Assembly (NCBI RefSeq): GCF_000016185.1
Contig: NC_011420.2
Span: forward strand, 2,829,001-2,893,000
Reading direction: 5' to 3'
Length of the DNA: 64,000 bases
DNA from: Rhodospirillum centenum SW
GTDB taxonomy: Bacteria > Pseudomonadota > Alphaproteobacteria > Azospirillales > Azospirillaceae
The translations under genes were made by a program, and so were the position numbers. The notes under the pieces were generated by a model, which made no database searches, was not told the DNA's origin, and saw only the letters and a list, made by a program, of their open reading frames with translations. Positions 1-64,000 of this stretch are shown in pieces; the first letter of the stretch is position 1, and each line of letters opens with the position of its first letter.

Positions 1-2
1 TG

Positions 3-353
3 GTGCGGCTTTCCACCGTGGCGCTGCTGCGCGACCTGGGCTACCGGGTGGAGGACTGCGCCTCGGCCGAAGCGGCGCTGGAACGGCTGGCCGGCAGCCC
101 GGACGGAAACGGGGAGTTCGACCTGCTGCTCACGGACATCGGACTGCCCGGCATGGACGGGCGGACGCTGGCGTCACGGGCGGCGGAGCTGCGGCCCGGC
201 ATGGCCGTGGTGCTGATGACCGGCTATGACCGGACGGGCAGCGATGGCGGCGGGCGCTGGGCCCATCTGGACAAACCCTTCGCACCACAACATCTGGCGG
301 AAACCGTGGCCCGGGCGCTGGGGGGAGAGCGGCCGCTGGCGCAGGCGGTATGA
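3..353 (+). CDS. Response-regulator receiver domain, 3' end of a gene truncated by the window
   Basis: This is the C-terminal part of a protein ending in a CheY-like receiver domain; the true start lies left of the window. Visible landmarks are the phospho-acceptor Asp in LLLTDIGLPGMDG (about residue 45 of the visible part), the MTGYD Thr (about 73) and the conserved Lys in LDKPF (about 91). The domain ends the protein with only a short tail, as in hybrid histidine kinases, so a kinase may precede it, but a stand-alone regulator cannot be excluded. The frame is open from the first complete codon. The domain call is firm; the parent protein is unknown. Confidence 0.8.
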   Translation: MRLSTVALLRDLGYRVEDCASAEAALERLAGSPDGNGEFDLLLTDIGLPGMDGRTLASRAAELRPGMAVVLMTGYDRTGSDGGGRWAHLDKPFAPQHLAETVARALGGERPLAQAV

Positions 354-431
354 CACCGGCGGGATCTGATCCGGCGTGAAGGGGCATGGGAGCGCCTGGC
401 AGGGGCGCCAGGAAGGGGCGCCCGGCAGACA

Positions 432-459
432 CGGAACGGGGCCGTTCGGCCCCGTTCCG
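432..459. terminator. GC-rich hairpin between convergent genes
   Basis: A perfect inverted repeat (CGGAACGGGGCC, short GTTC loop, GGCCCCGTTCCG) lies between the end of the receiver-domain gene on the plus strand and the end of the small gene on the minus strand. It sits where a shared bidirectional terminator would be expected. There is no clear T-run on either side, so intrinsic termination is inferred from position and stem strength only. Confidence 0.5.
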
Positions 460-478
460 CCGACGGGTCCGGGAAACC

Positions 479-718
479 CTATTCCTCGTCGTCCTCGCCG
501 TCCTGCTCGATCTGGTTGGCGAGATCGCGCAGCATGTCGACGACATCCTCATGGCTGGTCTCGTCGACCGCCTGATTGACGGCCACCTCGATCATGGCCA
601 CCGCGACGTAGGCCGAGAGGGAGCCGCCCTCCTTCATGGCCGCTTCCAGGTGCCTCTCGGCGATGTCCAGCGCCTTGTCGAACAGCTGTTCTGCGGCAGA
701 ATTGTTGGTGTCAGTCAT
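479..718 (-). CDS. Small acidic conserved hypothetical protein, 79 aa
   Basis: Function not recognised. The 79-residue product is predicted to be mostly helical and is strongly acidic, ending in DGEDDEE. It begins MTDTNNSAAEQLF. The ATG is preceded by an AGGGTCC-type purine-rich stretch, which supports the start. It has no membrane segment and no cysteine. It is convergent with the receiver-domain gene and divergent from the thioesterase gene. Coding is supported by clean composition and by the hairpin just downstream, but no role can be assigned. Confidence 0.6.
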   Translation of the reverse strand: MTDTNNSAAEQLFDKALDIAERHLEAAMKEGGSLSAYVAVAMIEVAVNQAVDETSHEDVVDMLRDLANQIEQDGEDDEE

Positions 719-811
719 GGGAAGGACCCTTTCCCGTCTTGGGGGTAGCTCGACGCGCCCCTCATATCACCGATTTCCCTGCGCCGCTTGCCAAATCGAC
801 GGGCAGCACCT

Positions 812-1309
812 ATGCCGTTCCCGTCAACCCGATGTCTGTCCGGAGGTTCCTTGGAGTCCCGTTCCCGCGGCGATGCCCCGCCCGTCCCGGCCCCCGATCT
901 GGCCGCGTCCGGCGCCTACCGGATCTGGGTGCGGGAGCATGTCCGCTTCGCCGATCTGGACCCGCTGGGCCATGCCAACAACAACTCGATCGGCGTCTAT
1001 TTCGAGAGCGGCCGGCTGGGCCTGCACGACGCCGCCGGGCTGCCGGTCCTGATGCGCGGCACCGCCGTCGTGCTGGCCCGGCTGGCGATCGACTTCCGGG
1101 CGGAGATCCATTTCCCGAACGAGCTGCGCATCGGCGTCGGCGTGCTGCGGGTCGGCCGCACGAGCTGGACGACGGGCGCGGGCCTGTTCGTGGACGGGCG
1201 CTGCTGCGCCACCAGCGAGGCCGTGACCGTGCTGATCGACCGCGAGACGCGGCGTCCGATCCCGCTGCCGGCGGACATGCGCGACGCGCTGTCGGAGTTC
1301 CTGCTGTGA
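812..1309 (+). CDS. Acyl-CoA thioesterase, HotDog fold (4HBT-like)
   Basis: Predicted single-domain HotDog thioesterase of about 165 residues that would hydrolyse an acyl-CoA in the cytoplasm. The key signature is FADLDPLGHANN, the D-x-D-x-x-G-H-x-N active-site loop of the 4-hydroxybenzoyl-CoA thioesterase type, followed by the long helix and beta-sheet core. An in-frame TTG at 788 is possible, but the ATG at 812 is preferred. The stop overlaps the start of the following methyltransferase gene (GTGA), so the two are translationally coupled. Substrate is not predictable. Confidence 0.75.
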   Translation: MPFPSTRCLSGGSLESRSRGDAPPVPAPDLAASGAYRIWVREHVRFADLDPLGHANNNSIGVYFESGRLGLHDAAGLPVLMRGTAVVLARLAIDFRAEIHFPNELRIGVGVLRVGRTSWTTGAGLFVDGRCCATSEAVTVLIDRETRRPIPLPADMRDALSEFLL

Positions 1310-2655
1310 GCCCGCGCCGTCCCCCCGGGCGCGGCCGCCCCGGGAACAGGCCGGAACGCCGGTCGGAGTCCCGCCCCGAACCGCCCGTCCGCGGCCCCGT
1401 CGAGATCGTGGTCGAGCGCGTCGGCGCCCGCGGCGACGGTCTGGCCGAGTGGCAGGGCCACCGGCTCTACGTGCCGCAGGCGCTGGCCGGCGACCGCATG
1501 ATGGTGACCTTCGGGGAGCCGCGGGCGGACGGCTGGGAGGCCGTGCCCGTGACCCTGCTGGCGGAAGCGCCCGGCCGGGCCGACCCGCCCTGCCCGCACG
1601 CCGGCCTGTGCGGCGGCTGCGCGCTCCAGCACATGGACGACGCGACCTACGCCGCCTGGAAGACGGACCTGCTGGCCTCGGCGCTGGAGCGGGCCGGGCT
1701 GGCGGGGCCGGAGGTGCGGCTGAACCCGCTGGTGCGAACGCCCCCCGGAAGCCGGCGCCGCGCCGTGCTGACGGCCGTGCGGCGGGGCCGCCGGCTCTGG
1801 CTGGGCTTCAACGAGCGCGCCTCGCACCGGCTGGTGGATGTGGAGACCTGCCCCGTGCTGGCGCCGGCCCTGGCGGCACTGCTGGCGCCGCTGCGCGCGG
1901 TGCTGGCGGACATCCTGTCCGACGGGCAGCAGATCGATGTCGCCCTGACCCTGCTGGACGACGGTCCCGACCTGGTGCTGGAGGGGCTGCCGGAGCCGGA
2001 CCTGCCGCGGCTGGAAGCCCTGTCCGCCTTTGCCGGGGCGCAGGATCTGGCGCGGCTGTCCTACCGGACGAAGCCGGGCGGCGACGCCCTGCCGGTGGCC
2101 CGCCGCCGCACCGGGCTGGTCGGCTTCGGCGGCGTCACGGTCAGCCCCGCCCCCGGCGCCTTCCTCCAGGCCAGCCGGGAGGGGGAGGCCGCCCTGGTCG
2201 CCGCGGCCCTGTCCGGCTGCGCCGGGGCGGAGAGCGTGGCCGACCTGTTCGCCGGCAGCGGCACCATCGGCTTCCCGCTGGCGGCCCGGACCCGCGTCCA
2301 CGCGGTGGAGGGGGACGCCCAGGCCCTGGCCACGCTGGACCAGGGGGCGCGGCAGCTTGCCGGCCGCCTGACGATGGAGCGGCGCGACCTGTTCCGCGAT
2401 CCGGTGACGGCCGCCGAGCTGGCCCGCTTCCAGGCCGTGGTGATCGACCCGCCCCGCGCCGGCGCCCAGGCGCAGGCGGCGGAGCTGGCCCGGTCCGCCG
2501 TGCCGGCCGTGGTGGCGCTGTCCTGCAACCCGGCCACCTTCGTGCGCGACGCCCGCACGCTGGTGGAGGGCGGCTACCGCCTGCTGGAGGTCACGCCCAT
2601 CGACCAGTTCCTCTGGTCGCCGCACCTGGAACTGGCCGCCCTGTTCCGGCGCTGA
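1306..2655 (+). CDS. rlmD: 23S rRNA (uracil-5-)-methyltransferase, RlmD/RumA family
   Basis: SAM-dependent m5U methyltransferase of the TrmA/RlmC/RlmD family, about 449 residues. An N-terminal TRAM RNA-binding domain (roughly residues 25-80) comes first. Then come iron-sulfur ligands in CPHAGLCGGC (about 96-105), with a further Cys in VETCPV (about 182). The Rossmann SAM motif DLFAGSGTIGF is near 315 and the catalytic Cys lies in SCNPATF near 406. The start is the GTG that overlaps the thioesterase stop; the open frame extends further upstream but has no good start there. The family is secure; the exact uridine target (RlmD, RlmC or TrmA-like) is inferred from the Fe-S ligands and TRAM domain. 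Confidence 0.82.
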   Translation: MSPRRPPGRGRPGNRPERRSESRPEPPVRGPVEIVVERVGARGDGLAEWQGHRLYVPQALAGDRMMVTFGEPRADGWEAVPVTLLAEAPGRADPPCPHAGLCGGCALQHMDDATYAAWKTDLLASALERAGLAGPEVRLNPLVRTPPGSRRRAVLTAVRRGRRLWLGFNERASHRLVDVETCPVLAPALAALLAPLRAVLADILSDGQQIDVALTLLDDGPDLVLEGLPEPDLPRLEALSAFAGAQDLARLSYRTKPGGDALPVARRRTGLVGFGGVTVSPAPGAFLQASREGEAALVAAALSGCAGAESVADLFAGSGTIGFPLAARTRVHAVEGDAQALATLDQGARQLAGRLTMERRDLFRDPVTAAELARFQAVVIDPPRAGAQAQAAELARSAVPAVVALSCNPATFVRDARTLVEGGYRLLEVTPIDQFLWSPHLELAALFRR

Positions 2656-2671
2656 CGGGGGCCGGTGCCGG

Positions 2672-3340
2672 TCAGCCTCCGGCCGCAGGCCCCCCGGCCC
2701 GATGGCCCCCGGACAGATGGCCCCCGGACAGATGGCCCCCGGCACGATGATCCCCGGCCCGCAGCCGGTACAGCACATGCCGCCGCATCGGATGGTCGGG
2801 GCCCAGCCGGGGATGGTCGAAATCGTCCGCCGGGTTGCGCGCCATGCCCAGCCGCTCCATCACCGCGCGGGAGGCGCGGTTGTCGGGCCGGGTCAGGGCG
2901 ACGATCTCCGCCAGCCCCAGGGTGCCGAAGCCGAACGACAGGCAGGCGCGGGCCGCCTCCGTGGCGTAGCCGCGGCCCCACCAGGGACGGGCGAGGCGCC
3001 AGCCGACCTCCACGCAAGGGGTGAAATGCGCCTCGAACGCCGTCACCAGCAGGCCCACCATGCCGACGAAGGGGGCCGTGCCCGGCACCTCCACCGCCCA
3101 GAAGGTGAAGCCGTGCCGGTCGTAATGCGCCATGATCCGATCGACCAGGGCGTCGCTCGCCGCCCGGCTGAGCGTCTCCGGGAAGTGGCGCATCACCTCG
3201 GGATCGGCGTTCAACGCCGCGAACGGCGCCAGATCATCCGCCCGGAACGGCCGCAGCACCAGCCGCTCCGTGCGCAGCGAGGCCGGCGGCACGGACAGGG
3301 TCCGGGGGTCCTGGACCGGAGAGTCCGGGCGGATGTCCAT
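2672..3340 (-). CDS. GNAT acetyltransferase, RimJ/RimL type, with repeat-encoded tail
   Basis: GCN5-related N-acetyltransferase of about 222 residues. The N-terminal strand RTERLVLRPFRADDL and the acetyl-CoA loop RPWWGRGYATEAARA are typical of the RimJ/RimL group that acetylates protein N-termini or small molecules. The catalytic domain ends around residue 195. The last 25 or so residues are a Gly/His-rich tail of five-residue units (GGHLS, GGHRA) encoded by a 15-bp tandem repeat, which is not part of the fold and looks like recent 3' expansion. It is convergent with rlmD. The acetylated substrate is unknown. Confidence 0.75.
   Translation of the reverse strand: MDIRPDSPVQDPRTLSVPPASLRTERLVLRPFRADDLAPFAALNADPEVMRHFPETLSRAASDALVDRIMAHYDRHGFTFWAVEVPGTAPFVGMVGLLVTAFEAHFTPCVEVGWRLARPWWGRGYATEAARACLSFGFGTLGLAEIVALTRPDNRASRAVMERLGMARNPADDFDHPRLGPDHPMRRHVLYRLRAGDHRAGGHLSGGHLSGGHRAGGPAAGG
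2702..2761. repeat. 15-bp tandem repeat inside the acetyltransferase 3' end
   Basis: Four head-to-tail copies of ATGGCCCCCGGACAG: the first two identical, the third with changes at its end, the fourth more diverged. The period is a multiple of three, so the reading frame of the acetyltransferase tail is kept. Confidence 0.85.
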
Positions 3341-3348
3341 GGCCTGCC

Positions 3349-4224
3349 TCAGCCCGCCGGCTTGACGAACTTCAGCGTCATCCGGTCGCTCTCGCCGATG
3401 GCGAGGTACTTGTCGCGGTCCTGGTCCTTCAGCGTCAGCGTCGGCGGCAGGGTCCAGACGCCCTTGGGATGATCCTTGGTGTCCTTGGGGTTGGCGTTGA
3501 CCTCGCTGGACCCGGCGAAGGTGAAGCCCGCCTTCTCCGCCAGGGCGATCACCGTGTCCTGGCGGACATAGCCGCTGGCGGCCTTGGGATCCTGCGGCTG
3601 GTCGGCGGCGGCGCGGTGCTCGACCACGCCCAGCACGCCGCCCGGCTTCAGCGCCGCATACATGGCGGCGAAGGCCTGCTCGGCCCAGCCGGCCGCCATC
3701 CAGTTGTGGACGTTGCGGAAGGTCAGCACCAGATCGGCCGTGCCCGCCGGCACCGGGGCCAGATCGTCCGGACCGAACTCCGCCACCTCCACCTTGCCGT
3801 AGACCTCGGGGGCGGCCTTCAGCTTCTCGTCGAAGCGGGCCAGGGTGCGCTGCATGTACTCGCTCTTGCTCTGCCGGTCCGGGCCGGCGGCGACATAGCG
3901 GCCCTTGTCCTTGAGGACGGGGGCCAGCACTTCGGTGTACCAGCCGCCGCCGGGCGAGATCTCGACCACCGTCTGATCGGCGGAGAGGCCGAAGAAGGCC
4001 AGCGTCTCCTTCGGGTGGCGGTACACGTCGCGCGCCTTGTTGGCGTCCGAGCGATGCGCGCCGGCCAGCGCCGTTTCCAACGCCGCGGCCGTGGCGGCGT
4101 CCAGCGCCGCCGGCGTCAGGTCAGCGTGGGTCCGGTCCGCGGACGCCGTGTCCGCGCGGGCCGGCCCCGCCAGCGCCAGACCCGCCAGCACTGCCGTGGC
4201 GAGCATCTTCGTTGCCGTCCTCAT
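3349..4224 (-). CDS. Exported class I SAM-dependent methyltransferase
   Basis: Predicted methyltransferase of about 291 residues with a cleavable signal peptide (MRTATKMLATAVLAG...GPARA), so it should act in the periplasm, which is unusual for a SAM enzyme. The SAM-binding region VVEISPGGGWYTEVL is near residue 95; NVHNWM and GGVLGVVEHR follow as in the COG4798 predicted methyltransferase group. The start at 4224 is chosen because AGGGAGGA lies about four bases upstream and the signal peptide begins there; the open frame runs far upstream without meaning. Monocistronic on the minus strand. Substrate unknown. Confidence 0.75.
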   Translation of the reverse strand: MRTATKMLATAVLAGLALAGPARADTASADRTHADLTPAALDAATAAALETALAGAHRSDANKARDVYRHPKETLAFFGLSADQTVVEISPGGGWYTEVLAPVLKDKGRYVAAGPDRQSKSEYMQRTLARFDEKLKAAPEVYGKVEVAEFGPDDLAPVPAGTADLVLTFRNVHNWMAAGWAEQAFAAMYAALKPGGVLGVVEHRAAADQPQDPKAASGYVRQDTVIALAEKAGFTFAGSSEVNANPKDTKDHPKGVWTLPPTLTLKDQDRDKYLAIGESDRMTLKFVKPAG

Positions 4225-4304
4225 GGGTCCTCCCTTGGTTCTGCGCATCGGTCGCGCGCCCCGGAGGTAATGTCGCCCACCCGGTTCCGCCAGTCCCGGC
4301 CGGA

Positions 4305-4601
4305 CTACCGGGCCGCGTCCGCGCCGTCCGCTCCGGTGCGCTCCAGCCAGCCCTCGGGGATCTCGTCGCCCTCCCGCACGGAGGCGCCGCCCGCCTTGGC
4401 GAGCAGCCGCTCGAAGTCGCCGGGGACGGCACGGGCCTGCCGCAGGGCGAAGTATTCCCGCGTGCGCAGAGCGGCGAGCTTCTCGGCGATCGCCATGACG
4501 ATGAGCTGGTTGACCGAGGTTTCGTCCTTCTCGGCCCGCTCTTTCAGTTCCTGCATCATCGATGGCGGAACGCGGAGAGCGAAGTTGCTGACGGTCGCCA
4601 T
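4305..4601 (-). CDS. Ribbon-helix-helix antitoxin of a PIN toxin pair
   Basis: A 98-residue protein beginning MATVSNFALRVPPSMMQELK, which is the short strand plus helix pattern of Arc/HicB-type ribbon-helix-helix DNA-binding proteins, followed by SVNQLIVMAIAEKLAAL. The C-terminal half (FERLLAKAGG...EIPEGW) would be the toxin-binding tail. It lies downstream of, and overlaps by 46 bp, the PIN-domain gene on the same strand. It probably neutralises the toxin and represses the operon, by analogy with the family. Confidence 0.7.
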   Translation of the reverse strand: MATVSNFALRVPPSMMQELKERAEKDETSVNQLIVMAIAEKLAALRTREYFALRQARAVPGDFERLLAKAGGASVREGDEIPEGWLERTGADGADAAR

Positions 4602-5026
4602 TCGAGCCTCCCCAGTACGTCGCCCGGCCGGCCGACCGGGATTCCCAGGCCGGGATGCCGGTCATCGGCGGGGCGGAAATCCCGCAGGTTGAACGTCACG
4701 ATCATGTCGGCTGCCCCGTTCAGGGCAACGTCGACGAACAGTTCGTCATCCGGGTCCCGGATGGAAGGGCGCCAGGAAAAATGCGGTTCCACCCAGTCCG
4801 CAAGGGCCGTCCACTGATCCAGGAAACGGTCCACCTCCGCGCGGGAAAGCCCCATGGCGATCAGATTCCCCGGGCGCTTGAGGACGGCCTCGTACTCCAG
4901 CAGGGTGGACAGGCTGACCAGCGGGGTGACGACGCCTTCCCATGCCGCAATGAGAATGACCCGGGACGCGCCCATCCGACTCATCAGGCCGCTGAGCATC
5001 ACGTCCGTATCAAGGACCAGTCTCAT
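4556..5026 (-). CDS. PIN-domain ribonuclease toxin
   Basis: A 156-residue protein of the PIN superfamily (COG1569-like). The first acidic residue is in MRLVLDTDVMLSGL, followed by a Glu in LLEYEAVL, and the later acidic pair is in RDPDDELFVDVALNGAADMIVTFNLRDF, giving the metal-binding set expected of a Mg-dependent RNase. Its 3' end overlaps the antitoxin gene by 46 bp, so both frames are constrained there. The toxin gene comes first in the transcript, which is the less common order. Target RNA unknown. Confidence 0.75.
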   Translation of the reverse strand: MRLVLDTDVMLSGLMSRMGASRVILIAAWEGVVTPLVSLSTLLEYEAVLKRPGNLIAMGLSRAEVDRFLDQWTALADWVEPHFSWRPSIRDPDDELFVDVALNGAADMIVTFNLRDFRPADDRHPGLGIPVGRPGDVLGRLEWRPSATSLSAFRHR

Positions 5027-5073
5027 ACTGCGGACGATATTGCTCAGAACGCATCTCGGTCAAGGGATCGCCC

Positions 5074-6234
5074 CTACTCCGTGATGCGGATGGCCGGCAG
5101 GCCGACGCCGGCCGCGGCGCGTTCGCGCAGCACGTCGCGGCGGAAGCGGTGCAGTTCCGCCGGGCGGCCGCCCGTGTTCGCCTCCAGCGCGCCGGTCGGC
5201 TCGACCAGCCCGCCGGCCAGGACCAGACGGCGGAAGTTCTGCTTGTGCAGCCGCACGCCCGACAGCGCCTCCACCACCACCTGCAACCGGCCCAGGGTGA
5301 ACTGCGCCGGCAGCAGGTCGAAGACGACCGGACGGTACTTCAGCTTGCCGCGCAGACGGCCCAGTGCCACGGCCAGGATGCGGCGGTTGTCGTGCGCCAT
5401 CGGCGTGCCCAGGCCGGCCGCCGCCGCCGGCGCGTCGGTCCAGTCGGGATCGGCAAGGCCGTGGGGGGCGCGGAGGGCGCGGTCGCGCCAGGCCTCCTCC
5501 ACCAGTCCCGCGCTGTAGAGAAGCTCGTAGCGTTCCAGCACCCGTTCGGGGTCCCAGAGGTCGTCATCCGCCGGAAAGGTGGTGGAGACGCGCTCGGCCC
5601 GCTTGCGCCCGGCGGCCTCGTCCGGGGCCGCGGCGGCCCAGCGGTGCAGGGCCGGCAGGATGGTCTGGGTCAGCAGGTCCGGCTTGCCGTCGCGCCAGTC
5701 CTCCCAGGGGAAGTGGTCGTACCAGTCGTGCCATTCCGCCCCGCCCGAGCCGGAGAGCGGCGCCTCCTGCACCAGCGCCATGTAGCCGACCGAGACGACG
5801 CGCGGCCCGCCGTCCAGTTCGCGCGGATCGCGGTAGCGGTCCCCGAAGGTGTAGAGCTGCTCGACATAGCGCAGCGGCAGGCCGGTCTGTTCCGACACCC
5901 AGCGGCGCAGGCCCAGTTCCAGCGTGCGGTCGCGCTCGGGGGCGAAGGGACCGAAGGGCAGGCTGTCGGCGGGGGCGGCATCCGGCCCCTCCTCCCGCGC
6001 GCTGCGCTGTTCGGGCGTGGCGAGGTCGTGGGTCAGGCGGCGCACGGCCAGCACGCGCGGCACCTCCTCCGTCACCGCGACGATGACGGCGGTCAGCCCC
6101 AGCACGGTCGGCTGCGGTCCTCCCGAGGGCGCCCCCTCTGCCCGTGCGCCACCCGCCTGTGCGACGCCCGATGGCGCGGACCCCGGCGATGCGGCCCCGT
6201 CCCGTCCGGTCCGTATGAATTCCCCTTCGGCCAC
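5074..6234 (-). CDS. NrtR-like transcriptional regulator with degenerate NUDIX domain
   Basis: A 386-residue protein with an N-terminal NUDIX-like domain (from about residue 40) and a C-terminal winged helix containing LRGKLKYRPVVFDLLPAQFTLGRLQ and HKQNFRR, which match the DNA-binding part of NrtR-type regulators of NAD metabolism. The NUDIX box is not catalytic: the usual RExxEExGx region reads RRWVSEQTGL, so the domain more likely senses ADP-ribose or a related nucleotide than hydrolyses it. The first 40 residues are low-complexity Gly/Ala/Pro; an internal start is possible. No NAD gene is next to it in the window. Confidence 0.7.
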   Translation of the reverse strand: MAEGEFIRTGRDGAASPGSAPSGVAQAGGARAEGAPSGGPQPTVLGLTAVIVAVTEEVPRVLAVRRLTHDLATPEQRSAREEGPDAAPADSLPFGPFAPERDRTLELGLRRWVSEQTGLPLRYVEQLYTFGDRYRDPRELDGGPRVVSVGYMALVQEAPLSGSGGAEWHDWYDHFPWEDWRDGKPDLLTQTILPALHRWAAAAPDEAAGRKRAERVSTTFPADDDLWDPERVLERYELLYSAGLVEEAWRDRALRAPHGLADPDWTDAPAAAAGLGTPMAHDNRRILAVALGRLRGKLKYRPVVFDLLPAQFTLGRLQVVVEALSGVRLHKQNFRRLVLAGGLVEPTGALEANTGGRPAELHRFRRDVLRERAAAGVGLPAIRITE

Positions 6235-6391
6235 CCGTTCCCCCCGACCCGATGTTCCGGGCGGTCGGACTATCGTCCAGGGGCGGGGTCCGGGGCAACG
6301 CCCATCGGCCCCGAAGGCGTTCCGGCAGATGGCAGGGAAAGCGGACGGCGGGGGAGCGGACGGCCCTGCGACGGGCCGCCCGCCATACCCG

Positions 6392-8668
6392 TTACTGCAC
6401 CCCGTGCGCCCGCAGCAGGAAGGCGGTGGACAGCGCCACCTCCTTCAGCTTGTCGAACCGGCCCGAGGCGCCGCCGTGCCCGGCGCCCAGGTTGGTGTAG
6501 GAGAGCAGCACGTTGTCGTCCGTCTTCCTGGCCCGCAGCAGCGCCGCCCACTTCGCCGGTTCCCAGTAGGTCACCTGGCTGTCGGCGATGCCCGCCGTGA
6601 TCAGCGTGTGCGGATAGGCGCGGGCCGTGACGTTGTCGTAGGGGCTGTACGACTTCATCCGGAAATAGGCGTCCTTCTCGTTGGGATTTCCCCACTCGTC
6701 ATATTCGCCCGCGGTCAGCGGCAGGCTGTCGTCCAGCATGGTGGTGACGACGTCCACGAAGGGCACATGGGCGACCGCGGCCCCGTACAGCCCTTCCGGC
6801 GCCATGTTCATCACCGCCCCGACCAGCAGGCCGCCGGCCGAGCCGCCGGACAGGCTGACATTGCCCGCCCGGGCATAGCCCTTCTTCACCAGGAACTGCG
6901 TGGCGTCGATGAAGTCGGTGAAGGTGTTGACCTTGTGCTCCAGCTTGCCGTCCTCGTACCAGCCGCGGCCGAGATCGTCGCCGCCGCGCACATGCAGGAT
7001 GGCGAAGGCGAAGCCGCGGTCCAGCAGCGACAGCCGGCTGGGGGAGAAGGTCGGGTCGGTGCCGTAGCCGTAGGAGCCGTAGCCGTAGACATGCAGCGGC
7101 GCCGAACCGTCGGTCGGCCGGTCCTTGCGGTAGACGATGCTGACCGGGATCATGGTCCGGCCGTCGCGGGCCGGGGCCATCAGCCGCTCGCTGGTGTAGA
7201 GACTGGCGTCGTAGCCGCTGGGGATCTCCTGCACCTTGCGCACGGTCAGGGTGCGGGCCTTCATGTCGTAGTCGTAGGTGGTGGGCGGCGTCACCAGCGA
7301 CTGGTAGGACAGGCGCAGCGTGCCGGTCTCGTAATGCTCGTTGGCGCCCGCGCCCACGGTGAAGGCGGCGTCGGGGAAGGCGACCGTGTGCTCGTTGCCC
7401 TGGGCATCGCGCACCCGCACCCGGTCCTGGCCGTCCAGCTTGTCGAAGATGACCAGCCAGTCCTTGAAGGCGATGACATCGGTCAGATAGACGTGGTCGT
7501 CGCCGGGGAGGACCTCGACCCAGTTCTCCTTGCGCGGGTCGGCGGCGGGCGCCTTGACCAGCCGGAAGTTCCGGTGCGTGTCGTTGGTGCGGATCCAGAG
7601 CGTGTCGCCCTGGTTTGTGACATAGGTCTCGACGAAGGGCTTGCGCTCCACGAACAGGGTCGGCTTCGCCTCCGGCCTGTCGGCCGGCAGCAGCCGCACC
7701 TCGTTGGTGGCATTGTTGTCGGAATAGATGACGAGGAGTTCGCCCGACAGGGTGCGGCCGATGCCCACGGTCCAGGGCCCGTCCGGTTCCTCATGCACCA
7801 CCACGTCGTTGCCGGGCGCCTCGCCCAGGGTGTGGCGCAGGATCTTCTTCGGCCGGATGTTCTCGTCCTGAAGGTTGTAGAACAGGTACTTGCCGTCGGC
7901 CGACCAGGCCAGGGAGGCGCTGCTCGTCTCCGTCAGGTCGGGCAGGAACTTGCCCGTCTGAAGGTCCTTGATGCGGACGGTGAAGCGGATCGAGCCGTCA
8001 TCGTCCTCGGCGAAGGCGAGATAGCGGCCGTCCGGGCTGGGGGCGAAGGCGCCGACCCGGGTGTAGCCGGTGCGCCCGGCCAGCTCGTTCACGTCCAGGA
8101 TGGTGGCGAAGGGGGCGTCGGTCTTCCCCCAGGGGCGGCGGACGAAGATCGGGTACTGCTTGCCCGTCTCGAAACGGGACTGGTACTCCCAGTCGCCCTC
8201 GCGGTAGGGGACGCCGGTGTCGTCCTGCTTGATGCGGGCCAGCATCTCGTCGAACAGCGACTTGCGCAGGCCCGTCTCCTCGCCGCCCAGCACCTGGTCG
8301 ATATAGGCGTTCTCGGCCTTCAGCTGGGCCAGGATCGCCTCGTCGTCCACGGTCGGATAGTCAGGGTCGCGCATCCAGAAATAGTCGTCCACCCGCACGT
8401 CGCCATGCTTCTCAAGCGTGGTCGGGGCGACCTTCGCCACCGGCGGCGGACCGAAACTGCTCTGCTTGAAGGCCACGGTCTTGGCATCCTTGGTTGTCGC
8501 GGCGGAAGCGGCGGAGGCGCCCGTCGCCGGCAGCGCCAGCAGGGCCAGCCCGAGGGCGGCCCCGATCAGGGCCCGGGACGCGGCCCCCGGAGCGGGGACG
8601 CCGCCGGTCGGGCGATTGCCGGCCGGCCGGCCGGATGGGGTCTGGCCGGATCTGGAACGTGCCGTCAT
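6392..8668 (-). CDS. ptrB: Oligopeptidase B (prolyl oligopeptidase family S9A), exported
   Basis: Serine peptidase of about 758 residues. After a signal-like N-terminus (hydrophobic LIGAALGLALLALP ending in ASAASA), a beta-propeller domain (about 80-480) precedes the alpha/beta-hydrolase domain. The catalytic Ser is in GGSAGGLL (near 607), the Asp in IADSQV (near 694) and the His in GAGHGG (near 727). TLEKHGDVRVDDYFWMRD is a hallmark of the S9A N-terminus. The ATG at 8668 is preceded by AGGGAG about ten bases away. The putative signal peptide suggests a periplasmic location. Expected activity is cleavage of short peptides after basic residues. Confidence 0.85.
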   Translation of the reverse strand: MTARSRSGQTPSGRPAGNRPTGGVPAPGAASRALIGAALGLALLALPATGASAASAATTKDAKTVAFKQSSFGPPPVAKVAPTTLEKHGDVRVDDYFWMRDPDYPTVDDEAILAQLKAENAYIDQVLGGEETGLRKSLFDEMLARIKQDDTGVPYREGDWEYQSRFETGKQYPIFVRRPWGKTDAPFATILDVNELAGRTGYTRVGAFAPSPDGRYLAFAEDDDGSIRFTVRIKDLQTGKFLPDLTETSSASLAWSADGKYLFYNLQDENIRPKKILRHTLGEAPGNDVVVHEEPDGPWTVGIGRTLSGELLVIYSDNNATNEVRLLPADRPEAKPTLFVERKPFVETYVTNQGDTLWIRTNDTHRNFRLVKAPAADPRKENWVEVLPGDDHVYLTDVIAFKDWLVIFDKLDGQDRVRVRDAQGNEHTVAFPDAAFTVGAGANEHYETGTLRLSYQSLVTPPTTYDYDMKARTLTVRKVQEIPSGYDASLYTSERLMAPARDGRTMIPVSIVYRKDRPTDGSAPLHVYGYGSYGYGTDPTFSPSRLSLLDRGFAFAILHVRGGDDLGRGWYEDGKLEHKVNTFTDFIDATQFLVKKGYARAGNVSLSGGSAGGLLVGAVMNMAPEGLYGAAVAHVPFVDVVTTMLDDSLPLTAGEYDEWGNPNEKDAYFRMKSYSPYDNVTARAYPHTLITAGIADSQVTYWEPAKWAALLRARKTDDNVLLSYTNLGAGHGGASGRFDKLKEVALSTAFLLRAHGVQ

Positions 8669-8699
8669 CAACACACCACTCCCTGTCTGAGGTCCTGAA

Positions 8700-8982
8700 C
8701 GAGAATAGGATCGCCCCCGCCGCCCGGCCATATCCATTTGCGCGGGGACCGCTGGGGCCGGAGGTCGAAGCCCGGCCATCGGGTCACGTTGATGTCGTCA
8801 ACGATGATCCAGGAGGGGGCGGCGTCCAGCCCGAGATGCGGCTTGACCTTCGCGGGGATCGGGATGCCCCGTCCCGCCGCAGGCTCCGTGTGCGTGATGG
8901 GAAGCAGACAGGCGCGGGGAATGCCGTCCTTGACGCCCGTGGCGAGGATCAGCGCGGGCCGGTCCGGTGTTGGACGGTGGCG
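8700..8982 (-). pseudogene. Remnant of a PemK-like growth-inhibitor gene
   Basis: Read on the minus strand, one frame gives RPALILATG, then [34 protein letters not shown] and WPGFDLRP in order. This block pattern belongs to a PemK/MazF-like growth-inhibitor family often encoded next to antitoxin-like genes. The frame is preceded by a stop and has no start codon, so the N-terminus is missing. After FDLRP the family ending (a YG..LPP-type block) would need a shift to another frame. Recognition rests on remembered family blocks and is moderate. It lies between ptrB and the ParDE pair, divergent from the latter. Confidence 0.45.
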
Positions 8983-9006
8983 TCATTGGCGTGCTACAGT
9001 CCTCCC

Positions 9007-9225
9007 ATGCCTCCGATCCCGCGCCCCCATCCCGCCTCGACGGACGCCGCCGGCAGCCGGACCGGCGACGCGGATCTGCGCCGCGCCGTGGAGACCGGCG
9101 TCGCCCAGCTCGACCGCGGCGAACGGATCGCGCTGGAGGATGTCGAAGCCTGGGTCGCCTCCTGGGACGGCGCCGGGGAACGCCCGATGCCCACGGCCGG
9201 GGCCGGGCGGGACGACCGCCGCTGA
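9007..9225 (+). CDS. ParD-type antitoxin
   Basis: A 72-residue protein whose middle (DLRRAVETGVAQLDRGERIALEDVEAWVASWD) has the long-helix pattern of ParD/CopG-like antitoxins that accompany ParE toxins. The start is the ATG just after a TCCTCCC stretch; no strong Shine-Dalgarno sequence is seen, so the transcript may be short-leadered. The stop is 3 bp from the toxin start, so the two form an operon. Assignment leans on the toxin next door. Confidence 0.65.
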   Translation: MPPIPRPHPASTDAAGSRTGDADLRRAVETGVAQLDRGERIALEDVEAWVASWDGAGERPMPTAGAGRDDRR

Positions 9226-9228
9226 CGC

Positions 9229-9558
9229 ATGGGCCGGAGGGTCTTCCTCTCCCCCGCGGCGGTCCGCGATCTTCAATACATCAGGGACTGGTATACCCAG
9301 GCGGGCGCCGGACCGCGCGCGAAGGCGACGGTCACCCGTATCCTGCGAGGTATCCGCGATCTTGCCCGCACCCCGTTTCTCTGGCCGCTGCGCGGCGGGA
9401 GCGACGGCACTCGCCAAGCCGTGGTCGCCGGGCATGTCATCCTCTATCGCGTCAGCGGCGATCAGGCCGCCCCTGCCGGCGACGTGGAGGTGGTCCGCAT
9501 CCGCGGGCCGGGCCAGGACCATCCGGAGGTCCCGCGACCGGAGCGCGGGCATGAGTGA
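9229..9558 (+). CDS. ParE/RelE-family toxin
   Basis: A 109-residue protein of the ParE/RelE superfamily: FLSPAAVRDLQYIRDWY at the N-terminus and ARTPFLWPLRGG...TRQAVVAGHVILYRVSGD leading to VEVVRIR. This matches ParE-type gyrase inhibitors better than ribosome-dependent RelE, but the target cannot be decided from sequence. It follows the antitoxin by 3 bp. It would be inactive in complex with the upstream product. Confidence 0.72.
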   Translation: MGRRVFLSPAAVRDLQYIRDWYTQAGAGPRAKATVTRILRGIRDLARTPFLWPLRGGSDGTRQAVVAGHVILYRVSGDQAAPAGDVEVVRIRGPGQDHPEVPRPERGHE

Positions 9559-9649
9559 CGGCAGTCATTGCGTCACATCAACGAGGGGCTGCGGTGACCG
9601 CGCTATGCAGGCATAGTCTCCGTCCCCTGCAACGAGCGCCCGTCCCGTC

Positions 9650-12600
9650 ATGAGCGACCTGCGACTTTCCTTCGGTCTCGGCTTCGGCGACCTCTACGAC
9701 CGCGACGGTCTGGTACGGATCGACAAGGCGTTCCTGACCCATCTGGGCGAGGCGGATGCGGCCCTGCGCGACCGCCTGCTGGCCGGCCGGGCCGATCCCG
9801 CCGCCCTGGACGCCAAGGTCGAGAGCGAGCTGCTGATCGCGCTGGGTCCGCACCTGGAGGATTTCCTCGCCCGCCTGTTCGGCATCGAGGGCGCCGTGCG
9901 GGAGCTTCAGGCCCGGCACCACGATCTGGCCCCGCTCTATACCGCCAAGCGGCTGTTCGTGCAGCGCCGCGCCGCCAAGGCCGCCCGCCCGGAGGAGGCG
10001 GCAGCCCTGGACGGTGACGCCCTGCGCGCCGTCCTGGGGCTGGCGGAGGAGCCCGGCACCCCGGCCTTCGAGCTGGCCTTCGCCACCGCCGTGCAGGCCT
10101 GGGAGGCCGACGAGGCGGCCAACGCCGACCGGCTGGACGCCGCACTGAAGTACGGCGCCTGGGCGCTGTACGCCCCGGCCGGCCGGGCGCTCCACGGGGC
10201 CGGCGTGCTGTTCCAGGTCCCCGCCAGGACCGACCCGATGCATCTGGTCCATCCCGAGACGGTCGAGGTGGACGGCGTCACCATGCTGCAGCTTCCCTGG
10301 ACACAGCGGCGGCACCGCGAAGGCTTCGCCCTGACCGACCAGGGTACCGACCTGCTGGGGGCGCTGGACGAGGCCAACTACTGCATCTGGTGCCACAACC
10401 AGGGCAAGGACAGCTGCTCCAAGGGCCTGCGCGACCGCAAGTCGGGCGAGTTCCAGAAGTCCGCCTTCGGCGTGCCGCTGGCCGGCTGCCCGCTGGAGGA
10501 GCGGATCAGCGAGTTCCACACGCTGAAGGCCGGCGGGGCGCCGCTGGGGGCGCTGGCGATGATCGCGGTGGACAACCCGCTGTGCGCCGCCACCGGCCAC
10601 CGCATCTGCAACGACTGCATGAAGTCGTGCATCTACCAGCGGCAGGAGCCGGTGGACATCCCGCAGGCCGAGACGCGCACCCTGAAGGACGTGCTGTCGC
10701 TGCCCTGGGGCTTCGAGATCTACGGGCTGCTGACCCGCTGGAACCCGTTGAACCTGCGCCGTCCGCTGCCGCGGCCGGAGAGCGGGTACAAGGTGCTGGT
10801 CGTGGGGCTGGGTCCGGCCGGCTTCAACCTGTCGCACCACCTGCTGAACGACGGCCACACCGTCGTCGCCGTGGACGGGCTGAAGATCGAGCCGCTGCGG
10901 CCGGAGGTGTCCGGCGTGGACGCGCTGGGCCGCCGCGTGCCGTTCCAGCCGATCCGCGACATCGCCGACCTGCGCGAGCCGCTGGGCGGGCGCGTCATGG
11001 CCGGCTTCGGCGGCGTGGCCGAGTACGGCATCACCGTCCGCTGGGACAAGAACTTCCTGAAGGTCGTGCGCCTGCTGCTGGAGCGGCGGGCCGCCTTCGC
11101 CATGATCGGCGGCGTCCGCTTCGGCGGCACGCTGACCATCGACGACGCTTTCGAAGCCGGCTTCGACCACATCGCGCTGTGCATGGGGGCCGGCCGGCCG
11201 ACCGTGATCCCGATGAAGAACGGGCTGGCCCGCGGCGTGCGGCAGGCCAGCGACTTCCTGATGGCGTTGCAGCTCACCGGGGCGGCGCGGCCCGACAGTC
11301 TGGCGAACCTGGAGGTGCGGCTGCCCATCGTGGTGATCGGCGGCGGCCTGACCGCCATCGACACGGCGACGGAGAGCCTGGCCTACTATCCGGTGCAGGT
11401 GGAGAAGTTCCTCTCCCGGTACGAGGTGCTGGCGCGCGAGCTGGGCGAGGAGCGCCTGCGCGCGGGCTGGAGCGAGGAGGAGCGGCTGACGGCGGACGAG
11501 TTCATCGCCCATGCCCGCGCCCTCCGCGCGGAGCGGGAGGTGGCGGCGCGCGAGGGGCGCACCCCCGCCGTGCAGCGCCTGCTGGCGGACTGGGGCGGCG
11601 CCACCCTGGCCTACCGCCGCCGCATGGTGGACGCGCCGAGCTACACCCTGAACCACGAGGAGATCGAGAAGGGCTTCGAGGAGGGCATCCGCTTCGTCGA
11701 GAACGCCACACCCAAGGCCGTGGAGACCGACCGGTTCGGCCATGCCGCCGGGCTGACCGTGGCGCTGGCCGACGGCACGGAGAAGACCCTGCCCGCCCGC
11801 ACCGTGCTGGTCGCCGCCGGCACCCAGCCGAACACCGTGCTGGCCCGCGAGGACGGGCGCATCCTGCTGGACGGCAGGTACTTCCGCGCCCTGGACGAGG
11901 ACGGCAACCCGGCCACGCCGGAGCGGCTGTCGAAGCCGGGGGCGGTGCATGTGCTGATGCACCGGCACGGGGACGGCCGCGGCGTCAGCTTCTTCGGCGA
12001 CCTGCATCCGAGCTTCGCCGGCAATGTGGTGAAGGCCATGGGCGGGGCCAAGCAGGGCTATCCCGTGGTCAGCCGCATCCTCTCCCGCCGTCCGCCCGCC
12101 CCGGTCGAGGGCGCTGTGGGTGGCACGCCCGCCGGCGCCATCATCGGGCGCATGAACGCCGACCTGCGCGCCGTGGTCGAGCGGGTGGAGCGGCTGACGC
12201 CCACCATCATCGAGGTCGTGGTGCGCGCCCCGCGCGCCGCGCGCCGCTTCCAGCCCGGCCAGTTCTACCGCCTGCAGAACTTCGAGATGCTGTCCGACCG
12301 GGCCAAGGGCACGACCCTGGCGATGGAGGGGCTGGCCCTGACCGGCGCCTGGGTTGACAAGGAGAAGGGCCTGCTCGCCACCATCGTGCTGGAGATGGGC
12401 GGGTCCTCCGACCTGTGCTGCCTGCTGAAGCCGGGCACCCCGGTGATCCTGATGGGCCCGACGGGCGAGCCGACGGAGATCCCGGAGGGCGAGACGCTCT
12501 GCCTCGTGGGCGGCGGCCTGGGCAACGCCGTGCTGTTCTCCATCGGGCAGGCGGCGCGGGCCAAGGGCAACAGGGTGGTCTACTTCGCCGGCTACAAGAA

Positions 12601-13147
12601 GCTGATCGACCGCTACAAGGTGGAGCAGATCGAGGCGGCCGCCGACGAGGTGATCTGGTGCAGCGACGAAGCGCCGGGCTTCGCCCCGACCCGGCCGCAG
12701 GACCGCAGCTTCGTCGGCAACATCGTGCAGGCCATGGTGTCCTATGCCAGCGGGGCCCTGGGCGCGCCGGGCGTGCCGCTGGACCGGGTGGACCGCATCG
12801 TCGCCATCGGCTCCGACCGCATGATGGCGGCCGTCGCCATGGCCCGGCACGGGGCGCTGGCGCCCTACCTGAAGCCGGTCCACGCCGCCATCGGCTCCAT
12901 CAACTCCCCCATGCAGTGCATGATGAAGGAGATCTGCGCCCAGTGCCTGCAGCTCCACAAGGACCCGGAGACGGGGGAGGAGACGGTGGTCTTCTCCTGC
13001 TTCAACCAGGACCAGAGCCTGGACCGGGTGGACTGGGGCGTGCTGCGCGAGCGGCTGGGCCAGAACGCCGTGCAGGAGAAGCTGACCGTCGCCTGGATCG
13101 ACTGGTGCCTGGAGACGGGCCCCTGGGCACGGGCGGCGGCGGAGTAG
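9650..13147 (+). CDS. Giant fused flavo/iron-sulfur oxidoreductase (GltD-like plus PyrK-like domains)
   Basis: A 1165-residue cytoplasmic protein with several redox modules in one chain. Residues 1-240 resemble nothing I recognise. A Cys-rich segment follows: NYCIWCHNQGKDSC (about 245-254) and CNDCMKSC (about 320-327), as expected for iron-sulfur ligands. A GltD/pyridine-nucleotide-disulfide oxidoreductase domain begins at VLVVGLGPAGFNLSH (about 382), with a second dinucleotide fold at IVVIGGGLTAIDTATE. From about 840 there is a ferredoxin-reductase-like FAD/NAD domain (FQPGQFYRLQN, CLVGGGLGNAVL). Near the C-terminus comes a PyrK-like cysteine set (C-x7-C-x2-C around 1088-1099 and a further Cys in FSCFNQ). 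The pattern suggests electron bifurcation or shuttling between NAD(P)H and an unknown partner. Confidence 0.75.
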   Translation: MSDLRLSFGLGFGDLYDRDGLVRIDKAFLTHLGEADAALRDRLLAGRADPAALDAKVESELLIALGPHLEDFLARLFGIEGAVRELQARHHDLAPLYTAKRLFVQRRAAKAARPEEAAALDGDALRAVLGLAEEPGTPAFELAFATAVQAWEADEAANADRLDAALKYGAWALYAPAGRALHGAGVLFQVPARTDPMHLVHPETVEVDGVTMLQLPWTQRRHREGFALTDQGTDLLGALDEANYCIWCHNQGKDSCSKGLRDRKSGEFQKSAFGVPLAGCPLEERISEFHTLKAGGAPLGALAMIAVDNPLCAATGHRICNDCMKSCIYQRQEPVDIPQAETRTLKDVLSLPWGFEIYGLLTRWNPLNLRRPLPRPESGYKVLVVGLGPAGFNLSHHLLNDGHTVVAVDGLKIEPLRPEVSGVDALGRRVPFQPIRDIADLREPLGGRVMAGFGGVAEYGITVRWDKNFLKVVRLLLERRAAFAMIGGVRFGGTLTIDDAFEAGFDHIALCMGAGRPTVIPMKNGLARGVRQASDFLMALQLTGAARPDSLANLEVRLPIVVIGGGLTAIDTATESLAYYPVQVEKFLSRYEVLARELGEERLRAGWSEEERLTADEFIAHARALRAEREVAAREGRTPAVQRLLADWGGATLAYRRRMVDAPSYTLNHEEIEKGFEEGIRFVENATPKAVETDRFGHAAGLTVALADGTEKTLPARTVLVAAGTQPNTVLAREDGRILLDGRYFRALDEDGNPATPERLSKPGAVHVLMHRHGDGRGVSFFGDLHPSFAGNVVKAMGGAKQGYPVVSRILSRRPPAPVEGAVGGTPAGAIIGRMNADLRAVVERVERLTPTIIEVVVRAPRAARRFQPGQFYRLQNFEMLSDRAKGTTLAMEGLALTGAWVDKEKGLLATIVLEMGGSSDLCCLLKPGTPVILMGPTGEPTEIPEGETLCLVGGGLGNAVLFSIGQAARAKGNRVVYFAGYKKLIDRYKVEQIEAAADEVIWCSDEAPGFAPTRPQDRSFVGNIVQAMVSYASGALGAPGVPLDRVDRIVAIGSDRMMAAVAMARHGALAPYLKPVHAAIGSINSPMQCMMKEICAQCLQLHKDPETGEETVVFSCFNQDQSLDRVDWGVLRERLGQNAVQEKLTVAWIDWCLETGPWARAAAE

Positions 13148-13155
13148 GCAACCCG

Positions 13156-14001
13156 ATGCGCCCGACGGCGGGGTGGCGGACACGGCGGACGGCGGCGCTA
13201 GTCACGGCGGGGCTCGCTGCCGTTCTTTTCTGCCTGCCGCCCGCGGCGGCGCGGGCGGAACCCGCCTGTTCCCTGGTGGTCGAAGCCGCGGATGGCACCG
13301 TCATCGCGCGCGAGGGGCCGGACTGCGCGGTGCCGGCCAGCCCGGCCTCGACCTTCAAGGTGGCGCTGGCCCTGATCGGCTTCGACAGCGGCATCTTGGA
13401 GGGACCGCACGCCCCGGCCTGGCCTTACCGGGAGGAATACGACGCCCCCCTGGAGAGCTGGAAGCGCACCATCGACCCGTCCGCCTGGCTGGCGGAGTCC
13501 GTCATCTGGTATTCGCAGGAACTGACCCGCCGGCTGGGGATGGCGCGGTTCCAGGCCTATGTTGACCGGCTGGACTATGGAAACCGTGACCTGAGCGGCA
13601 ATCCGGGGAAGCATGACGGCCTGACCCGCGCCTGGCTCAGCTCGTCGCTGAAGATCACCCCCGTCGCGCAGGCCGCGCTGCTGCGTCGGCTGCTGGCCGG
13701 CACTCTGCCGGTGTCCACGGCGGCGCAGGAGAAGACCCGCGCCACGATGACGCCGGCAGGACCCGTCGCCGGCTGGGCCGTGCGGGGCAAGACCGGCACC
13801 GGCTTCCAGCCCGGCGCGGACGGCACGCCCGACCGCAGCCGCCCCTTCGGCTGGTATGTCGGCTGGGCGGAGAAGGACGGGCGCGCGCTGGTCTTCGTCC
13901 ATCTGCTGAAGGACGGTCCCGGCGACGATGGCAGCCCCGCCGGCCCGCGCGCCCGGGCCGCCCTGCTGGAGCGGCTGGAGCGCCTGCTGCCGGCCCTTTG
14001 A
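13156..14001 (+). CDS. Class D (OXA-type) beta-lactamase family protein
   Basis: Exported 281-residue protein. The signal peptide (TAALVTAGLAAVLFCLPPAAARA) is followed by the class D active-site motifs: Ser-x-x-Lys in PASTFKVALAL, a S-V-I variant of the SxV motif in AESVIWYSQEL, YGN in LDYGNRDLSG, and KTG in VRGKTGTGF. All catalytic residues of the family, including the carboxylatable Lys, are present, so hydrolysis of beta-lactams is plausible. It starts 8 bp after the oxidoreductase and is probably co-transcribed with it, a curious pairing. Composition matches the neighbours, so there is no sign of recent import. Confidence 0.8.
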   Translation: MRPTAGWRTRRTAALVTAGLAAVLFCLPPAAARAEPACSLVVEAADGTVIAREGPDCAVPASPASTFKVALALIGFDSGILEGPHAPAWPYREEYDAPLESWKRTIDPSAWLAESVIWYSQELTRRLGMARFQAYVDRLDYGNRDLSGNPGKHDGLTRAWLSSSLKITPVAQAALLRRLLAGTLPVSTAAQEKTRATMTPAGPVAGWAVRGKTGTGFQPGADGTPDRSRPFGWYVGWAEKDGRALVFVHLLKDGPGDDGSPAGPRARAALLERLERLLPAL

Positions 14002-14032
14002 GCCGCATGCCCGGCGGCGCTATACTCCGGCC

Positions 14033-14200
14033 ATGCCCGCCACGCCCGCGCCCGCCACGGAGAAGCCCCTGTCCGACGCGCTGCCGCCAGAGCGGGTGGC
14101 GGACCTGATGGCGGTCAGGCGCGCGGCGGAAGCCACCCTGCCCGGCCGCGTGACGGGGGTCGTCCTGTTCGGCAGCCGTGCCCGCGGCGATGCAGATCCA
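14033..14200 (+). pseudogene. 5' fragment of a MNT-type nucleotidyltransferase
   Basis: The reading frame begins MPATPAPATEKPLSD and contains VVLFGSRARGDADP, the nucleotide-binding GS motif of minimal nucleotidyltransferases. In intact proteins an acidic DxD follows directly. Here the homology stops at GDADP and the sequence turns into AT-rich DNA coding for unrelated residues (PSKAQDPCV). The gene is therefore cut at about residue 56. A diverged second copy of its 5' part lies 1 kb downstream. MNT proteins usually pair with HEPN proteins, and a HEPN fragment is also present downstream. Confidence 0.65.
14057..14150 (+). repeat. Direct repeat, left copy (94 bp)
   Basis: This 94-bp stretch of the nucleotidyltransferase 5' end recurs at 15062-15155 with about ten differences and no gaps. 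Together the copies bracket the AT-rich segment. The divergence suggests two paralogous genes rather than a fresh duplication. Confidence 0.85.
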
Positions 14201-14468
14201 TCGAAAGCCCAAGACCCATGCGTGCTGGCCTCCAGACCCAGCCAGCAGCATGAATCACAAAATCAGCCCCGCGGGAATCCATCACGACTCCTCTCGCTCA
14301 GGAACCTCTCTAGAATCTTGATTAAATCTAAGGTATTTGTAAGTTCATGCGATTTCGCTTGTTCTTTTCGCCCGTATGGTCGGGCTCGGAACCCCCGCTT
14401 GCATGGAACCAGTGGGGAGGTGCCCGCCCGGTGCAGCAGCACCGGACGGGGTTACGGCTACAACGAAC
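14201..14468. other. AT-rich foreign segment, left part, no clear gene
   Basis: Base composition falls sharply after the broken nucleotidyltransferase; the stretch around 14280-14370 is far more AT-rich than the chromosome. TTGATTAAATC at about 14318 followed by TATTTG could be a promoter, though this is only a resemblance. No reading frame here looks like a recognisable protein. GC rises again from about 14385. It is probably the upstream region of the small genes that follow. Confidence 0.4.
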
Positions 14469-14555
14469 ATGGAGATCATTGATGTCCGCATCGGCTTCGC
14501 GGCCGGTGCCGTTGGAGGCGCAGCGAGTCGTTGGCTCAGCATTAAGAAGTGGTGA
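14469..14555 (+). CDS. Possible small Gly/Ala-rich peptide, 28 aa
   Basis: A short frame beginning ATG GAG encodes MEIIDVR, then IGFAAGAVGGAASRW and LSIKKW, then a stop. A Gly/Ala-rich hydrophobic stretch with a basic aromatic end resembles small antimicrobial peptides, and the next genes include a broken C39 peptidase exporter of the kind that processes such peptides. Against this, no good ribosome-binding site precedes the ATG and no double-glycine leader is clear; the same frame is open back to 14343. An overlapping frame from the ATG at 14481 has a better-placed GGAG. The call is speculative. Confidence 0.2.
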   Translation: MEIIDVRIGFAAGAVGGAASRWLSIKKW

Positions 14556-14561
14556 CCTCTT

Positions 14562-14586
14562 GCCGCGCCGGTGTTCCCGGCGCGGC
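14562..14586. terminator. Strong hairpin between small peptide frame and membrane gene
   Basis: GCCGCGCCGG, a five-base loop TGTTC, and CCGGCGCGGC form a perfect 10-bp stem, followed by A-rich rather than T-rich sequence on the plus strand. It is therefore not a standard intrinsic terminator for plus-strand transcripts. It could act as an attenuator or mRNA-stabilising stem between the peptide frame and the following gene. Confidence 0.45.
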
Positions 14587-14615
14587 AAAAACAAGTCCGA
14601 ATCAAAGAGGAAATT

Positions 14616-14921
14616 ATGATTTGGCTTGCGCTTCTTGCTGTTTTGCTTTTACTTGATCACATTACTACAGAATACGCCATAAGAAAACATGGGGTTGATA
14701 TTGAATCAAATCCCCTTTCAAGGTGGATGCAAATCCGGTTCGGTGGAAATTTAACCTTCTTGGCGCAGTCCACATTAATGATGTCGCTTATGTTTTTAAT
14801 GTATTATAATTTGCCTGAAATTATGTTCGTGCTGCCTTTAGCATTTTCTATAACGATTTTGAATAACTTGAGAGTAATTTTCTGCCTTTTGAGATCGAGA
14901 AGCAAAACCAATATTCTCTGA
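14616..14921 (+). CDS. Small AT-rich membrane protein, DUF5658-like
   Basis: A 101-residue protein with about three membrane segments (IWLALLAVLLLLDHI; FLAQSTLMMSLMFLMYY; IMFVLPLAFSITIL). The pattern D-x-x-T-T-x-x-x-x-x-x-x-G...ESNPLSRW resembles DUF5658 proteins. AAAGAGG lies five bases before the ATG, which fixes the start. The codon use is AT-rich and unlike the rest of the window, which marks it as acquired DNA. It sits just upstream of a C39 peptidase fragment, a position where bacteriocin immunity proteins are often encoded, but that role is only an inference. Confidence 0.6.
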   Translation: MIWLALLAVLLLLDHITTEYAIRKHGVDIESNPLSRWMQIRFGGNLTFLAQSTLMMSLMFLMYYNLPEIMFVLPLAFSITILNNLRVIFCLLRSRSKTNIL

Positions 14922-14970
14922 CACGAGACTCGGTATGGGACAATATCGTCATGGCAAGTTGAGACTCAAA

Positions 14971-15045
14971 ATGATGATTGCGCAGCAAAAAGTGATACGC
15001 CAATCAGAAGCCACCGAGTGCGGCATCGCCTGCATGGCCATGGTG
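14971..15045 (+). pseudogene. 5' fragment of a C39-peptidase bacteriocin ABC exporter
   Basis: Twenty-five codons read MMIAQQKVIRQSEATECGIA followed by CMAMVM. This is the start of a C39 peptidase domain: Gln-Ser-Glu-Ala-x-Glu-Cys-Gly-x-Ala-Cys, where the first Cys is the catalytic residue that cleaves double-glycine leaders. Such domains sit at the N-terminus of bacteriocin/lantibiotic ABC exporters of about 700 residues. Here the homology stops at 15045 and runs directly into nucleotidyltransferase-like sequence. The rest of the exporter is gone. An in-frame ATG at 14935 is also possible. Confidence 0.7.
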
Positions 15046-15061
15046 ATGGACCCCCATCGTC

Positions 15062-15155
15062 ACGGGGAAGACCCTGTCCGACGTGCTGCCGCCCGAGCGG
15101 GTGGCGGACCTGATGGCGTTCAGGCGTGCGGCGGAGGCAGCCGTGCCCGGCCGCG
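15062..15155 (+). repeat. Direct repeat, right copy (94 bp)
   Basis: Counterpart of the repeat at 14057-14150, about 90 percent identical by eye, same length, 1005 bp downstream. It encodes KTLSDVLPPERVADLMAFRR in the nucleotidyltransferase frame but lacks the gene start. Confidence 0.85.
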
Positions 15156-15398
15156 CCGCTCTCGACCCTGGGACAGGCCCCCATCCGGCACGACACGGTT
15201 ATCCAGGCATTCGGCAGGCTTGCCTCCGATCAAGGGGACGAGGTGCTGATCCACTGCGCCCGGCTGGTCCTGAGACGGCGGGAAGTCGCCGATTACGAGG
15301 GCTCGACGCCCGGCGCAGATGATGCCAGAGACACCCTTGAGACCACCCGCCGCTTCCTGGCCGTCTGTGCCGGATGCTTCGGCTTCCCCCCGCCCTGA
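15062..15398 (+). pseudogene. Fused nucleotidyltransferase and HEPN gene fragments
   Basis: The first part (to about 15155) is a second nucleotidyltransferase N-terminal fragment without a start. In another frame from about 15170 the sequence reads RHDTVIQAFGRLASDQG, then RLVLRRREVADYEG and ARDTLETTRRFLAV, which matches the C-terminal half of a HEPN-domain protein (the RxxxDY block near the end is typical). The two pieces are out of frame with each other. The simplest reading is that deletions collapsed a MNT/HEPN toxin-antitoxin locus. The stop at 15396 is close to the next gene. Confidence 0.6.
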
Positions 15399-15416
15399 TC
15401 CCATGGCCCTGATCCC

Positions 15417-16109
15417 GTGACCGGCCCGACACCCCTGTCCCCCCTTCCCCGCCCCGTCCGCGCCGTCGTGTTCGACATGGACGGGCTGCTGCTGGATACC
15501 GAGCGGCCGGTGAAGGCCGCGGCCATGCGGGCGGCGGAGCGGCTGGGCCGGCCGATGGACGACGCCTTCTATGCCGGCCTGATCGGCCAGCCCTTCGCCA
15601 CGACGAAGCTGCGGCTGGCCGAGCATTTCCGCACGCCGGCGCTGATGGAGGCCTTCACCGCCGAGTTCCGCACGGCCCTGGCCACGGTCGGCGGCGGGCT
15701 GGCGGAGGGCGGCGGCATCCGGCAGATGCCGGGGGCGGCGGAGCTGGTCGGGCGGTTGCAGGAAGCCGGGCTGCCGCTGGCCGTCTGCACCTCCACGGCG
15801 CGGGAGCGGGCGCTGAAGCATCTGGCCCTGGCCGGCCTCGCGGACCGCTTCCGGGCCGTGGTCGGCGGCGACTGCGTGACCCGCGGCAAGCCCTTCCCCG
15901 ACCCCTACCTGAAGGCGGCCGGGCTCTTGGGCGTCGAGCCCGCGGACTGTCTGGCCCTGGAGGACAGCCACAACGGCATCCGCGCGGCACACGCCGCCGG
16001 GATGATGGCGGTGATGGTGCCGGACCTGCTGCCCTGCACCGAGGAGATCCGGCCGCTCTGCACCCATGTGGCGGCCGACCTGCACGCCGTCGGGGCGCTT
16101 CTCCCCTGA
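15417..16109 (+). CDS. HAD-superfamily phosphatase (beta-phosphoglucomutase-like)
   Basis: A 230-residue HAD subfamily IA hydrolase. Motif I is VVFDMDGLLLDTE with the nucleophilic Asp and acid/base Asp; motif II is VCTSTARER; the Lys of motif III is in RGKPFPDPYLKAA; motif IV is LALEDSHNGIRAA. The helical cap lies between motifs I and II. It would dephosphorylate a small phosphorylated metabolite. The start is a GTG at 15417; there is no in-frame ATG before motif I. It follows the broken-gene region and is convergent with the hydrolase gene. Confidence 0.8.
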   Translation: MTGPTPLSPLPRPVRAVVFDMDGLLLDTERPVKAAAMRAAERLGRPMDDAFYAGLIGQPFATTKLRLAEHFRTPALMEAFTAEFRTALATVGGGLAEGGGIRQMPGAAELVGRLQEAGLPLAVCTSTARERALKHLALAGLADRFRAVVGGDCVTRGKPFPDPYLKAAGLLGVEPADCLALEDSHNGIRAAHAAGMMAVMVPDLLPCTEEIRPLCTHVAADLHAVGALLP

Positions 16110-16116
16110 CGCCGGC

Positions 16117-17013
16117 TCAGCCGGGCGGCGCCCCGGACCGGACCGCCTGCGCCTCCAGCCAGTCCGCGGCCTCGGCCCAGAGGGTCGGGGCGAAGGTGTC
16201 GCGGAAGAAGCCGAAATGGCCGATGGCCGCCGCCCCCGCCTGTGCCGGGGTGACGAAGCGGTGCTCCCGGCACGCACCGCCGTACCAGGAGAGCAGCTCC
16301 GCCGCCGCCGCCCGCGGGGCGTAGAAATCGTCAGGAAAGCTGTAGAGCCGCAGCGGCATGGCAAGGTCGCGGAAGCGCTGCCGCAGCTCCGGATGGTAGC
16401 CCAGGATGTAGTCGGGATGCCGGCCCCAGCGCGCCCATTCGCGGGCGATGCCCGCCGGCAGGGGCGCGCTGCCCATGGCATAGCCGGGCAGGTGGCCGTG
16501 CAGCCGCGTCAGCAGCGGCACCGCCGCGTACCAGAAGGCCGCCAGCCGCAGCCGGTCCAGCCCCCGCCAGTGCCGCGCCGCGCCGGACTGGGAGGCGACC
16601 AGCAGCACCGCGGCGAGGCGACCGGCCGAGGGCGCCAACGGAAGGATCTGGCCGCCGACGCTGTGCCCGACCAGCAGCGGCGGCGTGCCCGGATGCTCCG
16701 CCGCCACCCGCGCCAGCACGGCCTCCAGGTCCAGCCGCCCCCAGTCCTGCATGCGGGCGTCGAAGCCGCGCAGGGTCCGGGGCCGCGAGCCGCCGACGCC
16801 GCGGTAGTCAAAGGTGGTCACGGGGTGTCCGCGCCCGGCCAGGAAGCGGGCGAAGCGGCCGTAGTAGCCGCGCGGCACCGCCGTGGCCCCGGCGACGATC
16901 ACCGGGGCCAGCGGCGGCACGCGCGCCGGAGGCTCGAACCGGGTGACCGCGAGGATCATCCCGTCGGCGGCGCGCAGCGTTTCTTCCCTGGACGGAACCT
17001 GTACCGTGGACAT
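16117..17013 (-). CDS. Alpha/beta hydrolase
   Basis: A 298-residue alpha/beta hydrolase with a Ser nucleophile elbow GHSVGGQILP, an oxyanion region after VIVAGATAVPRGYYGRFARF, TFDYRGVGGSRP, and a late His in IGHFGFFR. It has no signal peptide. A perfect 20-bp palindrome lies 18 bp upstream of its start, so it is probably under direct repression by a dimeric regulator. It ends 7 bp from the HAD gene stop, convergent. The ester or amide it hydrolyses is unknown. Confidence 0.75.
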   Translation of the reverse strand: MSTVQVPSREETLRAADGMILAVTRFEPPARVPPLAPVIVAGATAVPRGYYGRFARFLAGRGHPVTTFDYRGVGGSRPRTLRGFDARMQDWGRLDLEAVLARVAAEHPGTPPLLVGHSVGGQILPLAPSAGRLAAVLLVASQSGAARHWRGLDRLRLAAFWYAAVPLLTRLHGHLPGYAMGSAPLPAGIAREWARWGRHPDYILGYHPELRQRFRDLAMPLRLYSFPDDFYAPRAAAAELLSWYGGACREHRFVTPAQAGAAAIGHFGFFRDTFAPTLWAEAADWLEAQAVRSGAPPG

Positions 17014-17030
17014 CGCCGTCTCCGGTCGGG

Positions 17031-17050
17031 TTACCTTTACGTAAAGGTAA
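17031..17050. promoter_or_regulatory. Perfect 20-bp palindrome, candidate operator
   Basis: TTACCTTTACGTAAAGGTAA reads identically on both strands over all 20 bases and is AT-rich in a GC-rich context. It ends 18 bp before the start of the hydrolase gene at 17013, where a bound protein would block initiation or, for a MerR-type activator, sit in the promoter spacer. No regulator gene is adjacent. The core ACCTTTACGTAAAGGT is reminiscent of MerR-family sites, but this is only a resemblance. Confidence 0.65.
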
Positions 17051-17107
17051 ATCCCACGCAGAACGGCAGCGCCACCCCGGATTTCCCGGCATCCGCCCTG
17101 CGGACGG

Positions 17108-19810
17108 TCACTCCCCGGCGGGCTTCGGGACGCGGTAGCTGACCTCCATCACGCCCGGATCGTCGGGGTTGTCGTGCTGGGTGAAGCCCAGTTCCCGGCA
17201 CATCGCGAGCATGGTGGTGTTCTCGCGCAGCACCTCGCCGAACACCTCCTTGATGCCGCGCATGCGGGCGTAGTCCAGGATGCGGGTCATCATCACGTAG
17301 CCCAGGCCCTTGCCCTTCATGTCGGAGCGGACCAGCACGGCGTATTCGGCCCGTTCGTTGTCCGGGTCGGCGGTGATGCGGACGGTGCCGTGGATGGCGG
17401 GCTCGCCCGTCTCCTCGTCCGGCCGCTCGGCCACCAGGGCCATCTCGCGCCCGTAGTCGATCTGGGTCAGGCGGGCGGCGAGCTGGTGCGACAGGCGCTT
17501 CATCGGGGCGAAGAAGCGCAGCCGCAGATCCTCCAGGCTGGTGTGGGCCACCATGTCGTGGATCAGCGGCTCGTCCTCCGGCCGGATCGGGCGGATCAGA
17601 TATTCCCGCCCGTCGCGCAGCCGCACCGTCTGTTCCAGCTTCTTCGGATAGGGCCGGATGGAGAGGCGGCGGCTGCCCTCCATCTTGGGCGTCGCCACCT
17701 TGATGCGGGCGTCCAGCGCCAGCACGCCCTTGTCGTCGGCGAACAGGGGATTGATGTCCAGCTCGACGATCTCCGGGAAATCGGTGACGAGCTGGCTGAC
17801 CTTGATGAGGGACAGCGCGATGGCGTCCAGGTCCGCCTTCGGGCGCGAGCGGTAGCCCAGCAGCAGCCGGTGGATGCGGGTGCGGGACATCATCTCCCGC
17901 GCGAGGTTCATGTTCAGCGGCGGCAGGCCCAGCTCCTTGTCCGCCACCACCTCGACCCCGGTGCCGCCGGCCCCGAACAGGATCACCGGCCCGAACAGCT
18001 CGTCGTCGATCATGCCCACGATCAGCTCGTGCGCGTCGGGCCGATGGGCCATCTCCTGCACGGTGAAGCCCTCGATGCGGGCGGTGGGCATGAACGAGCG
18101 GACGCGCTCCAGCATCGCCTCCGCCTCGGCCCAGACCTGGTTGGGCGCGAGGTTCAGGGCGACACCGCCCAGGTCCGACTTGTGCGTGATGTCGGGGGAC
18201 AGGATCTTCAACGCGATGCGGCCGCCCAGCCGGCGCGCGGCGCGCTCGGCTTCGGCCGGGGTGGCAGCGGTGACCGTCTGCACGCAGGGGATGCCGTAGG
18301 CGCGCAGCACCTCCTTGGCCTGGTACTCCGACAGCCAGTCGCAGCCGGTGGCCAGGGCCTCGTCGATCTGGTGGCGGGCGACGGCCATGTCCACGTCGAA
18401 CTGCTCGGGCACGCTGGGCGGCGTCTCCATCAGCAGTTCCTGGTTCTTGCGGTAGCGGACCAGGTGCATGAAGGCGCGCACCGCCTGATTGGGCGTGTGG
18501 TAGTCGGGGATGCGCTGCTTGGCGAACTGGCGCCGCGCCTCCGCCGCCGCCGTCTCGCCCAGCCAGCTCGTCAGCACGGGGGTGCGCTTGTTGCCCTTGG
18601 CCTTCAGCACGCTGACGACGGCGTCCGCCGCGTCCACGCTGTCGGCCACGGCGGTGGGGCAGTTCATCACCAGCACGGCGTCGCAGCCCGGGTCCTCCAG
18701 CAGGATGCCCAGCGCGTCGGCATAGCGCTTGCCCGGCGCGTCGCCGATGATGTCCACGGGGTTGCCGTGGCTCCAGGTGGGCGGCAGCACGCGGCCCAGC
18801 TTCTCGAGCGTCTCCGGCGTCAGCGCCGCCAGCCGGCCGCCCTGGCCGACCAGCGCGTCCGTCGCCAGCACGCCGATGCCGCCGCCGTTGGTCAGGATGG
18901 CCAGCCGGTCGCCCTTGATCTGCACGCCGGTCGCCAGCGTCTCCACCGCGTCGAACAGCTCGTCCAGCTCGGAGACGCGCAGCATGCCGGCACGGCGGAA
19001 GGCGGCGTCGTAGACCGCGTCGGCGCCGGCCAGCGCACCGGTGTGCGAGCTGGCGGCCTTCGCCGCCTCGTCGCTGCGGCCGGCCTTGATGACGATGACG
19101 GGCTTGGCACGGGCGGCGGCGCGGGCGGCGGACATGAACTTCCGCGCATGCGTGATCGCCTCGACATACAGCAGGATGGCGCGGACGTTGGGGTCCTGCG
19201 CCAGATAGTCCAGCATGTCGCCGAAATCGACGTCCGCCATGCCGCCCAGGCTGACCAGGTGGCTGAAGCCGATGCCGCGGGCGTTGGCCCAGTCCAGGAT
19301 GGAGGTGACGACGGCCCCCGACTGCGCCACCAGGGCGATGTCGCCCTTCAGCGGCGGCAGGTGGGCGAAGCCGGCATTGACGCCGCGCGCCGGCACCATG
19401 ACGCCCAGGCAGTTCGGTCCGACGACGCGCAGCAGGTGCGGCCGGGCGGCGTCCAGCACCTGCTGCTGCAGCTTCCGCCCGTCCTCCCCCATCTCCGCGA
19501 AGCCGGCGGTGATGACGACGGCGGCCTTGGTGCCGCGCTCCCCCAGCTCCGCGATCAGCCCCGGGATCGTCTGCGGCGGCGTGGCGATCACGGCCAGATC
19601 CGGCGTCAGCGGCAGGGCCGCGACGGAATTGTAGGCCAGCACGCCTTCGACCGAGCGTTCATGCGGGTTCACCGGCATGATCGGCCCGTCGAAACCGGCG
19701 TTGAACAGGTTGCGGGCGACCACCTGGCCGATGGACTGGGGATGCCGGCTGGCCCCGATCAGGGCGATGGAGGACGGCTTGAACAGGCGGTCCAGGTTGC
19801 GGATCGTCAT
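17108..19810 (-). CDS. Pat-like NDP-forming acyl-CoA synthetase fused to a GNAT domain
   Basis: A 900-residue protein. Residues 1-460 are the CoA-binding and succinyl-CoA-ligase-like domains (FKPSSIALIGASRHP; AVVITAGF; VVGPNCLGVMVP), about 500-710 an ATP-grasp domain (KEVLRAYGIP; LGGRIALKI), and about 730-890 a GNAT acetyltransferase (RPIRPEDEPLIHDMV; DMKGKGLGYVMM). This order matches the Pat protein lysine acetyltransferases that control acyl-CoA synthetases. The SSHTGALAG block retains a His in the region where ADP-forming synthetases carry the phosphorylated His, so the synthetase half may be active. It is probably a sensor of acyl-CoA status. Confidence 0.8.
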   Translation of the reverse strand: MTIRNLDRLFKPSSIALIGASRHPQSIGQVVARNLFNAGFDGPIMPVNPHERSVEGVLAYNSVAALPLTPDLAVIATPPQTIPGLIAELGERGTKAAVVITAGFAEMGEDGRKLQQQVLDAARPHLLRVVGPNCLGVMVPARGVNAGFAHLPPLKGDIALVAQSGAVVTSILDWANARGIGFSHLVSLGGMADVDFGDMLDYLAQDPNVRAILLYVEAITHARKFMSAARAAARAKPVIVIKAGRSDEAAKAASSHTGALAGADAVYDAAFRRAGMLRVSELDELFDAVETLATGVQIKGDRLAILTNGGGIGVLATDALVGQGGRLAALTPETLEKLGRVLPPTWSHGNPVDIIGDAPGKRYADALGILLEDPGCDAVLVMNCPTAVADSVDAADAVVSVLKAKGNKRTPVLTSWLGETAAAEARRQFAKQRIPDYHTPNQAVRAFMHLVRYRKNQELLMETPPSVPEQFDVDMAVARHQIDEALATGCDWLSEYQAKEVLRAYGIPCVQTVTAATPAEAERAARRLGGRIALKILSPDITHKSDLGGVALNLAPNQVWAEAEAMLERVRSFMPTARIEGFTVQEMAHRPDAHELIVGMIDDELFGPVILFGAGGTGVEVVADKELGLPPLNMNLAREMMSRTRIHRLLLGYRSRPKADLDAIALSLIKVSQLVTDFPEIVELDINPLFADDKGVLALDARIKVATPKMEGSRRLSIRPYPKKLEQTVRLRDGREYLIRPIRPEDEPLIHDMVAHTSLEDLRLRFFAPMKRLSHQLAARLTQIDYGREMALVAERPDEETGEPAIHGTVRITADPDNERAEYAVLVRSDMKGKGLGYVMMTRILDYARMRGIKEVFGEVLRENTTMLAMCRELGFTQHDNPDDPGVMEVSYRVPKPAGE

Positions 19811-19916
19811 GATGGTCGTCCTGCTCCGTCAGAGGGCCCGGGGCGGGCATGCGCGGGAAGATCGGGAACCGCCCGGCGGCGGTCCTGATGCTGAACGCGT
19901 CATGCTGCACTGCAAT

Positions 19917-19945
19917 GACATGGGTCAAAGAGACACGGGTCAAAG
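19917..19945. repeat. Paired direct repeat upstream of the Pat-like gene
   Basis: GACATGGGTCAAAG and GACACGGGTCAAAG follow each other with a 15-bp period and one mismatch. On the minus strand this is two copies of CTTTGACCC. They lie about 110 bp upstream of the start at 19810, a suitable place for a regulator that binds direct repeats. The rest of the 19811-20037 gap shows no gene. Confidence 0.5.
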
Positions 19946-20037
19946 GTGTCGGCGGGGGAGCATCGGCATCCCCCGGTCCACCCGAAGGTGGGGCGCTCCG
20001 CGGCTCCGACCAGGAGGGACGGCGAAGTGCCGCGGCC

Positions 20038-20496
20038 TCAGACCACCCAGGCGTCCGGATCGACGATCGGCTTGCGTTCCAGCGCACGCTGGAGCGCGCC
20101 GACGCAGCGCATCAGCCACCAGAGCGGCAGCAGCGCCAGCCCGATCAGGCCGACGAAGGCCGACAGCAGCAGCAGGCTGATCGACAGCACGATCAGCCAC
20201 GCCCAGAAGCCCCGGATGGCGAAGGCGAAGTGGTTTTCCCAGAGGGTGCCGCGGGCAGCGCCCCGTCCGAAATAGGCCAGGACCACGCCCAGGATCGGTG
20301 TGACAACCGCGGGCGGGATGATGAAGGCCAGCAGCGCCAGCAGATTGAGGCTGTAGATGACGATCAGGACGGTGCGCAGATCGTTGCGCTCCCGTCCGGC
20401 CTCCTCCTGGGTGGGCCGGGTGTCGTCCGACGGCGGGATGTCCTCCTGCCGTTCCGCGTCGTCCTGCTTCTGAACGCTGTCGTCCACCTGGACCAT
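20038..20496 (-). CDS. DUF4870-like membrane protein
   Basis: A 152-residue protein with a charged, Gln/Asp/Glu-rich N-terminus (about 45 residues) and three to four hydrophobic segments (VLIVIYSLNLLALLAFIIPP; FWAWLIVLSISLLLLSAFVGLIG). The stretch LAYFGRGAARGTLWENHFAFAIRGFWAWL resembles the small DUF4870 family. The start MVQVDDSV is chosen because the upstream frame is basic low-complexity. Function unknown; no operon partner is evident. Confidence 0.65.
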   Translation of the reverse strand: MVQVDDSVQKQDDAERQEDIPPSDDTRPTQEEAGRERNDLRTVLIVIYSLNLLALLAFIIPPAVVTPILGVVLAYFGRGAARGTLWENHFAFAIRGFWAWLIVLSISLLLLSAFVGLIGLALLPLWWLMRCVGALQRALERKPIVDPDAWVV

Positions 20497-20646
20497 CGCC
20501 GCTAGCCCCTGCCCTGAGCCCGTGACCGTTGCCGTAGGAAGGCGGCATTTACGGCAGCGGGGCCGGCGTTCCGTCAAGCGGGGTCGGGGCGGCGCGCGGC
20601 TTGGCCGCACCCGCCCCTGCCCCCGTGCGGGATCCGTGCGGGGGGA

Positions 20647-21186
20647 TCAGCCCTCGCCCTTCTCCTGATAGCGGGCGATGCTCTCCTGGATGATGCGCGC
20701 GGCCTCGTCCGGTTCGCCCCAGCGGACGACGCGGACCCACTTGCCCTTCTCCAGGTCCTTGTAGTGCTCGAAGAAGTGGGAGATCTGCTCGACCAGGATC
20801 TGCGGCAGTTGCCGGAAGCTGGCGACGTTGGAATAGAAGGGGTGCAGCTTGTCCACCGGCACCGCCAGGATCTTCTCGTCCACGCCGGCGTCGTCCTCCA
20901 TGATCAGCACGCCGATCGGGCGGGAGCGCAGCACCACGCCCGGCACGACGGGGGTGGAGGCCACGACCATCACGTCCGCCGGATCGCCGTCCAGCGCCAG
21001 CGTGTGCGGCAGGAAGCCGTAGTTGGCCGGGTAGAACATCGCCGTGTGCAGGAAACGGTCGACGATCAGCGCGCCCGAATCCTTGTCCATCTCGTACTTC
21101 ACCGGCTGCCCGCCCTGCGGGATCTCGATGATGACGTTGACGTCCCAGGGCGGGTTCTTGCCGACCGGGATCTTGGTGATGTCCAT
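20647..21186 (-). CDS. ppa: Inorganic pyrophosphatase
   Basis: Family I soluble pyrophosphatase of 179 residues, hydrolysing PPi to phosphate in the cytoplasm. Landmarks are PANYGFLPHTLALDGDPADVMV, which carries the metal-binding Asp residues, and DEKILAVPVDKL with HFFEHYKDLEKGKWV near the C-terminus. GAGGA lies a few bases before the ATG at 21186; the upstream frame extension is an artefact of GC-rich DNA. Its length is normal for bacterial enzymes. Confidence 0.93.
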   Translation of the reverse strand: MDITKIPVGKNPPWDVNVIIEIPQGGQPVKYEMDKDSGALIVDRFLHTAMFYPANYGFLPHTLALDGDPADVMVVASTPVVPGVVLRSRPIGVLIMEDDAGVDEKILAVPVDKLHPFYSNVASFRQLPQILVEQISHFFEHYKDLEKGKWVRVVRWGEPDEAARIIQESIARYQEKGEG

Positions 21187-21333
21187 GCTGCTGTCCTCGA
21201 TGACTGGCGGATGCGCCGGGCGACGGCCCGCGTGCGGCCGACGGCCGCACACTACGCCATCGCATCCGCTAATTGAAGCCGGCCCGGCGGACGGGAACCG
21301 GCCGGAAGGGGCCGCGGACGGGTGCGGGCGCCC

Positions 21334-22350
21334 TCAGGCGCCCATCTTCCCCGCGACCAGGGCCTTCAGGTCCACCTGCGGCCGGGCGCCGACATGGCTG
21401 ATGATCTCCGCCGCGCAGATCGCCCCCATGCGGGCACAGTCGCCCAGCGCCATCCCCTGGGTGAAGCCGCGCAGGAAGCCGGCGGCGAACAGGTCGCCCG
21501 CGCCCGTCGTGTCCACCACGGTGGTCGGCTCCGCCGCCACGCTGACGGTCTGCCCGCCGGCCAGGATGATGGCGCCCTTCTCGCTGCGGGTCAGCACCGC
21601 CACGTCGCAGTGCTGCTTCACGGCCTCGGCGGCCGTGTCGAAGTCCGTCTGGTAGAGCGCGGTGATCTCGCTCTCGTTGGCGAACAGGATGTCGATGTGC
21701 CCGGCCACGAGGTCGAGGAAGCTGTCGCGGTGACGGTTGACGCAGAAGGCATCGGAGAGCGACAGCGCCACCTTGCGCCCGCCCGCATGCGCGAGCTGCG
21801 CCGCCTTCAGGAAGGCCTCCTTGGCCGGCGGCGGGTCCCAGAGATAGCCCTCCAGGTAGGTGACCTGGGAGCCCTGGATCACGGCCGGGTCGATGTCGGC
21901 GGGGGTCAGCACGACGGCGGCGCCCAGGAAGGTGTTCATGGTGCGCTGGCCGTCCGGCGTCACCAGGATCAGGCAGCGGCCGGTCGGGGTCCCGTCGGAC
22001 AGCGGCGGCGTATCGAAAGAGACGCCGGCGGCGCGGATGTCGTGGCGGAAGACGGTGCCGAGCTGGTCGTCCGCGATCTTGCCGACATAGGCGCCGCGGC
22101 CGCCCAGGGTGGCGATGCCGGCCATGGTGTTGCCGGCGGAGCCACCGGACACCTCGATGCCCGGCCCCATCTTCGCGTACAGGTGCTCGGCCTCGGCCGT
22201 GTCGATCAGGCGCATGCCGCCCTTGGCGAGCCCGTGCGTCTCCAGGAAGGCGTCCTCGATCTTGGACAGCACGTCCACGATCGCATTGCCGATGCCCACC
22301 ACGTCGAATGCAGCGTTGCGCTCCACCGTCACGACCCCTCTTGCCTTCAT
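21334..22350 (-). CDS. PfkB-family sugar/adenosine kinase
   Basis: A 338-residue ribokinase-family kinase. The N-terminal block GIGNAIVDVLSKIEDAFL and the GGSAGNTMAGIATLGGRGAYVGKIADD segment bind the sugar, and the C-terminal signature DTTGAGDLFAAGFLRG carries the catalytic Asp and anion hole. Alphaproteobacterial members of this form are often annotated adenosine kinase. The ATG at 22350 gives a ten-residue lead before the core; a nearby downstream start is possible. It is divergent from the membrane protein at 22510. Confidence 0.82.
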   Translation of the reverse strand: MKARGVVTVERNAAFDVVGIGNAIVDVLSKIEDAFLETHGLAKGGMRLIDTAEAEHLYAKMGPGIEVSGGSAGNTMAGIATLGGRGAYVGKIADDQLGTVFRHDIRAAGVSFDTPPLSDGTPTGRCLILVTPDGQRTMNTFLGAAVVLTPADIDPAVIQGSQVTYLEGYLWDPPPAKEAFLKAAQLAHAGGRKVALSLSDAFCVNRHRDSFLDLVAGHIDILFANESEITALYQTDFDTAAEAVKQHCDVAVLTRSEKGAIILAGGQTVSVAAEPTTVVDTTGAGDLFAAGFLRGFTQGMALGDCARMGAICAAEIISHVGARPQVDLKALVAGKMGA

Positions 22351-22509
22351 GGAATTCGGGGCCTTGTAAGGCTGCGGTGGCCTTGCGGCAAGCCTGCGCT
22401 TGGTCCTACAAGGACCGGCGGCGGTTCTGTGGGCGGAATGCCACAGACCGGGGGTCCCGCCCCGGTTGACGCCCCCCGCCATCCTGTCTCCGCCGTTTCC
22501 GAGGCGCGC

Positions 22510-23190
22510 ATGATCCGTGCATTCGCCCGTGCCCTGACCCAGCTTTCCGACCCGGCCTTCGGGCGGGTGATCCTGCTGTCGATCCTGGCGACGCTGGGGC
22601 TGTTCGCGCTCCTGCTGACGGCGGTCTCCTGGACGCTCTACGAGACCGACCTGTTCACCATCCCCTGGCTGGACACCACGGTGGACGTGCTGGGCAGCCT
22701 TGCGGTGCTGGGCATCGCGTGGCTGCTGTTCCCGGCGGTGGTCATCACCGTGTCGTCGCTGATGCTGGAGAGCGTCGTGCAGGCGGTGGAGCGGCGCCAC
22801 TATCCGGGCCTGGGTCCGGCCCGGCCGCAACCGGTGCTGGAGGGGATCGCCAACTCCGCCAAGTTCCTCGGCGTAGTGATAATCCTCAACCTGCTGGTCC
22901 TGCCGCTCTACCTGATTCCGGTCCTGAATCTGGTGATATATTACTGTCTTAATGGTTACCTTCTTGGACGTGAGTACTACGAACTTGTATCCCTCAGAAG
23001 GCTTGATCCGGAAAGGATGCGGTATCTACGATCGGAGGAGTCGATGGGACTTTTTTTGGTCGGCATCATTATTGCCTTCCTATCCGTGGTCCCGATCGTG
23101 AATCTTCTGGTGCCCGTCATCGCCACCGCATTCATGGTCCATGTCTTCGAGGACATGCGGAGACGCTTGCCGCACCCGGGAGCCGCATGA
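22510..23190 (+). CDS. EI24/CysZ-like membrane protein
   Basis: A 226-residue integral membrane protein with about five hydrophobic segments. Its second half (EGIANSAKFLGVVIILNLLVLPLYLIPVLN, then CLNGYLLGREYYELVSLRRL) matches the EI24 family, which includes the sulfate transporter CysZ. The start is the ATG at 22510. From about 22870 codon use abruptly becomes AT-richer, with rare codons (ATA, TTA, AGA) and a run of seven T at 23049. Transport substrate unknown. It is followed by the bactofilin gene on the same strand, 67 bp away. Confidence 0.72.
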   Translation: MIRAFARALTQLSDPAFGRVILLSILATLGLFALLLTAVSWTLYETDLFTIPWLDTTVDVLGSLAVLGIAWLLFPAVVITVSSLMLESVVQAVERRHYPGLGPARPQPVLEGIANSAKFLGVVIILNLLVLPLYLIPVLNLVIYYCLNGYLLGREYYELVSLRRLDPERMRYLRSEESMGLFLVGIIIAFLSVVPIVNLLVPVIATAFMVHVFEDMRRRLPHPGAA

Positions 23191-23257
23191 TACGTCCAAC
23201 GGGGCCGGCTGGGCGATGACACGCCGCTTATTCGAGTGATTCTGGGGGCTGATCGTC

Positions 23258-23998
23258 ATGTCTTGGTTCAAGCGCCAAAATCCCTCCGGGGATGCCAGCA
23301 GCACCGATACCGCGGCGTCCGGCACGCCGTATTCCGCGTACAACTCCCCCGGGTCGCCTGCCGACAAGGGAAACGACATGCTCACGAGGTCGTCCGCCAT
23401 GAATACTACGCCCTCCGGTGCATCGGGCGCCGGCCAGAACAGCCTGACCGGCGGCTTCAAGCCGGACATCCCGCGCCGCGTCGTGGACATCCCCGCCACG
23501 CCTGCGAAGCGGGTCGCGCCGACCGGCACCGAAGGAAATGCCATGGGCTCCGCGGAAATGCGCAAGCTGATCGTCGGCCGCGACATCAGCCTGTCCGGTG
23601 AGATCGCCGCCTGCGACGTGCTGGTGGTGGAAGGCACCGTCGAAGCGAAGCTGCGCGACGGCCGCACCATCGAGATCGCCGACACCGGCCTGTTCAAGGG
23701 CTCGGTCGAGATCGACGAGGCCGACATCGGCGGCCGCTTCGAGGGCGACATCACCGTGCGCGGCACCCTGCGCATCCGCGCCTCGGGCAAGATCCAGGGC
23801 AACATCCGCTACGGCGTGCTGGAGGTGGAGCAGGGCGGCCAGATGTCCGGCTCCATCGAGGTGCTGACGGCGAAGCCCGTGGCCGCCCCGACGTCCGCGC
23901 CGGCCGCCGCCCCGGCCCCGGTGACCCCGATCGCGCGCGTGGCCGAGCCGATGACCCCGCGGATGAGCAGCGAGCCGACCTCCGGCGCCGCCGAGTAA
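23258..23998 (+). CDS. Bactofilin
   Basis: Cytoskeletal polymer-forming protein of 246 residues. A disordered Ser/Pro/Gly-rich N-terminus (about 1-100) precedes the bactofilin (DUF583) beta-helix core: MRKLIVGRDISLSGEI, VLVVEGTVEAKL, GLFKGSVEIDEADIGGRFEGDITVRG, KIQGNIRYG. A Pro/Ala-rich tail follows. Bactofilins assemble without nucleotides and localise wall or stalk enzymes; here the partner is unknown, as no peptidase gene is adjacent. GGGGG precedes the ATG by about eight bases. The gene is followed by a terminator. Confidence 0.88.
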   Translation: MSWFKRQNPSGDASSTDTAASGTPYSAYNSPGSPADKGNDMLTRSSAMNTTPSGASGAGQNSLTGGFKPDIPRRVVDIPATPAKRVAPTGTEGNAMGSAEMRKLIVGRDISLSGEIAACDVLVVEGTVEAKLRDGRTIEIADTGLFKGSVEIDEADIGGRFEGDITVRGTLRIRASGKIQGNIRYGVLEVEQGGQMSGSIEVLTAKPVAAPTSAPAAAPAPVTPIARVAEPMTPRMSSEPTSGAAE

Positions 23999-24008
23999 GC
24001 CGGGCAGG

Positions 24009-24032
24009 AAGGAACCCCCGCGGGGGTCCTTT
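24009..24032 (+). terminator. Intrinsic-like terminator after the bactofilin gene
   Basis: AAGG-A-ACCCCCGCGGGGGT-CCTT forms a hairpin of about ten pairs with one bulge, directly followed by a short pyrimidine run. It lies 11 bp after the bactofilin stop. Confidence 0.7.
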
Positions 24033-24101
24033 CCACCGCATCCGACCAGAACCCCGCCCCCGGCCCCGCCGGGCGGCGGGGTTCGTCGTTCCGGGCTCCC
24101 G

Positions 24102-24788
24102 TCAGGCCGGATCGGGCCGGGCCAGGGGACCGCGGCGGGGACCCGCCATCGCCTCCGCCGTCGTCTTGTCGGGAAAGGCGCAGAGATCGCGCACCGGGCA
24201 GAGCGGACAGTCCGGCCGCCGGGCCTTGCAGACATAGCGGCCGTGCAGGATCAGCCAGTGGTGCGCGTGCAGACGCCATGCGCCGGGCACGACCTTGAGA
24301 AGCCCCTGCTCCACCGCCTCGGGCGTCTTTCCGGGCGCCAGACCGGTGCGGTTGGCGACGCGGAAGATGTGGGTGTCCACGGCGATGGTGGGCTCTCCGA
24401 AGGCGACGTTCAGCACCACGTTGGCCGTCTTGCGGCCGACGCCGGGCAGGGCCTCCAGCTCCTCCCGTCGGCGGGGGACCTCGCCACCATGCGTCTCCAG
24501 CAGGATCTGCGACAGGCGGAAGACGTTGGCCGCCTTGGTCCGGTACAGCCCGATGGTGCGGATGTGCTCGCGGATGCCGTCCTCACCCAGCGCCACCATG
24601 GCGGCCGGCGTGTCGGCCACGGCGAACAGGGTGCGCGTCGCCCGGTTCACCCCGGCGTCGGTGGCCTGGGCCGACAGCACCACGGCCACCAGCAGGGTGA
24701 AGGGGTTGGTGTAGTCCAGCTCTGTCCTGGGCTCGGGGTCGCGCTCGGACAGGCGGCGGAACAGTTCCTCGACCCAGGCCTTCTTCAT
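24102..24788 (-). CDS. nth: Endonuclease III
   Basis: Base-excision repair glycosylase/AP lyase of 228 residues that removes oxidised pyrimidines. Seen: the helix-hairpin-helix LPGVGRKTANVV with the catalytic Lys, AVDTHIFRVANR with the catalytic Asp, and the C-terminal four-cysteine iron-sulfur loop (C-x6-C-x2-C-x5-C) in VCKARRPDCPLCPVRDLC. Length and order match the family. The start MKKAWVEELF is unambiguous. Convergent with the bactofilin gene. Confidence 0.94.
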   Translation of the reverse strand: MKKAWVEELFRRLSERDPEPRTELDYTNPFTLLVAVVLSAQATDAGVNRATRTLFAVADTPAAMVALGEDGIREHIRTIGLYRTKAANVFRLSQILLETHGGEVPRRREELEALPGVGRKTANVVLNVAFGEPTIAVDTHIFRVANRTGLAPGKTPEAVEQGLLKVVPGAWRLHAHHWLILHGRYVCKARRPDCPLCPVRDLCAFPDKTTAEAMAGPRRGPLARPDPA

Positions 24789-24895
24789 GCGGACGGCATC
24801 CCCTGACGGCCGCCGGCCCGGCGGCGGCCGGGACTCTACCCAGCCGCCCTGCCCCCGGCAACGGCGTCCGTCAGGACGCTCCGGCGCCCCGCGGC

Positions 24896-27331
24896 TCAGG
24901 AAGCCCCCGGCTCCAGCCGCAGGGTCCAGCGCGCCGGGCCGGGCAGGAAGGGCACCGGCCGGCCCGCCACCCAGTCGTCATGGCCGGCCAGATAGTAGGG
25001 CGCCAGCGGATGCCCGGACTGGCCGCCCGGCATCTGAAACAGGCCCTGCGCCTCCCGACCGGGGGAGACGGCGAAGCGTTCGCTGGCCCCGAAGGAGGGC
25101 GACTGCGCCCGCGGCTGGTAGACGTCGCCCGGCAGCCTGTCCGCCGGCGCATCGGTCAGCCAGCCAAGGCCCGGCACGAAGCGGCTGAGCGGGTGGCGGA
25201 TGGCGGCGCGGTTGCGCTCGCCCCAGCGGTAGCGGGAGAGATCGCCGCCCGCCGCCTTCGCCACGTCCTCGCGCACCTTGTCCAGCGCCGCGGCGACCAC
25301 CGCATCCCAGCCGGCGAAGCCCGGCGGCACCAGATGCGCCGGCCGCTCCGTCAGCAGCCGCCAGGCCGGTTCGTCCGCCTGCCGCGAGGCCAGCCGGAAA
25401 GCCGCCGGCCCCTCGGTCTCCGGCGGGGCAACGAAGGCGCCGTAGAGGGCGGTCAGCAGCTCCGCCCGGAAGGTGCGGACCAGCCGGTAGCCGACCGCCT
25501 CCGGCACGGCGCGGTTGTCCCAGTCCGTGAGGTAGGCAAGCATGTCCGCGACGGCCGGATCGTCCGCGCGGGCCTTCACCGCCTCCAGCATCAGCCCGTG
25601 CCAGCGGTCCAGCACCGTGCCGCGGTCGTCGAGCTGGATCGCCAGCAGGGCCTTCTCGTCGAACCGTTCCTGTGCCAGCAGCGCGTCGCGGATCTGCCGC
25701 GCGCGGGACCCGTGGGCGTAGCCGCCGTCGCCCAGCAGCGCGAAGGCCTCGCCCCCGACGACACGGGAATTGGCCGACCACAGCCGCCCGGCCTGCGGAT
25801 CGATCACCGCCGGCACCCGGTCGGGCGGCAGGAAGCCGTCCCAGCGCCGGCTGCCGTCGGCGAAGGAGACCGGCGTGCGCCCGTCGAAGCCGACGCGGGC
25901 CGGCACCCGGCCGATGATGGTCCAGGCGATGCGGCCGTCGCGGTCGGCCAGCATCAGGTTCTGGTTGGGGATGGCGGAGCGGTGGGCGATCCGAACCGCC
26001 TCCTCCACGTCGCCCGCACGCTCCAGCTCCAGCGCGGCGCCCAGGGCCCGGGCGCCCGTGTCGTGCGCCACCCAGCGGTAGGCGAGACGCAGCCCGCCCT
26101 CCTCCGCGATGACCGGCCCCCAGACCGTCTCCCGCACGGTGAGCGTCTCGCAGGGGCCGGAAACGGAGCAGATGCGCTCCTCCGCCACCACGGGGGTGCG
26201 GTCGCCCTCGGGCGTGCGGTAGCTGTCGCCGCCCGCCGCCCCGGGCTCCAGCACCACCACGTCGCCGGTATCGATCTGGCTGTTGGTGTAGCCCCAGGCG
26301 ACCCGGCCGTTGCTGCCCGCCACGATGTTGGGGGCGCCCGGCAGGGTGACGCCGGTGGCGTCCAGCACGGGCGCCTCCCCCGTCCCGGTCACCACCAGCC
26401 GGGCGCGGTACCAGAGGTTCGGCACGCCGTGGCCGAGATGCATGTCGTTGGCGACGATGGCGCCGCCATGGCTGCTGTGGCTGCCGGCGACGGCCCAGTT
26501 GTTGCTGCCGGGAACGGTGGCGTCCTCGGCCACGGGTGCCGCCGCGCCCTCAAGCCCGGCCGTGCGGCGGGGGAAGCCGGGGGGCAGCGCCTCCGGCCCC
26601 GGCAGGGGCGGGGCGTCGAGCCGGGTCCCGTCGATCGGCGCGTCCCAGGAGGTGCCGACCGGGTAGAGGAAGTCCGCCAGCGCCGGCCCCAGGGTCGCGC
26701 GCGCCTGCGCCAGCCGGCGGTCCAGCCCGCCCTCCTCGTCCTGGAGGTCGAAATACATGGCGACGACGGCCAGCAGGCTGTCCTCCGGCGCCCAGGGCTG
26801 CGGCTCACCGCCCAGCAGCGCGTATTCGAACGGGGTCGCCCCCAGCGCCGCCAGCCCCTGGTTCACCCCGGCGGTGTAGGCGTCCAGCACCGCCCGGTCG
26901 TCCGCCGGCAGGGCCGCCAGTTCGGCCTGCATGCGGGCGCGGAAGCGGTGGACGCGGCGCTTGCGGTCCAGCGGCAGGGCGGCGTCGCCCACCAGCGCGG
27001 CCAGTTCCCCCGCGGCGGAGCGGCGGATCGTGTCCATCTGGAAGAAGCGTTCCTGCCCGTGCAGGAAGCCCAGCGCATGGGCCACGTCGGCGCGGCTGGT
27101 CCCGGTCACGGTGGGCACGCCGCCCGCGTCGCGCGCGACGGTGACGGGGGCGGACAGGCCGGGCAGGGCCAGCGACCCTTCCAGCAGCGGCCGGCTGGCC
27201 CCGAGATAGATCCAGGCGGCGCCGGCAGCGACCGCCCCCAGCCCGAGAAGCCCCAGGGCGGCGATGCCGGCCCCCCGCGCCACGCGCCTGCCCGGCGACC
27301 GCCTCGCCCTGCGACTGGACCCGACCGGCAT
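24896..27331 (-). CDS. Penicillin acylase family amidohydrolase
   Basis: An 811-residue N-terminal nucleophile hydrolase precursor. A membrane/signal segment (GIAALGLLGLGAVAAGAAWIYLG) leads to the alpha chain (HALGFLHGQERFFQMD). A spacer ends before the beta-chain nucleophile Ser in VPGSNNWAVAGSHSSHGG, where autocatalytic cleavage is expected. NDMHLGHGVPNLWYRA and the later SGHPLAPYYLAGHDDW are also family features. The periplasmic substrate could be an acyl-homoserine lactone or another amide; sequence alone does not decide. The start at 27331 gives a basic N-terminus before the hydrophobic segment. Confidence 0.82.
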   Translation of the reverse strand: MPVGSSRRARRSPGRRVARGAGIAALGLLGLGAVAAGAAWIYLGASRPLLEGSLALPGLSAPVTVARDAGGVPTVTGTSRADVAHALGFLHGQERFFQMDTIRRSAAGELAALVGDAALPLDRKRRVHRFRARMQAELAALPADDRAVLDAYTAGVNQGLAALGATPFEYALLGGEPQPWAPEDSLLAVVAMYFDLQDEEGGLDRRLAQARATLGPALADFLYPVGTSWDAPIDGTRLDAPPLPGPEALPPGFPRRTAGLEGAAAPVAEDATVPGSNNWAVAGSHSSHGGAIVANDMHLGHGVPNLWYRARLVVTGTGEAPVLDATGVTLPGAPNIVAGSNGRVAWGYTNSQIDTGDVVVLEPGAAGGDSYRTPEGDRTPVVAEERICSVSGPCETLTVRETVWGPVIAEEGGLRLAYRWVAHDTGARALGAALELERAGDVEEAVRIAHRSAIPNQNLMLADRDGRIAWTIIGRVPARVGFDGRTPVSFADGSRRWDGFLPPDRVPAVIDPQAGRLWSANSRVVGGEAFALLGDGGYAHGSRARQIRDALLAQERFDEKALLAIQLDDRGTVLDRWHGLMLEAVKARADDPAVADMLAYLTDWDNRAVPEAVGYRLVRTFRAELLTALYGAFVAPPETEGPAAFRLASRQADEPAWRLLTERPAHLVPPGFAGWDAVVAAALDKVREDVAKAAGGDLSRYRWGERNRAAIRHPLSRFVPGLGWLTDAPADRLPGDVYQPRAQSPSFGASERFAVSPGREAQGLFQMPGGQSGHPLAPYYLAGHDDWVAGRPVPFLPGPARWTLRLEPGAS

Positions 27332-27416
27332 GCTCTGTCCCCATCCCGTGTTCCTGGTGGCGGCACTGTAGCCGCCCACCCGTCCGGATGGCAAAGCGCC
27401 AGGCGCCGGACCGCCG

Positions 27417-27515
27417 CCCTGCGGCGGGAACGCCGCGCCTGTCCCTGCGGCGGGAACCGGCGCGCGTGTTTCCCTGCGGGGGAACGCCGCGCGCGCTTCC
27501 CTGCGGCGCTTGAGG
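27417..27515. repeat. Four imperfect GC-rich tandem repeats
   Basis: Units beginning CCCTGCGGCGGGAAC recur at 27417, 27443, 27472 and 27499, with lengths of 26-29 bp and a shorter last one. Each contains CGCCGCGC-like palindromic sequence. They fill most of the gap between the acylase gene and kynU. Confidence 0.7.
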
Positions 27516-27570
27516 CGCCGGCGGGTGCCGCCTATGCTGCCGGCCCCGCCCGCAGGACCCCGGAGCCGCC

Positions 27571-28809
27571 ATGACCCTCGGCCGTGCCGACCTGGAAGCC
27601 CTCGACGCCGCCGATCCGCTGGCCCCGTTCCGGGACGAGTTCGCCCTGCCCGAGGGCGTGCTCTATCTGGACGGCAATTCCCTGGGGGCGCTGCCCCGGG
27701 CGACGCCGGCGCGGCTGGCGCGGCTGGTGCAGGAGGAATGGGGCCGCGACCTGATCCGGTCCTGGAACACCGCCGGCTGGATCGACCTGCCCCGCCGGGT
27801 GGGAGAGGCCATCGCCCCCGTCGTCGGCGCAGGCCCCGGACAGGTGATCGCGGCGGACTCCACCTCCGTCAACCTCTTCAAGCTGGCGGCGGCGGCCGTG
27901 GGGATGCGGCCCGGCCGGCGGGTGATCCTGTCGGAACCGGGCAACTTCCCCACCGACCTCTACGTGCTCCAGGGGCTGGCGGAACTGCTGGGCGACCGGG
28001 TGGAGCTGGTGCTGGCGGAACGGCACGAACTGGCCGACGCGCTGGACGGCGACGTGGCCCTGCTGCTGCTGACCCATGTGCATTACAAGACCGGCCGGGT
28101 CCACGACCTGCCCGGCCTGACGGCGGCGGCGCATGCCGCGGGCGCCCTGACGCTGTGGGACCTGTCGCACAGCGCCGGCGCGCTGGAGGTGGGGCTGGAC
28201 GCGGCCGGTGCGGACTTCGCCGTCGGCTGCGGCTACAAGTACCTGAACGGCGGGCCGGGGGCGCCGGCCTGGCTCTATGTCGCGCAGCGCCACCAGGACC
28301 AGGTGCGTCCGCCGCTGGCCGGCTGGATGGGCCATGCCGCCCCCTTCGCCTTCGAGGACCGCTTCCGCCCGGCGGACGGGATGGCGCGGCAGCTCTGCGG
28401 CACGCCGGGCATCCTGGGCATGGCGGCGCTGGAGGAAGGGGTGCGGATCGTCGCCCGCGCCGACCGCGCCCGCCTGCGGGAGAAGTCCCGCCGCATGGGC
28501 GACCTGTTCCTGGCCCTGGTGGCGGAACAGTGCGGGCCGGACACCTTCGCGCTCGCCTGCCCGGCGGACGGGGCGGAGCGCGGCAGTCAGGTCAGCCTGT
28601 CCCATCCGGAGGGCTACGCCATCATCCAGGCGCTGATCGCGCGGGGCGTGATCGGCGATTTCCGGGCGCCGGACATCCTGCGCTTCGGCTTCGCCCCCCT
28701 CTATCTGCGCTACACGGACATCTGGGACGCGGTCGTGCATCTGGCCGCGGTGATGCGCGACGGTGAATGGCAGGCGGACCGCTTCCGCCAGCGCGCCGCC
28801 GTGACGTGA
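27571..28809 (+). CDS. kynU: Kynureninase
   Basis: PLP-dependent hydrolase of 412 residues converting kynurenine to anthranilate and alanine. Seen: LYLDGNSLGALPRAT near the N-terminus, DSTSVNLFKLAAAAVGMRPG, LWDLSHSAGALEV, and the PLP Lys in GCGYKYLNGGPGAP (about residue 222). Length is normal. The other tryptophan-degradation genes kynB and kynA lie 3-6 kb downstream on the opposite strand, so the pathway is clustered but not a single operon. The stop is 18 bp from the convergent binding-protein gene. Confidence 0.92.
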   Translation: MTLGRADLEALDAADPLAPFRDEFALPEGVLYLDGNSLGALPRATPARLARLVQEEWGRDLIRSWNTAGWIDLPRRVGEAIAPVVGAGPGQVIAADSTSVNLFKLAAAAVGMRPGRRVILSEPGNFPTDLYVLQGLAELLGDRVELVLAERHELADALDGDVALLLLTHVHYKTGRVHDLPGLTAAAHAAGALTLWDLSHSAGALEVGLDAAGADFAVGCGYKYLNGGPGAPAWLYVAQRHQDQVRPPLAGWMGHAAPFAFEDRFRPADGMARQLCGTPGILGMAALEEGVRIVARADRARLREKSRRMGDLFLALVAEQCGPDTFALACPADGAERGSQVSLSHPEGYAIIQALIARGVIGDFRAPDILRFGFAPLYLRYTDIWDAVVHLAAVMRDGEWQADRFRQRAAVT

Positions 28810-28826
28810 GGTGAAGGCCGTCCCGG

Positions 28827-30458
28827 TCAGCGGCCGCTGCCGGGCGCCCAGGACAGCCAGCGCACCAGATGCGTGTCCACCGGATTGTCCACCCAGCCGC
28901 GCAGGGCGGGGCTGACCAGCCGGCCGCTGGCGCCGCCGGTCAGCGGGATCACCGGATCGTCGTCCAGGGCGATGGTCTCGGCCGCGCGCAGCCGGTCGAG
29001 GAAGTCCTGCGGGTCCACGGCGGCGTCCGCCGCCGCCATCGCCCGGTCGAAGGCGGGGTTGGCGTAGCCGTTGCCGTTGCGCGTCTCGCGCGAGCGCAGC
29101 AGTTCCAGGTAACGCTCCGGGAACGCCCACTGCCAGGTGCGCAGGACAAGGCCGGGATAGTCCATGGCCCGCTGCCGGGTCAGCACCACCCGCTGTTCCT
29201 GGTTCACCAGACTGGTCCGCACGCCCAACACCTGGTCCCACATGGCGGCGACGGCGACGGCGATCTGCCGGTTGCGGTCGCTGGAGGGGAAGAGAAGCTC
29301 CACCGTCAGCGGCCGGCCGGGGCCGTAGCCCGCGGCGGCGTAGAGGCGGCGGGCCTCCCGCTCGCGCTGCTCGCGGCTCCAGCCGGCCCAGTCGGGAACG
29401 ACCCCGCGGTAGCCGCCGACCCCGTCCGGCACGAAGCCGTAGGCGGGCCGCACCGTCTTCACCACCCGCTCGGCCAGAACCTCGCGGTCGATCGCCAGCG
29501 ACAGGGCGCGACGCAGCCCGGGATGGGACTTCCAGGGCTCCACCGTCAGGTTGGGGGCCAGGAACAGGATCGCCCCCAGCGGCGCGATGCGCAGGTCGGC
29601 CGGCAGGGTGGCGCGCAGCCAGTCGGTCTGCGCCCCCGGAAAGGTGTAGGTGACGTCCAGTTCGCCCGCGCGGTAGCGCAGCAGCTCCGCCTGCTGGTCC
29701 TCGGTGACGTGGAAGATGACGCTGCCGATGGCGACGTTGGCGGCATCGTGGAAGAAGGGATTGCGCTCCAGCCGGATCAGGCTCTGCGGCACCGCCTCGG
29801 CCAGCCGGTAGGGGCCGTTGCCGACCAGGGCCCCGGGCCGCACGAAACCGTCGCCGTGGCGCTCCAGGCTGGCGCGGTGCAGCGGATAGGTGGTGCGGTG
29901 GTAGAGATAGTCCGCGAAGTTGGGCTTCGGCCGCTCCAGCCGCACCTCCAGCCGCAACGGGTCCAGGGCGCGCACCCCGGCCGCCTCCGGCGGCAGGTCG
30001 CCCTTGGCCACGGCCTCGGCGTTGCGGACGGGATAGAGAAGGTCGGCGAACAGGGCGCGGCTGCCGGGCGTCAGCGCGCGGCGCCAGGCGAAGACGAAAT
30101 CGTCCGCCGTCACCGGGCTGCCGTCCGACCAGCGCCCGTCGGGGCGCAGATGGAAGACCCAGGTCAGACCGTCGGGCGACACCTCCCAGCGCGCCGCGGC
30201 GCCGGGGACGGTGGTCCCGGCCGCGTCGCGGGTGGTCAGGCCCAGGAACAGCTCCTGGAGCACGCGCGCATCGGTCACGGTGGTGGAGCGGTGCGGGTCC
30301 AGGCTTTCCGACTGCGGTCCGGCGCCGATGTTCAGGCCGCGGGACTGACTGCGGCCGCCGTCCTTCGCGGGCGCCGCCGCCGCAGCGGCCTGTGCCGAGA
30401 CCGTCACCGCAGCCAGCAGCAGGCCGGCGGCGAGCACCCGCCGGAGCATCCGTGCCAT
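28827..30458 (-). CDS. Periplasmic peptide-binding protein of an ABC transporter (SBP family 5)
   Basis: A 543-residue OppA-like solute-binding protein. It has a signal peptide (RVLAAGLLLAAVTVSAQAAAAA) and the family 5 signature regions GAGPQSESLDPHRSTTVTDA, FVFAWRRALTPGS, NGPYRLAEAVPQSLIRLERN and ALSLAIDREVLAERV. It would capture oligopeptides in the periplasm. No permease or ATPase genes are next to it, so it is an orphan that must dock on a transporter encoded elsewhere. Confidence 0.87.
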   Translation of the reverse strand: MARMLRRVLAAGLLLAAVTVSAQAAAAAAPAKDGGRSQSRGLNIGAGPQSESLDPHRSTTVTDARVLQELFLGLTTRDAAGTTVPGAAARWEVSPDGLTWVFHLRPDGRWSDGSPVTADDFVFAWRRALTPGSRALFADLLYPVRNAEAVAKGDLPPEAAGVRALDPLRLEVRLERPKPNFADYLYHRTTYPLHRASLERHGDGFVRPGALVGNGPYRLAEAVPQSLIRLERNPFFHDAANVAIGSVIFHVTEDQQAELLRYRAGELDVTYTFPGAQTDWLRATLPADLRIAPLGAILFLAPNLTVEPWKSHPGLRRALSLAIDREVLAERVVKTVRPAYGFVPDGVGGYRGVVPDWAGWSREQREREARRLYAAAGYGPGRPLTVELLFPSSDRNRQIAVAVAAMWDQVLGVRTSLVNQEQRVVLTRQRAMDYPGLVLRTWQWAFPERYLELLRSRETRNGNGYANPAFDRAMAAADAAVDPQDFLDRLRAAETIALDDDPVIPLTGGASGRLVSPALRGWVDNPVDTHLVRWLSWAPGSGR

Positions 30459-30666
30459 CCCGCCTCTCCCGGGTCCGTTTCGCCGGCGCGGATGGTGCCT
30501 CCCCCCGCCGCCCCCGGCAAGAGCACCCGTTGCCGCCCGTGCGTCAGGCGGACGGGCGGGGGTGGAAGGGACAGGGGAACTTCAATCACAGGTGTGGTAT
30601 GGACTCGAGTCCTGACCGCGGACGGGTCAGACAGCAGGGGCATTTCGATCGAATGGGGCTCTTCCA

Positions 30667-31317
30667 GTGCTGGTCTTCATTGATGAAAGCGGAGACCCGG
30701 GTTTCAGTCTGGACAAAGGGGGCACGCCGACCTTCGTGATCGCAATGGTGCTTTTCACAAATCCGGCCGACGCATCTCTGACTCAGCGCGCCATTGAACA
30801 GAGCGGAGCGCGCAGGCTTCACAAGCCAGAATTCAAGTTTGGCAAATGCTCGAATGACGTGAGGGACGCCTTCTTCGATTGTGTCAGAAGCGCACCATTC
30901 CGCATCAGAGCGATCGCCATTCGCAAGGACGCAGTTTCATCGTCAGTTCCGAAGCACAGCAACGAGAGTTTCTATCGGTATTTTGTCCACCAGATGCTGA
31001 GCCGGAATGCCAGCGCCCTGCGCAACGCACGGGTCATCATCGACGGGTCCGGGGACCGCCTGTTCAAACGGAACCTGAATGCGGAACTCCGTCAGCGGAT
31101 CGGTGGGGATGCTATCCGCGACATCCGCTTCAAGGATTCCCGCTCCGACGTGCTGCTTCAACTTGCCGACATGTGCGCCGGTGCCATCGCCCGGTCGCTC
31201 CGGACGGACCGCGCAGACGCGGCACGCTGGCGCAACGGGCTTGCACCGCATATCGACGATGTATGGGAGCCCTGGAGCATCGGAGAGGGCGCACCCCCGC
31301 AGCCTAGTCCGACCTGA
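30667..31317 (+). CDS. DUF3800 domain protein
   Basis: A 216-residue protein beginning VLVFIDESGDPGFS from a GTG start; FIDESGDPGF is the defining N-terminal motif of DUF3800, a family with predicted RNase H-like fold found near mobile elements and defence genes. Further acidic residues occur in ARVIIDGSGDRL and in KDSRSDVLLQLADMCAGAIAR near the C-terminus, consistent with a metal site. Base composition is lower in GC than the neighbours, suggesting acquisition. It interrupts the kynurenine gene cluster. Its biochemical role is not established. Confidence 0.8.
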   Translation: MLVFIDESGDPGFSLDKGGTPTFVIAMVLFTNPADASLTQRAIEQSGARRLHKPEFKFGKCSNDVRDAFFDCVRSAPFRIRAIAIRKDAVSSSVPKHSNESFYRYFVHQMLSRNASALRNARVIIDGSGDRLFKRNLNAELRQRIGGDAIRDIRFKDSRSDVLLQLADMCAGAIARSLRTDRADAARWRNGLAPHIDDVWEPWSIGEGAPPQPSPT

Positions 31318-31418
31318 CGGACACGCACACCATACGGCGGCGGTTCGGACTGCGGGGGCGACTTTGCACAAGGAATCTTGTGAGTCTGGTTCCCGGAGTC
31401 AAGCGCTCCCTGTCCGGC

Positions 31419-32063
31419 TCACCCCTGCCGCGGGAGGTCGCGCAGAATGGCGCGGACGGGGGCGGCGTCGGCGGTGGCGAGCTTCAGCGGCAGGGCGATC
31501 AGTTCGTAGGCACCCTCCGGCACCCCGTCCAGCACCAGCCCCTCCAGGATGGAGAGGCCGTGGCGGTGGACGGCGTGGTGGGCGTCCAGGGTCTTGCTGT
31601 CCTCCGGGTCGAGGGAGGGGGAGTCCACCCCGATCAGCCGCACCCCCAGCCCGGCCAGCAGATCCACCGTCTCCGCCGCCAGCGCCGTGAAGCGGCTGTC
31701 CCAGGCCGCATGGGGAAAGCTGCCCATGGTGCGCAGCAGCAGGCGGCGGGTGCCGGGGGGCACGCGCCCGTCCAGGTGGGCGGGCTCCACCCGCGGCAGG
31801 CCGGGGCGGACATGCAGCAGCAGCGCCGGGCCGAGATAGCGGGTCAGGTCCAGCGCCCCGGCCGGTTCGCCGTCCGCCGCATAGTGCAGCGGCGCGTCGG
31901 CATGGGTGCCGGTGTGGCTGGACAGGGTCAGGCGGCTGACCGTGACGGGACAGCCCGGCCCGATGCTCCAGGTCCGTTCCTCGGCATAGGCGGTGTCGCC
32001 CGGCCAGACCGGAATGCCGGTCCGCACCGGCTGGCTGATGTCCCAGATGCGGCGTTTGCCCAT
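31419..32063 (-). CDS. kynB: Kynurenine formamidase (cyclase family)
   Basis: A 214-residue metal-dependent hydrolase of the cyclase family that converts N-formylkynurenine to kynurenine. The signature HTGTHADAPLHY carries zinc ligands, and VWPGDTAYAEERTW, GVRLIGVDSPSLDPEDSK and HHAVHRHGLSILEGLVL are all typical of KynB. The start MGKRRIWDISQP is chosen over an upstream extension. Its substrate assignment is supported by kynU and kynA nearby. Confidence 0.9.
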   Translation of the reverse strand: MGKRRIWDISQPVRTGIPVWPGDTAYAEERTWSIGPGCPVTVSRLTLSSHTGTHADAPLHYAADGEPAGALDLTRYLGPALLLHVRPGLPRVEPAHLDGRVPPGTRRLLLRTMGSFPHAAWDSRFTALAAETVDLLAGLGVRLIGVDSPSLDPEDSKTLDAHHAVHRHGLSILEGLVLDGVPEGAYELIALPLKLATADAAPVRAILRDLPRQG

Positions 32064-32126
32064 GCCCCGTCCCCCTGCTGTCCTCCGGTGGCAACAGGAA
32101 GTAGGGCCGGACGGTGCCCGCGTCAC

Positions 32127-32171
32127 CCCCGTTCCGCGCCGCCCCGGTTCGCACTGCCCCGGTTCGCGCCG
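32127..32171. repeat. Three 15-bp tandem repeats upstream of kynB
   Basis: CCCCGGTTCGCGCCG-like units follow each other three times (one with CCCCGTTCCGCGCCG, one ending CACTG). They lie 64-108 bp upstream of the kynB start and could affect its promoter, or may be neutral. Confidence 0.7.
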
Positions 32172-32188
32172 GCGGGCGCCGGGGGAAC

Positions 32189-32494
32189 CTACCCGCGGTG
32201 GCGTTCGGAGGTCAGCACCTGCCGCACCAGGGGCACGGCGCGCAGGCTGCGGGCGATGTAGTCGGACTCGTCGCGGGTCAGGGTGCGGACCTGGAGGTCG
32301 ATGCTCAGCTCCTCCTCCAGTTCCAGCAGGCGGACCTGCACGGAGCTGGGGACGAGGCCGCGCTTGGCGAAGGGTTCCAGCAGGCGCGGCAGGGTGCCGG
32401 GGTCGGGGTCCGCCAGGACATGGAAGCAGGCGGTGCGGGTCAGGTCCACCGGCCGCGCCTCGGCGGCCGGCGGTTGCAGGGCCGGGAGCGCCAT
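32189..32494 (-). CDS. ACT-like small protein, 101 aa
   Basis: Not recognised with certainty. TACFHVLADPDPGTLPRLLEPFAKRGLVPSSVQVRLLE has the beta-alpha-beta pattern of an ACT domain, as in the small subunit of acetolactate synthase, and ELSIDLQVRTLTRDESDYIARSLRAVPLVRQV would complete it. ACT domains bind amino acids. The gene follows the 116-residue gene with 5 bp between, on the same strand. Its place beside kyn genes and an Lrp-type regulator would suit an amino-acid sensor, but this is inference. Confidence 0.55.
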   Translation of the reverse strand: MALPALQPPAAEARPVDLTRTACFHVLADPDPGTLPRLLEPFAKRGLVPSSVQVRLLELEEELSIDLQVRTLTRDESDYIARSLRAVPLVRQVLTSERHRG

Positions 32495-32499
32495 GGCGG

Positions 32500-32850
32500 T
32501 CAGGCCGCGACGGCGCCGGCCGCTTCGGCCGGCAGTTCCAGCCCGACGCGCAGGCCGTCCAGCTCCACCCGCTCCAGGCAGCGGGCGAGCGCGCCGCGGG
32601 GATCGGCCTCGGCCGCGCGACCGGGCAGCACCACGGCGAAGGCCGGGCAGCGGCCGGCCCCGCGCAGGGCCCCCTCCACCGCCTCGTCCAGCCCGCCCCG
32701 CATCCGGCGCCACGCGACGGCAGCGCCCGACCGGCCGGGACGGCCGACGGCCAGCGCGATGCGCATGCCGGTGGACGGATCGGTGTAGACGGTCAGGCTG
32801 GCCTGGGGCGGCAGGACGGACGGGGTGGACAGGACAGGCAGGGCGGACAT
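32500..32850 (-). CDS. Hypothetical protein, 116 aa
   Basis: No family recognised. MSALPVLSTPSVLPPQASLT leads into VYTDPSTGMRIALAVGR and a mixed alpha/beta segment (EGALRGAGRCPAFAVVLPGRAAEADPRGALARCLERVELDGLRVGLEL). It has no membrane segment. The start at 32850 is the only reasonable ATG. The gene precedes the ACT-like gene on the same strand and is divergent from the Lrp-type regulator, so its promoter is shared with or next to that of the regulator. Confidence 0.55.
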   Translation of the reverse strand: MSALPVLSTPSVLPPQASLTVYTDPSTGMRIALAVGRPGRSGAAVAWRRMRGGLDEAVEGALRGAGRCPAFAVVLPGRAAEADPRGALARCLERVELDGLRVGLELPAEAAGAVAA

Positions 32851-32998
32851 GGCGGGCTCTCCGGAAACGGGCCGCGGAAGGCGCGGCGGCGACCCCGGAA
32901 AGCTAGCGCCGGCGCCGGGAAAAATGTTTGCGTAGTTGAAGGCTGACGCGGATTTCCTGCATGATCCATGCGGTAACATCGGCTTCAGGGGAAAAATC

Positions 32999-33484
32999 AT
33001 GTCCAGGGAGACGCCGAAGGATCTGGACCGCACCGACTGGCGCATCCTGGACCACCTTCAGAAGGACGGGGCCGCCACGGCGGCGGAAGTGGCGGAGCGG
33101 GTGGGGCTGTCGCAGTCGCCCTGCTGGCGCCGCATCCAGCGGCTGGAGGGGATGGGGGTGATCCGCCGCCGGGTGGCGCTGCTGGACCGCAAGCGGCTGG
33201 GGCTGAACGTGCTGATCTTCAGCCACGTCAAGCTGGAGGCGCACAGCGGCGACCGGCTGGAGGAGTTCCGCGACGCCATCCGCCGCATCCCCGAGGTGCA
33301 GGAATGCTTCGTGCTGATGGGGCAGGTGGATTTCCTGCTCCGCATCGTCGCCGCCGATATCGAGGCCTATGAGAAGCTGTTCTTCGAGAAGCTGTCGAAG
33401 CTGCCCGGCGTGCGGGAGATCAACTCCATGATCGCCGTCTCCGCCATGAAGGAGACGACGGAGCTGCCGCTGCCGATGCCCTGA
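32999..33484 (+). CDS. Lrp/AsnC-family regulator, probable KynR
   Basis: A 161-residue Lrp/AsnC regulator. Residues 1-60 form the helix-turn-helix (LDRTDWRILDHLQKDGAATA, then GLSQSPCWRRIQRLEGMGVI), and 70-155 the RAM ligand-binding domain (NVLIFSHVKLEAHS; VQECFVLMGQVDFLLRIVA). The start at 32999 has GGGG about eight bases upstream; a TTG start at 32936 would only add an atypical extension. It lies next to kynA, as KynR does near kyn genes in Pseudomonas, so kynurenine is the likely effector. That link is inferred from position. Confidence 0.82.
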   Translation: MSRETPKDLDRTDWRILDHLQKDGAATAAEVAERVGLSQSPCWRRIQRLEGMGVIRRRVALLDRKRLGLNVLIFSHVKLEAHSGDRLEEFRDAIRRIPEVQECFVLMGQVDFLLRIVAADIEAYEKLFFEKLSKLPGVREINSMIAVSAMKETTELPLPMP

Positions 33485-33508
33485 GCGGCGGGATCGCAGG
33501 CCCCCCGG

Positions 33509-34417
33509 TCAGAGCGCCGTGCGGACGCTGCGCAGGTCGGGAAAGAAGCTCTGGTCCAGCGCCCGCACCAGATAGCTGGCGCCGGCGGTGCCGCCGGTGC
33601 CGGTCTTGAAGCCGATGATGCGCTCCACCGTCTTCATGTGGCTGAAGCGCCACTGTTGGAAGCGCCAGTCCAGATCCACCAGCTTCTCCGCCAGTTCGTA
33701 CAGGTCCCAGTGCCGCTCCGTGTCGCGGTAGACGGCGAGCCATGCCGCCTCCACCGCCGCATCGGGCCGGTAGGGCAGGCGCCAGTCCCGCTCCAGCCGG
33801 TCGTCGGGAAGGGCGAAGCCGCGCCGGGCCAGCAGGCGCAGGCAGTCGTCATAGAGCGACGGCGCCGCCAGCACGGCCTGGAGATCGGCGTACACCTCCG
33901 GCTCCCGGCGGTGGACCTCGGCCAGCCGGGCGTTGCGGTTGCCCAGCAGGTACTCCAGCAGCCGGTACTGCCAGGACTGGAAGCCGCTGGACTGTCCCAG
34001 ACAGGACCGGAACCGCCCGTAGTCCGCCGGGGTCAGGGTGGACAGCACCTCCCAGCCCTGGATCATCTGGCGCTGCACCTGCGCCACCCGCGCCAGCATC
34101 TTGAAGGCGGGACCCAGCCGGTCGGCCCGGATGGCAGCCTGGGTGCCGCGCAACTCATGCAGGCTGAGCTTCAGCCACAGCTCGGTCACCTGATGGATCA
34201 GGATGAACAGCAGCTCGTCATGGGCGTCGGAGCGGGGATGCTGGGCGGCCAGCAGCGTGTCGAGCCCGAGATAGGCGCCGTAGCTGAGGTCGGGCCGCAG
34301 ATGCGCGCCGCCGTCGGACGGATCGTCGGCACCGGGCGCCGGAGCGGCAGGAGGCGGTCTGACAGGCGACAGGCTGGCAGGCGACGGGCTGACAGGCGAC
34401 GGGGGCTCGGCGGTCAT
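33509..34417 (-). CDS. kynA: Tryptophan 2,3-dioxygenase
   Basis: Haem enzyme of about 302 residues opening the indole ring of tryptophan to N-formylkynurenine, the first step of the pathway completed by kynB and kynU. Seen: LSYGAYLGLDTLLAAQHP, DELLFILIHQVTELWLKL (His near the haem site), SGFQSWQYRLLEYLLGN and WRFSHMKTVERIIGFKTGTGGT. The first 40 residues are a Pro/Ser-rich extension built on short repeats. Two ATGs, 34429 and 34417, are possible; the second has GGA at better spacing. Confidence 0.92.
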   Translation of the reverse strand: MTAEPPSPVSPSPASLSPVRPPPAAPAPGADDPSDGGAHLRPDLSYGAYLGLDTLLAAQHPRSDAHDELLFILIHQVTELWLKLSLHELRGTQAAIRADRLGPAFKMLARVAQVQRQMIQGWEVLSTLTPADYGRFRSCLGQSSGFQSWQYRLLEYLLGNRNARLAEVHRREPEVYADLQAVLAAPSLYDDCLRLLARRGFALPDDRLERDWRLPYRPDAAVEAAWLAVYRDTERHWDLYELAEKLVDLDWRFQQWRFSHMKTVERIIGFKTGTGGTAGASYLVRALDQSFFPDLRSVRTAL

Positions 34418-34529
34418 GGGTCGTTCCATCCGAAACGGGATGGGCGAGTATCGGTGCTTCCGCCGGGCTGGAAAAGGAAAAGGCGCAGCGGCCGCCGCCG
34501 ATGCGCCTTTTCCGGCAAGACGGAAAACC

Positions 34530-35330
34530 CTACCGGCCGGCGGACTCCAGAATGAAGCGGCGGTTCAGCGGCTGGAGCGGCCGGGCATTGTCGTCGTAGA
34601 GTGCGGCGAACTGCCCGATCTGCGCGTCAGACGCGGTGACCGGCTGCTTGTAGGTGATCCAGTGGACCACCTCGGAGCAGGGCGGCGTGGTCAGCGAGCC
34701 CTCATAGCGGAAATAGGCCGGGTCCGCCGGCAGCAGCCCGGCCGGATCGACCGCGACCGGGGCGGGGGCCGTGCCCTCCTGCGCCGGCATCGCCGCCCAG
34801 ACGGCGTCCAGCACGGGGCTGGCGGCCCCGGGGACGATCATCACGCCCAGCACGGCCAGCTCGCCCGTCGCGGCGTTGCGGTGGACCAGATGCAGCTCCA
34901 TCGGCGCGCGCTTGCCGTCCACGGCGTGCTCGCTGGGATGATGGAAGTGGAACTGGACCAGATCGTAGCGCCCGCCTTCCAGCTCGATGAAGGAACCGGG
35001 CGCGGCGTTGGCCTGGATGGTGTGGCCGTTGTTCACCACCTGCATCGGCCCGGCCTGGTAGTGGACGGCGACGGGGCCCAGCGTCGCCGGGACGGGGTGC
35101 ACGATGTCCACCGGCGACTGCGCCCGGCCCGCCTCGCAGGCGGCGAAGTCGGTGGACAGGCGGCCCCACTCGGCGGGGCCGCCGGCGCCGGCATAGCCCC
35201 AGTGGGCATGGTCGTGCTCGGACGCGCCGGCAGCGGCAAGGGAGAGGACGCCGGAAAGGGCGAGGGCGGAGGTCGCCAGCGCAAGGCGCCGGGCAAGGGG
35301 CGGGGCAAGGGGCGGGAAGGTCATGGGCAT
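34530..35330 (-). CDS. cah: Alpha-class carbonic anhydrase, periplasmic
   Basis: A 266-residue alpha-carbonic anhydrase. A signal peptide (LALATSALALSGVLSLAAAGASE) precedes HWGYAGAGGPAEWG, QSPVDI, the zinc ligands in FHFHHPSEH and ELHLVH, and SLTTPPCSE with the conserved Cys and Thr. It hydrates CO2 in the periplasm. A GTG immediately upstream at 35333 is an alternative start. It stands alone, with no bicarbonate transporter nearby. Confidence 0.92.
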   Translation of the reverse strand: MPMTFPPLAPPLARRLALATSALALSGVLSLAAAGASEHDHAHWGYAGAGGPAEWGRLSTDFAACEAGRAQSPVDIVHPVPATLGPVAVHYQAGPMQVVNNGHTIQANAAPGSFIELEGGRYDLVQFHFHHPSEHAVDGKRAPMELHLVHRNAATGELAVLGVMIVPGAASPVLDAVWAAMPAQEGTAPAPVAVDPAGLLPADPAYFRYEGSLTTPPCSEVVHWITYKQPVTASDAQIGQFAALYDDNARPLQPLNRRFILESAGR

Positions 35331-35468
35331 CACCCGTGAAGTTGACCGTCGGAACCCGGCGCCGACGGCGCGGGTCCCTCACGGTCTACCTCCAACGGGT
35401 AAAGAATACCCTCTCCAAACGGGCGGACGCGGCCCGCATCGCGGGAATGACCGGCGGGCCGGGAGGAG

Positions 35469-37374
<1,906 letters not shown>

Positions 37375-37377
37375 TCC

Positions 37378-37394
37378 GGCTGCCGCAGGCAGCC
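37378..37394 (+). terminator. Short hairpin after glnZ
   Basis: GGCTGCC-GCA-GGCAGCC is a perfect seven-pair stem 4 bp after the glnZ stop. It has no T-run, so it may be a weak terminator or a 3' stabilising stem. It suits a monocistronic glnZ transcript. Confidence 0.5.
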
Positions 37395-37827
37395 CGACGG
37401 GCAAACCAGGGGCAGGGTCCCGGGGCCGGCTGCAGATGCGGCCGCCACCCGGCGGCGCTGCCCCTTTTCCGTATCGCTCCGCCTTGCGGCCTCTCCTTGC
37501 CGCCTCGGGCCGCCGGCATCGCCTCGGGCGGTCGGCCCTGCATGCCGCCACCGGCCCGATCCTTAAGCGGGGGTTACAGGGAATCCAGGCCCCTGCGGCC
37601 GTTTTCCCGTCACTTATCCACAGGGAATACCCCGTTTCCGGCGCGATTTCGTGAATCGGATCAATGGGTTAGCGCAGTTTTCAACGCTTTTCTCAGCAAC
37701 TGTCCACAAGCGACGGATTCGGCAGGGCTTTTCCGGGCGCCCCGGTCTTGTGCCCCGGCGCCCGCCCGGGTAAACTCGTTTTCGTTTCGTACCCGCTGCT
37801 CCCCGCATCGCCCGTGGATGACCGCAG
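37395..37827. other. 433-bp gap with a DnaA box, no gene
   Basis: No credible reading frame is present. The left part is GC-rich. The right part (37600-37720) is relatively AT-rich and holds a perfect DnaA box, TTATCCACA at 37614-37622, and a partial one, TGTCCACAA, near 37701. It probably contains the aat promoter. DnaA could bind here and regulate aat, or the site could be a titration site. Confidence 0.5.
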
Positions 37828-39054
37828 ATGACCGGCGCGTCGCCGTCGCAGGCCCCGATGCCGACGGGGAACCCCCGGCTTGAGGGACTGACCGACTATC
37901 CCTTCACCCGGCTGGCCGCGCTGCTGGCCGGTGTGCCGCCGCGCGCCAACCTGGAACCGCTGAGCCTGGCCGTGGGGGAACCGCAGCACGCCCCGCCGGC
38001 CCTGCTGACGGAGGCGTTGCAGGCGAACGCCCGTCTCTGGGGCCGTTACCCGCCCGTGGCCGGCACGCCGGAATTCCGCGCCGCCGTCGGCGACTGGCTG
38101 GAGCGGCGCTATGCCCTGCCGCCGGGCTTCGTGGACCGGGAAACGGGCATCCTGCCCGTCGCCGGCACGCGCGAGGCGCTGTTCCAGTTGCCGCTGCTGA
38201 CCGTGCCGGAGCGCCGGGCCGGCCGCCGGCCGGCAGTGCTGATCCCCGACCCGTTCTATGCGGTGTACGAGGGGGCGGCGGCCATGGCCGGGGCGGAGCC
38301 GGTGTTCCTGCCGGCCTTCGCCGATACCGGGTTCCTGCCGGACCTGGACGCCATCCCGGCCGAGGTGCTGGAGCGCACGGCGCTGTTCTTTCTCTGCACG
38401 CCCGCGAACCCGCAGGGCGCCGTGGCCGACCTGGACTATCTGCGCAGGGCCCTGGCGCTGGCCCGCGCCTACGGCTTCGTCCTGGCGGTGGACGAATGCT
38501 ATGCCGAGATCTGGGACAGGGCGGCACCCCCCGGCGCGCTGGAGGCGGCCCGGGAGACGGGGAGCACGGCCGGTCTCGTGGTGCTGCATTCGCTGTCCAA
38601 GCGGTCCAGCGCCGCCGGCCTGCGCTCCGGCTTCATCGCCGGCGACCCCGGATTGTTGCAGCGCTTCGCCCGGCTGCGCAGCTATTCCTGTGCCGGCACC
38701 CCGCTGCCGGCCCTGGCCGCGGCCACGGCGCTCTGGCGCGACGAGGCGCATGTGGAGGAGAACCGCCGCCTTTACCGCGCCAAGGTCGATGCGGCAGACT
38801 CCGTCCTGGCCGGGCGGTTCGGGTTCTACCGCCCGCCGGGCGGCTTCTTCCTGTGGCTGGACGTGGGCGACGGGGAGGCGGCGGCCCGGACCCTGTGGCG
38901 GGAGGCGGCGATCCGCGTCCTGCCGGGTGCCTACCTGTCGCGGTCCGATGCCGATGGCGGCAACCGCGGCCGGCCCTATGTCCGTGTCGCGCTGGTGCAT
39001 GACGCGGAGACCGTGGCCCGCGCCTGCGAGCGGATCGCCCGCCTGCTGGGCTGA
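37828..39054 (+). CDS. aat: Class I/II aminotransferase (Aat/DapC-like)
   Basis: PLP-dependent fold type I aminotransferase of 408 residues. LTDYPFTRLAALLAGV and LSLAVGEPQHAPP form the N-terminal arm; YPPVAGTPEFRAAV, PFYAVYEGAA, CTPANPQGAV and DECYAEIW are substrate and PLP-binding blocks; SLSKRSSAAGLRSGF carries the PLP Lys near residue 258. It resembles N-succinyldiaminopimelate aminotransferase (DapC) and the Aat protein encoded beside Azospirillum glnZ, so a role in lysine/wall precursor synthesis is likely but unproven. It is followed by a GC-rich inverted repeat. Confidence 0.85.
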   Translation: MTGASPSQAPMPTGNPRLEGLTDYPFTRLAALLAGVPPRANLEPLSLAVGEPQHAPPALLTEALQANARLWGRYPPVAGTPEFRAAVGDWLERRYALPPGFVDRETGILPVAGTREALFQLPLLTVPERRAGRRPAVLIPDPFYAVYEGAAAMAGAEPVFLPAFADTGFLPDLDAIPAEVLERTALFFLCTPANPQGAVADLDYLRRALALARAYGFVLAVDECYAEIWDRAAPPGALEAARETGSTAGLVVLHSLSKRSSAAGLRSGFIAGDPGLLQRFARLRSYSCAGTPLPALAAATALWRDEAHVEENRRLYRAKVDAADSVLAGRFGFYRPPGGFFLWLDVGDGEAAARTLWREAAIRVLPGAYLSRSDADGGNRGRPYVRVALVHDAETVARACERIARLLG

Positions 39055-39156
39055 CGCCCGCCGGGGTGCGGACCCCCGGGCGGGGGCCGGCGCGGCGCCG
39101 CGCCCGGAACAGAAACGCCGGACCCCGGCAGCGGCCCGGACGCGCGTACTGCCTGG

Positions 39157-39204
39157 ACCGCCTGATGACTGAATTGCCTGACGACTGGATTGCCTGACGA
39201 CTGG
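39157..39204. repeat. Three 16-bp tandem repeats between aat and ftsK
   Basis: ATTGCCTGACGACTGG occurs twice in tandem (39173 and 39189), preceded by a diverged copy ACCGCCTGATGACTGA. They lie about 90 bp before the ftsK start. The remainder of the gap shows no gene. Confidence 0.8.
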
Positions 39205-39295
39205 ACCCGTAGCCCGACAGCCTGCGTTCCGATGCCCTGCACCCCGACCCCACCAGCCCGATCCCACCGGCGACGACCTTTCCCTGGATGACAGC

Positions 39296-42028
<2,733 letters not shown>

Positions 42029-42053
42029 CCCGGACGGGACAGGGCCGGTCGCG

Positions 42054-42063
42054 GGCGGCTGGT
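42054..42063. repeat. Target-site duplication, left copy
   Basis: GGCGGCTGGT directly precedes the left end of the insertion sequence and is repeated exactly at 43331-43340 after its right end. Confidence 0.85.
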
Positions 42064-43330
42064 CAGGGCTTCGAATCCAAGTTAAGGGATGGCGGGGTTG
42101 AGGAGAGAGGCGAGGTAGTCGTCCGACCATCCGGCCATTTTTCGGCGCGTCTTGAGCGACTTTTGGTCGTTGGCTGCGCGGATGAGGTTGAGGGCGAAGT
42201 GGCGGACGACGGCCATGTTCTTGGCACCGTGGCCGGTTCGCAAGCGCGAGAGATCGTCCTTGAAGAGGACGTCGAGCACCCAGTGCAGCCTGTTCTCGAT
42301 GCCCCAGTGCCCGCGGACGGCGTCGGCGGCGTGTTCGGCGGTGAGCGGGGCGGAGGAGATGAAGTAGCGGGTGTCGGTCCGCGTCCGGTCGGCGATGTGG
42401 GCTGTGGTGTGGACGCGGACGATGGCGGCGACGTCGGGCAGGCGCATCTCCCCAGGAAACCGGCGCGTGCCGGAGAGCCAGTCGACCTCACGGATCACGC
42501 TCACGTGGCGTTCTTCGACCCGGCCGTGCCCCTTGTCGAGGTCGTGGTGGTGGTCAGCGCCGTCGCCGACGGCGAACGCCGCCTCGAGCTCCGCGCGCAG
42601 CGTGGGCTGGTTGGCCTTGACGGCGAGGAGGTAGTCGGCGCCCTGGCCCCGGATCGCGGCGGCGATGGTCGGGTTGGTGGCGATGGCGTCGATGGAGACG
42701 AGGGCGCCGGCCAGCCCGCCGTTCTCGCCGAGCCGATCGAGCAGCACCGGAATCGCCGCAAGCTCGTTGGCCTTGTCGGGGACCGCCTCCTGGGCGAGCA
42801 CCAGGCGGGAGGTCGTCGCGAAGGCGGATACGAGGTGGATCGGCGCGGTCCCGGCGCGGCGGTCGTGGCTGCGCCGCGAGGTCTTGCCGTCGATGGCGAC
42901 GAAGTCGGCCCGCCCCGGAAAGGTCGCACGTACCCACGCGGTGAAGGCGGCCGAGAACAGCGCCGGATCGATCCGGTTCATCAGGATCGTCAGCCACCGC
43001 TCGCCGGGAACGCCGTGCGCGTAGGGCAGATGCCGACGCAGGAACGGCAGGTGCGCCGCACCCCAGGCCGCGATGTTCTCGTAGTCGTCGCAGTCCGCCA
43101 TCGTGCCGCACACCACCAAAAGCAGGATCTCCGGCAGCGGATGCAGGATCCGCCGCTCATCCCGCGGGTCCTCTATCCGGCTGAAATGCTCCAAAAGCAC
43201 CCGAAGCCGCGACTTCGAACCCCAATCGTCCTCGTCCATGACGCCGATCCCGTGCCGTCCGATAACACCGGCCCACAGAATCAGCAGTTCCGCAATCTGT
43301 CACCCGCTGTCACATGAGTTCAGTGCCCTG
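42064..43330 (-). mobile_element. ISAs1-family insertion sequence, complete
   Basis: A 1267-bp element with imperfect terminal inverted repeats. The left end is CAGGGCTTCGAATCCAAGT and the right end, read inward, is CAGGGCACTGAACTCATGT, matching at 13 of 19 positions. It carries one intact transposase gene and is flanked by a 10-bp target duplication, as ISAs1 elements make. It lies 35 bp after the ftsK stop, in the gap before lolA, so no gene was broken. Intact ends, gene and duplication point to a recent, possibly active insertion. Confidence 0.88.
42082..43239 (-). CDS. ISAs1-family transposase
   Basis: A 385-residue DDE transposase. The N-terminal DUF4372-like region has HFSRIEDPRDERRILHPLPE and CGTMADCDDYENIAAWG. 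The first catalytic Asp is in FVAIDGKTSRRSHD, the second in ALVSIDAIATNP, and the Glu in VRGHWGIENRLHWVLDVLF. VKANQPTL is another family mark. There is no frameshift, so the enzyme should be functional. It is transcribed against ftsK and lolA. Confidence 0.93.
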   Translation of the reverse strand: MDEDDWGSKSRLRVLLEHFSRIEDPRDERRILHPLPEILLLVVCGTMADCDDYENIAAWGAAHLPFLRRHLPYAHGVPGERWLTILMNRIDPALFSAAFTAWVRATFPGRADFVAIDGKTSRRSHDRRAGTAPIHLVSAFATTSRLVLAQEAVPDKANELAAIPVLLDRLGENGGLAGALVSIDAIATNPTIAAAIRGQGADYLLAVKANQPTLRAELEAAFAVGDGADHHHDLDKGHGRVEERHVSVIREVDWLSGTRRFPGEMRLPDVAAIVRVHTTAHIADRTRTDTRYFISSAPLTAEHAADAVRGHWGIENRLHWVLDVLFKDDLSRLRTGHGAKNMAVVRHFALNLIRAANDQKSLKTRRKMAGWSDDYLASLLNPAIP

Positions 43331-43340
43331 GGCGGCTGGT
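43331..43340. repeat. Target-site duplication, right copy
   Basis: GGCGGCTGGT directly follows the right end of the insertion sequence, an exact copy of the left flank at 42054-42063. Confidence 0.85.
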
Positions 43341-43465
43341 CGGGGCGGTTGACCCGCCGCGGCCGCCCCTCCATTCTTCCACCGCCCCTCCATTCTGCCA
43401 ATGCGCCGCGCCGTGTCGGGGTCCGCGTCCGCAATCCCGCCACGATGCCCGGCCACGATACCCGC

Positions 43466-44167
43466 ATGAAGACCATTCTCTCCCCGACTGGGATCACCCC
43501 GACCGCACGACCCGGAACGGTCCGCTCCCTGCTGGCCGCGACGGTCGCCGCCGCGGCACTCGCCCTGGCCGTGCCGGCGGCCCCGGCCCGGGCCGCCCCG
43601 GCGGCATCGGAGGTCGCCCGGACGCCGGAGGTCGCGGCCGATCTGGCGCGGGTGGAGGCGTATCTGAACGGCATCGGCACCCTGCGTTCCCGCTTCCTCC
43701 AGGTCGCGGACGACGGCAGCTCGGTGAAGGGCACCTTCGCCCTGGCGCGGCCCGGGCGGATGCGGATCGACTACGACCCGCCGGTCGGCAACTTCATCGT
43801 CGCCGACGGCCGCTTCGTCTATTTCTGGGACGCCGAGCTGAAGCAGCAGTCGAACGCCCCGATCGGCAGCACCCTGGCCGACTTCCTGCTGCGCCCGCAG
43901 ATCAGCCTGTCCGGCGATGTCACCGTCACCGAGGTGGCGCATGACGGCGGCGTGCTGGAGGTGACCCTGGCCCAGACCAAGGACCCCGCCCTGGGCCGGC
44001 TGACCCTGGTGTTCGAGGAACGGCCCTTCGCCCTGCGCAAGTGGCGGGTGCTGGACGCCCAGGGGCTGACCACCGAAATCTCCCTGCTGTCCCCGGAGAC
44101 CGGGGTGGAGCTGAAGGACGAGCAGTTCTTCTTCCGCGACCCGACCCGCCGGCGGGAGCGGGACTGA
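43466..44167 (+). CDS. lolA: Outer-membrane lipoprotein carrier LolA
   Basis: A 233-residue periplasmic carrier that moves lipoproteins from LolCDE to the outer membrane. The signal peptide is LLAATVAAAALALAVPAAPARA. The mature part has VEAYLNGIGTLRSRFLQV, GTFALARPGRMRIDYDPP, FIVADGRFVYFWDAELKQ and ISLLSPETGVELKDEQFFFRDP, as in alphaproteobacterial LolA. The ATG at 43466 starts the signal peptide; another at 43445 is possible. It follows ftsK as usual, now separated from it by the insertion sequence. Confidence 0.9.
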   Translation: MKTILSPTGITPTARPGTVRSLLAATVAAAALALAVPAAPARAAPAASEVARTPEVAADLARVEAYLNGIGTLRSRFLQVADDGSSVKGTFALARPGRMRIDYDPPVGNFIVADGRFVYFWDAELKQQSNAPIGSTLADFLLRPQISLSGDVTVTEVAHDGGVLEVTLAQTKDPALGRLTLVFEERPFALRKWRVLDAQGLTTEISLLSPETGVELKDEQFFFRDPTRRRERD

Positions 44168-44252
44168 CCGTCCGTCTTTCCGGACCGTTGCGGTTCCGGC
44201 GGGGGCTGGCGCACACTCGGGACGCGCCATCCCGCTTTCCGAGACGGTCCCC

Positions 44253-45059
44253 ATGAGCCTGCCGATCCCCCCGAGCCCCTCCCGACCGGCCCCGTCCCGA
44301 CCGGCCACCATCCGGCCCCCGGTCGGCATCCCCGCCTGCGCCCGCACCCTGGGGCAGCATCCGTTCCATGTCGTCGGGGACAAGTATGTCCGCGCCGTCA
44401 GCGAAGGGGCGGGGGCGCTGCCGCTGGTGCTGCCGGCGCTGGGGGACTGGTACGACGTGGACGCCCTGCTGGACCGGCTGGACGGCCTGTTCTTCACCGG
44501 CAGCCCGTCCAACGTGCATCCCGCCGCCTACGGCCGTGCGCCGGGCACGGAAGCGCCCCCGCATGACGAGGCGCGCGACGCCACCACCCTGCCGCTGATC
44601 CGCCGCGCCCTGGAGCGGGGCGTGCCCCTGCTGGCGGTCTGCCGCGGCTTCCAGGAACTGAACGTGGCCCTGGGCGGCACCCTGCATGCGCGGGTGCAGG
44701 AGGTGCCGGGCATGATGGACCACCGCGAGGACAAGGACGCGCCGGTGGAGGTGCAGTACGGCCCCGCCCATACCGTGGCGCTGGCGCCGGAGGGGCGGCT
44801 CGCGGCTATCACCGGCCGGCGGGAGCTGCGGGTGAACTCCGTGCATTCCCAGGGCATCGACCGGCTGGCGCCGGGCCTGGTGGTGGAGGGAACGGCCCCC
44901 GACGGGCTGATCGAGGCGGTGCGGGTGGAGGGGGCGCCCTTCGCGCTGGCGGTGCAGTGGCACCCGGAATGGCGCTTCCGCGACGACCCGGCCTCCACCG
45001 CCCTGCTGGCCGCCTTCGGCGCGGCCGTCCGCGACCACGCCGCCGCACGGGGGCGGTGA
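44253..45059 (+). CDS. Class I glutamine amidotransferase-like hydrolase (PuuD-like)
   Basis: A 268-residue enzyme of the peptidase C26 group, which includes gamma-glutamyl-GABA hydrolase. The catalytic Cys is in LLAVCRGFQELNVALGG and the His/Glu in LAVQWHPEW; FFTGSPSNVHPAAYG is another family block. It probably cleaves a gamma-glutamyl amide, but no putrescine genes are nearby. The 3' end has been duplicated: its last codons recur as a 19-bp tandem copy beyond the stop. It lies between lolA and a toxin-antitoxin pair. Confidence 0.8.
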   Translation: MSLPIPPSPSRPAPSRPATIRPPVGIPACARTLGQHPFHVVGDKYVRAVSEGAGALPLVLPALGDWYDVDALLDRLDGLFFTGSPSNVHPAAYGRAPGTEAPPHDEARDATTLPLIRRALERGVPLLAVCRGFQELNVALGGTLHARVQEVPGMMDHREDKDAPVEVQYGPAHTVALAPEGRLAAITGRRELRVNSVHSQGIDRLAPGLVVEGTAPDGLIEAVRVEGAPFALAVQWHPEWRFRDDPASTALLAAFGAAVRDHAAARGR

Positions 45060-45079
45060 GGCCGCACGGGGGCGGTGAG
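45042..45079. repeat. 19-bp tandem duplication across the amidotransferase stop
   Basis: GCCGCACGGGGGCGGTGAG occurs twice back to back. The first copy holds the stop codon, so the duplication lies after it and does not alter the protein. Confidence 0.85.
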
Positions 45080-45100
45080 GCGGAGGGTGTAAAGCACGAC

Positions 45101-45131
45101 TTGACATCTTCGGAATGTAAAGCCATACATT
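45101..45131 (+). promoter_or_regulatory. Promoter and operator of the higBA pair
   Basis: TTGACA at 45101 is a perfect -35 element. AATGTA-AAGCCA-TACATT (45114-45131) is an inverted repeat whose right half, TACATT, can serve as the -10 (19-bp spacing). The operator thus overlaps the promoter, as expected for repression by the HigA antitoxin. The start of transcription would fall at or next to the toxin ATG at 45136, giving a leaderless or nearly leaderless message. Confidence 0.6.
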
Positions 45132-45135
45132 ACAG

Positions 45136-45411
45136 ATGATCCGGTCGTTCCGAAGCAGGGCACTGGCGCTTTACTGGGAGCAGGCTGACGGCCGGAAGCT
45201 CCCGGTTCAGAACCACGCGCGAGTGCGACGCCAGTTATCCGCCTTGGACGCCGCTGGGATGCCAGAGAACCTGAACCTGCCCGGATACGGTTTCCATTGT
45301 CTGAGCGGGACACCCAGGCGCTGGTCGATCTGGGTATCGGGAAATTACCGGATCACCTTCGGCTGGGATGGAGTCGACGCCGTGGACGTCGATATCGAGG
45401 ACTACCACTAG
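45136..45411 (+). CDS. higB: HigB-type toxin (RelE superfamily)
   Basis: A 91-residue protein of the HigB/killer family: MIRSFRSRALALYWEQ, RVRRQLSALDAAGMPENLNLPG, FHCLSGTPRRWSIWVSGNYRITF ending in VDIEDYH. These are ribosome-dependent mRNA interferases; the basic/aromatic residues of RRWSIWVSGNYRITF form the usual active face. The toxin precedes its antitoxin by 65 bp, the normal higBA order. No ribosome-binding site is seen before the ATG. Confidence 0.85.
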   Translation: MIRSFRSRALALYWEQADGRKLPVQNHARVRRQLSALDAAGMPENLNLPGYGFHCLSGTPRRWSIWVSGNYRITFGWDGVDAVDVDIEDYH

Positions 45412-45476
45412 GAATGCCAGACGCTCTGCGTCCGTATCCATATCAGTGCGAGTATTTCCCATTAGGGAGACCCACA

Positions 45477-45773
45477 ATGTCCACCGCCCTTCCGCCGCTG
45501 CATCCGGGTGAACTGCTCCGGGAGGATATCCTGCCGGCCCTGGGTATCACCGTGTCGGAGATGGCGGAGCATCTGGGCGTGTCGCGGCAGACCCTGCACG
45601 CGATCCTGTCCGAGCGCGCCGCGGTGACCCCGGCCATGGCCCTGCGCCTGGGCAAGCTGTGCGGCAACGGGCCCGAGATCTGGCTGAACCTCCAGGCGAA
45701 GTGGGACATCGCCACCCTGACGACCGCCTTGAGCGACGAGCTGGACCGTATCCCCACGCTGACCACCGCCTGA
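45477..45773 (+). CDS. higA: HigA-type antitoxin
   Basis: A 98-residue helix-turn-helix protein. LPPLHPGELLREDILPALGI is the HigA N-terminal signature; SEMAEHLGVSRQTLHAILSER is the XRE-type recognition unit, and GNGPEIWLNLQAKWD closes the domain. It would neutralise HigB and repress the operon through the inverted repeat at 45114-45131. AGGGAGA lies eight bases before the ATG, so unlike the toxin it has a strong ribosome-binding site, which would favour antitoxin excess. Confidence 0.88.
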   Translation: MSTALPPLHPGELLREDILPALGITVSEMAEHLGVSRQTLHAILSERAAVTPAMALRLGKLCGNGPEIWLNLQAKWDIATLTTALSDELDRIPTLTTA

Positions 45774-45849
45774 GAGGCGGGGCGCGCCCCGGCCTTGATC
45801 CCGCCGCCGGTCCCGCCATATCGCAGGGATGGGAATGGAGCGGAGAACC

Positions 45850-46632
45850 ATGGGCGGGACGATGGTGGCGGCCGGAGCGAACGGCCCGGCTGGGGCGCTG
45901 GCGGAGGAGCGGACCTTCACGGTCAGCGAGCTGATCCAGGCCACGCCCGACGTGCGGATCGTGCGGCTGGTGCCGGCAGACGGGCGGCCCTTCGACTTCC
46001 AGGCGGGCCAGTATGCCCGCGTCGGCTTCGCCGGACTGCCGGCGCGGGATTTCTCCATCGCCAGCCGGCCCGGCGAGCCGCATCTGGAGTTCCACATCCG
46101 CGACGCCGGGCAGGGCACGGGTGCCGCCCACTATGCCGTGCGCCATCTGCGGCCGGGCGAGCGGGTGGTGCTGAGCGGCCCCCTGGGCGACGCCACCCTG
46201 AAGCCGGAGCACCGCGGCCCGATCCTGGCCATCGCCGGCGGCTCCGGCCTGGCGCCCGTGAAGTCCATCGTGGAAACGGCGCTGGAGCGCGGCCATGCCG
46301 GGCCGCTGCACCTCTATTTCGGGGTGCGGACGGCGCGCGACCTGTATCTGGACGGACACTTCGCCGCCCTGGGACAGCGCCACCCGAACCTGAGCTTCGT
46401 CCCCGTCCTGTCCGAACCGGCCGGCCCCGGTCCCTGGCGCACCGGCCATGTCGGGCCGGCGGCGGTGGCGGATTTCGCCGACCTGTCCGGCTTCAAGGCC
46501 TATCTGGCCGGCCCGCCGGCCATGGTGGAGGGGACGGTGCCGCTGCTGCTGGAGAAGGGCATCGCCGCGGTGGACATCCACGCCGACGCCTTCTACACCG
46601 GAAACCGGACGCCGCAGCGGACCGGCCGCTGA
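45850..46632 (+). CDS. Ferredoxin-NAD(P) reductase-like flavoprotein
   Basis: A 260-residue protein of the ferredoxin reductase superfamily. FDFQAGQYARVGFAGLPARDFSIASRP contains the FAD-binding R-x-F-S block, and ILAIAGGSGLAPVKSIVETAL the NAD(P)-binding loop, with YLAGPPAMVEGTVPLLLEKGI near the end. The N-terminal plant-type ferredoxin domain found in related oxygenase reductases is missing, so it must hand electrons to a separate carrier. Several ATGs exist; 45850 has GGAG at good spacing. Partner unknown. Confidence 0.75.
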   Translation: MGGTMVAAGANGPAGALAEERTFTVSELIQATPDVRIVRLVPADGRPFDFQAGQYARVGFAGLPARDFSIASRPGEPHLEFHIRDAGQGTGAAHYAVRHLRPGERVVLSGPLGDATLKPEHRGPILAIAGGSGLAPVKSIVETALERGHAGPLHLYFGVRTARDLYLDGHFAALGQRHPNLSFVPVLSEPAGPGPWRTGHVGPAAVADFADLSGFKAYLAGPPAMVEGTVPLLLEKGIAAVDIHADAFYTGNRTPQRTGR

Positions 46633-46663
46633 GGCCGCCCGCCGTCCTTCCGGGGTCCCGCCC

Positions 46664-47464
46664 GTGCGCCTCTGCACCTGGAACATCAATTCCGTCCGCC
46701 TGCGCCTGCCGCTGCTGCTGAGGCTGCTGGACGAGCACGCCCCGGACGTCGTCTGCCTGCAGGAAACGAAGACCGTGGACGACACGTTCCCCCTGCGGGA
46801 ACTGGCGGAGCGCGGCTACCGCTTCGCCCACATCCACGGCATGAAGAGCTACAACGGGGTGGCGATCCTGTCCCGGCTGGAGCTGGGCGCGCGGGAGGTG
46901 CGGCACTGGTGCGGGCGGGAGGACTGCCGCCACATCGCCACCACGCTGCCGGTCGGGCCGGGGATCGAGCTGCACAACCTCTACATCCCCGCCGGCGGCG
47001 ACGTGCCGGACCCGGCGGTGAACGAGAAGTTCGCGCACAAGCTCCAGTTCCTGGACGAGATGATCCGCTGGTGGCCGGAACAGCGCAGTCCCGACCGGCC
47101 CATGATCCTGGTCGGGGACCTGAACATCGCACCGCTGGAGACCGACGTCTGGTCCCACCGCCAGCTCCTGGACGTGGTCTCCCACACCCCGGTGGAGGTG
47201 GAGAAGCTGACCCAGGTGCAGCGCACCCTGGGCTGGGTGGATGCCGTGCGCCGCTTCGTGCCGGAGACGGAGAAGCTCTACACCTGGTGGTCCTACCGCT
47301 CCGCCGACTGGGCCGCCAGCGACCGCGGCCGCCGGCTGGACCATGTCTGGGTCACCCCGCCGCTGGCCCCGGCGCTGGCCGGCACGACGGTGCTGCGGGA
47401 GGCCCGCGGCTGGGAGCCGAAGCCCAGCGATCATGTCCCGGTGCTGGTGGACTTCCGCTTCTGA
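46664..47464 (+). CDS. xth: Exodeoxyribonuclease III
   Basis: A 266-residue Mg-dependent AP endonuclease/3'-5' exonuclease. LCTWNINSVRLRLP, VVCLQETKT, GYRFAHIHGMKSYNGVAILSR, LIVGDLN-type LVGDLNIAPLETDVW and the C-terminal RRLDHVWVTPPL and KPSDHVPVLVDF carry the metal and catalytic residues (Asn, Glu, Asp, His). The start is a GTG; no ATG lies before LCTWN. It is the third member of the ftsK-lolA-xth block, here displaced from lolA by the inserted amidotransferase, higBA and reductase genes. Confidence 0.9.
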   Translation: MRLCTWNINSVRLRLPLLLRLLDEHAPDVVCLQETKTVDDTFPLRELAERGYRFAHIHGMKSYNGVAILSRLELGAREVRHWCGREDCRHIATTLPVGPGIELHNLYIPAGGDVPDPAVNEKFAHKLQFLDEMIRWWPEQRSPDRPMILVGDLNIAPLETDVWSHRQLLDVVSHTPVEVEKLTQVQRTLGWVDAVRRFVPETEKLYTWWSYRSADWAASDRGRRLDHVWVTPPLAPALAGTTVLREARGWEPKPSDHVPVLVDFRF

Positions 47465-47470
47465 TCCCCG

Positions 47471-47767
47471 TCAGGCCCGCCGGTCCCCCCGCGGCATCAT
47501 CAGGGCCAGCACCCAGAAGGGCGGCGCCCAGAGCACGGGGCTGACCGCAACCAGGGGAGCGGCCGCCAGCGCCAGCAGCGCCGGGGAGAGGAACCCGTCC
47601 AGCACCGCCGGATGCACCGGCGCGGGCGGACGTGCCGGGGTGATAGCCTGCGCCGCCGGGGTAGCCGCTGCCAGGGAAGCGGCTGCCGGGCGAGAGACTG
47701 CCGGCAGAGCGGGGTGCGGCGCGACACCATGGTCGTGCAGCAGATCGTGCAGCGCGTGGTCCAGCAT
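47471..47767 (-). CDS. Hypothetical small membrane protein, 98 aa
   Basis: Not recognised. MLDHALHDLLHDHGVAPHPA leads through an Ala/Pro-rich segment to a hydrophobic C-terminus (SPALLALAAAPLVAVSPVLW, then FWVLALMM) able to span the membrane once or twice. AGGAAG lies three to four bases before the ATG, which is the best evidence that it is real. It is convergent with xth and downstream of rho on the same strand, beyond a hairpin. Coding is plausible, not certain. Confidence 0.45.
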   Translation of the reverse strand: MLDHALHDLLHDHGVAPHPALPAVSRPAAASLAAATPAAQAITPARPPAPVHPAVLDGFLSPALLALAAAPLVAVSPVLWAPPFWVLALMMPRGDRRA

Positions 47768-47899
47768 CACTTCCTGCCTTGGCCGTTCCCGGCCCCTGCC
47801 GTGGGGCCGGGGTGGATGATCCTCCCGGCCAGTGCCGGGCGTCCAGCGCATCCCCCGCATGGCCGGGACCGCCCGGAGACGGGGGCCTCCCGAAAGCGA

Positions 47900-47932
47900 C
47901 GGAGCCGGCCACCCTGGGGGCGGCCGGCTCCG
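47900..47932 (-). terminator. Terminator hairpin downstream of rho
   Basis: CGGAGCCGGCC and GGCCGGCTCCG form an 11-pair stem with an 11-base loop, 45 bp after the rho stop. Read on the minus strand it is followed by GTCGCTTTCG, a weak T-run. Confidence 0.6.
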
Positions 47933-47976
47933 GATCGAAGCGTGTCCAGGGCCCGCGGACGGGCCGACGGACCGCG

Positions 47977-49245
47977 CTACTGGTTCATGCTGTCGAAGAA
48001 GTCGTTGTTCGTCTTCGCCTGCTTCAGCTTGTCGATGAGGAACTCGACCGCGTCCTGGGTGCCCATGGGGTTCAGGATGCGGCGCAGGATCCACATCTTC
48101 GCCATGGCGCCCTTGTCCACCAGCAGCTCTTCCTTGCGGGTGCCGGACTTCTGAATGTCGATCGCCGGGAAGACGCGCTTGTCGGAGAGCTTGCGGTCCA
48201 GGATGATTTCCGAGTTACCGGTGCCCTTGAACTCCTCGAAGATCACCTCGTCCATGCGCGAGCCCGTGTCGATCAGGGCCGTGGCGATGATGGTCAGCGA
48301 GCCGCCTTCCTCGATGTTGCGGGCGGCGCCGAAGAAGCGCTTGGGCCGCTGCAGGGCATTGGCGTCCACGCCGCCGGTCAGCACCTTGCCGGAGGAGGGC
48401 ACGACCGTGTTGTAGGCGCGGCCCAGGCGGGTGATCGAGTCGAGCAGGATGACCACGTCGCGCTTGTGTTCGACCAGGCGCTTGGCCTTCTCCAGCACCA
48501 TCTCCGTCACCTGGACGTGACGGGTGGCGGGTTCGTCGAAGGTGCTGCTGATGACCTCGCCGCGGACGCTGCGGGCCATGTCGGTCACTTCCTCCGGCCG
48601 CTCGTCGATGAGCAGCACGATCAGGTAGACCTCGGGGTGGTTGGTGGCGATGGAATGGGCGATGTTCTGCAACATCACCGTCTTGCCGGTCCGCGGCGGC
48701 GCCACGATCAGGGCGCGCTGGCCCTTGCCCAGCGGGGCGACCAGGTCGATGACCCGGGTCGTCATGTCCTTCTTCGACTTACCGGAACTGTCGACCTCGA
48801 TCTCAAGCCGCAGCCGGTCGTCGGGATAGAGGGGGGTCAGGTTGTCGAAGTTGATCCGGTGCCGGACCTTGTCCGGATGGTCGAAGTTGATCGAATTGAC
48901 CTTCAGGAGGGCGAAGTAGCGTTCCCCTTCCTTCGGGGAGCGGATCTGGCCTTCCACCGTGTCGCCCGTGCGCAGGCCGAAGCGGCGCACCTGGGAGGGG
49001 GAGACGTAGATGTCGTCCGGGCCGGGCAGGTAGTTGGCCTCTGGCGATCGCAGGAAGCCGAAGCCGTCGGACAGGACCTCCAGGACGCCCTCCCCGTAGA
49101 TCGGGACGTCGTTCTCGGCGAGCTGCTTGAGAATGGCGAACATCATGTCCTGCTTGCGCAGGGTGCCCGCATTCTCGATCTGGAGCTCTTCTGCGAATGC
49201 GAGGAGCTCGGCGGGCGTCTTGGCCTTCAGGTCCTGAAGATTCAT
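47977..49245 (-). CDS. rho: Transcription termination factor Rho
   Basis: A 422-residue hexameric RNA helicase. The N-terminal domain starts [20 protein letters not shown]; the RNA-binding cold-shock region has [23 protein letters not shown]; Walker A is in [12 protein letters not shown], Walker B in [14 protein letters not shown], and the secondary RNA loop region in [14 protein letters not shown]. Complete and of normal length. The start at 49245 is the canonical one. It is transcribed away from the origin, with a 323-bp leader region upstream. Confidence 0.97.
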
Positions 49246-49568
49246 GGTGTATCGATTGTGGGGGTCGGTTGGCGGTGACCGGGGAGGGCGATGGGCAGAC
49301 GCGACATGTCCGGTATAGGTGTCCGGCAAGGTGCCAGTGAAGCCGGGACCATCGATGCCGGGTGGAGCTGACCGGCTGTCGGGAGTTCGGCCTGATGCGG
49401 TGGCCAGTCTCTTCTAGACCACTCTGACGCCGGCCCGGGGAGGGACGACGGAGAACGCGTTGAGTTCTCAGGGGAGTGGACTCGCAGGCAAGAATTATGG
49501 TTAGCCGATGCCACGGATCAAGTCAAAGCAAAACATCCGCCACGCGGCCACTCTTCCGGGTAGCGGCC
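49246..49568. other. 323-bp leader region upstream of rho, no gene
   Basis: No credible coding frame. On the minus strand TTGACT (near 49527) with TAACCA 17 bp later could be the rho promoter, which would give a long 5' leader of about 250 bases. Long leaders are common for rho, which is autoregulated by attenuation. This is a resemblance, not proof. Confidence 0.4.
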
Positions 49569-49943
49569 TCAATCTCTGTCCGTCGCATCCTCGTCGGCGT
49601 CCTGCCCGACCTTCAGCAGGCAGCCCGCGGGATCGAGGTAGTAGACCTCGCGCATCCCCCAGGAGCGGTCGGCCGGCGGGCCACGGAAGGGTTTGACCCC
49701 CGCGGCCAGCGCCGCGGCATGGAAGCCGTCCACATCGTCCACCTGCAGATAGACAGACGATGCCCGGCAGAGTGCCGGATCGTCGGTGCGCCAGAGATGC
49801 AGGATCCAGCCCTCCCGCTCCAGCAGGGCGAACCCGTCGCCGTGGCGTCCCTCCACCTGGAAGCCCAGCCGTTCGTAGAAGGGCAGGGACAGATCCAGGT
49901 CCGGACTCGGCAGTTCGGCGCGCAGCGAGAGGATGCGGGCCAT
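49569..49943 (-). CDS. Glyoxalase/bleomycin-resistance (VOC) family protein
   Basis: A 124-residue vicinal-oxygen-chelate protein. LRAELPSPDLDLSLPFYERLGFQVE and the second half VYLQVDDVDGFHAAALAAGVKPF, then VYYLDPAGCLLKVGQ, form the two beta-alpha-beta-beta-beta units. The substrate is unknown; such proteins bind small electrophiles or drugs, or act as dioxygenases. It follows hemJ by 10 bp and is probably the last gene of the hemE-hemH-hemJ transcript. Confidence 0.75.
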   Translation of the reverse strand: MARILSLRAELPSPDLDLSLPFYERLGFQVEGRHGDGFALLEREGWILHLWRTDDPALCRASSVYLQVDDVDGFHAAALAAGVKPFRGPPADRSWGMREVYYLDPAGCLLKVGQDADEDATDRD

Positions 49944-49953
49944 CCGGGCGTCC

Positions 49954-50385
49954 TCAGAACGGCTTCACGATCACCAGGATGACGATGACGATCAGCAGGA
50001 TCGTCGGGACCTCGTTGAAGACCCGGAAGAACTTCTCCGAGCGGGCGGAGCGCGTCTCCTCGAACTCGCGGCGGTACCTGCCCAGCAGCATGTGCGCCGC
50101 CGTCATGCCCAGCACCAGCAGGATCTTGGCATGCATCCAGCCCTGTCCCGACAGCAGGGACGGGTTCAGCGCAAGCATCGCCAGACCGAACGTCCAGGTC
50201 GCGATCAGTGCCGGATTCATGATGTATTTCAGGAGCTTGCGCTCCATCACCACGAACCGCTGGTAGTCCGCGGCGCCCGGCGTGGTCTGGGTGTGATAGA
50301 CGAACAGCCGGGGCAGATAGAACATGCCCGCCATCCAGGCGACCATGGAAATCACATGGAAGGACTTGATCCAGAGATACAGCAT
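49954..50385 (-). CDS. hemJ: Protoporphyrinogen oxidase HemJ
   Basis: A 143-residue membrane protein with four hydrophobic segments. LWIKSFHVISMVAWMAGMFYLPRLFVYH contains the conserved His of the family; VMERKLLKYIMNPALIATW, GWMHAKILLVLGMTAAHMLL and FFRVFNEVPTILLIVIVILVIVKP are also typical. It oxidises protoporphyrinogen IX to protoporphyrin, the step before HemH, whose gene lies immediately upstream on the strand. No hemG or hemY is seen in the window. The start MLYLWIK is chosen over an unrelated upstream extension. Confidence 0.9.
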   Translation of the reverse strand: MLYLWIKSFHVISMVAWMAGMFYLPRLFVYHTQTTPGAADYQRFVVMERKLLKYIMNPALIATWTFGLAMLALNPSLLSGQGWMHAKILLVLGMTAAHMLLGRYRREFEETRSARSEKFFRVFNEVPTILLIVIVILVIVKPF

Positions 50386-50473
50386 GGACGGCAACTCCAC
50401 GGGAACGCGGGCGCCTTTGTAACCGCTTCGGCCGGGGAGGGAAAGACGGCCCTTGGGCCGTCGCCGCTGCGGC

Positions 50474-51544
50474 TCAGCCTGCCGCAGCACCCTGCGGGCA
50501 GCCGAGCGCTGTGGTCGGGCAGAAACGGCCGCCGTTCTGGGAGCACATGGTGCAGCCGGTCCCCAGGGACTGCCGCACCAGTTCCGCCAGACCGCGGATG
50601 AAGTCGGGTTCCACCCCCACCGTCGGCACCGCGACGAAGTGGGGCACGCCGTTTTCCTCCGCCAGCTCGCGGTACTCGTGGCCGATCTCCACGATCGTCT
50701 CGGAATGCTCCGACACGAAGGAGATCGGGACCACGACCAGCGGCACCCGGTCGCGCCCGGCGCGCAGGACCTCCTCCTCGGTGGAGGGGCCGAGCCATTC
50801 CAGCGGGCCGACCCGGCTCTGGTAGCAGGTCACCCAGTCCAGGCCCGGAATGTCCAGCGCGGCGATCACGGCCTCGGCCGTGCGGTCGCACTGCCAGGGG
50901 TAGGGGTCGCCGGCCTCCACGATCTTCATCGGCAGGCCGTGGGCCGAGAACAGCACCCGCGGCGTGCCGTGCGCCGCGGCCTCCGCCACCGCCCAGCGGA
51001 TCAGCCGGGCGTTGGCCTGGATGAAGCCGGGCTCGGTCGGATAGCAGCAGATCGTCCGCGTCGGCTTGTCCAGCCCGGCGGCCTTGGCTGCCAGATCCCA
51101 GACACGCAGGCTGGAGGCCGTCGTGGTGGTGGACCACTGCGGATAGAGCGGCAGCAGCACCACCTCGTCCGGGTCCCAGTCGCGCACGTCGCACGCCGTC
51201 TCGTCGCTCATCGGGTGCCAGTAGCGCATGGCGATGAAGGCGCGCACTTCACCCGCATCCCAGAGCGCTTCTTCCAGCGCCCGGGCCTGCGCCCGGGTGT
51301 TCTCCAGGATGGGCGATTTCCCGCCCATCTTCTCGTAGATGCCCCGGGCGATCCGCGCCCGGCGCCCGGCGATGAAGTGCGCCAGCAGCATCCGGAACGG
51401 ATTGGGCAGACGCAGGATCGCCGGGTCCGAGAACAGGTTGAACAGGAACGGGTGGACCGACTCCAGCCGGTCCGGGCCGCCCAGATTGAACAGCACGATG
51501 GCGATCTTCCGGCGGGATGCCGGGAAGGCGGCGGACTCTGTCAC
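50474..51544 (-). CDS. hemH: Ferrochelatase
   Basis: A 356-residue enzyme inserting iron into protoporphyrin IX. KIAIVLFNLGGPDRLESVHPFL, RYWHPMSDE, LPLYPQWSTTTTASSL, VLFSAHGLPMKIVEAGDPYP with the catalytic His, and ISFVSEHSETIVEIGHEY with the catalytic Glu are all present. The C-terminus carries four Cys (GCTMCSQNGGRFC, then a Cys in TALGCPQ), which could hold an iron-sulfur cluster as reported for some alphaproteobacterial and animal ferrochelatases. It lies 44 bp downstream of hemE. Confidence 0.94.
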   Translation of the reverse strand: MTESAAFPASRRKIAIVLFNLGGPDRLESVHPFLFNLFSDPAILRLPNPFRMLLAHFIAGRRARIARGIYEKMGGKSPILENTRAQARALEEALWDAGEVRAFIAMRYWHPMSDETACDVRDWDPDEVVLLPLYPQWSTTTTASSLRVWDLAAKAAGLDKPTRTICCYPTEPGFIQANARLIRWAVAEAAAHGTPRVLFSAHGLPMKIVEAGDPYPWQCDRTAEAVIAALDIPGLDWVTCYQSRVGPLEWLGPSTEEEVLRAGRDRVPLVVVPISFVSEHSETIVEIGHEYRELAEENGVPHFVAVPTVGVEPDFIRGLAELVRQSLGTGCTMCSQNGGRFCPTTALGCPQGAAAG

Positions 51545-51588
51545 GCTGCTGGTGTCCGGGAGGCTACGGGAAGGCTGGGTCGTGGCGA

Positions 51589-52629
51589 TCAGCCGCGCAG
51601 GAGGCGCGTCAGCTCGGCCACATGCTCGGGCGGCGTCTCCTTCAGGATGCCGTGACCGAGGTTGAAGATGAAGGGCCTTCCGCTCATCGCCTCAAGCAGT
51701 TCAGTCACGCCGCGGCGCATTGCCGCACCGCCGGTCAGGAGCAGCACCGGATCCAGGTTGCCCTGAAGCGTGACGCCCTTGAGCGTCTCGGACGCCCAGG
51801 CCGCCGGCACGCCCGGATCGAGCGAAACGCCGTCCACCCCGGTCTCCCGCACATAGGCTTCCAGGTTCAGACCGGCCTGACGCGGGAAGCCGATGATCGG
51901 CACGCCCGGATGACGCGCCCGCAGCGCGTCCACGATGGCACGGGTCGGCTTGATCACCCACTGGTGGAAGCCGTCCACCGGCAGCGCGCCGGCCCAGCTG
52001 TCGAAGAGCTGCACCGCTTCCGCCCCCGCCTTGATCTGGGCGGAGATGTACTCGACCGTCGCCCGCACCAGCAGGTCGATGAGCTGACCGAACCCCTCGG
52101 GATCGCTGAACGCCCACTGCTTGACGTGCATGTACTCCTTCGAGCCCTGACCTTCGACCATGTAGCAGGCGACCGTCCAGGGCGAGCCCGCAAAGCCGAT
52201 CAGCGCCGTCGTCGGGAAATCCTTGTCCAGGTTCTCCCGGATGCGCCGCACCGTCTCGTAGACCGGCTCTGCCCGGCGGTGCAGGCCGTCGAAATCCAGC
52301 GCGCGCAGCCCGTTCATGTCCCGGATGGCGGCGAGACGGGGGCCTTCGCCTTCCGCGAAGCCGACGGACTGCCCCAGCGCATGCGGGACCAGCAGGATGT
52401 CCGAGAACAGGATCGCCGCGTCCATGCCGTAGCGGCGCAGCGGCTGCAACGTCACCTCGCAGCCCAGCGCCGGCTTCAGGCAGAGATCGAGGAAGCCGCC
52501 GGCCTGCGCACGCACCTCACGGTATTCCGGCAGATAACGGCCGGCCTGGCGCATCAGCCAGAAGGGCGGGCGGGTCTGGGTCTCACCGGCCAGGGCGCGG
52601 AGAAAGGGCTTCGTCGGGGCTGCGGTCAT
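51589..52629 (-). CDS. hemE: Uroporphyrinogen decarboxylase
   Basis: A 346-residue enzyme converting uroporphyrinogen III to coproporphyrinogen III. The N-terminal signature [21 protein letters not shown] carries the substrate-binding Arg residues; [12 protein letters not shown] holds the catalytic Asp; [30 protein letters not shown] and [16 protein letters not shown] follow. The start at 52629 gives the usual N-terminus. Its promoter lies in the origin region, so its expression may be coupled to replication, as discussed for Caulobacter hemE. Confidence 0.96.
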
Positions 52630-53062
52630 CGTCGCTGATCCAGGTTGTTCGGCGTCCCCCCTATACCTTGAATCCGGTATCAGAAGGAATGGGGGTGACA
52701 GTTGTGACTGTGGATAACGGGAATTCATGTTTCCCGCAAATCCATCCACAGGCTGCGGCAATCGTCATCCACGCCGAAAATGTCTGTGGACAGTTCGTCG
52801 GGTATCGCGCGGCAGGCCGCATCTGCGCTAGGTTCCGGCGGTCTTGAGTCCTGGGGATAATGTCGCGGTGCGGGATCGGTCGTCCCGGTGTTTCGGAGAG
52901 GTGCGACGGTTTTCTCCCCCGGCGCGCATCCCTGCTGCCAAGTCGTAGCGGCCACGTGGACCGATTTCGGGCATGCTGTCGCAGGCCCCGGGTTATCCCC
53001 GCACCCGACGGGTTGTTCACCCTTTGATTCCGGTTTCCGTAACGGGAGCGGCGCTGCGCCAG
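52630..53062. other. oriC: Chromosomal replication origin (oriC)
   Basis: A 433-bp gene-free gap between hemE and the RP001-type gene, the position of the Caulobacter and Rickettsia origins. It contains a perfect DnaA box (TGTGGATAA at 52709) and several near-matches: CCATCCACA 52742, TCATCCACG 52765, TGTGGACAG 52785, TGGGGATAA 52852 and TTATCCCCG 52993. Most cluster in the left 160 bp. AT-rich stretches suitable for unwinding are modest (52700-52740). No CtrA-type TTAA-N7-TTAA site is seen. Confidence 0.82.
52709..52717 (-). promoter_or_regulatory. Perfect DnaA box
   Basis: TGTGGATAA, the complement of the consensus TTATCCACA, 80 bp upstream of the hemE start within the origin region. Confidence 0.8.
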
Positions 53063-53926
53063 ATGAACACGGACACGATGACGAAGACCTTCCACCTGCA
53101 CCTCGTCTCCGACGCGACGGGAGAGACGATCAATTCCGTGGCGCGGGCCTGCGTCAGCCAGTTCGACCGGGTGCAGCCGATCGAGCATTTCTGGAACCTG
53201 GTGCGGACCGAGCGGCAGCTCGACATGGCCATCGAGGGCATCCGGGACACGCCGGGCCTGGTCATGTTCACCCTGGTGAACGACAAGCTGCGCCGGCGCC
53301 TCCAGGACACCTGCCGCGACCTCCAGGTGCCGTGCATCCCGGTGCTGGACCCGCTGATCGCCGCGCTGGGCGCCTATCTGGGGCTGGAAAGCCAGAGCCA
53401 GCCCGGCCGCCAGCACGCGCTGGACGCGGAATATTTCGGCCGCATCGACGCCATGGACTTCGCCCTGAACCATGACGACGGGCAGAGCGCCTGGGACCTG
53501 CACGAGGCCGACGTGATCCTGGTCGGGGTCAGCCGCACCTCGAAGACGCCGACCTGCATCTATCTGGCCAACCGCGGCATCAAGGCCGCGAACGTGCCCT
53601 TCGTGCCGGGCTGTCCGCTACCGCCGGAACTGGACCAGCTCCGCCGGCCGCTGGTGGTGGGGCTGACAAAGGATGCCGAGCGGCTGGTGCAGATCCGGCG
53701 CAACCGTCTGCGCCTGTTGAACCAGGGCGAGGACACCAGCTACACCGATCCCGAGAAGGTCCGGGCGGAACTGTCGGAGGCGCGGCGCCTCTACAGCCGC
53801 AAGGGCTGGCCGGTGATCGACGTCACCCGGCGGTCGATCGAGGAGACCGCGGCCGAGGTGATGATGATCCTGGCCCGCCGGCGCGCCGTTCCGGGCGAAG
53901 CGGGTCCCGGCGGCACGCCGGTCTGA
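53063..53926 (+). CDS. ppsR: RP001-type kinase/pyrophosphorylase (PEP synthase regulatory protein family)
   Basis: A 287-residue DUF299 protein, a bifunctional serine/threonine kinase and pyrophosphorylase family regulating PEP synthase or pyruvate phosphate dikinase. FHLHLVSDATGETINSVARA is the N-terminal signature; VILVGVSRTSKTPTCIYLANRG contains the P-loop-like nucleotide-binding segment; SYTDPEKVRAELSEARRLY and GWPVIDVTRRSIEETAAEV follow. A second ATG at 53078 is equally plausible. It is the first gene right of the origin, as in Rickettsia and Caulobacter. Confidence 0.88.
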   Translation: MNTDTMTKTFHLHLVSDATGETINSVARACVSQFDRVQPIEHFWNLVRTERQLDMAIEGIRDTPGLVMFTLVNDKLRRRLQDTCRDLQVPCIPVLDPLIAALGAYLGLESQSQPGRQHALDAEYFGRIDAMDFALNHDDGQSAWDLHEADVILVGVSRTSKTPTCIYLANRGIKAANVPFVPGCPLPPELDQLRRPLVVGLTKDAERLVQIRRNRLRLLNQGEDTSYTDPEKVRAELSEARRLYSRKGWPVIDVTRRSIEETAAEVMMILARRRAVPGEAGPGGTPV

Positions 53927-53980
53927 GCCGGGTCAGGAAGGGTCGGGTCCGCAGGGGTGGAGACGGGAAGAACGGTGGCC

Positions 53981-54592
53981 ATGGTCGCTCTCTCGAACGA
54001 GCCGGTCGTGCTGGCGTCCGGCAGCACCACGCGGCGCCGCCTGCTGGAGTCGGCGGGGCTGGCGGTGATCGTCGATCCGCCGACGGTGGACGAGGACGCG
54101 GTGAAGCGGTCCTGCCGCGCCGGCGGCCTGCCGCCGCAGGCGGTGGCCGAGGCCCTGGCCGAGCTGAAGGCCGCCCGTGTGGCGGCCCGCCATCCCGACC
54201 GCCCCGTCATCGGCGCCGACCAGATGCTGGAATGCGACGGTGTCTGGTTCGACAAGCCGGCCGATGCCGCCGCGGCACGGGCACAGCTTCTGGCCCTGGC
54301 CGGGCGGCGCCACCGGCTGATCTCCTGCGCCGTGGTCTTCCAGGGCGGACAGCGGGTCTGGCACACGCTGGACGAGGCGGTGCTGACCATGCGCCCGCTG
54401 GAGCCGGCGTTCCTTGACCGCTATCTCGCGGCGGCCGGGCCTTCCGTGCTGTCCTCCGTCGGCGGCTACCAGCTCGAAGGGCCGGGTGCCCAGCTCTTCA
54501 CCGCCGTGACCGGCGACTTCTTCACCGTGCTGGGGCTGCCGCTGCTGCCGCTGCTGGGCTTCCTGCGCACCCGCGGAGTGCTGCCATCGTGA
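53981..54592 (+). CDS. maf: Maf-family nucleotide pyrophosphatase
   Basis: A 203-residue Maf/Ham1-type nucleoside triphosphate pyrophosphatase that removes non-canonical or modified nucleotides. VVLASGSTTRRRLLESAGL is the signature, with GADQMLECDGVWFDKP carrying the catalytic Asp and VGGYQLEGPGAQLF the end block. A GTG at 53957 is an alternative start; the ATG has GGAAG upstream. Its stop overlaps the aroE start (GTGA). Confidence 0.85.
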   Translation: MVALSNEPVVLASGSTTRRRLLESAGLAVIVDPPTVDEDAVKRSCRAGGLPPQAVAEALAELKAARVAARHPDRPVIGADQMLECDGVWFDKPADAAAARAQLLALAGRRHRLISCAVVFQGGQRVWHTLDEAVLTMRPLEPAFLDRYLAAAGPSVLSSVGGYQLEGPGAQLFTAVTGDFFTVLGLPLLPLLGFLRTRGVLPS

Positions 54593-55437
54593 TCCTGTCC
54601 GGCAAATCCAGGATCGCGGGCGTCATGGGCTGGCCGGTCGGGCACAGCCGCAGCCCGCGCCTGCACGGCTTCTGGCTGCAGCAGTACGGCATCGACGGCG
54701 CCTATGTGCCGCTGCCGGTGCCGCCCGACCGGATCGAGCCGGCCATCCGCGCCCTGCCGGCGCTGGGGCTGGCCGGCTGCAACGTCACCGTCCCGCACAA
54801 GGAGGCGGCGTTCCGGCTGGTGGACCTGCTGGACCCGGCGGCGAAGCGGATCGGCGCGGTCAACACCATCGTCGTCCGGCCCGACGGCAGCCTGGAGGGG
54901 CGCAACACCGACGCCTTCGGCTTCCGGGAGAATCTGCGCGACGGCGCCCCCGCCTGGGACCCGGCGGCCGGGCCGGCCGTCGTGGTCGGCGCCGGCGGGG
55001 CGGCCCGCGCCGTGGCGGTGGCGCTGCTGGACAGCGGCGTGCCGGAACTGCGTCTGGTCAACCGCACCCGTGCCCGGGCGGAGGAGCTTGCGGCCGACCT
55101 CGGCCCCGGCGTGCCGGTCCGGGTGATCCCGTGGGAATGGCGCGCCTCGGCCCTGGCCGATGCGGGGCTGCTGGTGAACACGACGACCCAGGGCATGGCC
55201 GGGCAGGCCGGGCTGGACCTGCCGCTGGCGGGGCTGCCCCCGGCCACCGTGGTGACGGACATCGTCTACACCCCGCTGCTGACCCCGCTGCTGAAGGAGG
55301 CGAAGGCCCGCGGCAACCCGGTGGTGGACGGGCTGGGCATGCTGCTGCACCAGGCGCGGCCCGGCTTCCAGGCCTGGTTCGGGCTGGCGCCGAAGGTGAC
55401 GCCGGAGTTGCGCCGCTTCGTGCTGGAGGGGTTGTGA
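54589..55437 (+). CDS. aroE: Shikimate dehydrogenase
   Basis: A 282-residue NADPH-dependent enzyme reducing 3-dehydroshikimate in aromatic amino acid synthesis. [19 protein letters not shown] binds substrate, [12 protein letters not shown] contains the catalytic Lys, GAVNTIV and GRNTDAFGF follow, and [16 protein letters not shown] with [12 protein letters not shown] forms the NADP site. The GTG start overlaps the maf stop by four bases, so the two are translationally coupled. Confidence 0.94.
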
Positions 55438-55489
55438 GCGGGTCTCCCGCCGGCCGGCCGGTGCTCCGCTCCCGGGCCGGGGGGCGGCG

Positions 55490-56164
55490 ATGATCGTGCT
55501 GGGGCTCACCGGCTCCATCGGCATGGGCAAGTCCACCGCGGCGGCGATGCTGCGCCGGCTGGGCTGTCCGGTGCATGACAGCGACGCCGCCGTCCATCGC
55601 CTCTATGCCCGCGGCGGGGCCGCGGTGCCGGTGGTGGCGGCGCTGTTCCCCGACGCGGTGCGCAACGGCGCCGTGGACCGTGCCGCCCTGTCGGCCCATG
55701 TCGTCGGCCGGCCCGAGGCGCTGCGCCGGCTGGAGGCGGCGGTGCATCCGCTGGTGCGGGCCGACGCCGACCGCTTCCTGCGCCGCGCCGCCCGCCGGAA
55801 GGCAAGGGTGGCGGTGCTGGACATCCCGCTGCTGTTCGAGAGCCGCGGCGAGGGGCGGGTGGACCGGATCGCCGTCGTCTCCGCCCCGGCATCCGTGCAG
55901 CGCGCCCGCGTGCTGGCCCGGCCGGGCATGACCCCGGCGAAGCTGGCCGCCATCCTGGCGCTTCAGATGCCCGACCGGGAGAAGCGGCGCCGGGCCGATT
56001 TCGTGGTGCCCACCGGCCTGGGCAGACGCCATACCTTGATCGCGCTGACCCGGATCGTCAGAGTGCTGGGGATGGAGCGGGGCCGGATCTGGCCGCCGCG
56101 GGGCTACCGGCCGCCGGCCCCGTCCAGGGGCGTGCGGCCGCCCAGGACACCGGGACGGACCTGA
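55490..56164 (+). CDS. coaE: Dephospho-CoA kinase
   Basis: A 224-residue kinase for the last step of coenzyme A synthesis. The P-loop is [12 protein letters not shown], followed by [25 protein letters not shown] and [15 protein letters not shown]. The C-terminal 25 residues form a Pro/Arg-rich extension. The stop TGA shares two bases with the dnaQ ATG (TGATG), so the frames touch. Confidence 0.93.
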
Positions 56165-56847
56165 TGCGCGAGATCGTGCTGGATACGGAAACCACCGGCA
56201 TCGACGCCCTGAACGGCGACCGGGTGGTGGAGATCGGCTGCGTCGAGCTGATGAACCATGTCGCCACCGGCCGCACCTACCACCAGTACATCAACCCCGA
56301 ACGCGACATGCCGATCGAGGCGTTCAACGTCCACGGCCTGTCCACGGAGTTCCTGTCCGGCCAGCCCACCTTCGCCGAGATCGTCGGCCCGTTCCTGGAC
56401 TTCATCCAGGACAGCCCGCTGGTCATCCACAACGCCACCTTCGACGTGGGCTTCCTGAACGCGGAGCTGACCCGGCTGGGCATGCGGACCCTGCCCGCGG
56501 CCCGCGCCATCGACACGGTCGTGCTGGCCCGGCGCCGCTTCCCCGGCGCGCCCGCCAGCCTGGACGCGCTCTGCCGCCGGTTCGAGATCGACAATTCGGC
56601 CCGCAGCTACCACGGCGCGCTGCTGGACGCCCAGCTTCTGGCGGAGGTCTATCTGGAGCTGCTGGGCGGCCGCCAGCCCGACTTGGTGCTGGCCCCCACC
56701 GGCGCCCAGGCCGCGGCCTCCTTCCGCACCGACCGCCCCCGCCGCGAACCGCGGCCGCACGCCCCCCTGCCGGAGGAGCTGGAGGCGCATGAGGCCTTCC
56801 TGAAGGGCTTCAAGACCCCGCCCCTGTGGCAGACGCGGTCGTCGTAG
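56164..56847 (+). CDS. dnaQ: DNA polymerase III epsilon subunit (proofreading exonuclease)
   Basis: A 227-residue 3'-5' exonuclease. ExoI is REIVLDTETTGID, ExoII is VIHNATFDVGFLNAEL, and ExoIII-epsilon is YHGALLDAQLLAEVYLEL with the catalytic His and Asp. The C-terminal 45 residues are a charged linker that should contact the polymerase core. It completes the maf-aroE-coaE-dnaQ operon. The secB gene that often follows in alphaproteobacteria is not here. Confidence 0.94.
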   Translation: MREIVLDTETTGIDALNGDRVVEIGCVELMNHVATGRTYHQYINPERDMPIEAFNVHGLSTEFLSGQPTFAEIVGPFLDFIQDSPLVIHNATFDVGFLNAELTRLGMRTLPAARAIDTVVLARRRFPGAPASLDALCRRFEIDNSARSYHGALLDAQLLAEVYLELLGGRQPDLVLAPTGAQAAASFRTDRPRREPRPHAPLPEELEAHEAFLKGFKTPPLWQTRSS

Positions 56848-56886
56848 GTCGCCCGCGCGGGCGGTGCCCGCGGGGCGATGGCACCA

Positions 56887-57861
56887 TCAGGGCAGCAGCA
56901 CCGTGGAGCCGGTGGTGCGGCGGGCCTCCAGGGCGCGGTGCGCTTCCGCCGCGTCGCGCAGGGGGAAGGTCTGGCGCACCTCCACCTTCACCGTGCCGTC
57001 CTTGACCACGGCGAACAGGTCGGCGGCCGTCTCCTCCAGCTCCGCGCGGGTGGCGACATAGTGGAACAGCGACGGCCGGGTCAGGAACAGCGCGCCCTTG
57101 GCCGCCAGCAGCCCGGTATCGAGCGGCGCCAGCTTGCCCGAGGACTGGCCGAAGCTGACCAGCATGCCCAGCCGGCGCAGGCAGTCCATGCTCTTGAGGA
57201 AAGTGTCGGCGCCGACGCTGTCATAGACCACGTCCACCCCCCTGCCCCCGGTGATCTCCTTCACCCGGGCGACGAAATCCTCCCGCGTGTAGTTGATCGC
57301 GTGATGGCAGCCGTGCGCCCGCGCAAGCTCGGCCTTCTCCTCCGATCCGACGGTGCCGATCACGGTGGCGCCCAGCGCGTTGGCCCACTGGCAGACGATC
57401 AGCCCGACCCCGCCGGCGGCGGCATGGATCAGGATGCTGTCGCCCGGATTCACCCGGTAGGTCCGGCGCAGCAGGTACTGCGCCGTCATGCCCTGGAGCA
57501 GCATGGCGGCGGCGGTGCGGTCGTCCAGCCAGTCCGGCAGGGCGACCAGCCCCTGGGCCGGGATCAGGCGCGCTTCGGCATAGGCGCCGATCGGCCCGGA
57601 GCAGTAGCCGACGCGGTCGCCCGGCGCGAAGCCGGTCACGCCCTCGCCCACCGCCTCGACCACGCCCGCGGCCTCCATCCCCGGCACGAAGGGCAGCGGC
57701 TGCGGGTAGAGGCCGCTGCGGTGGTAGGTGTCGATGAAGTTCAGCCCCACGGCCGTGTGGCGCAGGCGTACCTCGCCGGGGCCGGGGTCGCCCACCGCCA
57801 CCTCTTCCCAGCGCAGCACGTCGGGGCCGCCCGTCTCGTGGATACGGATCGCGTGGACCAT
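56887..57861 (-). CDS. qor: NADPH:quinone oxidoreductase (zeta-crystallin type)
   Basis: A 324-residue zinc-free medium-chain reductase. ETGGPDVLRWEEVAVGDPGPGEV, GLNFIDTYHRSGLYP and VPGMEAAGVVEAVGEGV are typical of Qor, and IHAAAGGVGLIVCQWANALGA is the NADPH fold. No zinc-ligand Cys set is present. It would reduce quinones by one electron. It is convergent with dnaQ and probably transcribed after the dienelactone hydrolase gene. Confidence 0.87.
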   Translation of the reverse strand: MVHAIRIHETGGPDVLRWEEVAVGDPGPGEVRLRHTAVGLNFIDTYHRSGLYPQPLPFVPGMEAAGVVEAVGEGVTGFAPGDRVGYCSGPIGAYAEARLIPAQGLVALPDWLDDRTAAAMLLQGMTAQYLLRRTYRVNPGDSILIHAAAGGVGLIVCQWANALGATVIGTVGSEEKAELARAHGCHHAINYTREDFVARVKEITGGRGVDVVYDSVGADTFLKSMDCLRRLGMLVSFGQSSGKLAPLDTGLLAAKGALFLTRPSLFHYVATRAELEETAADLFAVVKDGTVKVEVRQTFPLRDAAEAHRALEARRTTGSTVLLP

Positions 57862-57913
57862 GTTCCGCCGTCCTTCGGCTGTGGTTGCGGCGCCCCGATG
57901 GCGCCGCCGGCCA

Positions 57914-58609
57914 TCAGAACAGATGTTCGCGGAAGAAGGCCAGCGTCCGTTCCTCCGCCGCCTGTGCCGCGTCGGGGTCCCAGTGCTGGCCCTCGGTCCG
58001 GGCGAAGGCGTGCTGCTGGTCCGGATAGTCGTAGATGGCGACCAGACTGTTGCCGCCCAGGGTGTCCTTGATCTGCGCCTGCGCCTCGGGCGGGACGAAG
58101 CTGTCCTTGCCGGCGATGTGCATCAGCAGGGGCCGGGTGATGGCGGCGCATTCATCCAGGTGGCGGTCGATGCCGACGCCGTAATAGGCGACCGTGGCGT
58201 CGCTGTCCGAGCGCGTCGCCATCAGATAGGCCAGCTTGCCGCCCAGGCAGAAGCCGACGGCGCCGACCTTGCCGGTCACGCCCGGATGATCGCGCAGAAG
58301 CTCCATCGTGGCGATCAGGTCATCCACCCCCTTCACCTCGTTGAAGCCCTGATAGAGCTTGAACGCCTTCTGCCATTCCGCCTCGGTCCGGTCGGTGAGC
58401 TGGACGCCCGGCTCCTGCCGCCAGAACAGGTCGGGGCAGAGGGCGAAATAGCCCTGCCCGGCCAGGAAGTCGCAGTAGTCCCGGATCTGTTCGTTCACGC
58501 CGAAGATCTCCTGGATCACCACGATGCCCGGTCCCTGGCCCGACGGCGGTTCGGCCAGATAGCCGGTGAAGCTGCCCCCGTCGGTCGCCTGGATCGTGAC
58601 GTCGGTCAT
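57914..58609 (-). CDS. Dienelactone hydrolase family protein
   Basis: A 231-residue alpha/beta hydrolase with a Cys nucleophile in VGAVGFCLGGKLAYL, an Asp in HIAGKDSFVPP and a His in PDQQHAFAR, the triad of carboxymethylenebutenolidases. The oxyanion region is VVIQEIFGVNEQIRDYCDFL. The dienelactone substrate is not certain; many homologues act on other lactones or esters. Same strand as qor, 52 bp upstream of it. Confidence 0.83.
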   Translation of the reverse strand: MTDVTIQATDGGSFTGYLAEPPSGQGPGIVVIQEIFGVNEQIRDYCDFLAGQGYFALCPDLFWRQEPGVQLTDRTEAEWQKAFKLYQGFNEVKGVDDLIATMELLRDHPGVTGKVGAVGFCLGGKLAYLMATRSDSDATVAYYGVGIDRHLDECAAITRPLLMHIAGKDSFVPPEAQAQIKDTLGGNSLVAIYDYPDQQHAFARTEGQHWDPDAAQAAEERTLAFFREHLF

Positions 58610-58727
58610 GCGCGCCCCCTTGCTCGGTATGTGGGATCGGTTCCGGTCCGGCCGGAACGGTCCCGCCCGCTGGCGTGCGGGCCGGGACGAAAAGCCGCGG
58701 GAATGCTATACGCGGGTCCCCGCCTTG

Positions 58728-60794
58728 TCACGGTGCGGGCGGCGGGGTAACCCGATCTTCACGCAGAAGTGCGGCCAGGGCCGCCGGGTCCGTCACCGGC
58801 AGCGAACAGGCCATGGCGCGGCAGACATAGGCGGCCGCCCTGCCCCCGACCATGCCCTTGCCCGCCGCGGGATGTCCGTCCGGCAGGGCCGTCCCCGGCG
58901 TGACCGGGGTCAGCACCAGGGTCGGCAGGCCGGCGCCGTGGACCGCCCGCAGCAGCGCGCCCGTGTCCGCCGCCGCCGGGTCGCCGGCCACCACCACCTG
59001 CACCGCCCGGTGCAGCAGCTCGACATTGTTGAGGAAGGTCGCCAGCGGGAAGAAGTTGCGGCCCGGCTCGCCGCCGAAGGCGGTGACCAGGGCATCGGCG
59101 CGGCGACGCCAGCCCTCTTCCCCCGTGATGAGCCAGAGCCGCGCCAGCACCCCCAGCATGGTGCCGTTGCCCGAGGGCACGGCGTTGTCCTGGGCGTTGC
59201 GCGGCCGCACGATCAGATCCGTGGCATCGGCCGCGGTCAGGAAGTAGCCGCCGGACTCCGTGTCCCAGAACTGCGCGTCGGCCACCGCGGCCCAGCGCCG
59301 GGCCTGCTCCACGCAGGTGCCGTCGCCGGTGACCTCGAACAGGGCCAGGGCGGCGCGGGCCATGGCGGCCTGATCGTCCAGCGTGCCGCGGTGGCGCAGC
59401 GTGCCGGCCCGCCAGGAGTGCCAGAGGCGGCCGTCCGCATCCTGCATGTGGGTCCGCACGAAGTCGTAGGCACGGCGGGCGGCGGCGATCCAGTCCGGTT
59501 CGTCGAACACGGCGCCGGCGCGCGCCAGCGCCGCGATCATCAGCCCGTTCCAGTCGGCCAGCACCTTGTCGTCCCAGCCGGGGCGGACGCGGGCGCCGCG
59601 CGCCTGGAACAGCACGGCGCGCATCTCCGCCAGCGCCCCCTCCTCCGCCGGCGTGCCGGGCTCCGGCCGCTTCAGCCGGTTCAGGATGGTGGTGCCTTCC
59701 CAGTTGCCGCGCTCGGTCACGTCGTAGGCACGGGCGAAGGTCTCGGCGCGGTCGCCCAGCAGCCGGTCCACCTCCGCCCAGGTCCAGACGTAGAAGCGGC
59801 CCTCCTCCCCCTCGCTGTCGGCATCCAGGGTGGCGGCGAAGCCGCCGCCCACGGGCCGGCCGGGTTCGGAGACCATCTCCCGCAGCACCCAGCCGACCGT
59901 CTCCCGCACCCGCGCCTCGAACAGCGGGTCGCGCGTGTCCTGCCAGACGGTGGTCAGCAGGTCGATGAGCTGGGCGTTGTCGTAGAGCATCTTCTCGAAG
60001 TGCGGCACCAGCCATTCCTGGTCGGTGGAATAGCGGGCATAGCCGCCGCCGAGATGGTCGTAGATACCGCCCTGGCTCATCTGCGTCAGGGTGGTGACGA
60101 CGGCCGCGCGGCAGTCCTCCCGGCCAGTGCGCTTCCAGGCGCGCCAGAGCAGCTCGACGATGCCGGTCTGCGGGAACTTCGGGGCCGAACCGATGCCGCC
60201 ATGGACGGGATCGACCTCCTGCACCAGCCGCGCCGCCACCTCGTCCAGCAGATCGACGTCCACCCCCGCCCCCGGCCGGTTCTGCGCCAGCCGGTGCAGC
60301 GCGTCCTTCAGGGCGGTGGTGTTGCGCACCACCTTGTCCGGCTCCTGCCGGTAGGTGGTGCTGACGCCCAGCAGCACGTCGGGGAAGCCGGGGCGGCCCC
60401 AGCGGCGTTCCGGCGGAAAGTAGGTGCCGCCCCAGAACGGCTCCCCCTCGGGTGTCAGGAACATGGTGAGCGGCCAGCCGCCCTGCTGGCCCAGCAGGCC
60501 CAGCGCGGACTGGTAGATCTGGTCCACGTCCGGCCGCTCCTCCCGGTCCACCTTCACGTTGACGAACAGGTCGTTCATCATCGCGGCGATGGTCGGGTCC
60601 TCGAAGCTCTCATGCGCCATGACATGGCACCAGTGGCAGGCGGCATAGCCCACCGACAGCAGCACGGGCTTGCCCTCCGCCCGGGCGCGGGCGAAGGCCG
60701 CCGGTCCCCAGGGCATCCAGTGGACCGGGTTGTCCTTGTGCTGCAACAGATAGGGGCTCGTCTCCTGCCCCAGCAGGTTCGCGGGGTCCGCCAT
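58728..60794 (-). CDS. DUF255 thioredoxin-domain protein (YyaL/SSP411-like)
   Basis: A 688-residue protein. Residues 1-165 form a thioredoxin-like DUF255 domain ([22 protein letters not shown] redox pair in [32 protein letters not shown]). The rest is an alpha/alpha toroid of the six-hairpin glycosidase type, with [11 protein letters not shown] and [17 protein letters not shown]-type blocks. The biochemical role is not established. The start at 60794 follows GAGGGACG. It stands alone on the minus strand. Confidence 0.87.
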
Positions 60795-61016
60795 GTCTCT
60801 CGTCCCTCTGTTCGGCATCCGGTTACCGGACCGGCCACCGTTTCCCGGCGGCGCCTTTGCCTGCAGGATAGCGTCGTGTAGACTGGCATGCGCCGGAAAA
60901 ATGGCCCTGATTCAATTACGGTTTTCGCTTTCGCCCGATACCCGGCCCGCCCGCCGCGGATGCCGGGCAGAGGGACGCCGGACAGGGCGGTCCGCCGGAA
61001 CGGAGGGGAACAGCGC

Positions 61017-61277
61017 ATGAAGATTTCCGTCGATATCGACTGCACCCCCGAGGAGGCCCGCGCCTTCCTGGGGCTGCCGGACGTGAAGCCCATGCAGGAT
61101 GCCCTGATGCACCAGCTTCAGGAGCGGATCAGCGCCAACATCGCGGCCATGGACCCGGAGGTCATGCTGAAGACCTGGCTTCCGGTCGGGCTCCAGAACC
61201 TGGAGCAGATGCAGAAATTCATGTGGAACCAGATGGCCTCCGCCATGGGCGGAAGCGGCAAGGATCAGAAGAAGTGA
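61017..61277 (+). CDS. Small DUF6489-like protein, 86 aa
   Basis: MKISVDIDCTPEEARAFLGL, VKPMQDALMHQLQERI and PVGLQNLEQMQKFMWNQMAS give a helical protein resembling a small alphaproteobacterial family (DUF6489). Function unknown. GGAGGGGA lies about eight bases before the ATG. Its stop overlaps the GTG start of the ferredoxin-like gene, so the two are coupled. Confidence 0.7.
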   Translation: MKISVDIDCTPEEARAFLGLPDVKPMQDALMHQLQERISANIAAMDPEVMLKTWLPVGLQNLEQMQKFMWNQMASAMGGSGKDQKK

Positions 61278-61672
61278 ACGACCAGGATAGCCAGGACCCG
61301 GCCCCCTACTACCGGGCCCATGTCTTCTGCTGCACCAACGAGAGGCCGGAGGGCCACCCGCGCGGGAGCTGCAAGCGCCGCGGCGCCGAACCGCTGCGCG
61401 ACTACATGAAGAAGCGGGCCACGGCCCTGGGCCTGCGCGGCATCCGGGTCAACGCCGCCGGCTGCCTGGACCGCTGCGAACTGGGTCCGGTCATGGTGGT
61501 CTATCCGGAGGGGGTCTGGTACGGCTTCTCGTCGGAGGCCGACATCGACGAGATCCTGGAAACGCATCTGGTCCGGGGCGGCCGGGTCGAGCGGCTGATG
61601 CTGCGCCCGGAAGACCGGAAGCCGGAGGATGTGGCCGCCCGGCTGGCGGCGGAACAGGCCGCGGCGGAATAG
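61274..61672 (+). CDS. Thioredoxin-like [2Fe-2S] ferredoxin
   Basis: A 132-residue protein. The four cluster cysteines are expected in HVFCCTNERP, RGSCKRRG and AAGCLDRCELGP; GVWYGFSSEADIDEIL follows. This is the (2Fe-2S) ferredoxin fold with thioredoxin-like topology, as in the small ferredoxins related to NuoE. Its partner is unknown. The start is the GTG overlapping the previous stop (GTGA). It lies 40 bp upstream of parS. Confidence 0.8.
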   Translation: MNDQDSQDPAPYYRAHVFCCTNERPEGHPRGSCKRRGAEPLRDYMKKRATALGLRGIRVNAAGCLDRCELGPVMVVYPEGVWYGFSSEADIDEILETHLVRGGRVERLMLRPEDRKPEDVAARLAAEQAAAE

Positions 61673-61712
61673 AGCCTGTGTGACGGCCCGCCCCTGTGGC
61701 GCGAGCCCCCCG

Positions 61713-61728
61713 TGTTTCACGTGAAACA
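61713..61728. promoter_or_regulatory. parS: parS centromere site
   Basis: TGTTTCACGTGAAACA is a perfect 16-bp palindrome identical to the widespread ParB-binding parS consensus. It lies about 8.7 kb from the origin gap and six bases upstream of the mnmE start. ParB would load here for chromosome segregation. Confidence 0.92.
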
Positions 61729-61734
61729 TCGACG

Positions 61735-63054
61735 ATGACGACGGATACCATCTTCGCCCCCGCCACGGCCCCCGGCCGCGGCGGGGTGCAGGTCGTGCGC
61801 CTGTCCGGGCCGCTGGCCGGTCCGGCCCTGGTCCGGCTGTCGGGCCGGCTGCCGCCGCCGCGGCAGGCCACGCTCGCCTCTCTGCACGACCCCGCCGGCG
61901 GGGAGGTCTTCGACCGCGCCCTGCTGCTCTGGTTCCCCGCCCCGGCCAGCTTCACCGGAGAGGACGTGGCGGAGCTGCACCTGCATGGCGGCCGTGCCGT
62001 GCTGGCCGCGGCGGCGGAGGCGCTGACCGCACTCGGCCTGCGCGTGGCGGAGCCGGGCGAGTTCAGCCGCCGCGCCTTCGAGCATGGCAAGCTGGATCTG
62101 ACGGAGGCGGAGGCCATCGCCGATCTGGTGGCGGCGGAGACGGCGGCCCAGCGCCGACAGGCCCTGCGCCAGATGGACGGCGCCCTGGGCCGGCTCTACG
62201 AGGACTGGCGGCACCGGCTGGTGCGGGCGCTGGCGCATCTGGAGGCGGAGATCGACTTCCCCGAGGAGGACCTGCCCGGCGGGCTGACGGACTCCGTGCG
62301 CCCCGTGGTGCGGGACCTGCTGGCGGAGATCGCGGCGCATCTGGCCGACGGGCACCGCGGGGAGCGGCTGCGCGACGGCATCGCCATCGCCATCCTGGGC
62401 GCACCGAACGCCGGCAAGTCCAGCCTGCTGAACGCCATCGCCCGGCGCGATGTCGCCATCGTCAGCGCCCAGGCCGGCACCACCCGCGACGTGATCGAGG
62501 TGGCGCTCGACCTCGGCGGCTATCCCGTCACCCTGGCGGACACGGCCGGCCTGCGCGAGACCCTGGACGCGGTGGAGAGCGAGGGCATCCGCCGCGCCCT
62601 GGACCGGGCGGCGCGGGCCGACCTGACGCTGCTGGTGTTCGACGCCACCCTTCCCCCCGATCCGGCGACGCTGGCCCTGGCCGGAGAAGATGCGCTGGTC
62701 GTGCTGAACAAGGCCGATCTGGCCGGGGAGCTGCCGTCGGAGGTGGCGGGCCGGCCGGCGCTGGCCGTCTCCGCCGCCACGGGCCAGGGGCTGGCGGCAC
62801 TGCTGGCGACCCTGACCGCGGCGGTGGAGATGCGCTACGCCCCCGCCGCCGCCCCGTCGCTCACCCGCGCCCGGCACCGGGCGGCGCTGGAGGCGTGCGG
62901 CGCCTCCCTCGCCCGCGCGCTGGAGGCGCCGCTGCCCGAACTGGCGGCGGAGGATGTCCGCCTTGCCGCCCGCGCGCTGGGCCGGATCACCGGCCGGGTG
63001 GATGTGGAGGACCTGCTGGACGTGATCTTCCGCGATTTCTGCATCGGCAAGTGA
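61735..63054 (+). CDS. mnmE: tRNA modification GTPase MnmE
   Basis: A 439-residue GTPase that, with MnmG, modifies wobble uridine-34 of certain tRNAs. The N-terminal tetrahydrofolate-binding domain ([34 protein letters not shown]) is followed by a helical domain. The G domain has Walker [13 protein letters not shown] (near 222), a DTAG motif in [10 protein letters not shown] and VLNKADLAG. The C-terminus is the characteristic Cys-Ile-Gly-Lys. The start at 61735 is just after parS. It is followed by mnmG. Confidence 0.96.
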
Positions 63055-63109
63055 GATCCGCCGCGGGAGCGGCTGGACTCCGCCCCGCCCCGCCCATACA
63101 TTCCGCGCC

Positions 63110-64000
<891 letters not shown>

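Follow-up and report, generated by a model that had tools for sequence, protein, structure and literature searches.

The chromosome origin is established to lie between hemE and RP001 in Caulobacter, and a location of this kind has been inferred for Rickettsia as well (PMC1914354), RP001 being equated there with COG1806. The origin of Caulobacter crescentus, Cori, is described as flanked by hemE and a COG1806 gene, as containing several DnaA boxes and as AT-rich compared with its own genome (PMC1914354); it has five CtrA sites (PMC1914354, PMC8959179). The Rickettsia prowazekii origin has the gene pair hemE/RP001, whereas another partner gene is found beside hemE in Wolbachia, Ehrlichia and Anaplasma (PMC1914354). 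The in silico origins of Ioannidis et al. 2007 (PMC1914354) were assigned by flanking genes, DnaA boxes, AT content and uniqueness, which are also the features considered here. According to that paper, these genomes have AT contents of 50–73%, and one or more CtrA-like sites are present in most of them, whereas R. centenum with its 70.5% GC has none in the region described below.

We analysed a stretch of 64,000 nucleotides from Rhodospirillum centenum SW, called the window in the following, which comprises positions 2,829,001–2,893,000 of a single-contig genome of 4,355,543 bases (4,355,548 bp in PMC2890560). At about 2.882 Mb of the genome, a gap of 433 bp, which is non-coding as read, separates hemE from the gene for a PPSR (COG1806, RP001-type kinase-pyrophosphorylase). 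The genes of this region and the gap are as follows (window positions).

47977–49329, minus strand: rho (PF07497, PF07498)
49954–50490, minus strand: UPF0093 membrane protein (PF03653)
50474–51544, minus strand: hemH, ferrochelatase (PF00762)
51589–52629, minus strand: hemE, uroporphyrinogen decarboxylase (PF01208; ATG at 52629)
52630–53062, no strand assigned: gap between hemE and PPSR, probable oriC (flanking genes, DnaA-box excess, top box-density window)
53063–53926, plus strand: PPSR / COG1806 / RP001-type kinase-pyrophosphorylase (PF03618; start position putative)
53957–54592, plus strand: maf (PF02545)
54589–55437, plus strand: aroE (PF08501, PF01488)
55490–56164, plus strand: coaE (PF01121)
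56164–56847, plus strand: dnaQ-like exonuclease (PF00929)

A preliminary description of this DNA had placed a 433-bp gap between hemE and an RP001-type gene and had likened the arrangement to that of Caulobacter. Both statements are borne out, the former by the PF01208 and PF03618 flanks and the latter by the hemE/COG1806 pair reported in PMC1914354. The reading frame of PPSR is open upstream to an ATG at 52973, and the bounds of the gap are based on the ATG at 53063. Matches in relatives start at residues 1–8 of the 53063 version, the query having consisted of the codons from 53063 on; the true start is therefore unproven, and the two rightmost weak boxes listed below could be coding.

Scored against the DnaA-box consensus TTATNCACA, the gap contains one exact box, one box with one mismatch and five boxes with two mismatches. 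These boxes, the conserved core of the array and the region of low duplex stability are located as follows.

52641–52780, no strand assigned: low-stability duplex, candidate unwinding region (40-bp windows at the 91st–99th instability percentile in the 64-kb window, nearest-neighbour energies)
52706–52862, plus strand: core of the DnaA-box array, conserved (sole significant place in the genome for the model built from 25 relatives; alignments)
52709–52717, minus strand: DnaA box, exact TTATCCACA; in the plus-strand reading the conserved CGGNAATTC comes next
52742–52750, plus strand: DnaA box CCATCCACA, two mismatches; pairs in inverted orientation with the exact box at a distance of 33 bp, and relatives have it at a corresponding position
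52765–52773, plus strand: weak DnaA box TCATCCACG, two mismatches; conservation in the alignment not clear
52785–52793, minus strand: DnaA box CTGTCCACA, two mismatches; position conserved
52852–52860, minus strand: DnaA box TTATCCCCA, one mismatch; position conserved
52993–53001, plus strand: weak DnaA box TTATCCCCG, two mismatches (box scan)
53013–53021, plus strand: weak DnaA box TTGTTCACC, two mismatches (box scan)

Five of the seven boxes are found at 52709–52860, which is 80–231 bp from hemE, and thus cluster beside this gene as had been noted in the preliminary description. Its count of one perfect and at least five near-perfect boxes agrees with the exact box and six others found here, but ‘near-perfect’ was generous, as five of these six carry two mismatches. 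Dinucleotide shuffles of the gap lead to an expectation of 0.02, 0.13 and 1.75 boxes with up to zero, one and two mismatches, compared with 1, 2 and 7 observed. The mean for the 64-kb window is 0.64 boxes (up to two mismatches) per 433 bp, and seven are reached in only three of 1272 windows of this size, all of them on the gap. No enrichment is seen across the entire 64-kb window (seven sites with up to one mismatch versus 4.9 expected) or, for the exact TTATCCACA, in the genome (13 places versus 10 for the reversed control).

In a box-density scan covering 1.985 Mb (46% of the genome), the gap ranked first of 19450 windows of 400 bp with a score of 68.1, the 99.9th percentile being 29.2. The next locus, a cluster at 3,441,748, reached 45.4 and is devoid of an exact box. 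We further carried out a genome search with a sequence-only model, R1, which had been built from 25 relatives with the R. centenum sequence left out. With 150 of 1860 first-look candidates scored, the gap was the only significant place (E = 1.4e-18), and the one other match up to E = 10 was the reverse strand of the gap (E = 0.105).

The third-ranked cluster of the box-density scan (36.9) contains the second exact box of the 64-kb window, at 37614, which was considered as an origin and rejected. This box is located in the gap that follows a gene recognized by eye as PII-like (glnK/glnB), 37 bp away from a CtrA-like TTAA-N7-TTAA sequence with one mismatch (37563–37577). The matching stretch in the related genome G019 contains no DnaA box with up to one mismatch.

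The order hemE–gap–PPSR is kept in all 46 loci examined. These comprise 16 loci from named genomes and 30 from the family, R. centenum included, in partly overlapping sets; 29 of the 59 family genomes yielded no locus and are outside this count. The 28 non-redundant gaps (R. centenum included) contain 19 exact boxes with position 5 left free (0.18 expected) and 105 boxes with up to one mismatch (5.3 expected), the exact box being absent from nine of them. Alignment of 26 gaps, with two divergent ones excluded, revealed a common core, which consists of the consensus CCTGTGGATAACGGNAATTC, an inverted ATCCACA box about 33–34 bp further on, a CTGTGGA box and then CCTGGGGATAA. Among the columns that are invariant in the 25 relatives but located in the tail outside the 9-bp box are C13, G14, A18 and T19. 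The family origins (loci L003–L016 and L119–L148, among them those of Niveispirillum, Skermanella and Azospirillum) share with R. centenum the order of the core boxes, an inverted pair which is mostly 33–34 bp apart and a CGGNAATTC-like tail after the first box. They differ in the outer boxes and in the PPSR-side half, which vary.

The core extends beyond the family. When 10 candidates were scored per genome under stricter filters, R1 had a match at E ≤ 0.01 in 34 of 289 genomes of the class and none in the other 255. Among the 30 class loci returned, 29 are beside hemE and 24 beside both hemE and PPSR; when four loci of the own family are subtracted, the numbers are 25 of 26 and 20 of 26, respectively. 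The R1 core was found beside hemE in 20 other families by hand count. PMC1914354 states that origin sequences resemble each other only between closely related bacteria, a statement that our R1 result refines for the box array.

The gap is AT-richer than the genome (61% GC compared with 70.5% as given in PMC2890560), with 46–58% GC across 52625–52774 in 50-bp windows. Duplex stability is low at 52641–52780, and there are lesser stability dips near 52821 and 53061. As a difference to Cori, a strict match to the IHF consensus WATCAN5WTR is missing in the gap; such a match is present in four of the 28 non-redundant gaps, the consensus being degenerate and strict matches only having been scored. 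A sequence near 52678 that by eye resembled an IHF site was rejected because it does not fit the consensus. GANTC occurs three times in the gap (1.5 expected). A search of 52000–53600 against Rfam gave a single sub-threshold match, to a piece of a human lncRNA, which we took as chance.

Two parS sites are located to the right of the gap, the first of which is within the window.

61713–61728, no strand assigned: parS, exact TGTTTCACGTGAAACA; mnmE frame, 5′ end

A genome search allowing up to two mismatches detected TGTTTCACGTGAAACA only twice, the distances from the PPSR start being 8.65 and 12.0 kb to the right. The second site, 3.35 kb right of the first and outside the window, lies within the gidB frame, and parA- and parB-type genes come next, so that ParA-type and ParB proteins are encoded adjoining the parS sites. 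An exact parS is present in 54 of the 59 family genomes (R. centenum included) and absent from five. For 49 genomes the parS places were listed; they are on the PPSR contig in 41 and on another contig in eight. Within the former group, 40 genomes have parS at a distance of up to 25 kb, nearest on the PPSR side in 36 and on the hemE side in four, and one has it at 61 kb. Proximity of parABS is usual for origins of this type but not a strict hallmark; according to PMC8116508, the Rhodospirillales include exceptions to the location of parAB near the origin. Genomes with parS on the hemE side are G011, G018, G039 and G043, and in G006 the parAB block is on that side; hemE–gap–PPSR is intact in all five.

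The conserved array, its uniqueness in the genome and the two parS sites with parAB nearby support the proposal of the preliminary description that the chromosome origin lies between hemE and RP001. Judged from these sequence features, the 433-bp gap is predicted to be the chromosomal oriC with a probability of about 93%. The exact box at 52709, together with its inverted partner at 52742, would serve as the loading site of DnaA, from which the protein would extend to the weaker boxes at 52785 and 52852. By melting the weak duplex next to hemE (about 52641–52780), DnaA would then allow two divergent forks to start. ParB is expected to bind the two parS sites 9–12 kb to the right, segregating the new origins. 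The gap is very probably an unremarkable hemE-type origin as in Caulobacter, and the general picture of alphaproteobacterial origins is left unchanged.

An origin beside dnaA/dnaN was tentatively suggested in the genome paper (PMC2890560), where dnaA is given at 3,127,698. By PF00308 we found dnaA at 3,128,206; this location, at about 3.128 Mb, is 246 kb from the hemE gap. It agrees with the TA skew, which was determined together with GC skew, gene-strand bias and strand-corrected third-position skew from a sample of 80 stretches of 20 kb and evaluated by permutation tests (200 for the TA skew). The TA skew is significant, as the observed value was reached in none of 200 permutations, and its best origin is at 3.12 Mb, nearer to dnaA than to hemE, but its breadth does not allow the two to be distinguished. 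An origin beside dnaA is very improbable: the best 400-bp box window within 3,106,001–3,160,000 reaches 21.7, short of the 99.9th percentile (29.2) and far from the 68.1 of the hemE gap; there is no R1 match (150 of 1860 first-look candidates scored) and no parS with up to two mismatches; and the GGGNAGGG polarity described below is 19.2 log units worse than at the best switch.

The preliminary description had suggested a change of sign in GC skew as a check of the origin. GC skew turned out to be uninformative, as no significant switch was detected anywhere in the sample (permutation P = 0.215); PMC2890560 likewise describes the GC skew of R. centenum as being without a strong inflection point. 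Gene-strand bias and strand-corrected third-position skew are not significant (P = 0.75 and 0.875, respectively). The uncorrected octamer skew has its best switch pair at 1.91/0.16 Mb and not in the hemE region, with scores of 67.3k for hemE versus 52.0k for dnaA. Its top octamers resemble coding words, and we therefore judge it to follow the coding strand. After subtraction of a coding proxy, the best switches are at 2.87–2.96 and 1.13–1.31 Mb in a scan that is blind to origin versus terminus, and hemE scores 73.8k versus 58.2k for dnaA. The most skewed words after this correction are GGGCAGGG and GGGGAGGG, which we take to be the KOPS form GGGNAGGG.

The sample contained 723 GGGNAGGG words, whose strong polarity switches near 2.93–2.96 and 1.11–1.31 Mb. 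When corrected for gene strand, their polarity switches best at 2.96 Mb on a 40-kb grid; the fit is worse by 18.6 log units at hemE and by 19.2 at dnaA. It thus disfavours both about equally and was not counted for hemE. The fitted switch is 50–80 kb right of the hemE gap and fits neither location, and this offset is the main result against a simple origin picture. Words at 2.885–2.955 Mb (window position 56000 onward) and at window positions 33800–50900 mostly aim toward the gap, opposite to the genome-wide pattern.

Taken at face value, the polarity, with its best-fitting switch at 2.92–2.96 Mb, would argue for an origin at about 2.955 Mb, with the hemE gap as an old or decaying one. It is in favour of such a location that a box window just above the 99.9th percentile of 29.2 is found nearby (30.3 at 2,944,637, in the stretch 2.942–2.962 Mb). 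We consider it extremely improbable, however. This window is without an exact box and has less than half the score of the hemE gap, R1 has no match in the region (150 of 1860 first-look candidates scored), the parS/parAB block adjoins the hemE gap instead, and the gap keeps the family pattern and so does not look decayed. Moreover, the reversed polarity right of hemE is seen in relatives also. For the first 30 kb right of hemE, the plus/minus counts of GGGNAGGG are +4/−23 in G019 and +3/−14 in G012, in both of which gene order differs past about 15 kb; they are +13/−1, and thus not reversed, in G006, which has its parAB-carrying block relocated across the origin. As the reversal is shared by G019 and partly by G012, it may belong to gene blocks.

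For the left part of the offset, an explanation is available. Most matched genes of window positions ~19800–46700 are located across the origin in G019, on the same strand and at +29 to +54 kb. Relative to G019, this left block (~19.8–46.7 kb) has changed sides of the origin with its orientation kept, and this move can account for the left part. As for the right part (2.885–2.95 Mb), synteny with relatives revealed no single inversion. The polarity reversal may combine a bias tied locally to genes with rearrangements in the past.

DnaA boxes can also regulate promoters. That the boxes of the gap are only such elements, serving hemE or PPSR, would be in line with the importance of hemE transcription for Caulobacter replication (PMC8959179, legend to Fig. 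3), but is hardly credible for an array of more than 150 bp to which R1 gives its one significant genome match, which is also found next to hemE in other families and which adjoins parS/parAB, the more so as no better origin candidate turned up.

At the other polarity switch, a dif candidate at 1,219,103 was rejected: part of its flank is common to a second site at 130,301, so that it looks like a repeated element and not like dif. Two search patterns based on dif of E. coli detected no dif in the genome. The two places (G000:C1:1219103 and G000:C1:130301) share GATAAT-N6-TTATGGAAAATCAA, the spacer being different, in addition to part of the flank, and are probably copies of a repeated element. 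One of them adjoins the end of a gene which by eye is TonB receptor-like.

Compared with Cori by its described features, the predicted oriC at hemE differs in having none of the CtrA sites. TTAA-N7-TTAA with up to two mismatches does not occur in the gap, in agreement with the preliminary description, and under the rule of PMC1914354 (one mismatch allowed, only in the A's) a CtrA site is found in none of the 28 non-redundant gaps. The gap thus lacks the sites by which a CtrA-controlled origin of the Caulobacter type is recognized. This absence is to be expected, because TTAA is rare in the window (eight occurrences in 64 kb, none in the gap). Elsewhere in the window there are 22 CtrA-like sites with up to two mismatches (5.7 expected), many of which fall in an AT-rich island. 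Loss of ctrA in R. centenum had no negative effect on growth or viability according to PMC8116508, citing Bird and MacKrell (2011). Considering the rarity of TTAA, the absence of sites and the reported harmlessness of ctrA loss, control of the R. centenum origin is likely to be CtrA-free, an idea which is not new. The absence of CtrA sites noted in the preliminary description stands as an observation, but it is a weak argument for the suggestion that cell-cycle control may differ from Caulobacter, TTAA being rare and ctrA loss reportedly harmless.

A more far-reaching reading is doubtful. The family, and more weakly part of the class, might share a fixed origin core which works without CtrA, made up of the first box, its conserved CGGNAATTC tail, the inverted partner about 33–34 bp further on and the third and fourth boxes. 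In this view, either a second initiation factor would bind the CGGNAATTC tail or DnaA would extend its contacts into it. CtrA control would be a more recent acquisition of Caulobacterales and Rhizobiales.

In a literature search of titles and abstract openings, no publication was found that places the R. centenum origin at hemE. As far as this search shows, the placement at hemE, about 246 kb from the tentative dnaA/dnaN location of PMC2890560, is new, as is an alignable origin core for the family. R. centenum serves as a model for cyst formation, and studies of its gene dosage, replichores and cell cycle are affected by where the origin lies; the alignable core comes from an order in which ctrA loss is reported to be harmless to growth (PMC8116508).

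An AT-rich island at window positions ~14200–15050 has 63% GC per 2 kb in surroundings of mostly more than 70%. It lies inside a small gene which by eye is nucleotidyltransferase-like, and part of the gene sequence recurs on the far side; the island has an insertion-like appearance. In the relative G054, the PPSR match begins at base 498 of contig 1 (G054:C1:498), as if the record had been numbered from the hemE/PPSR origin.
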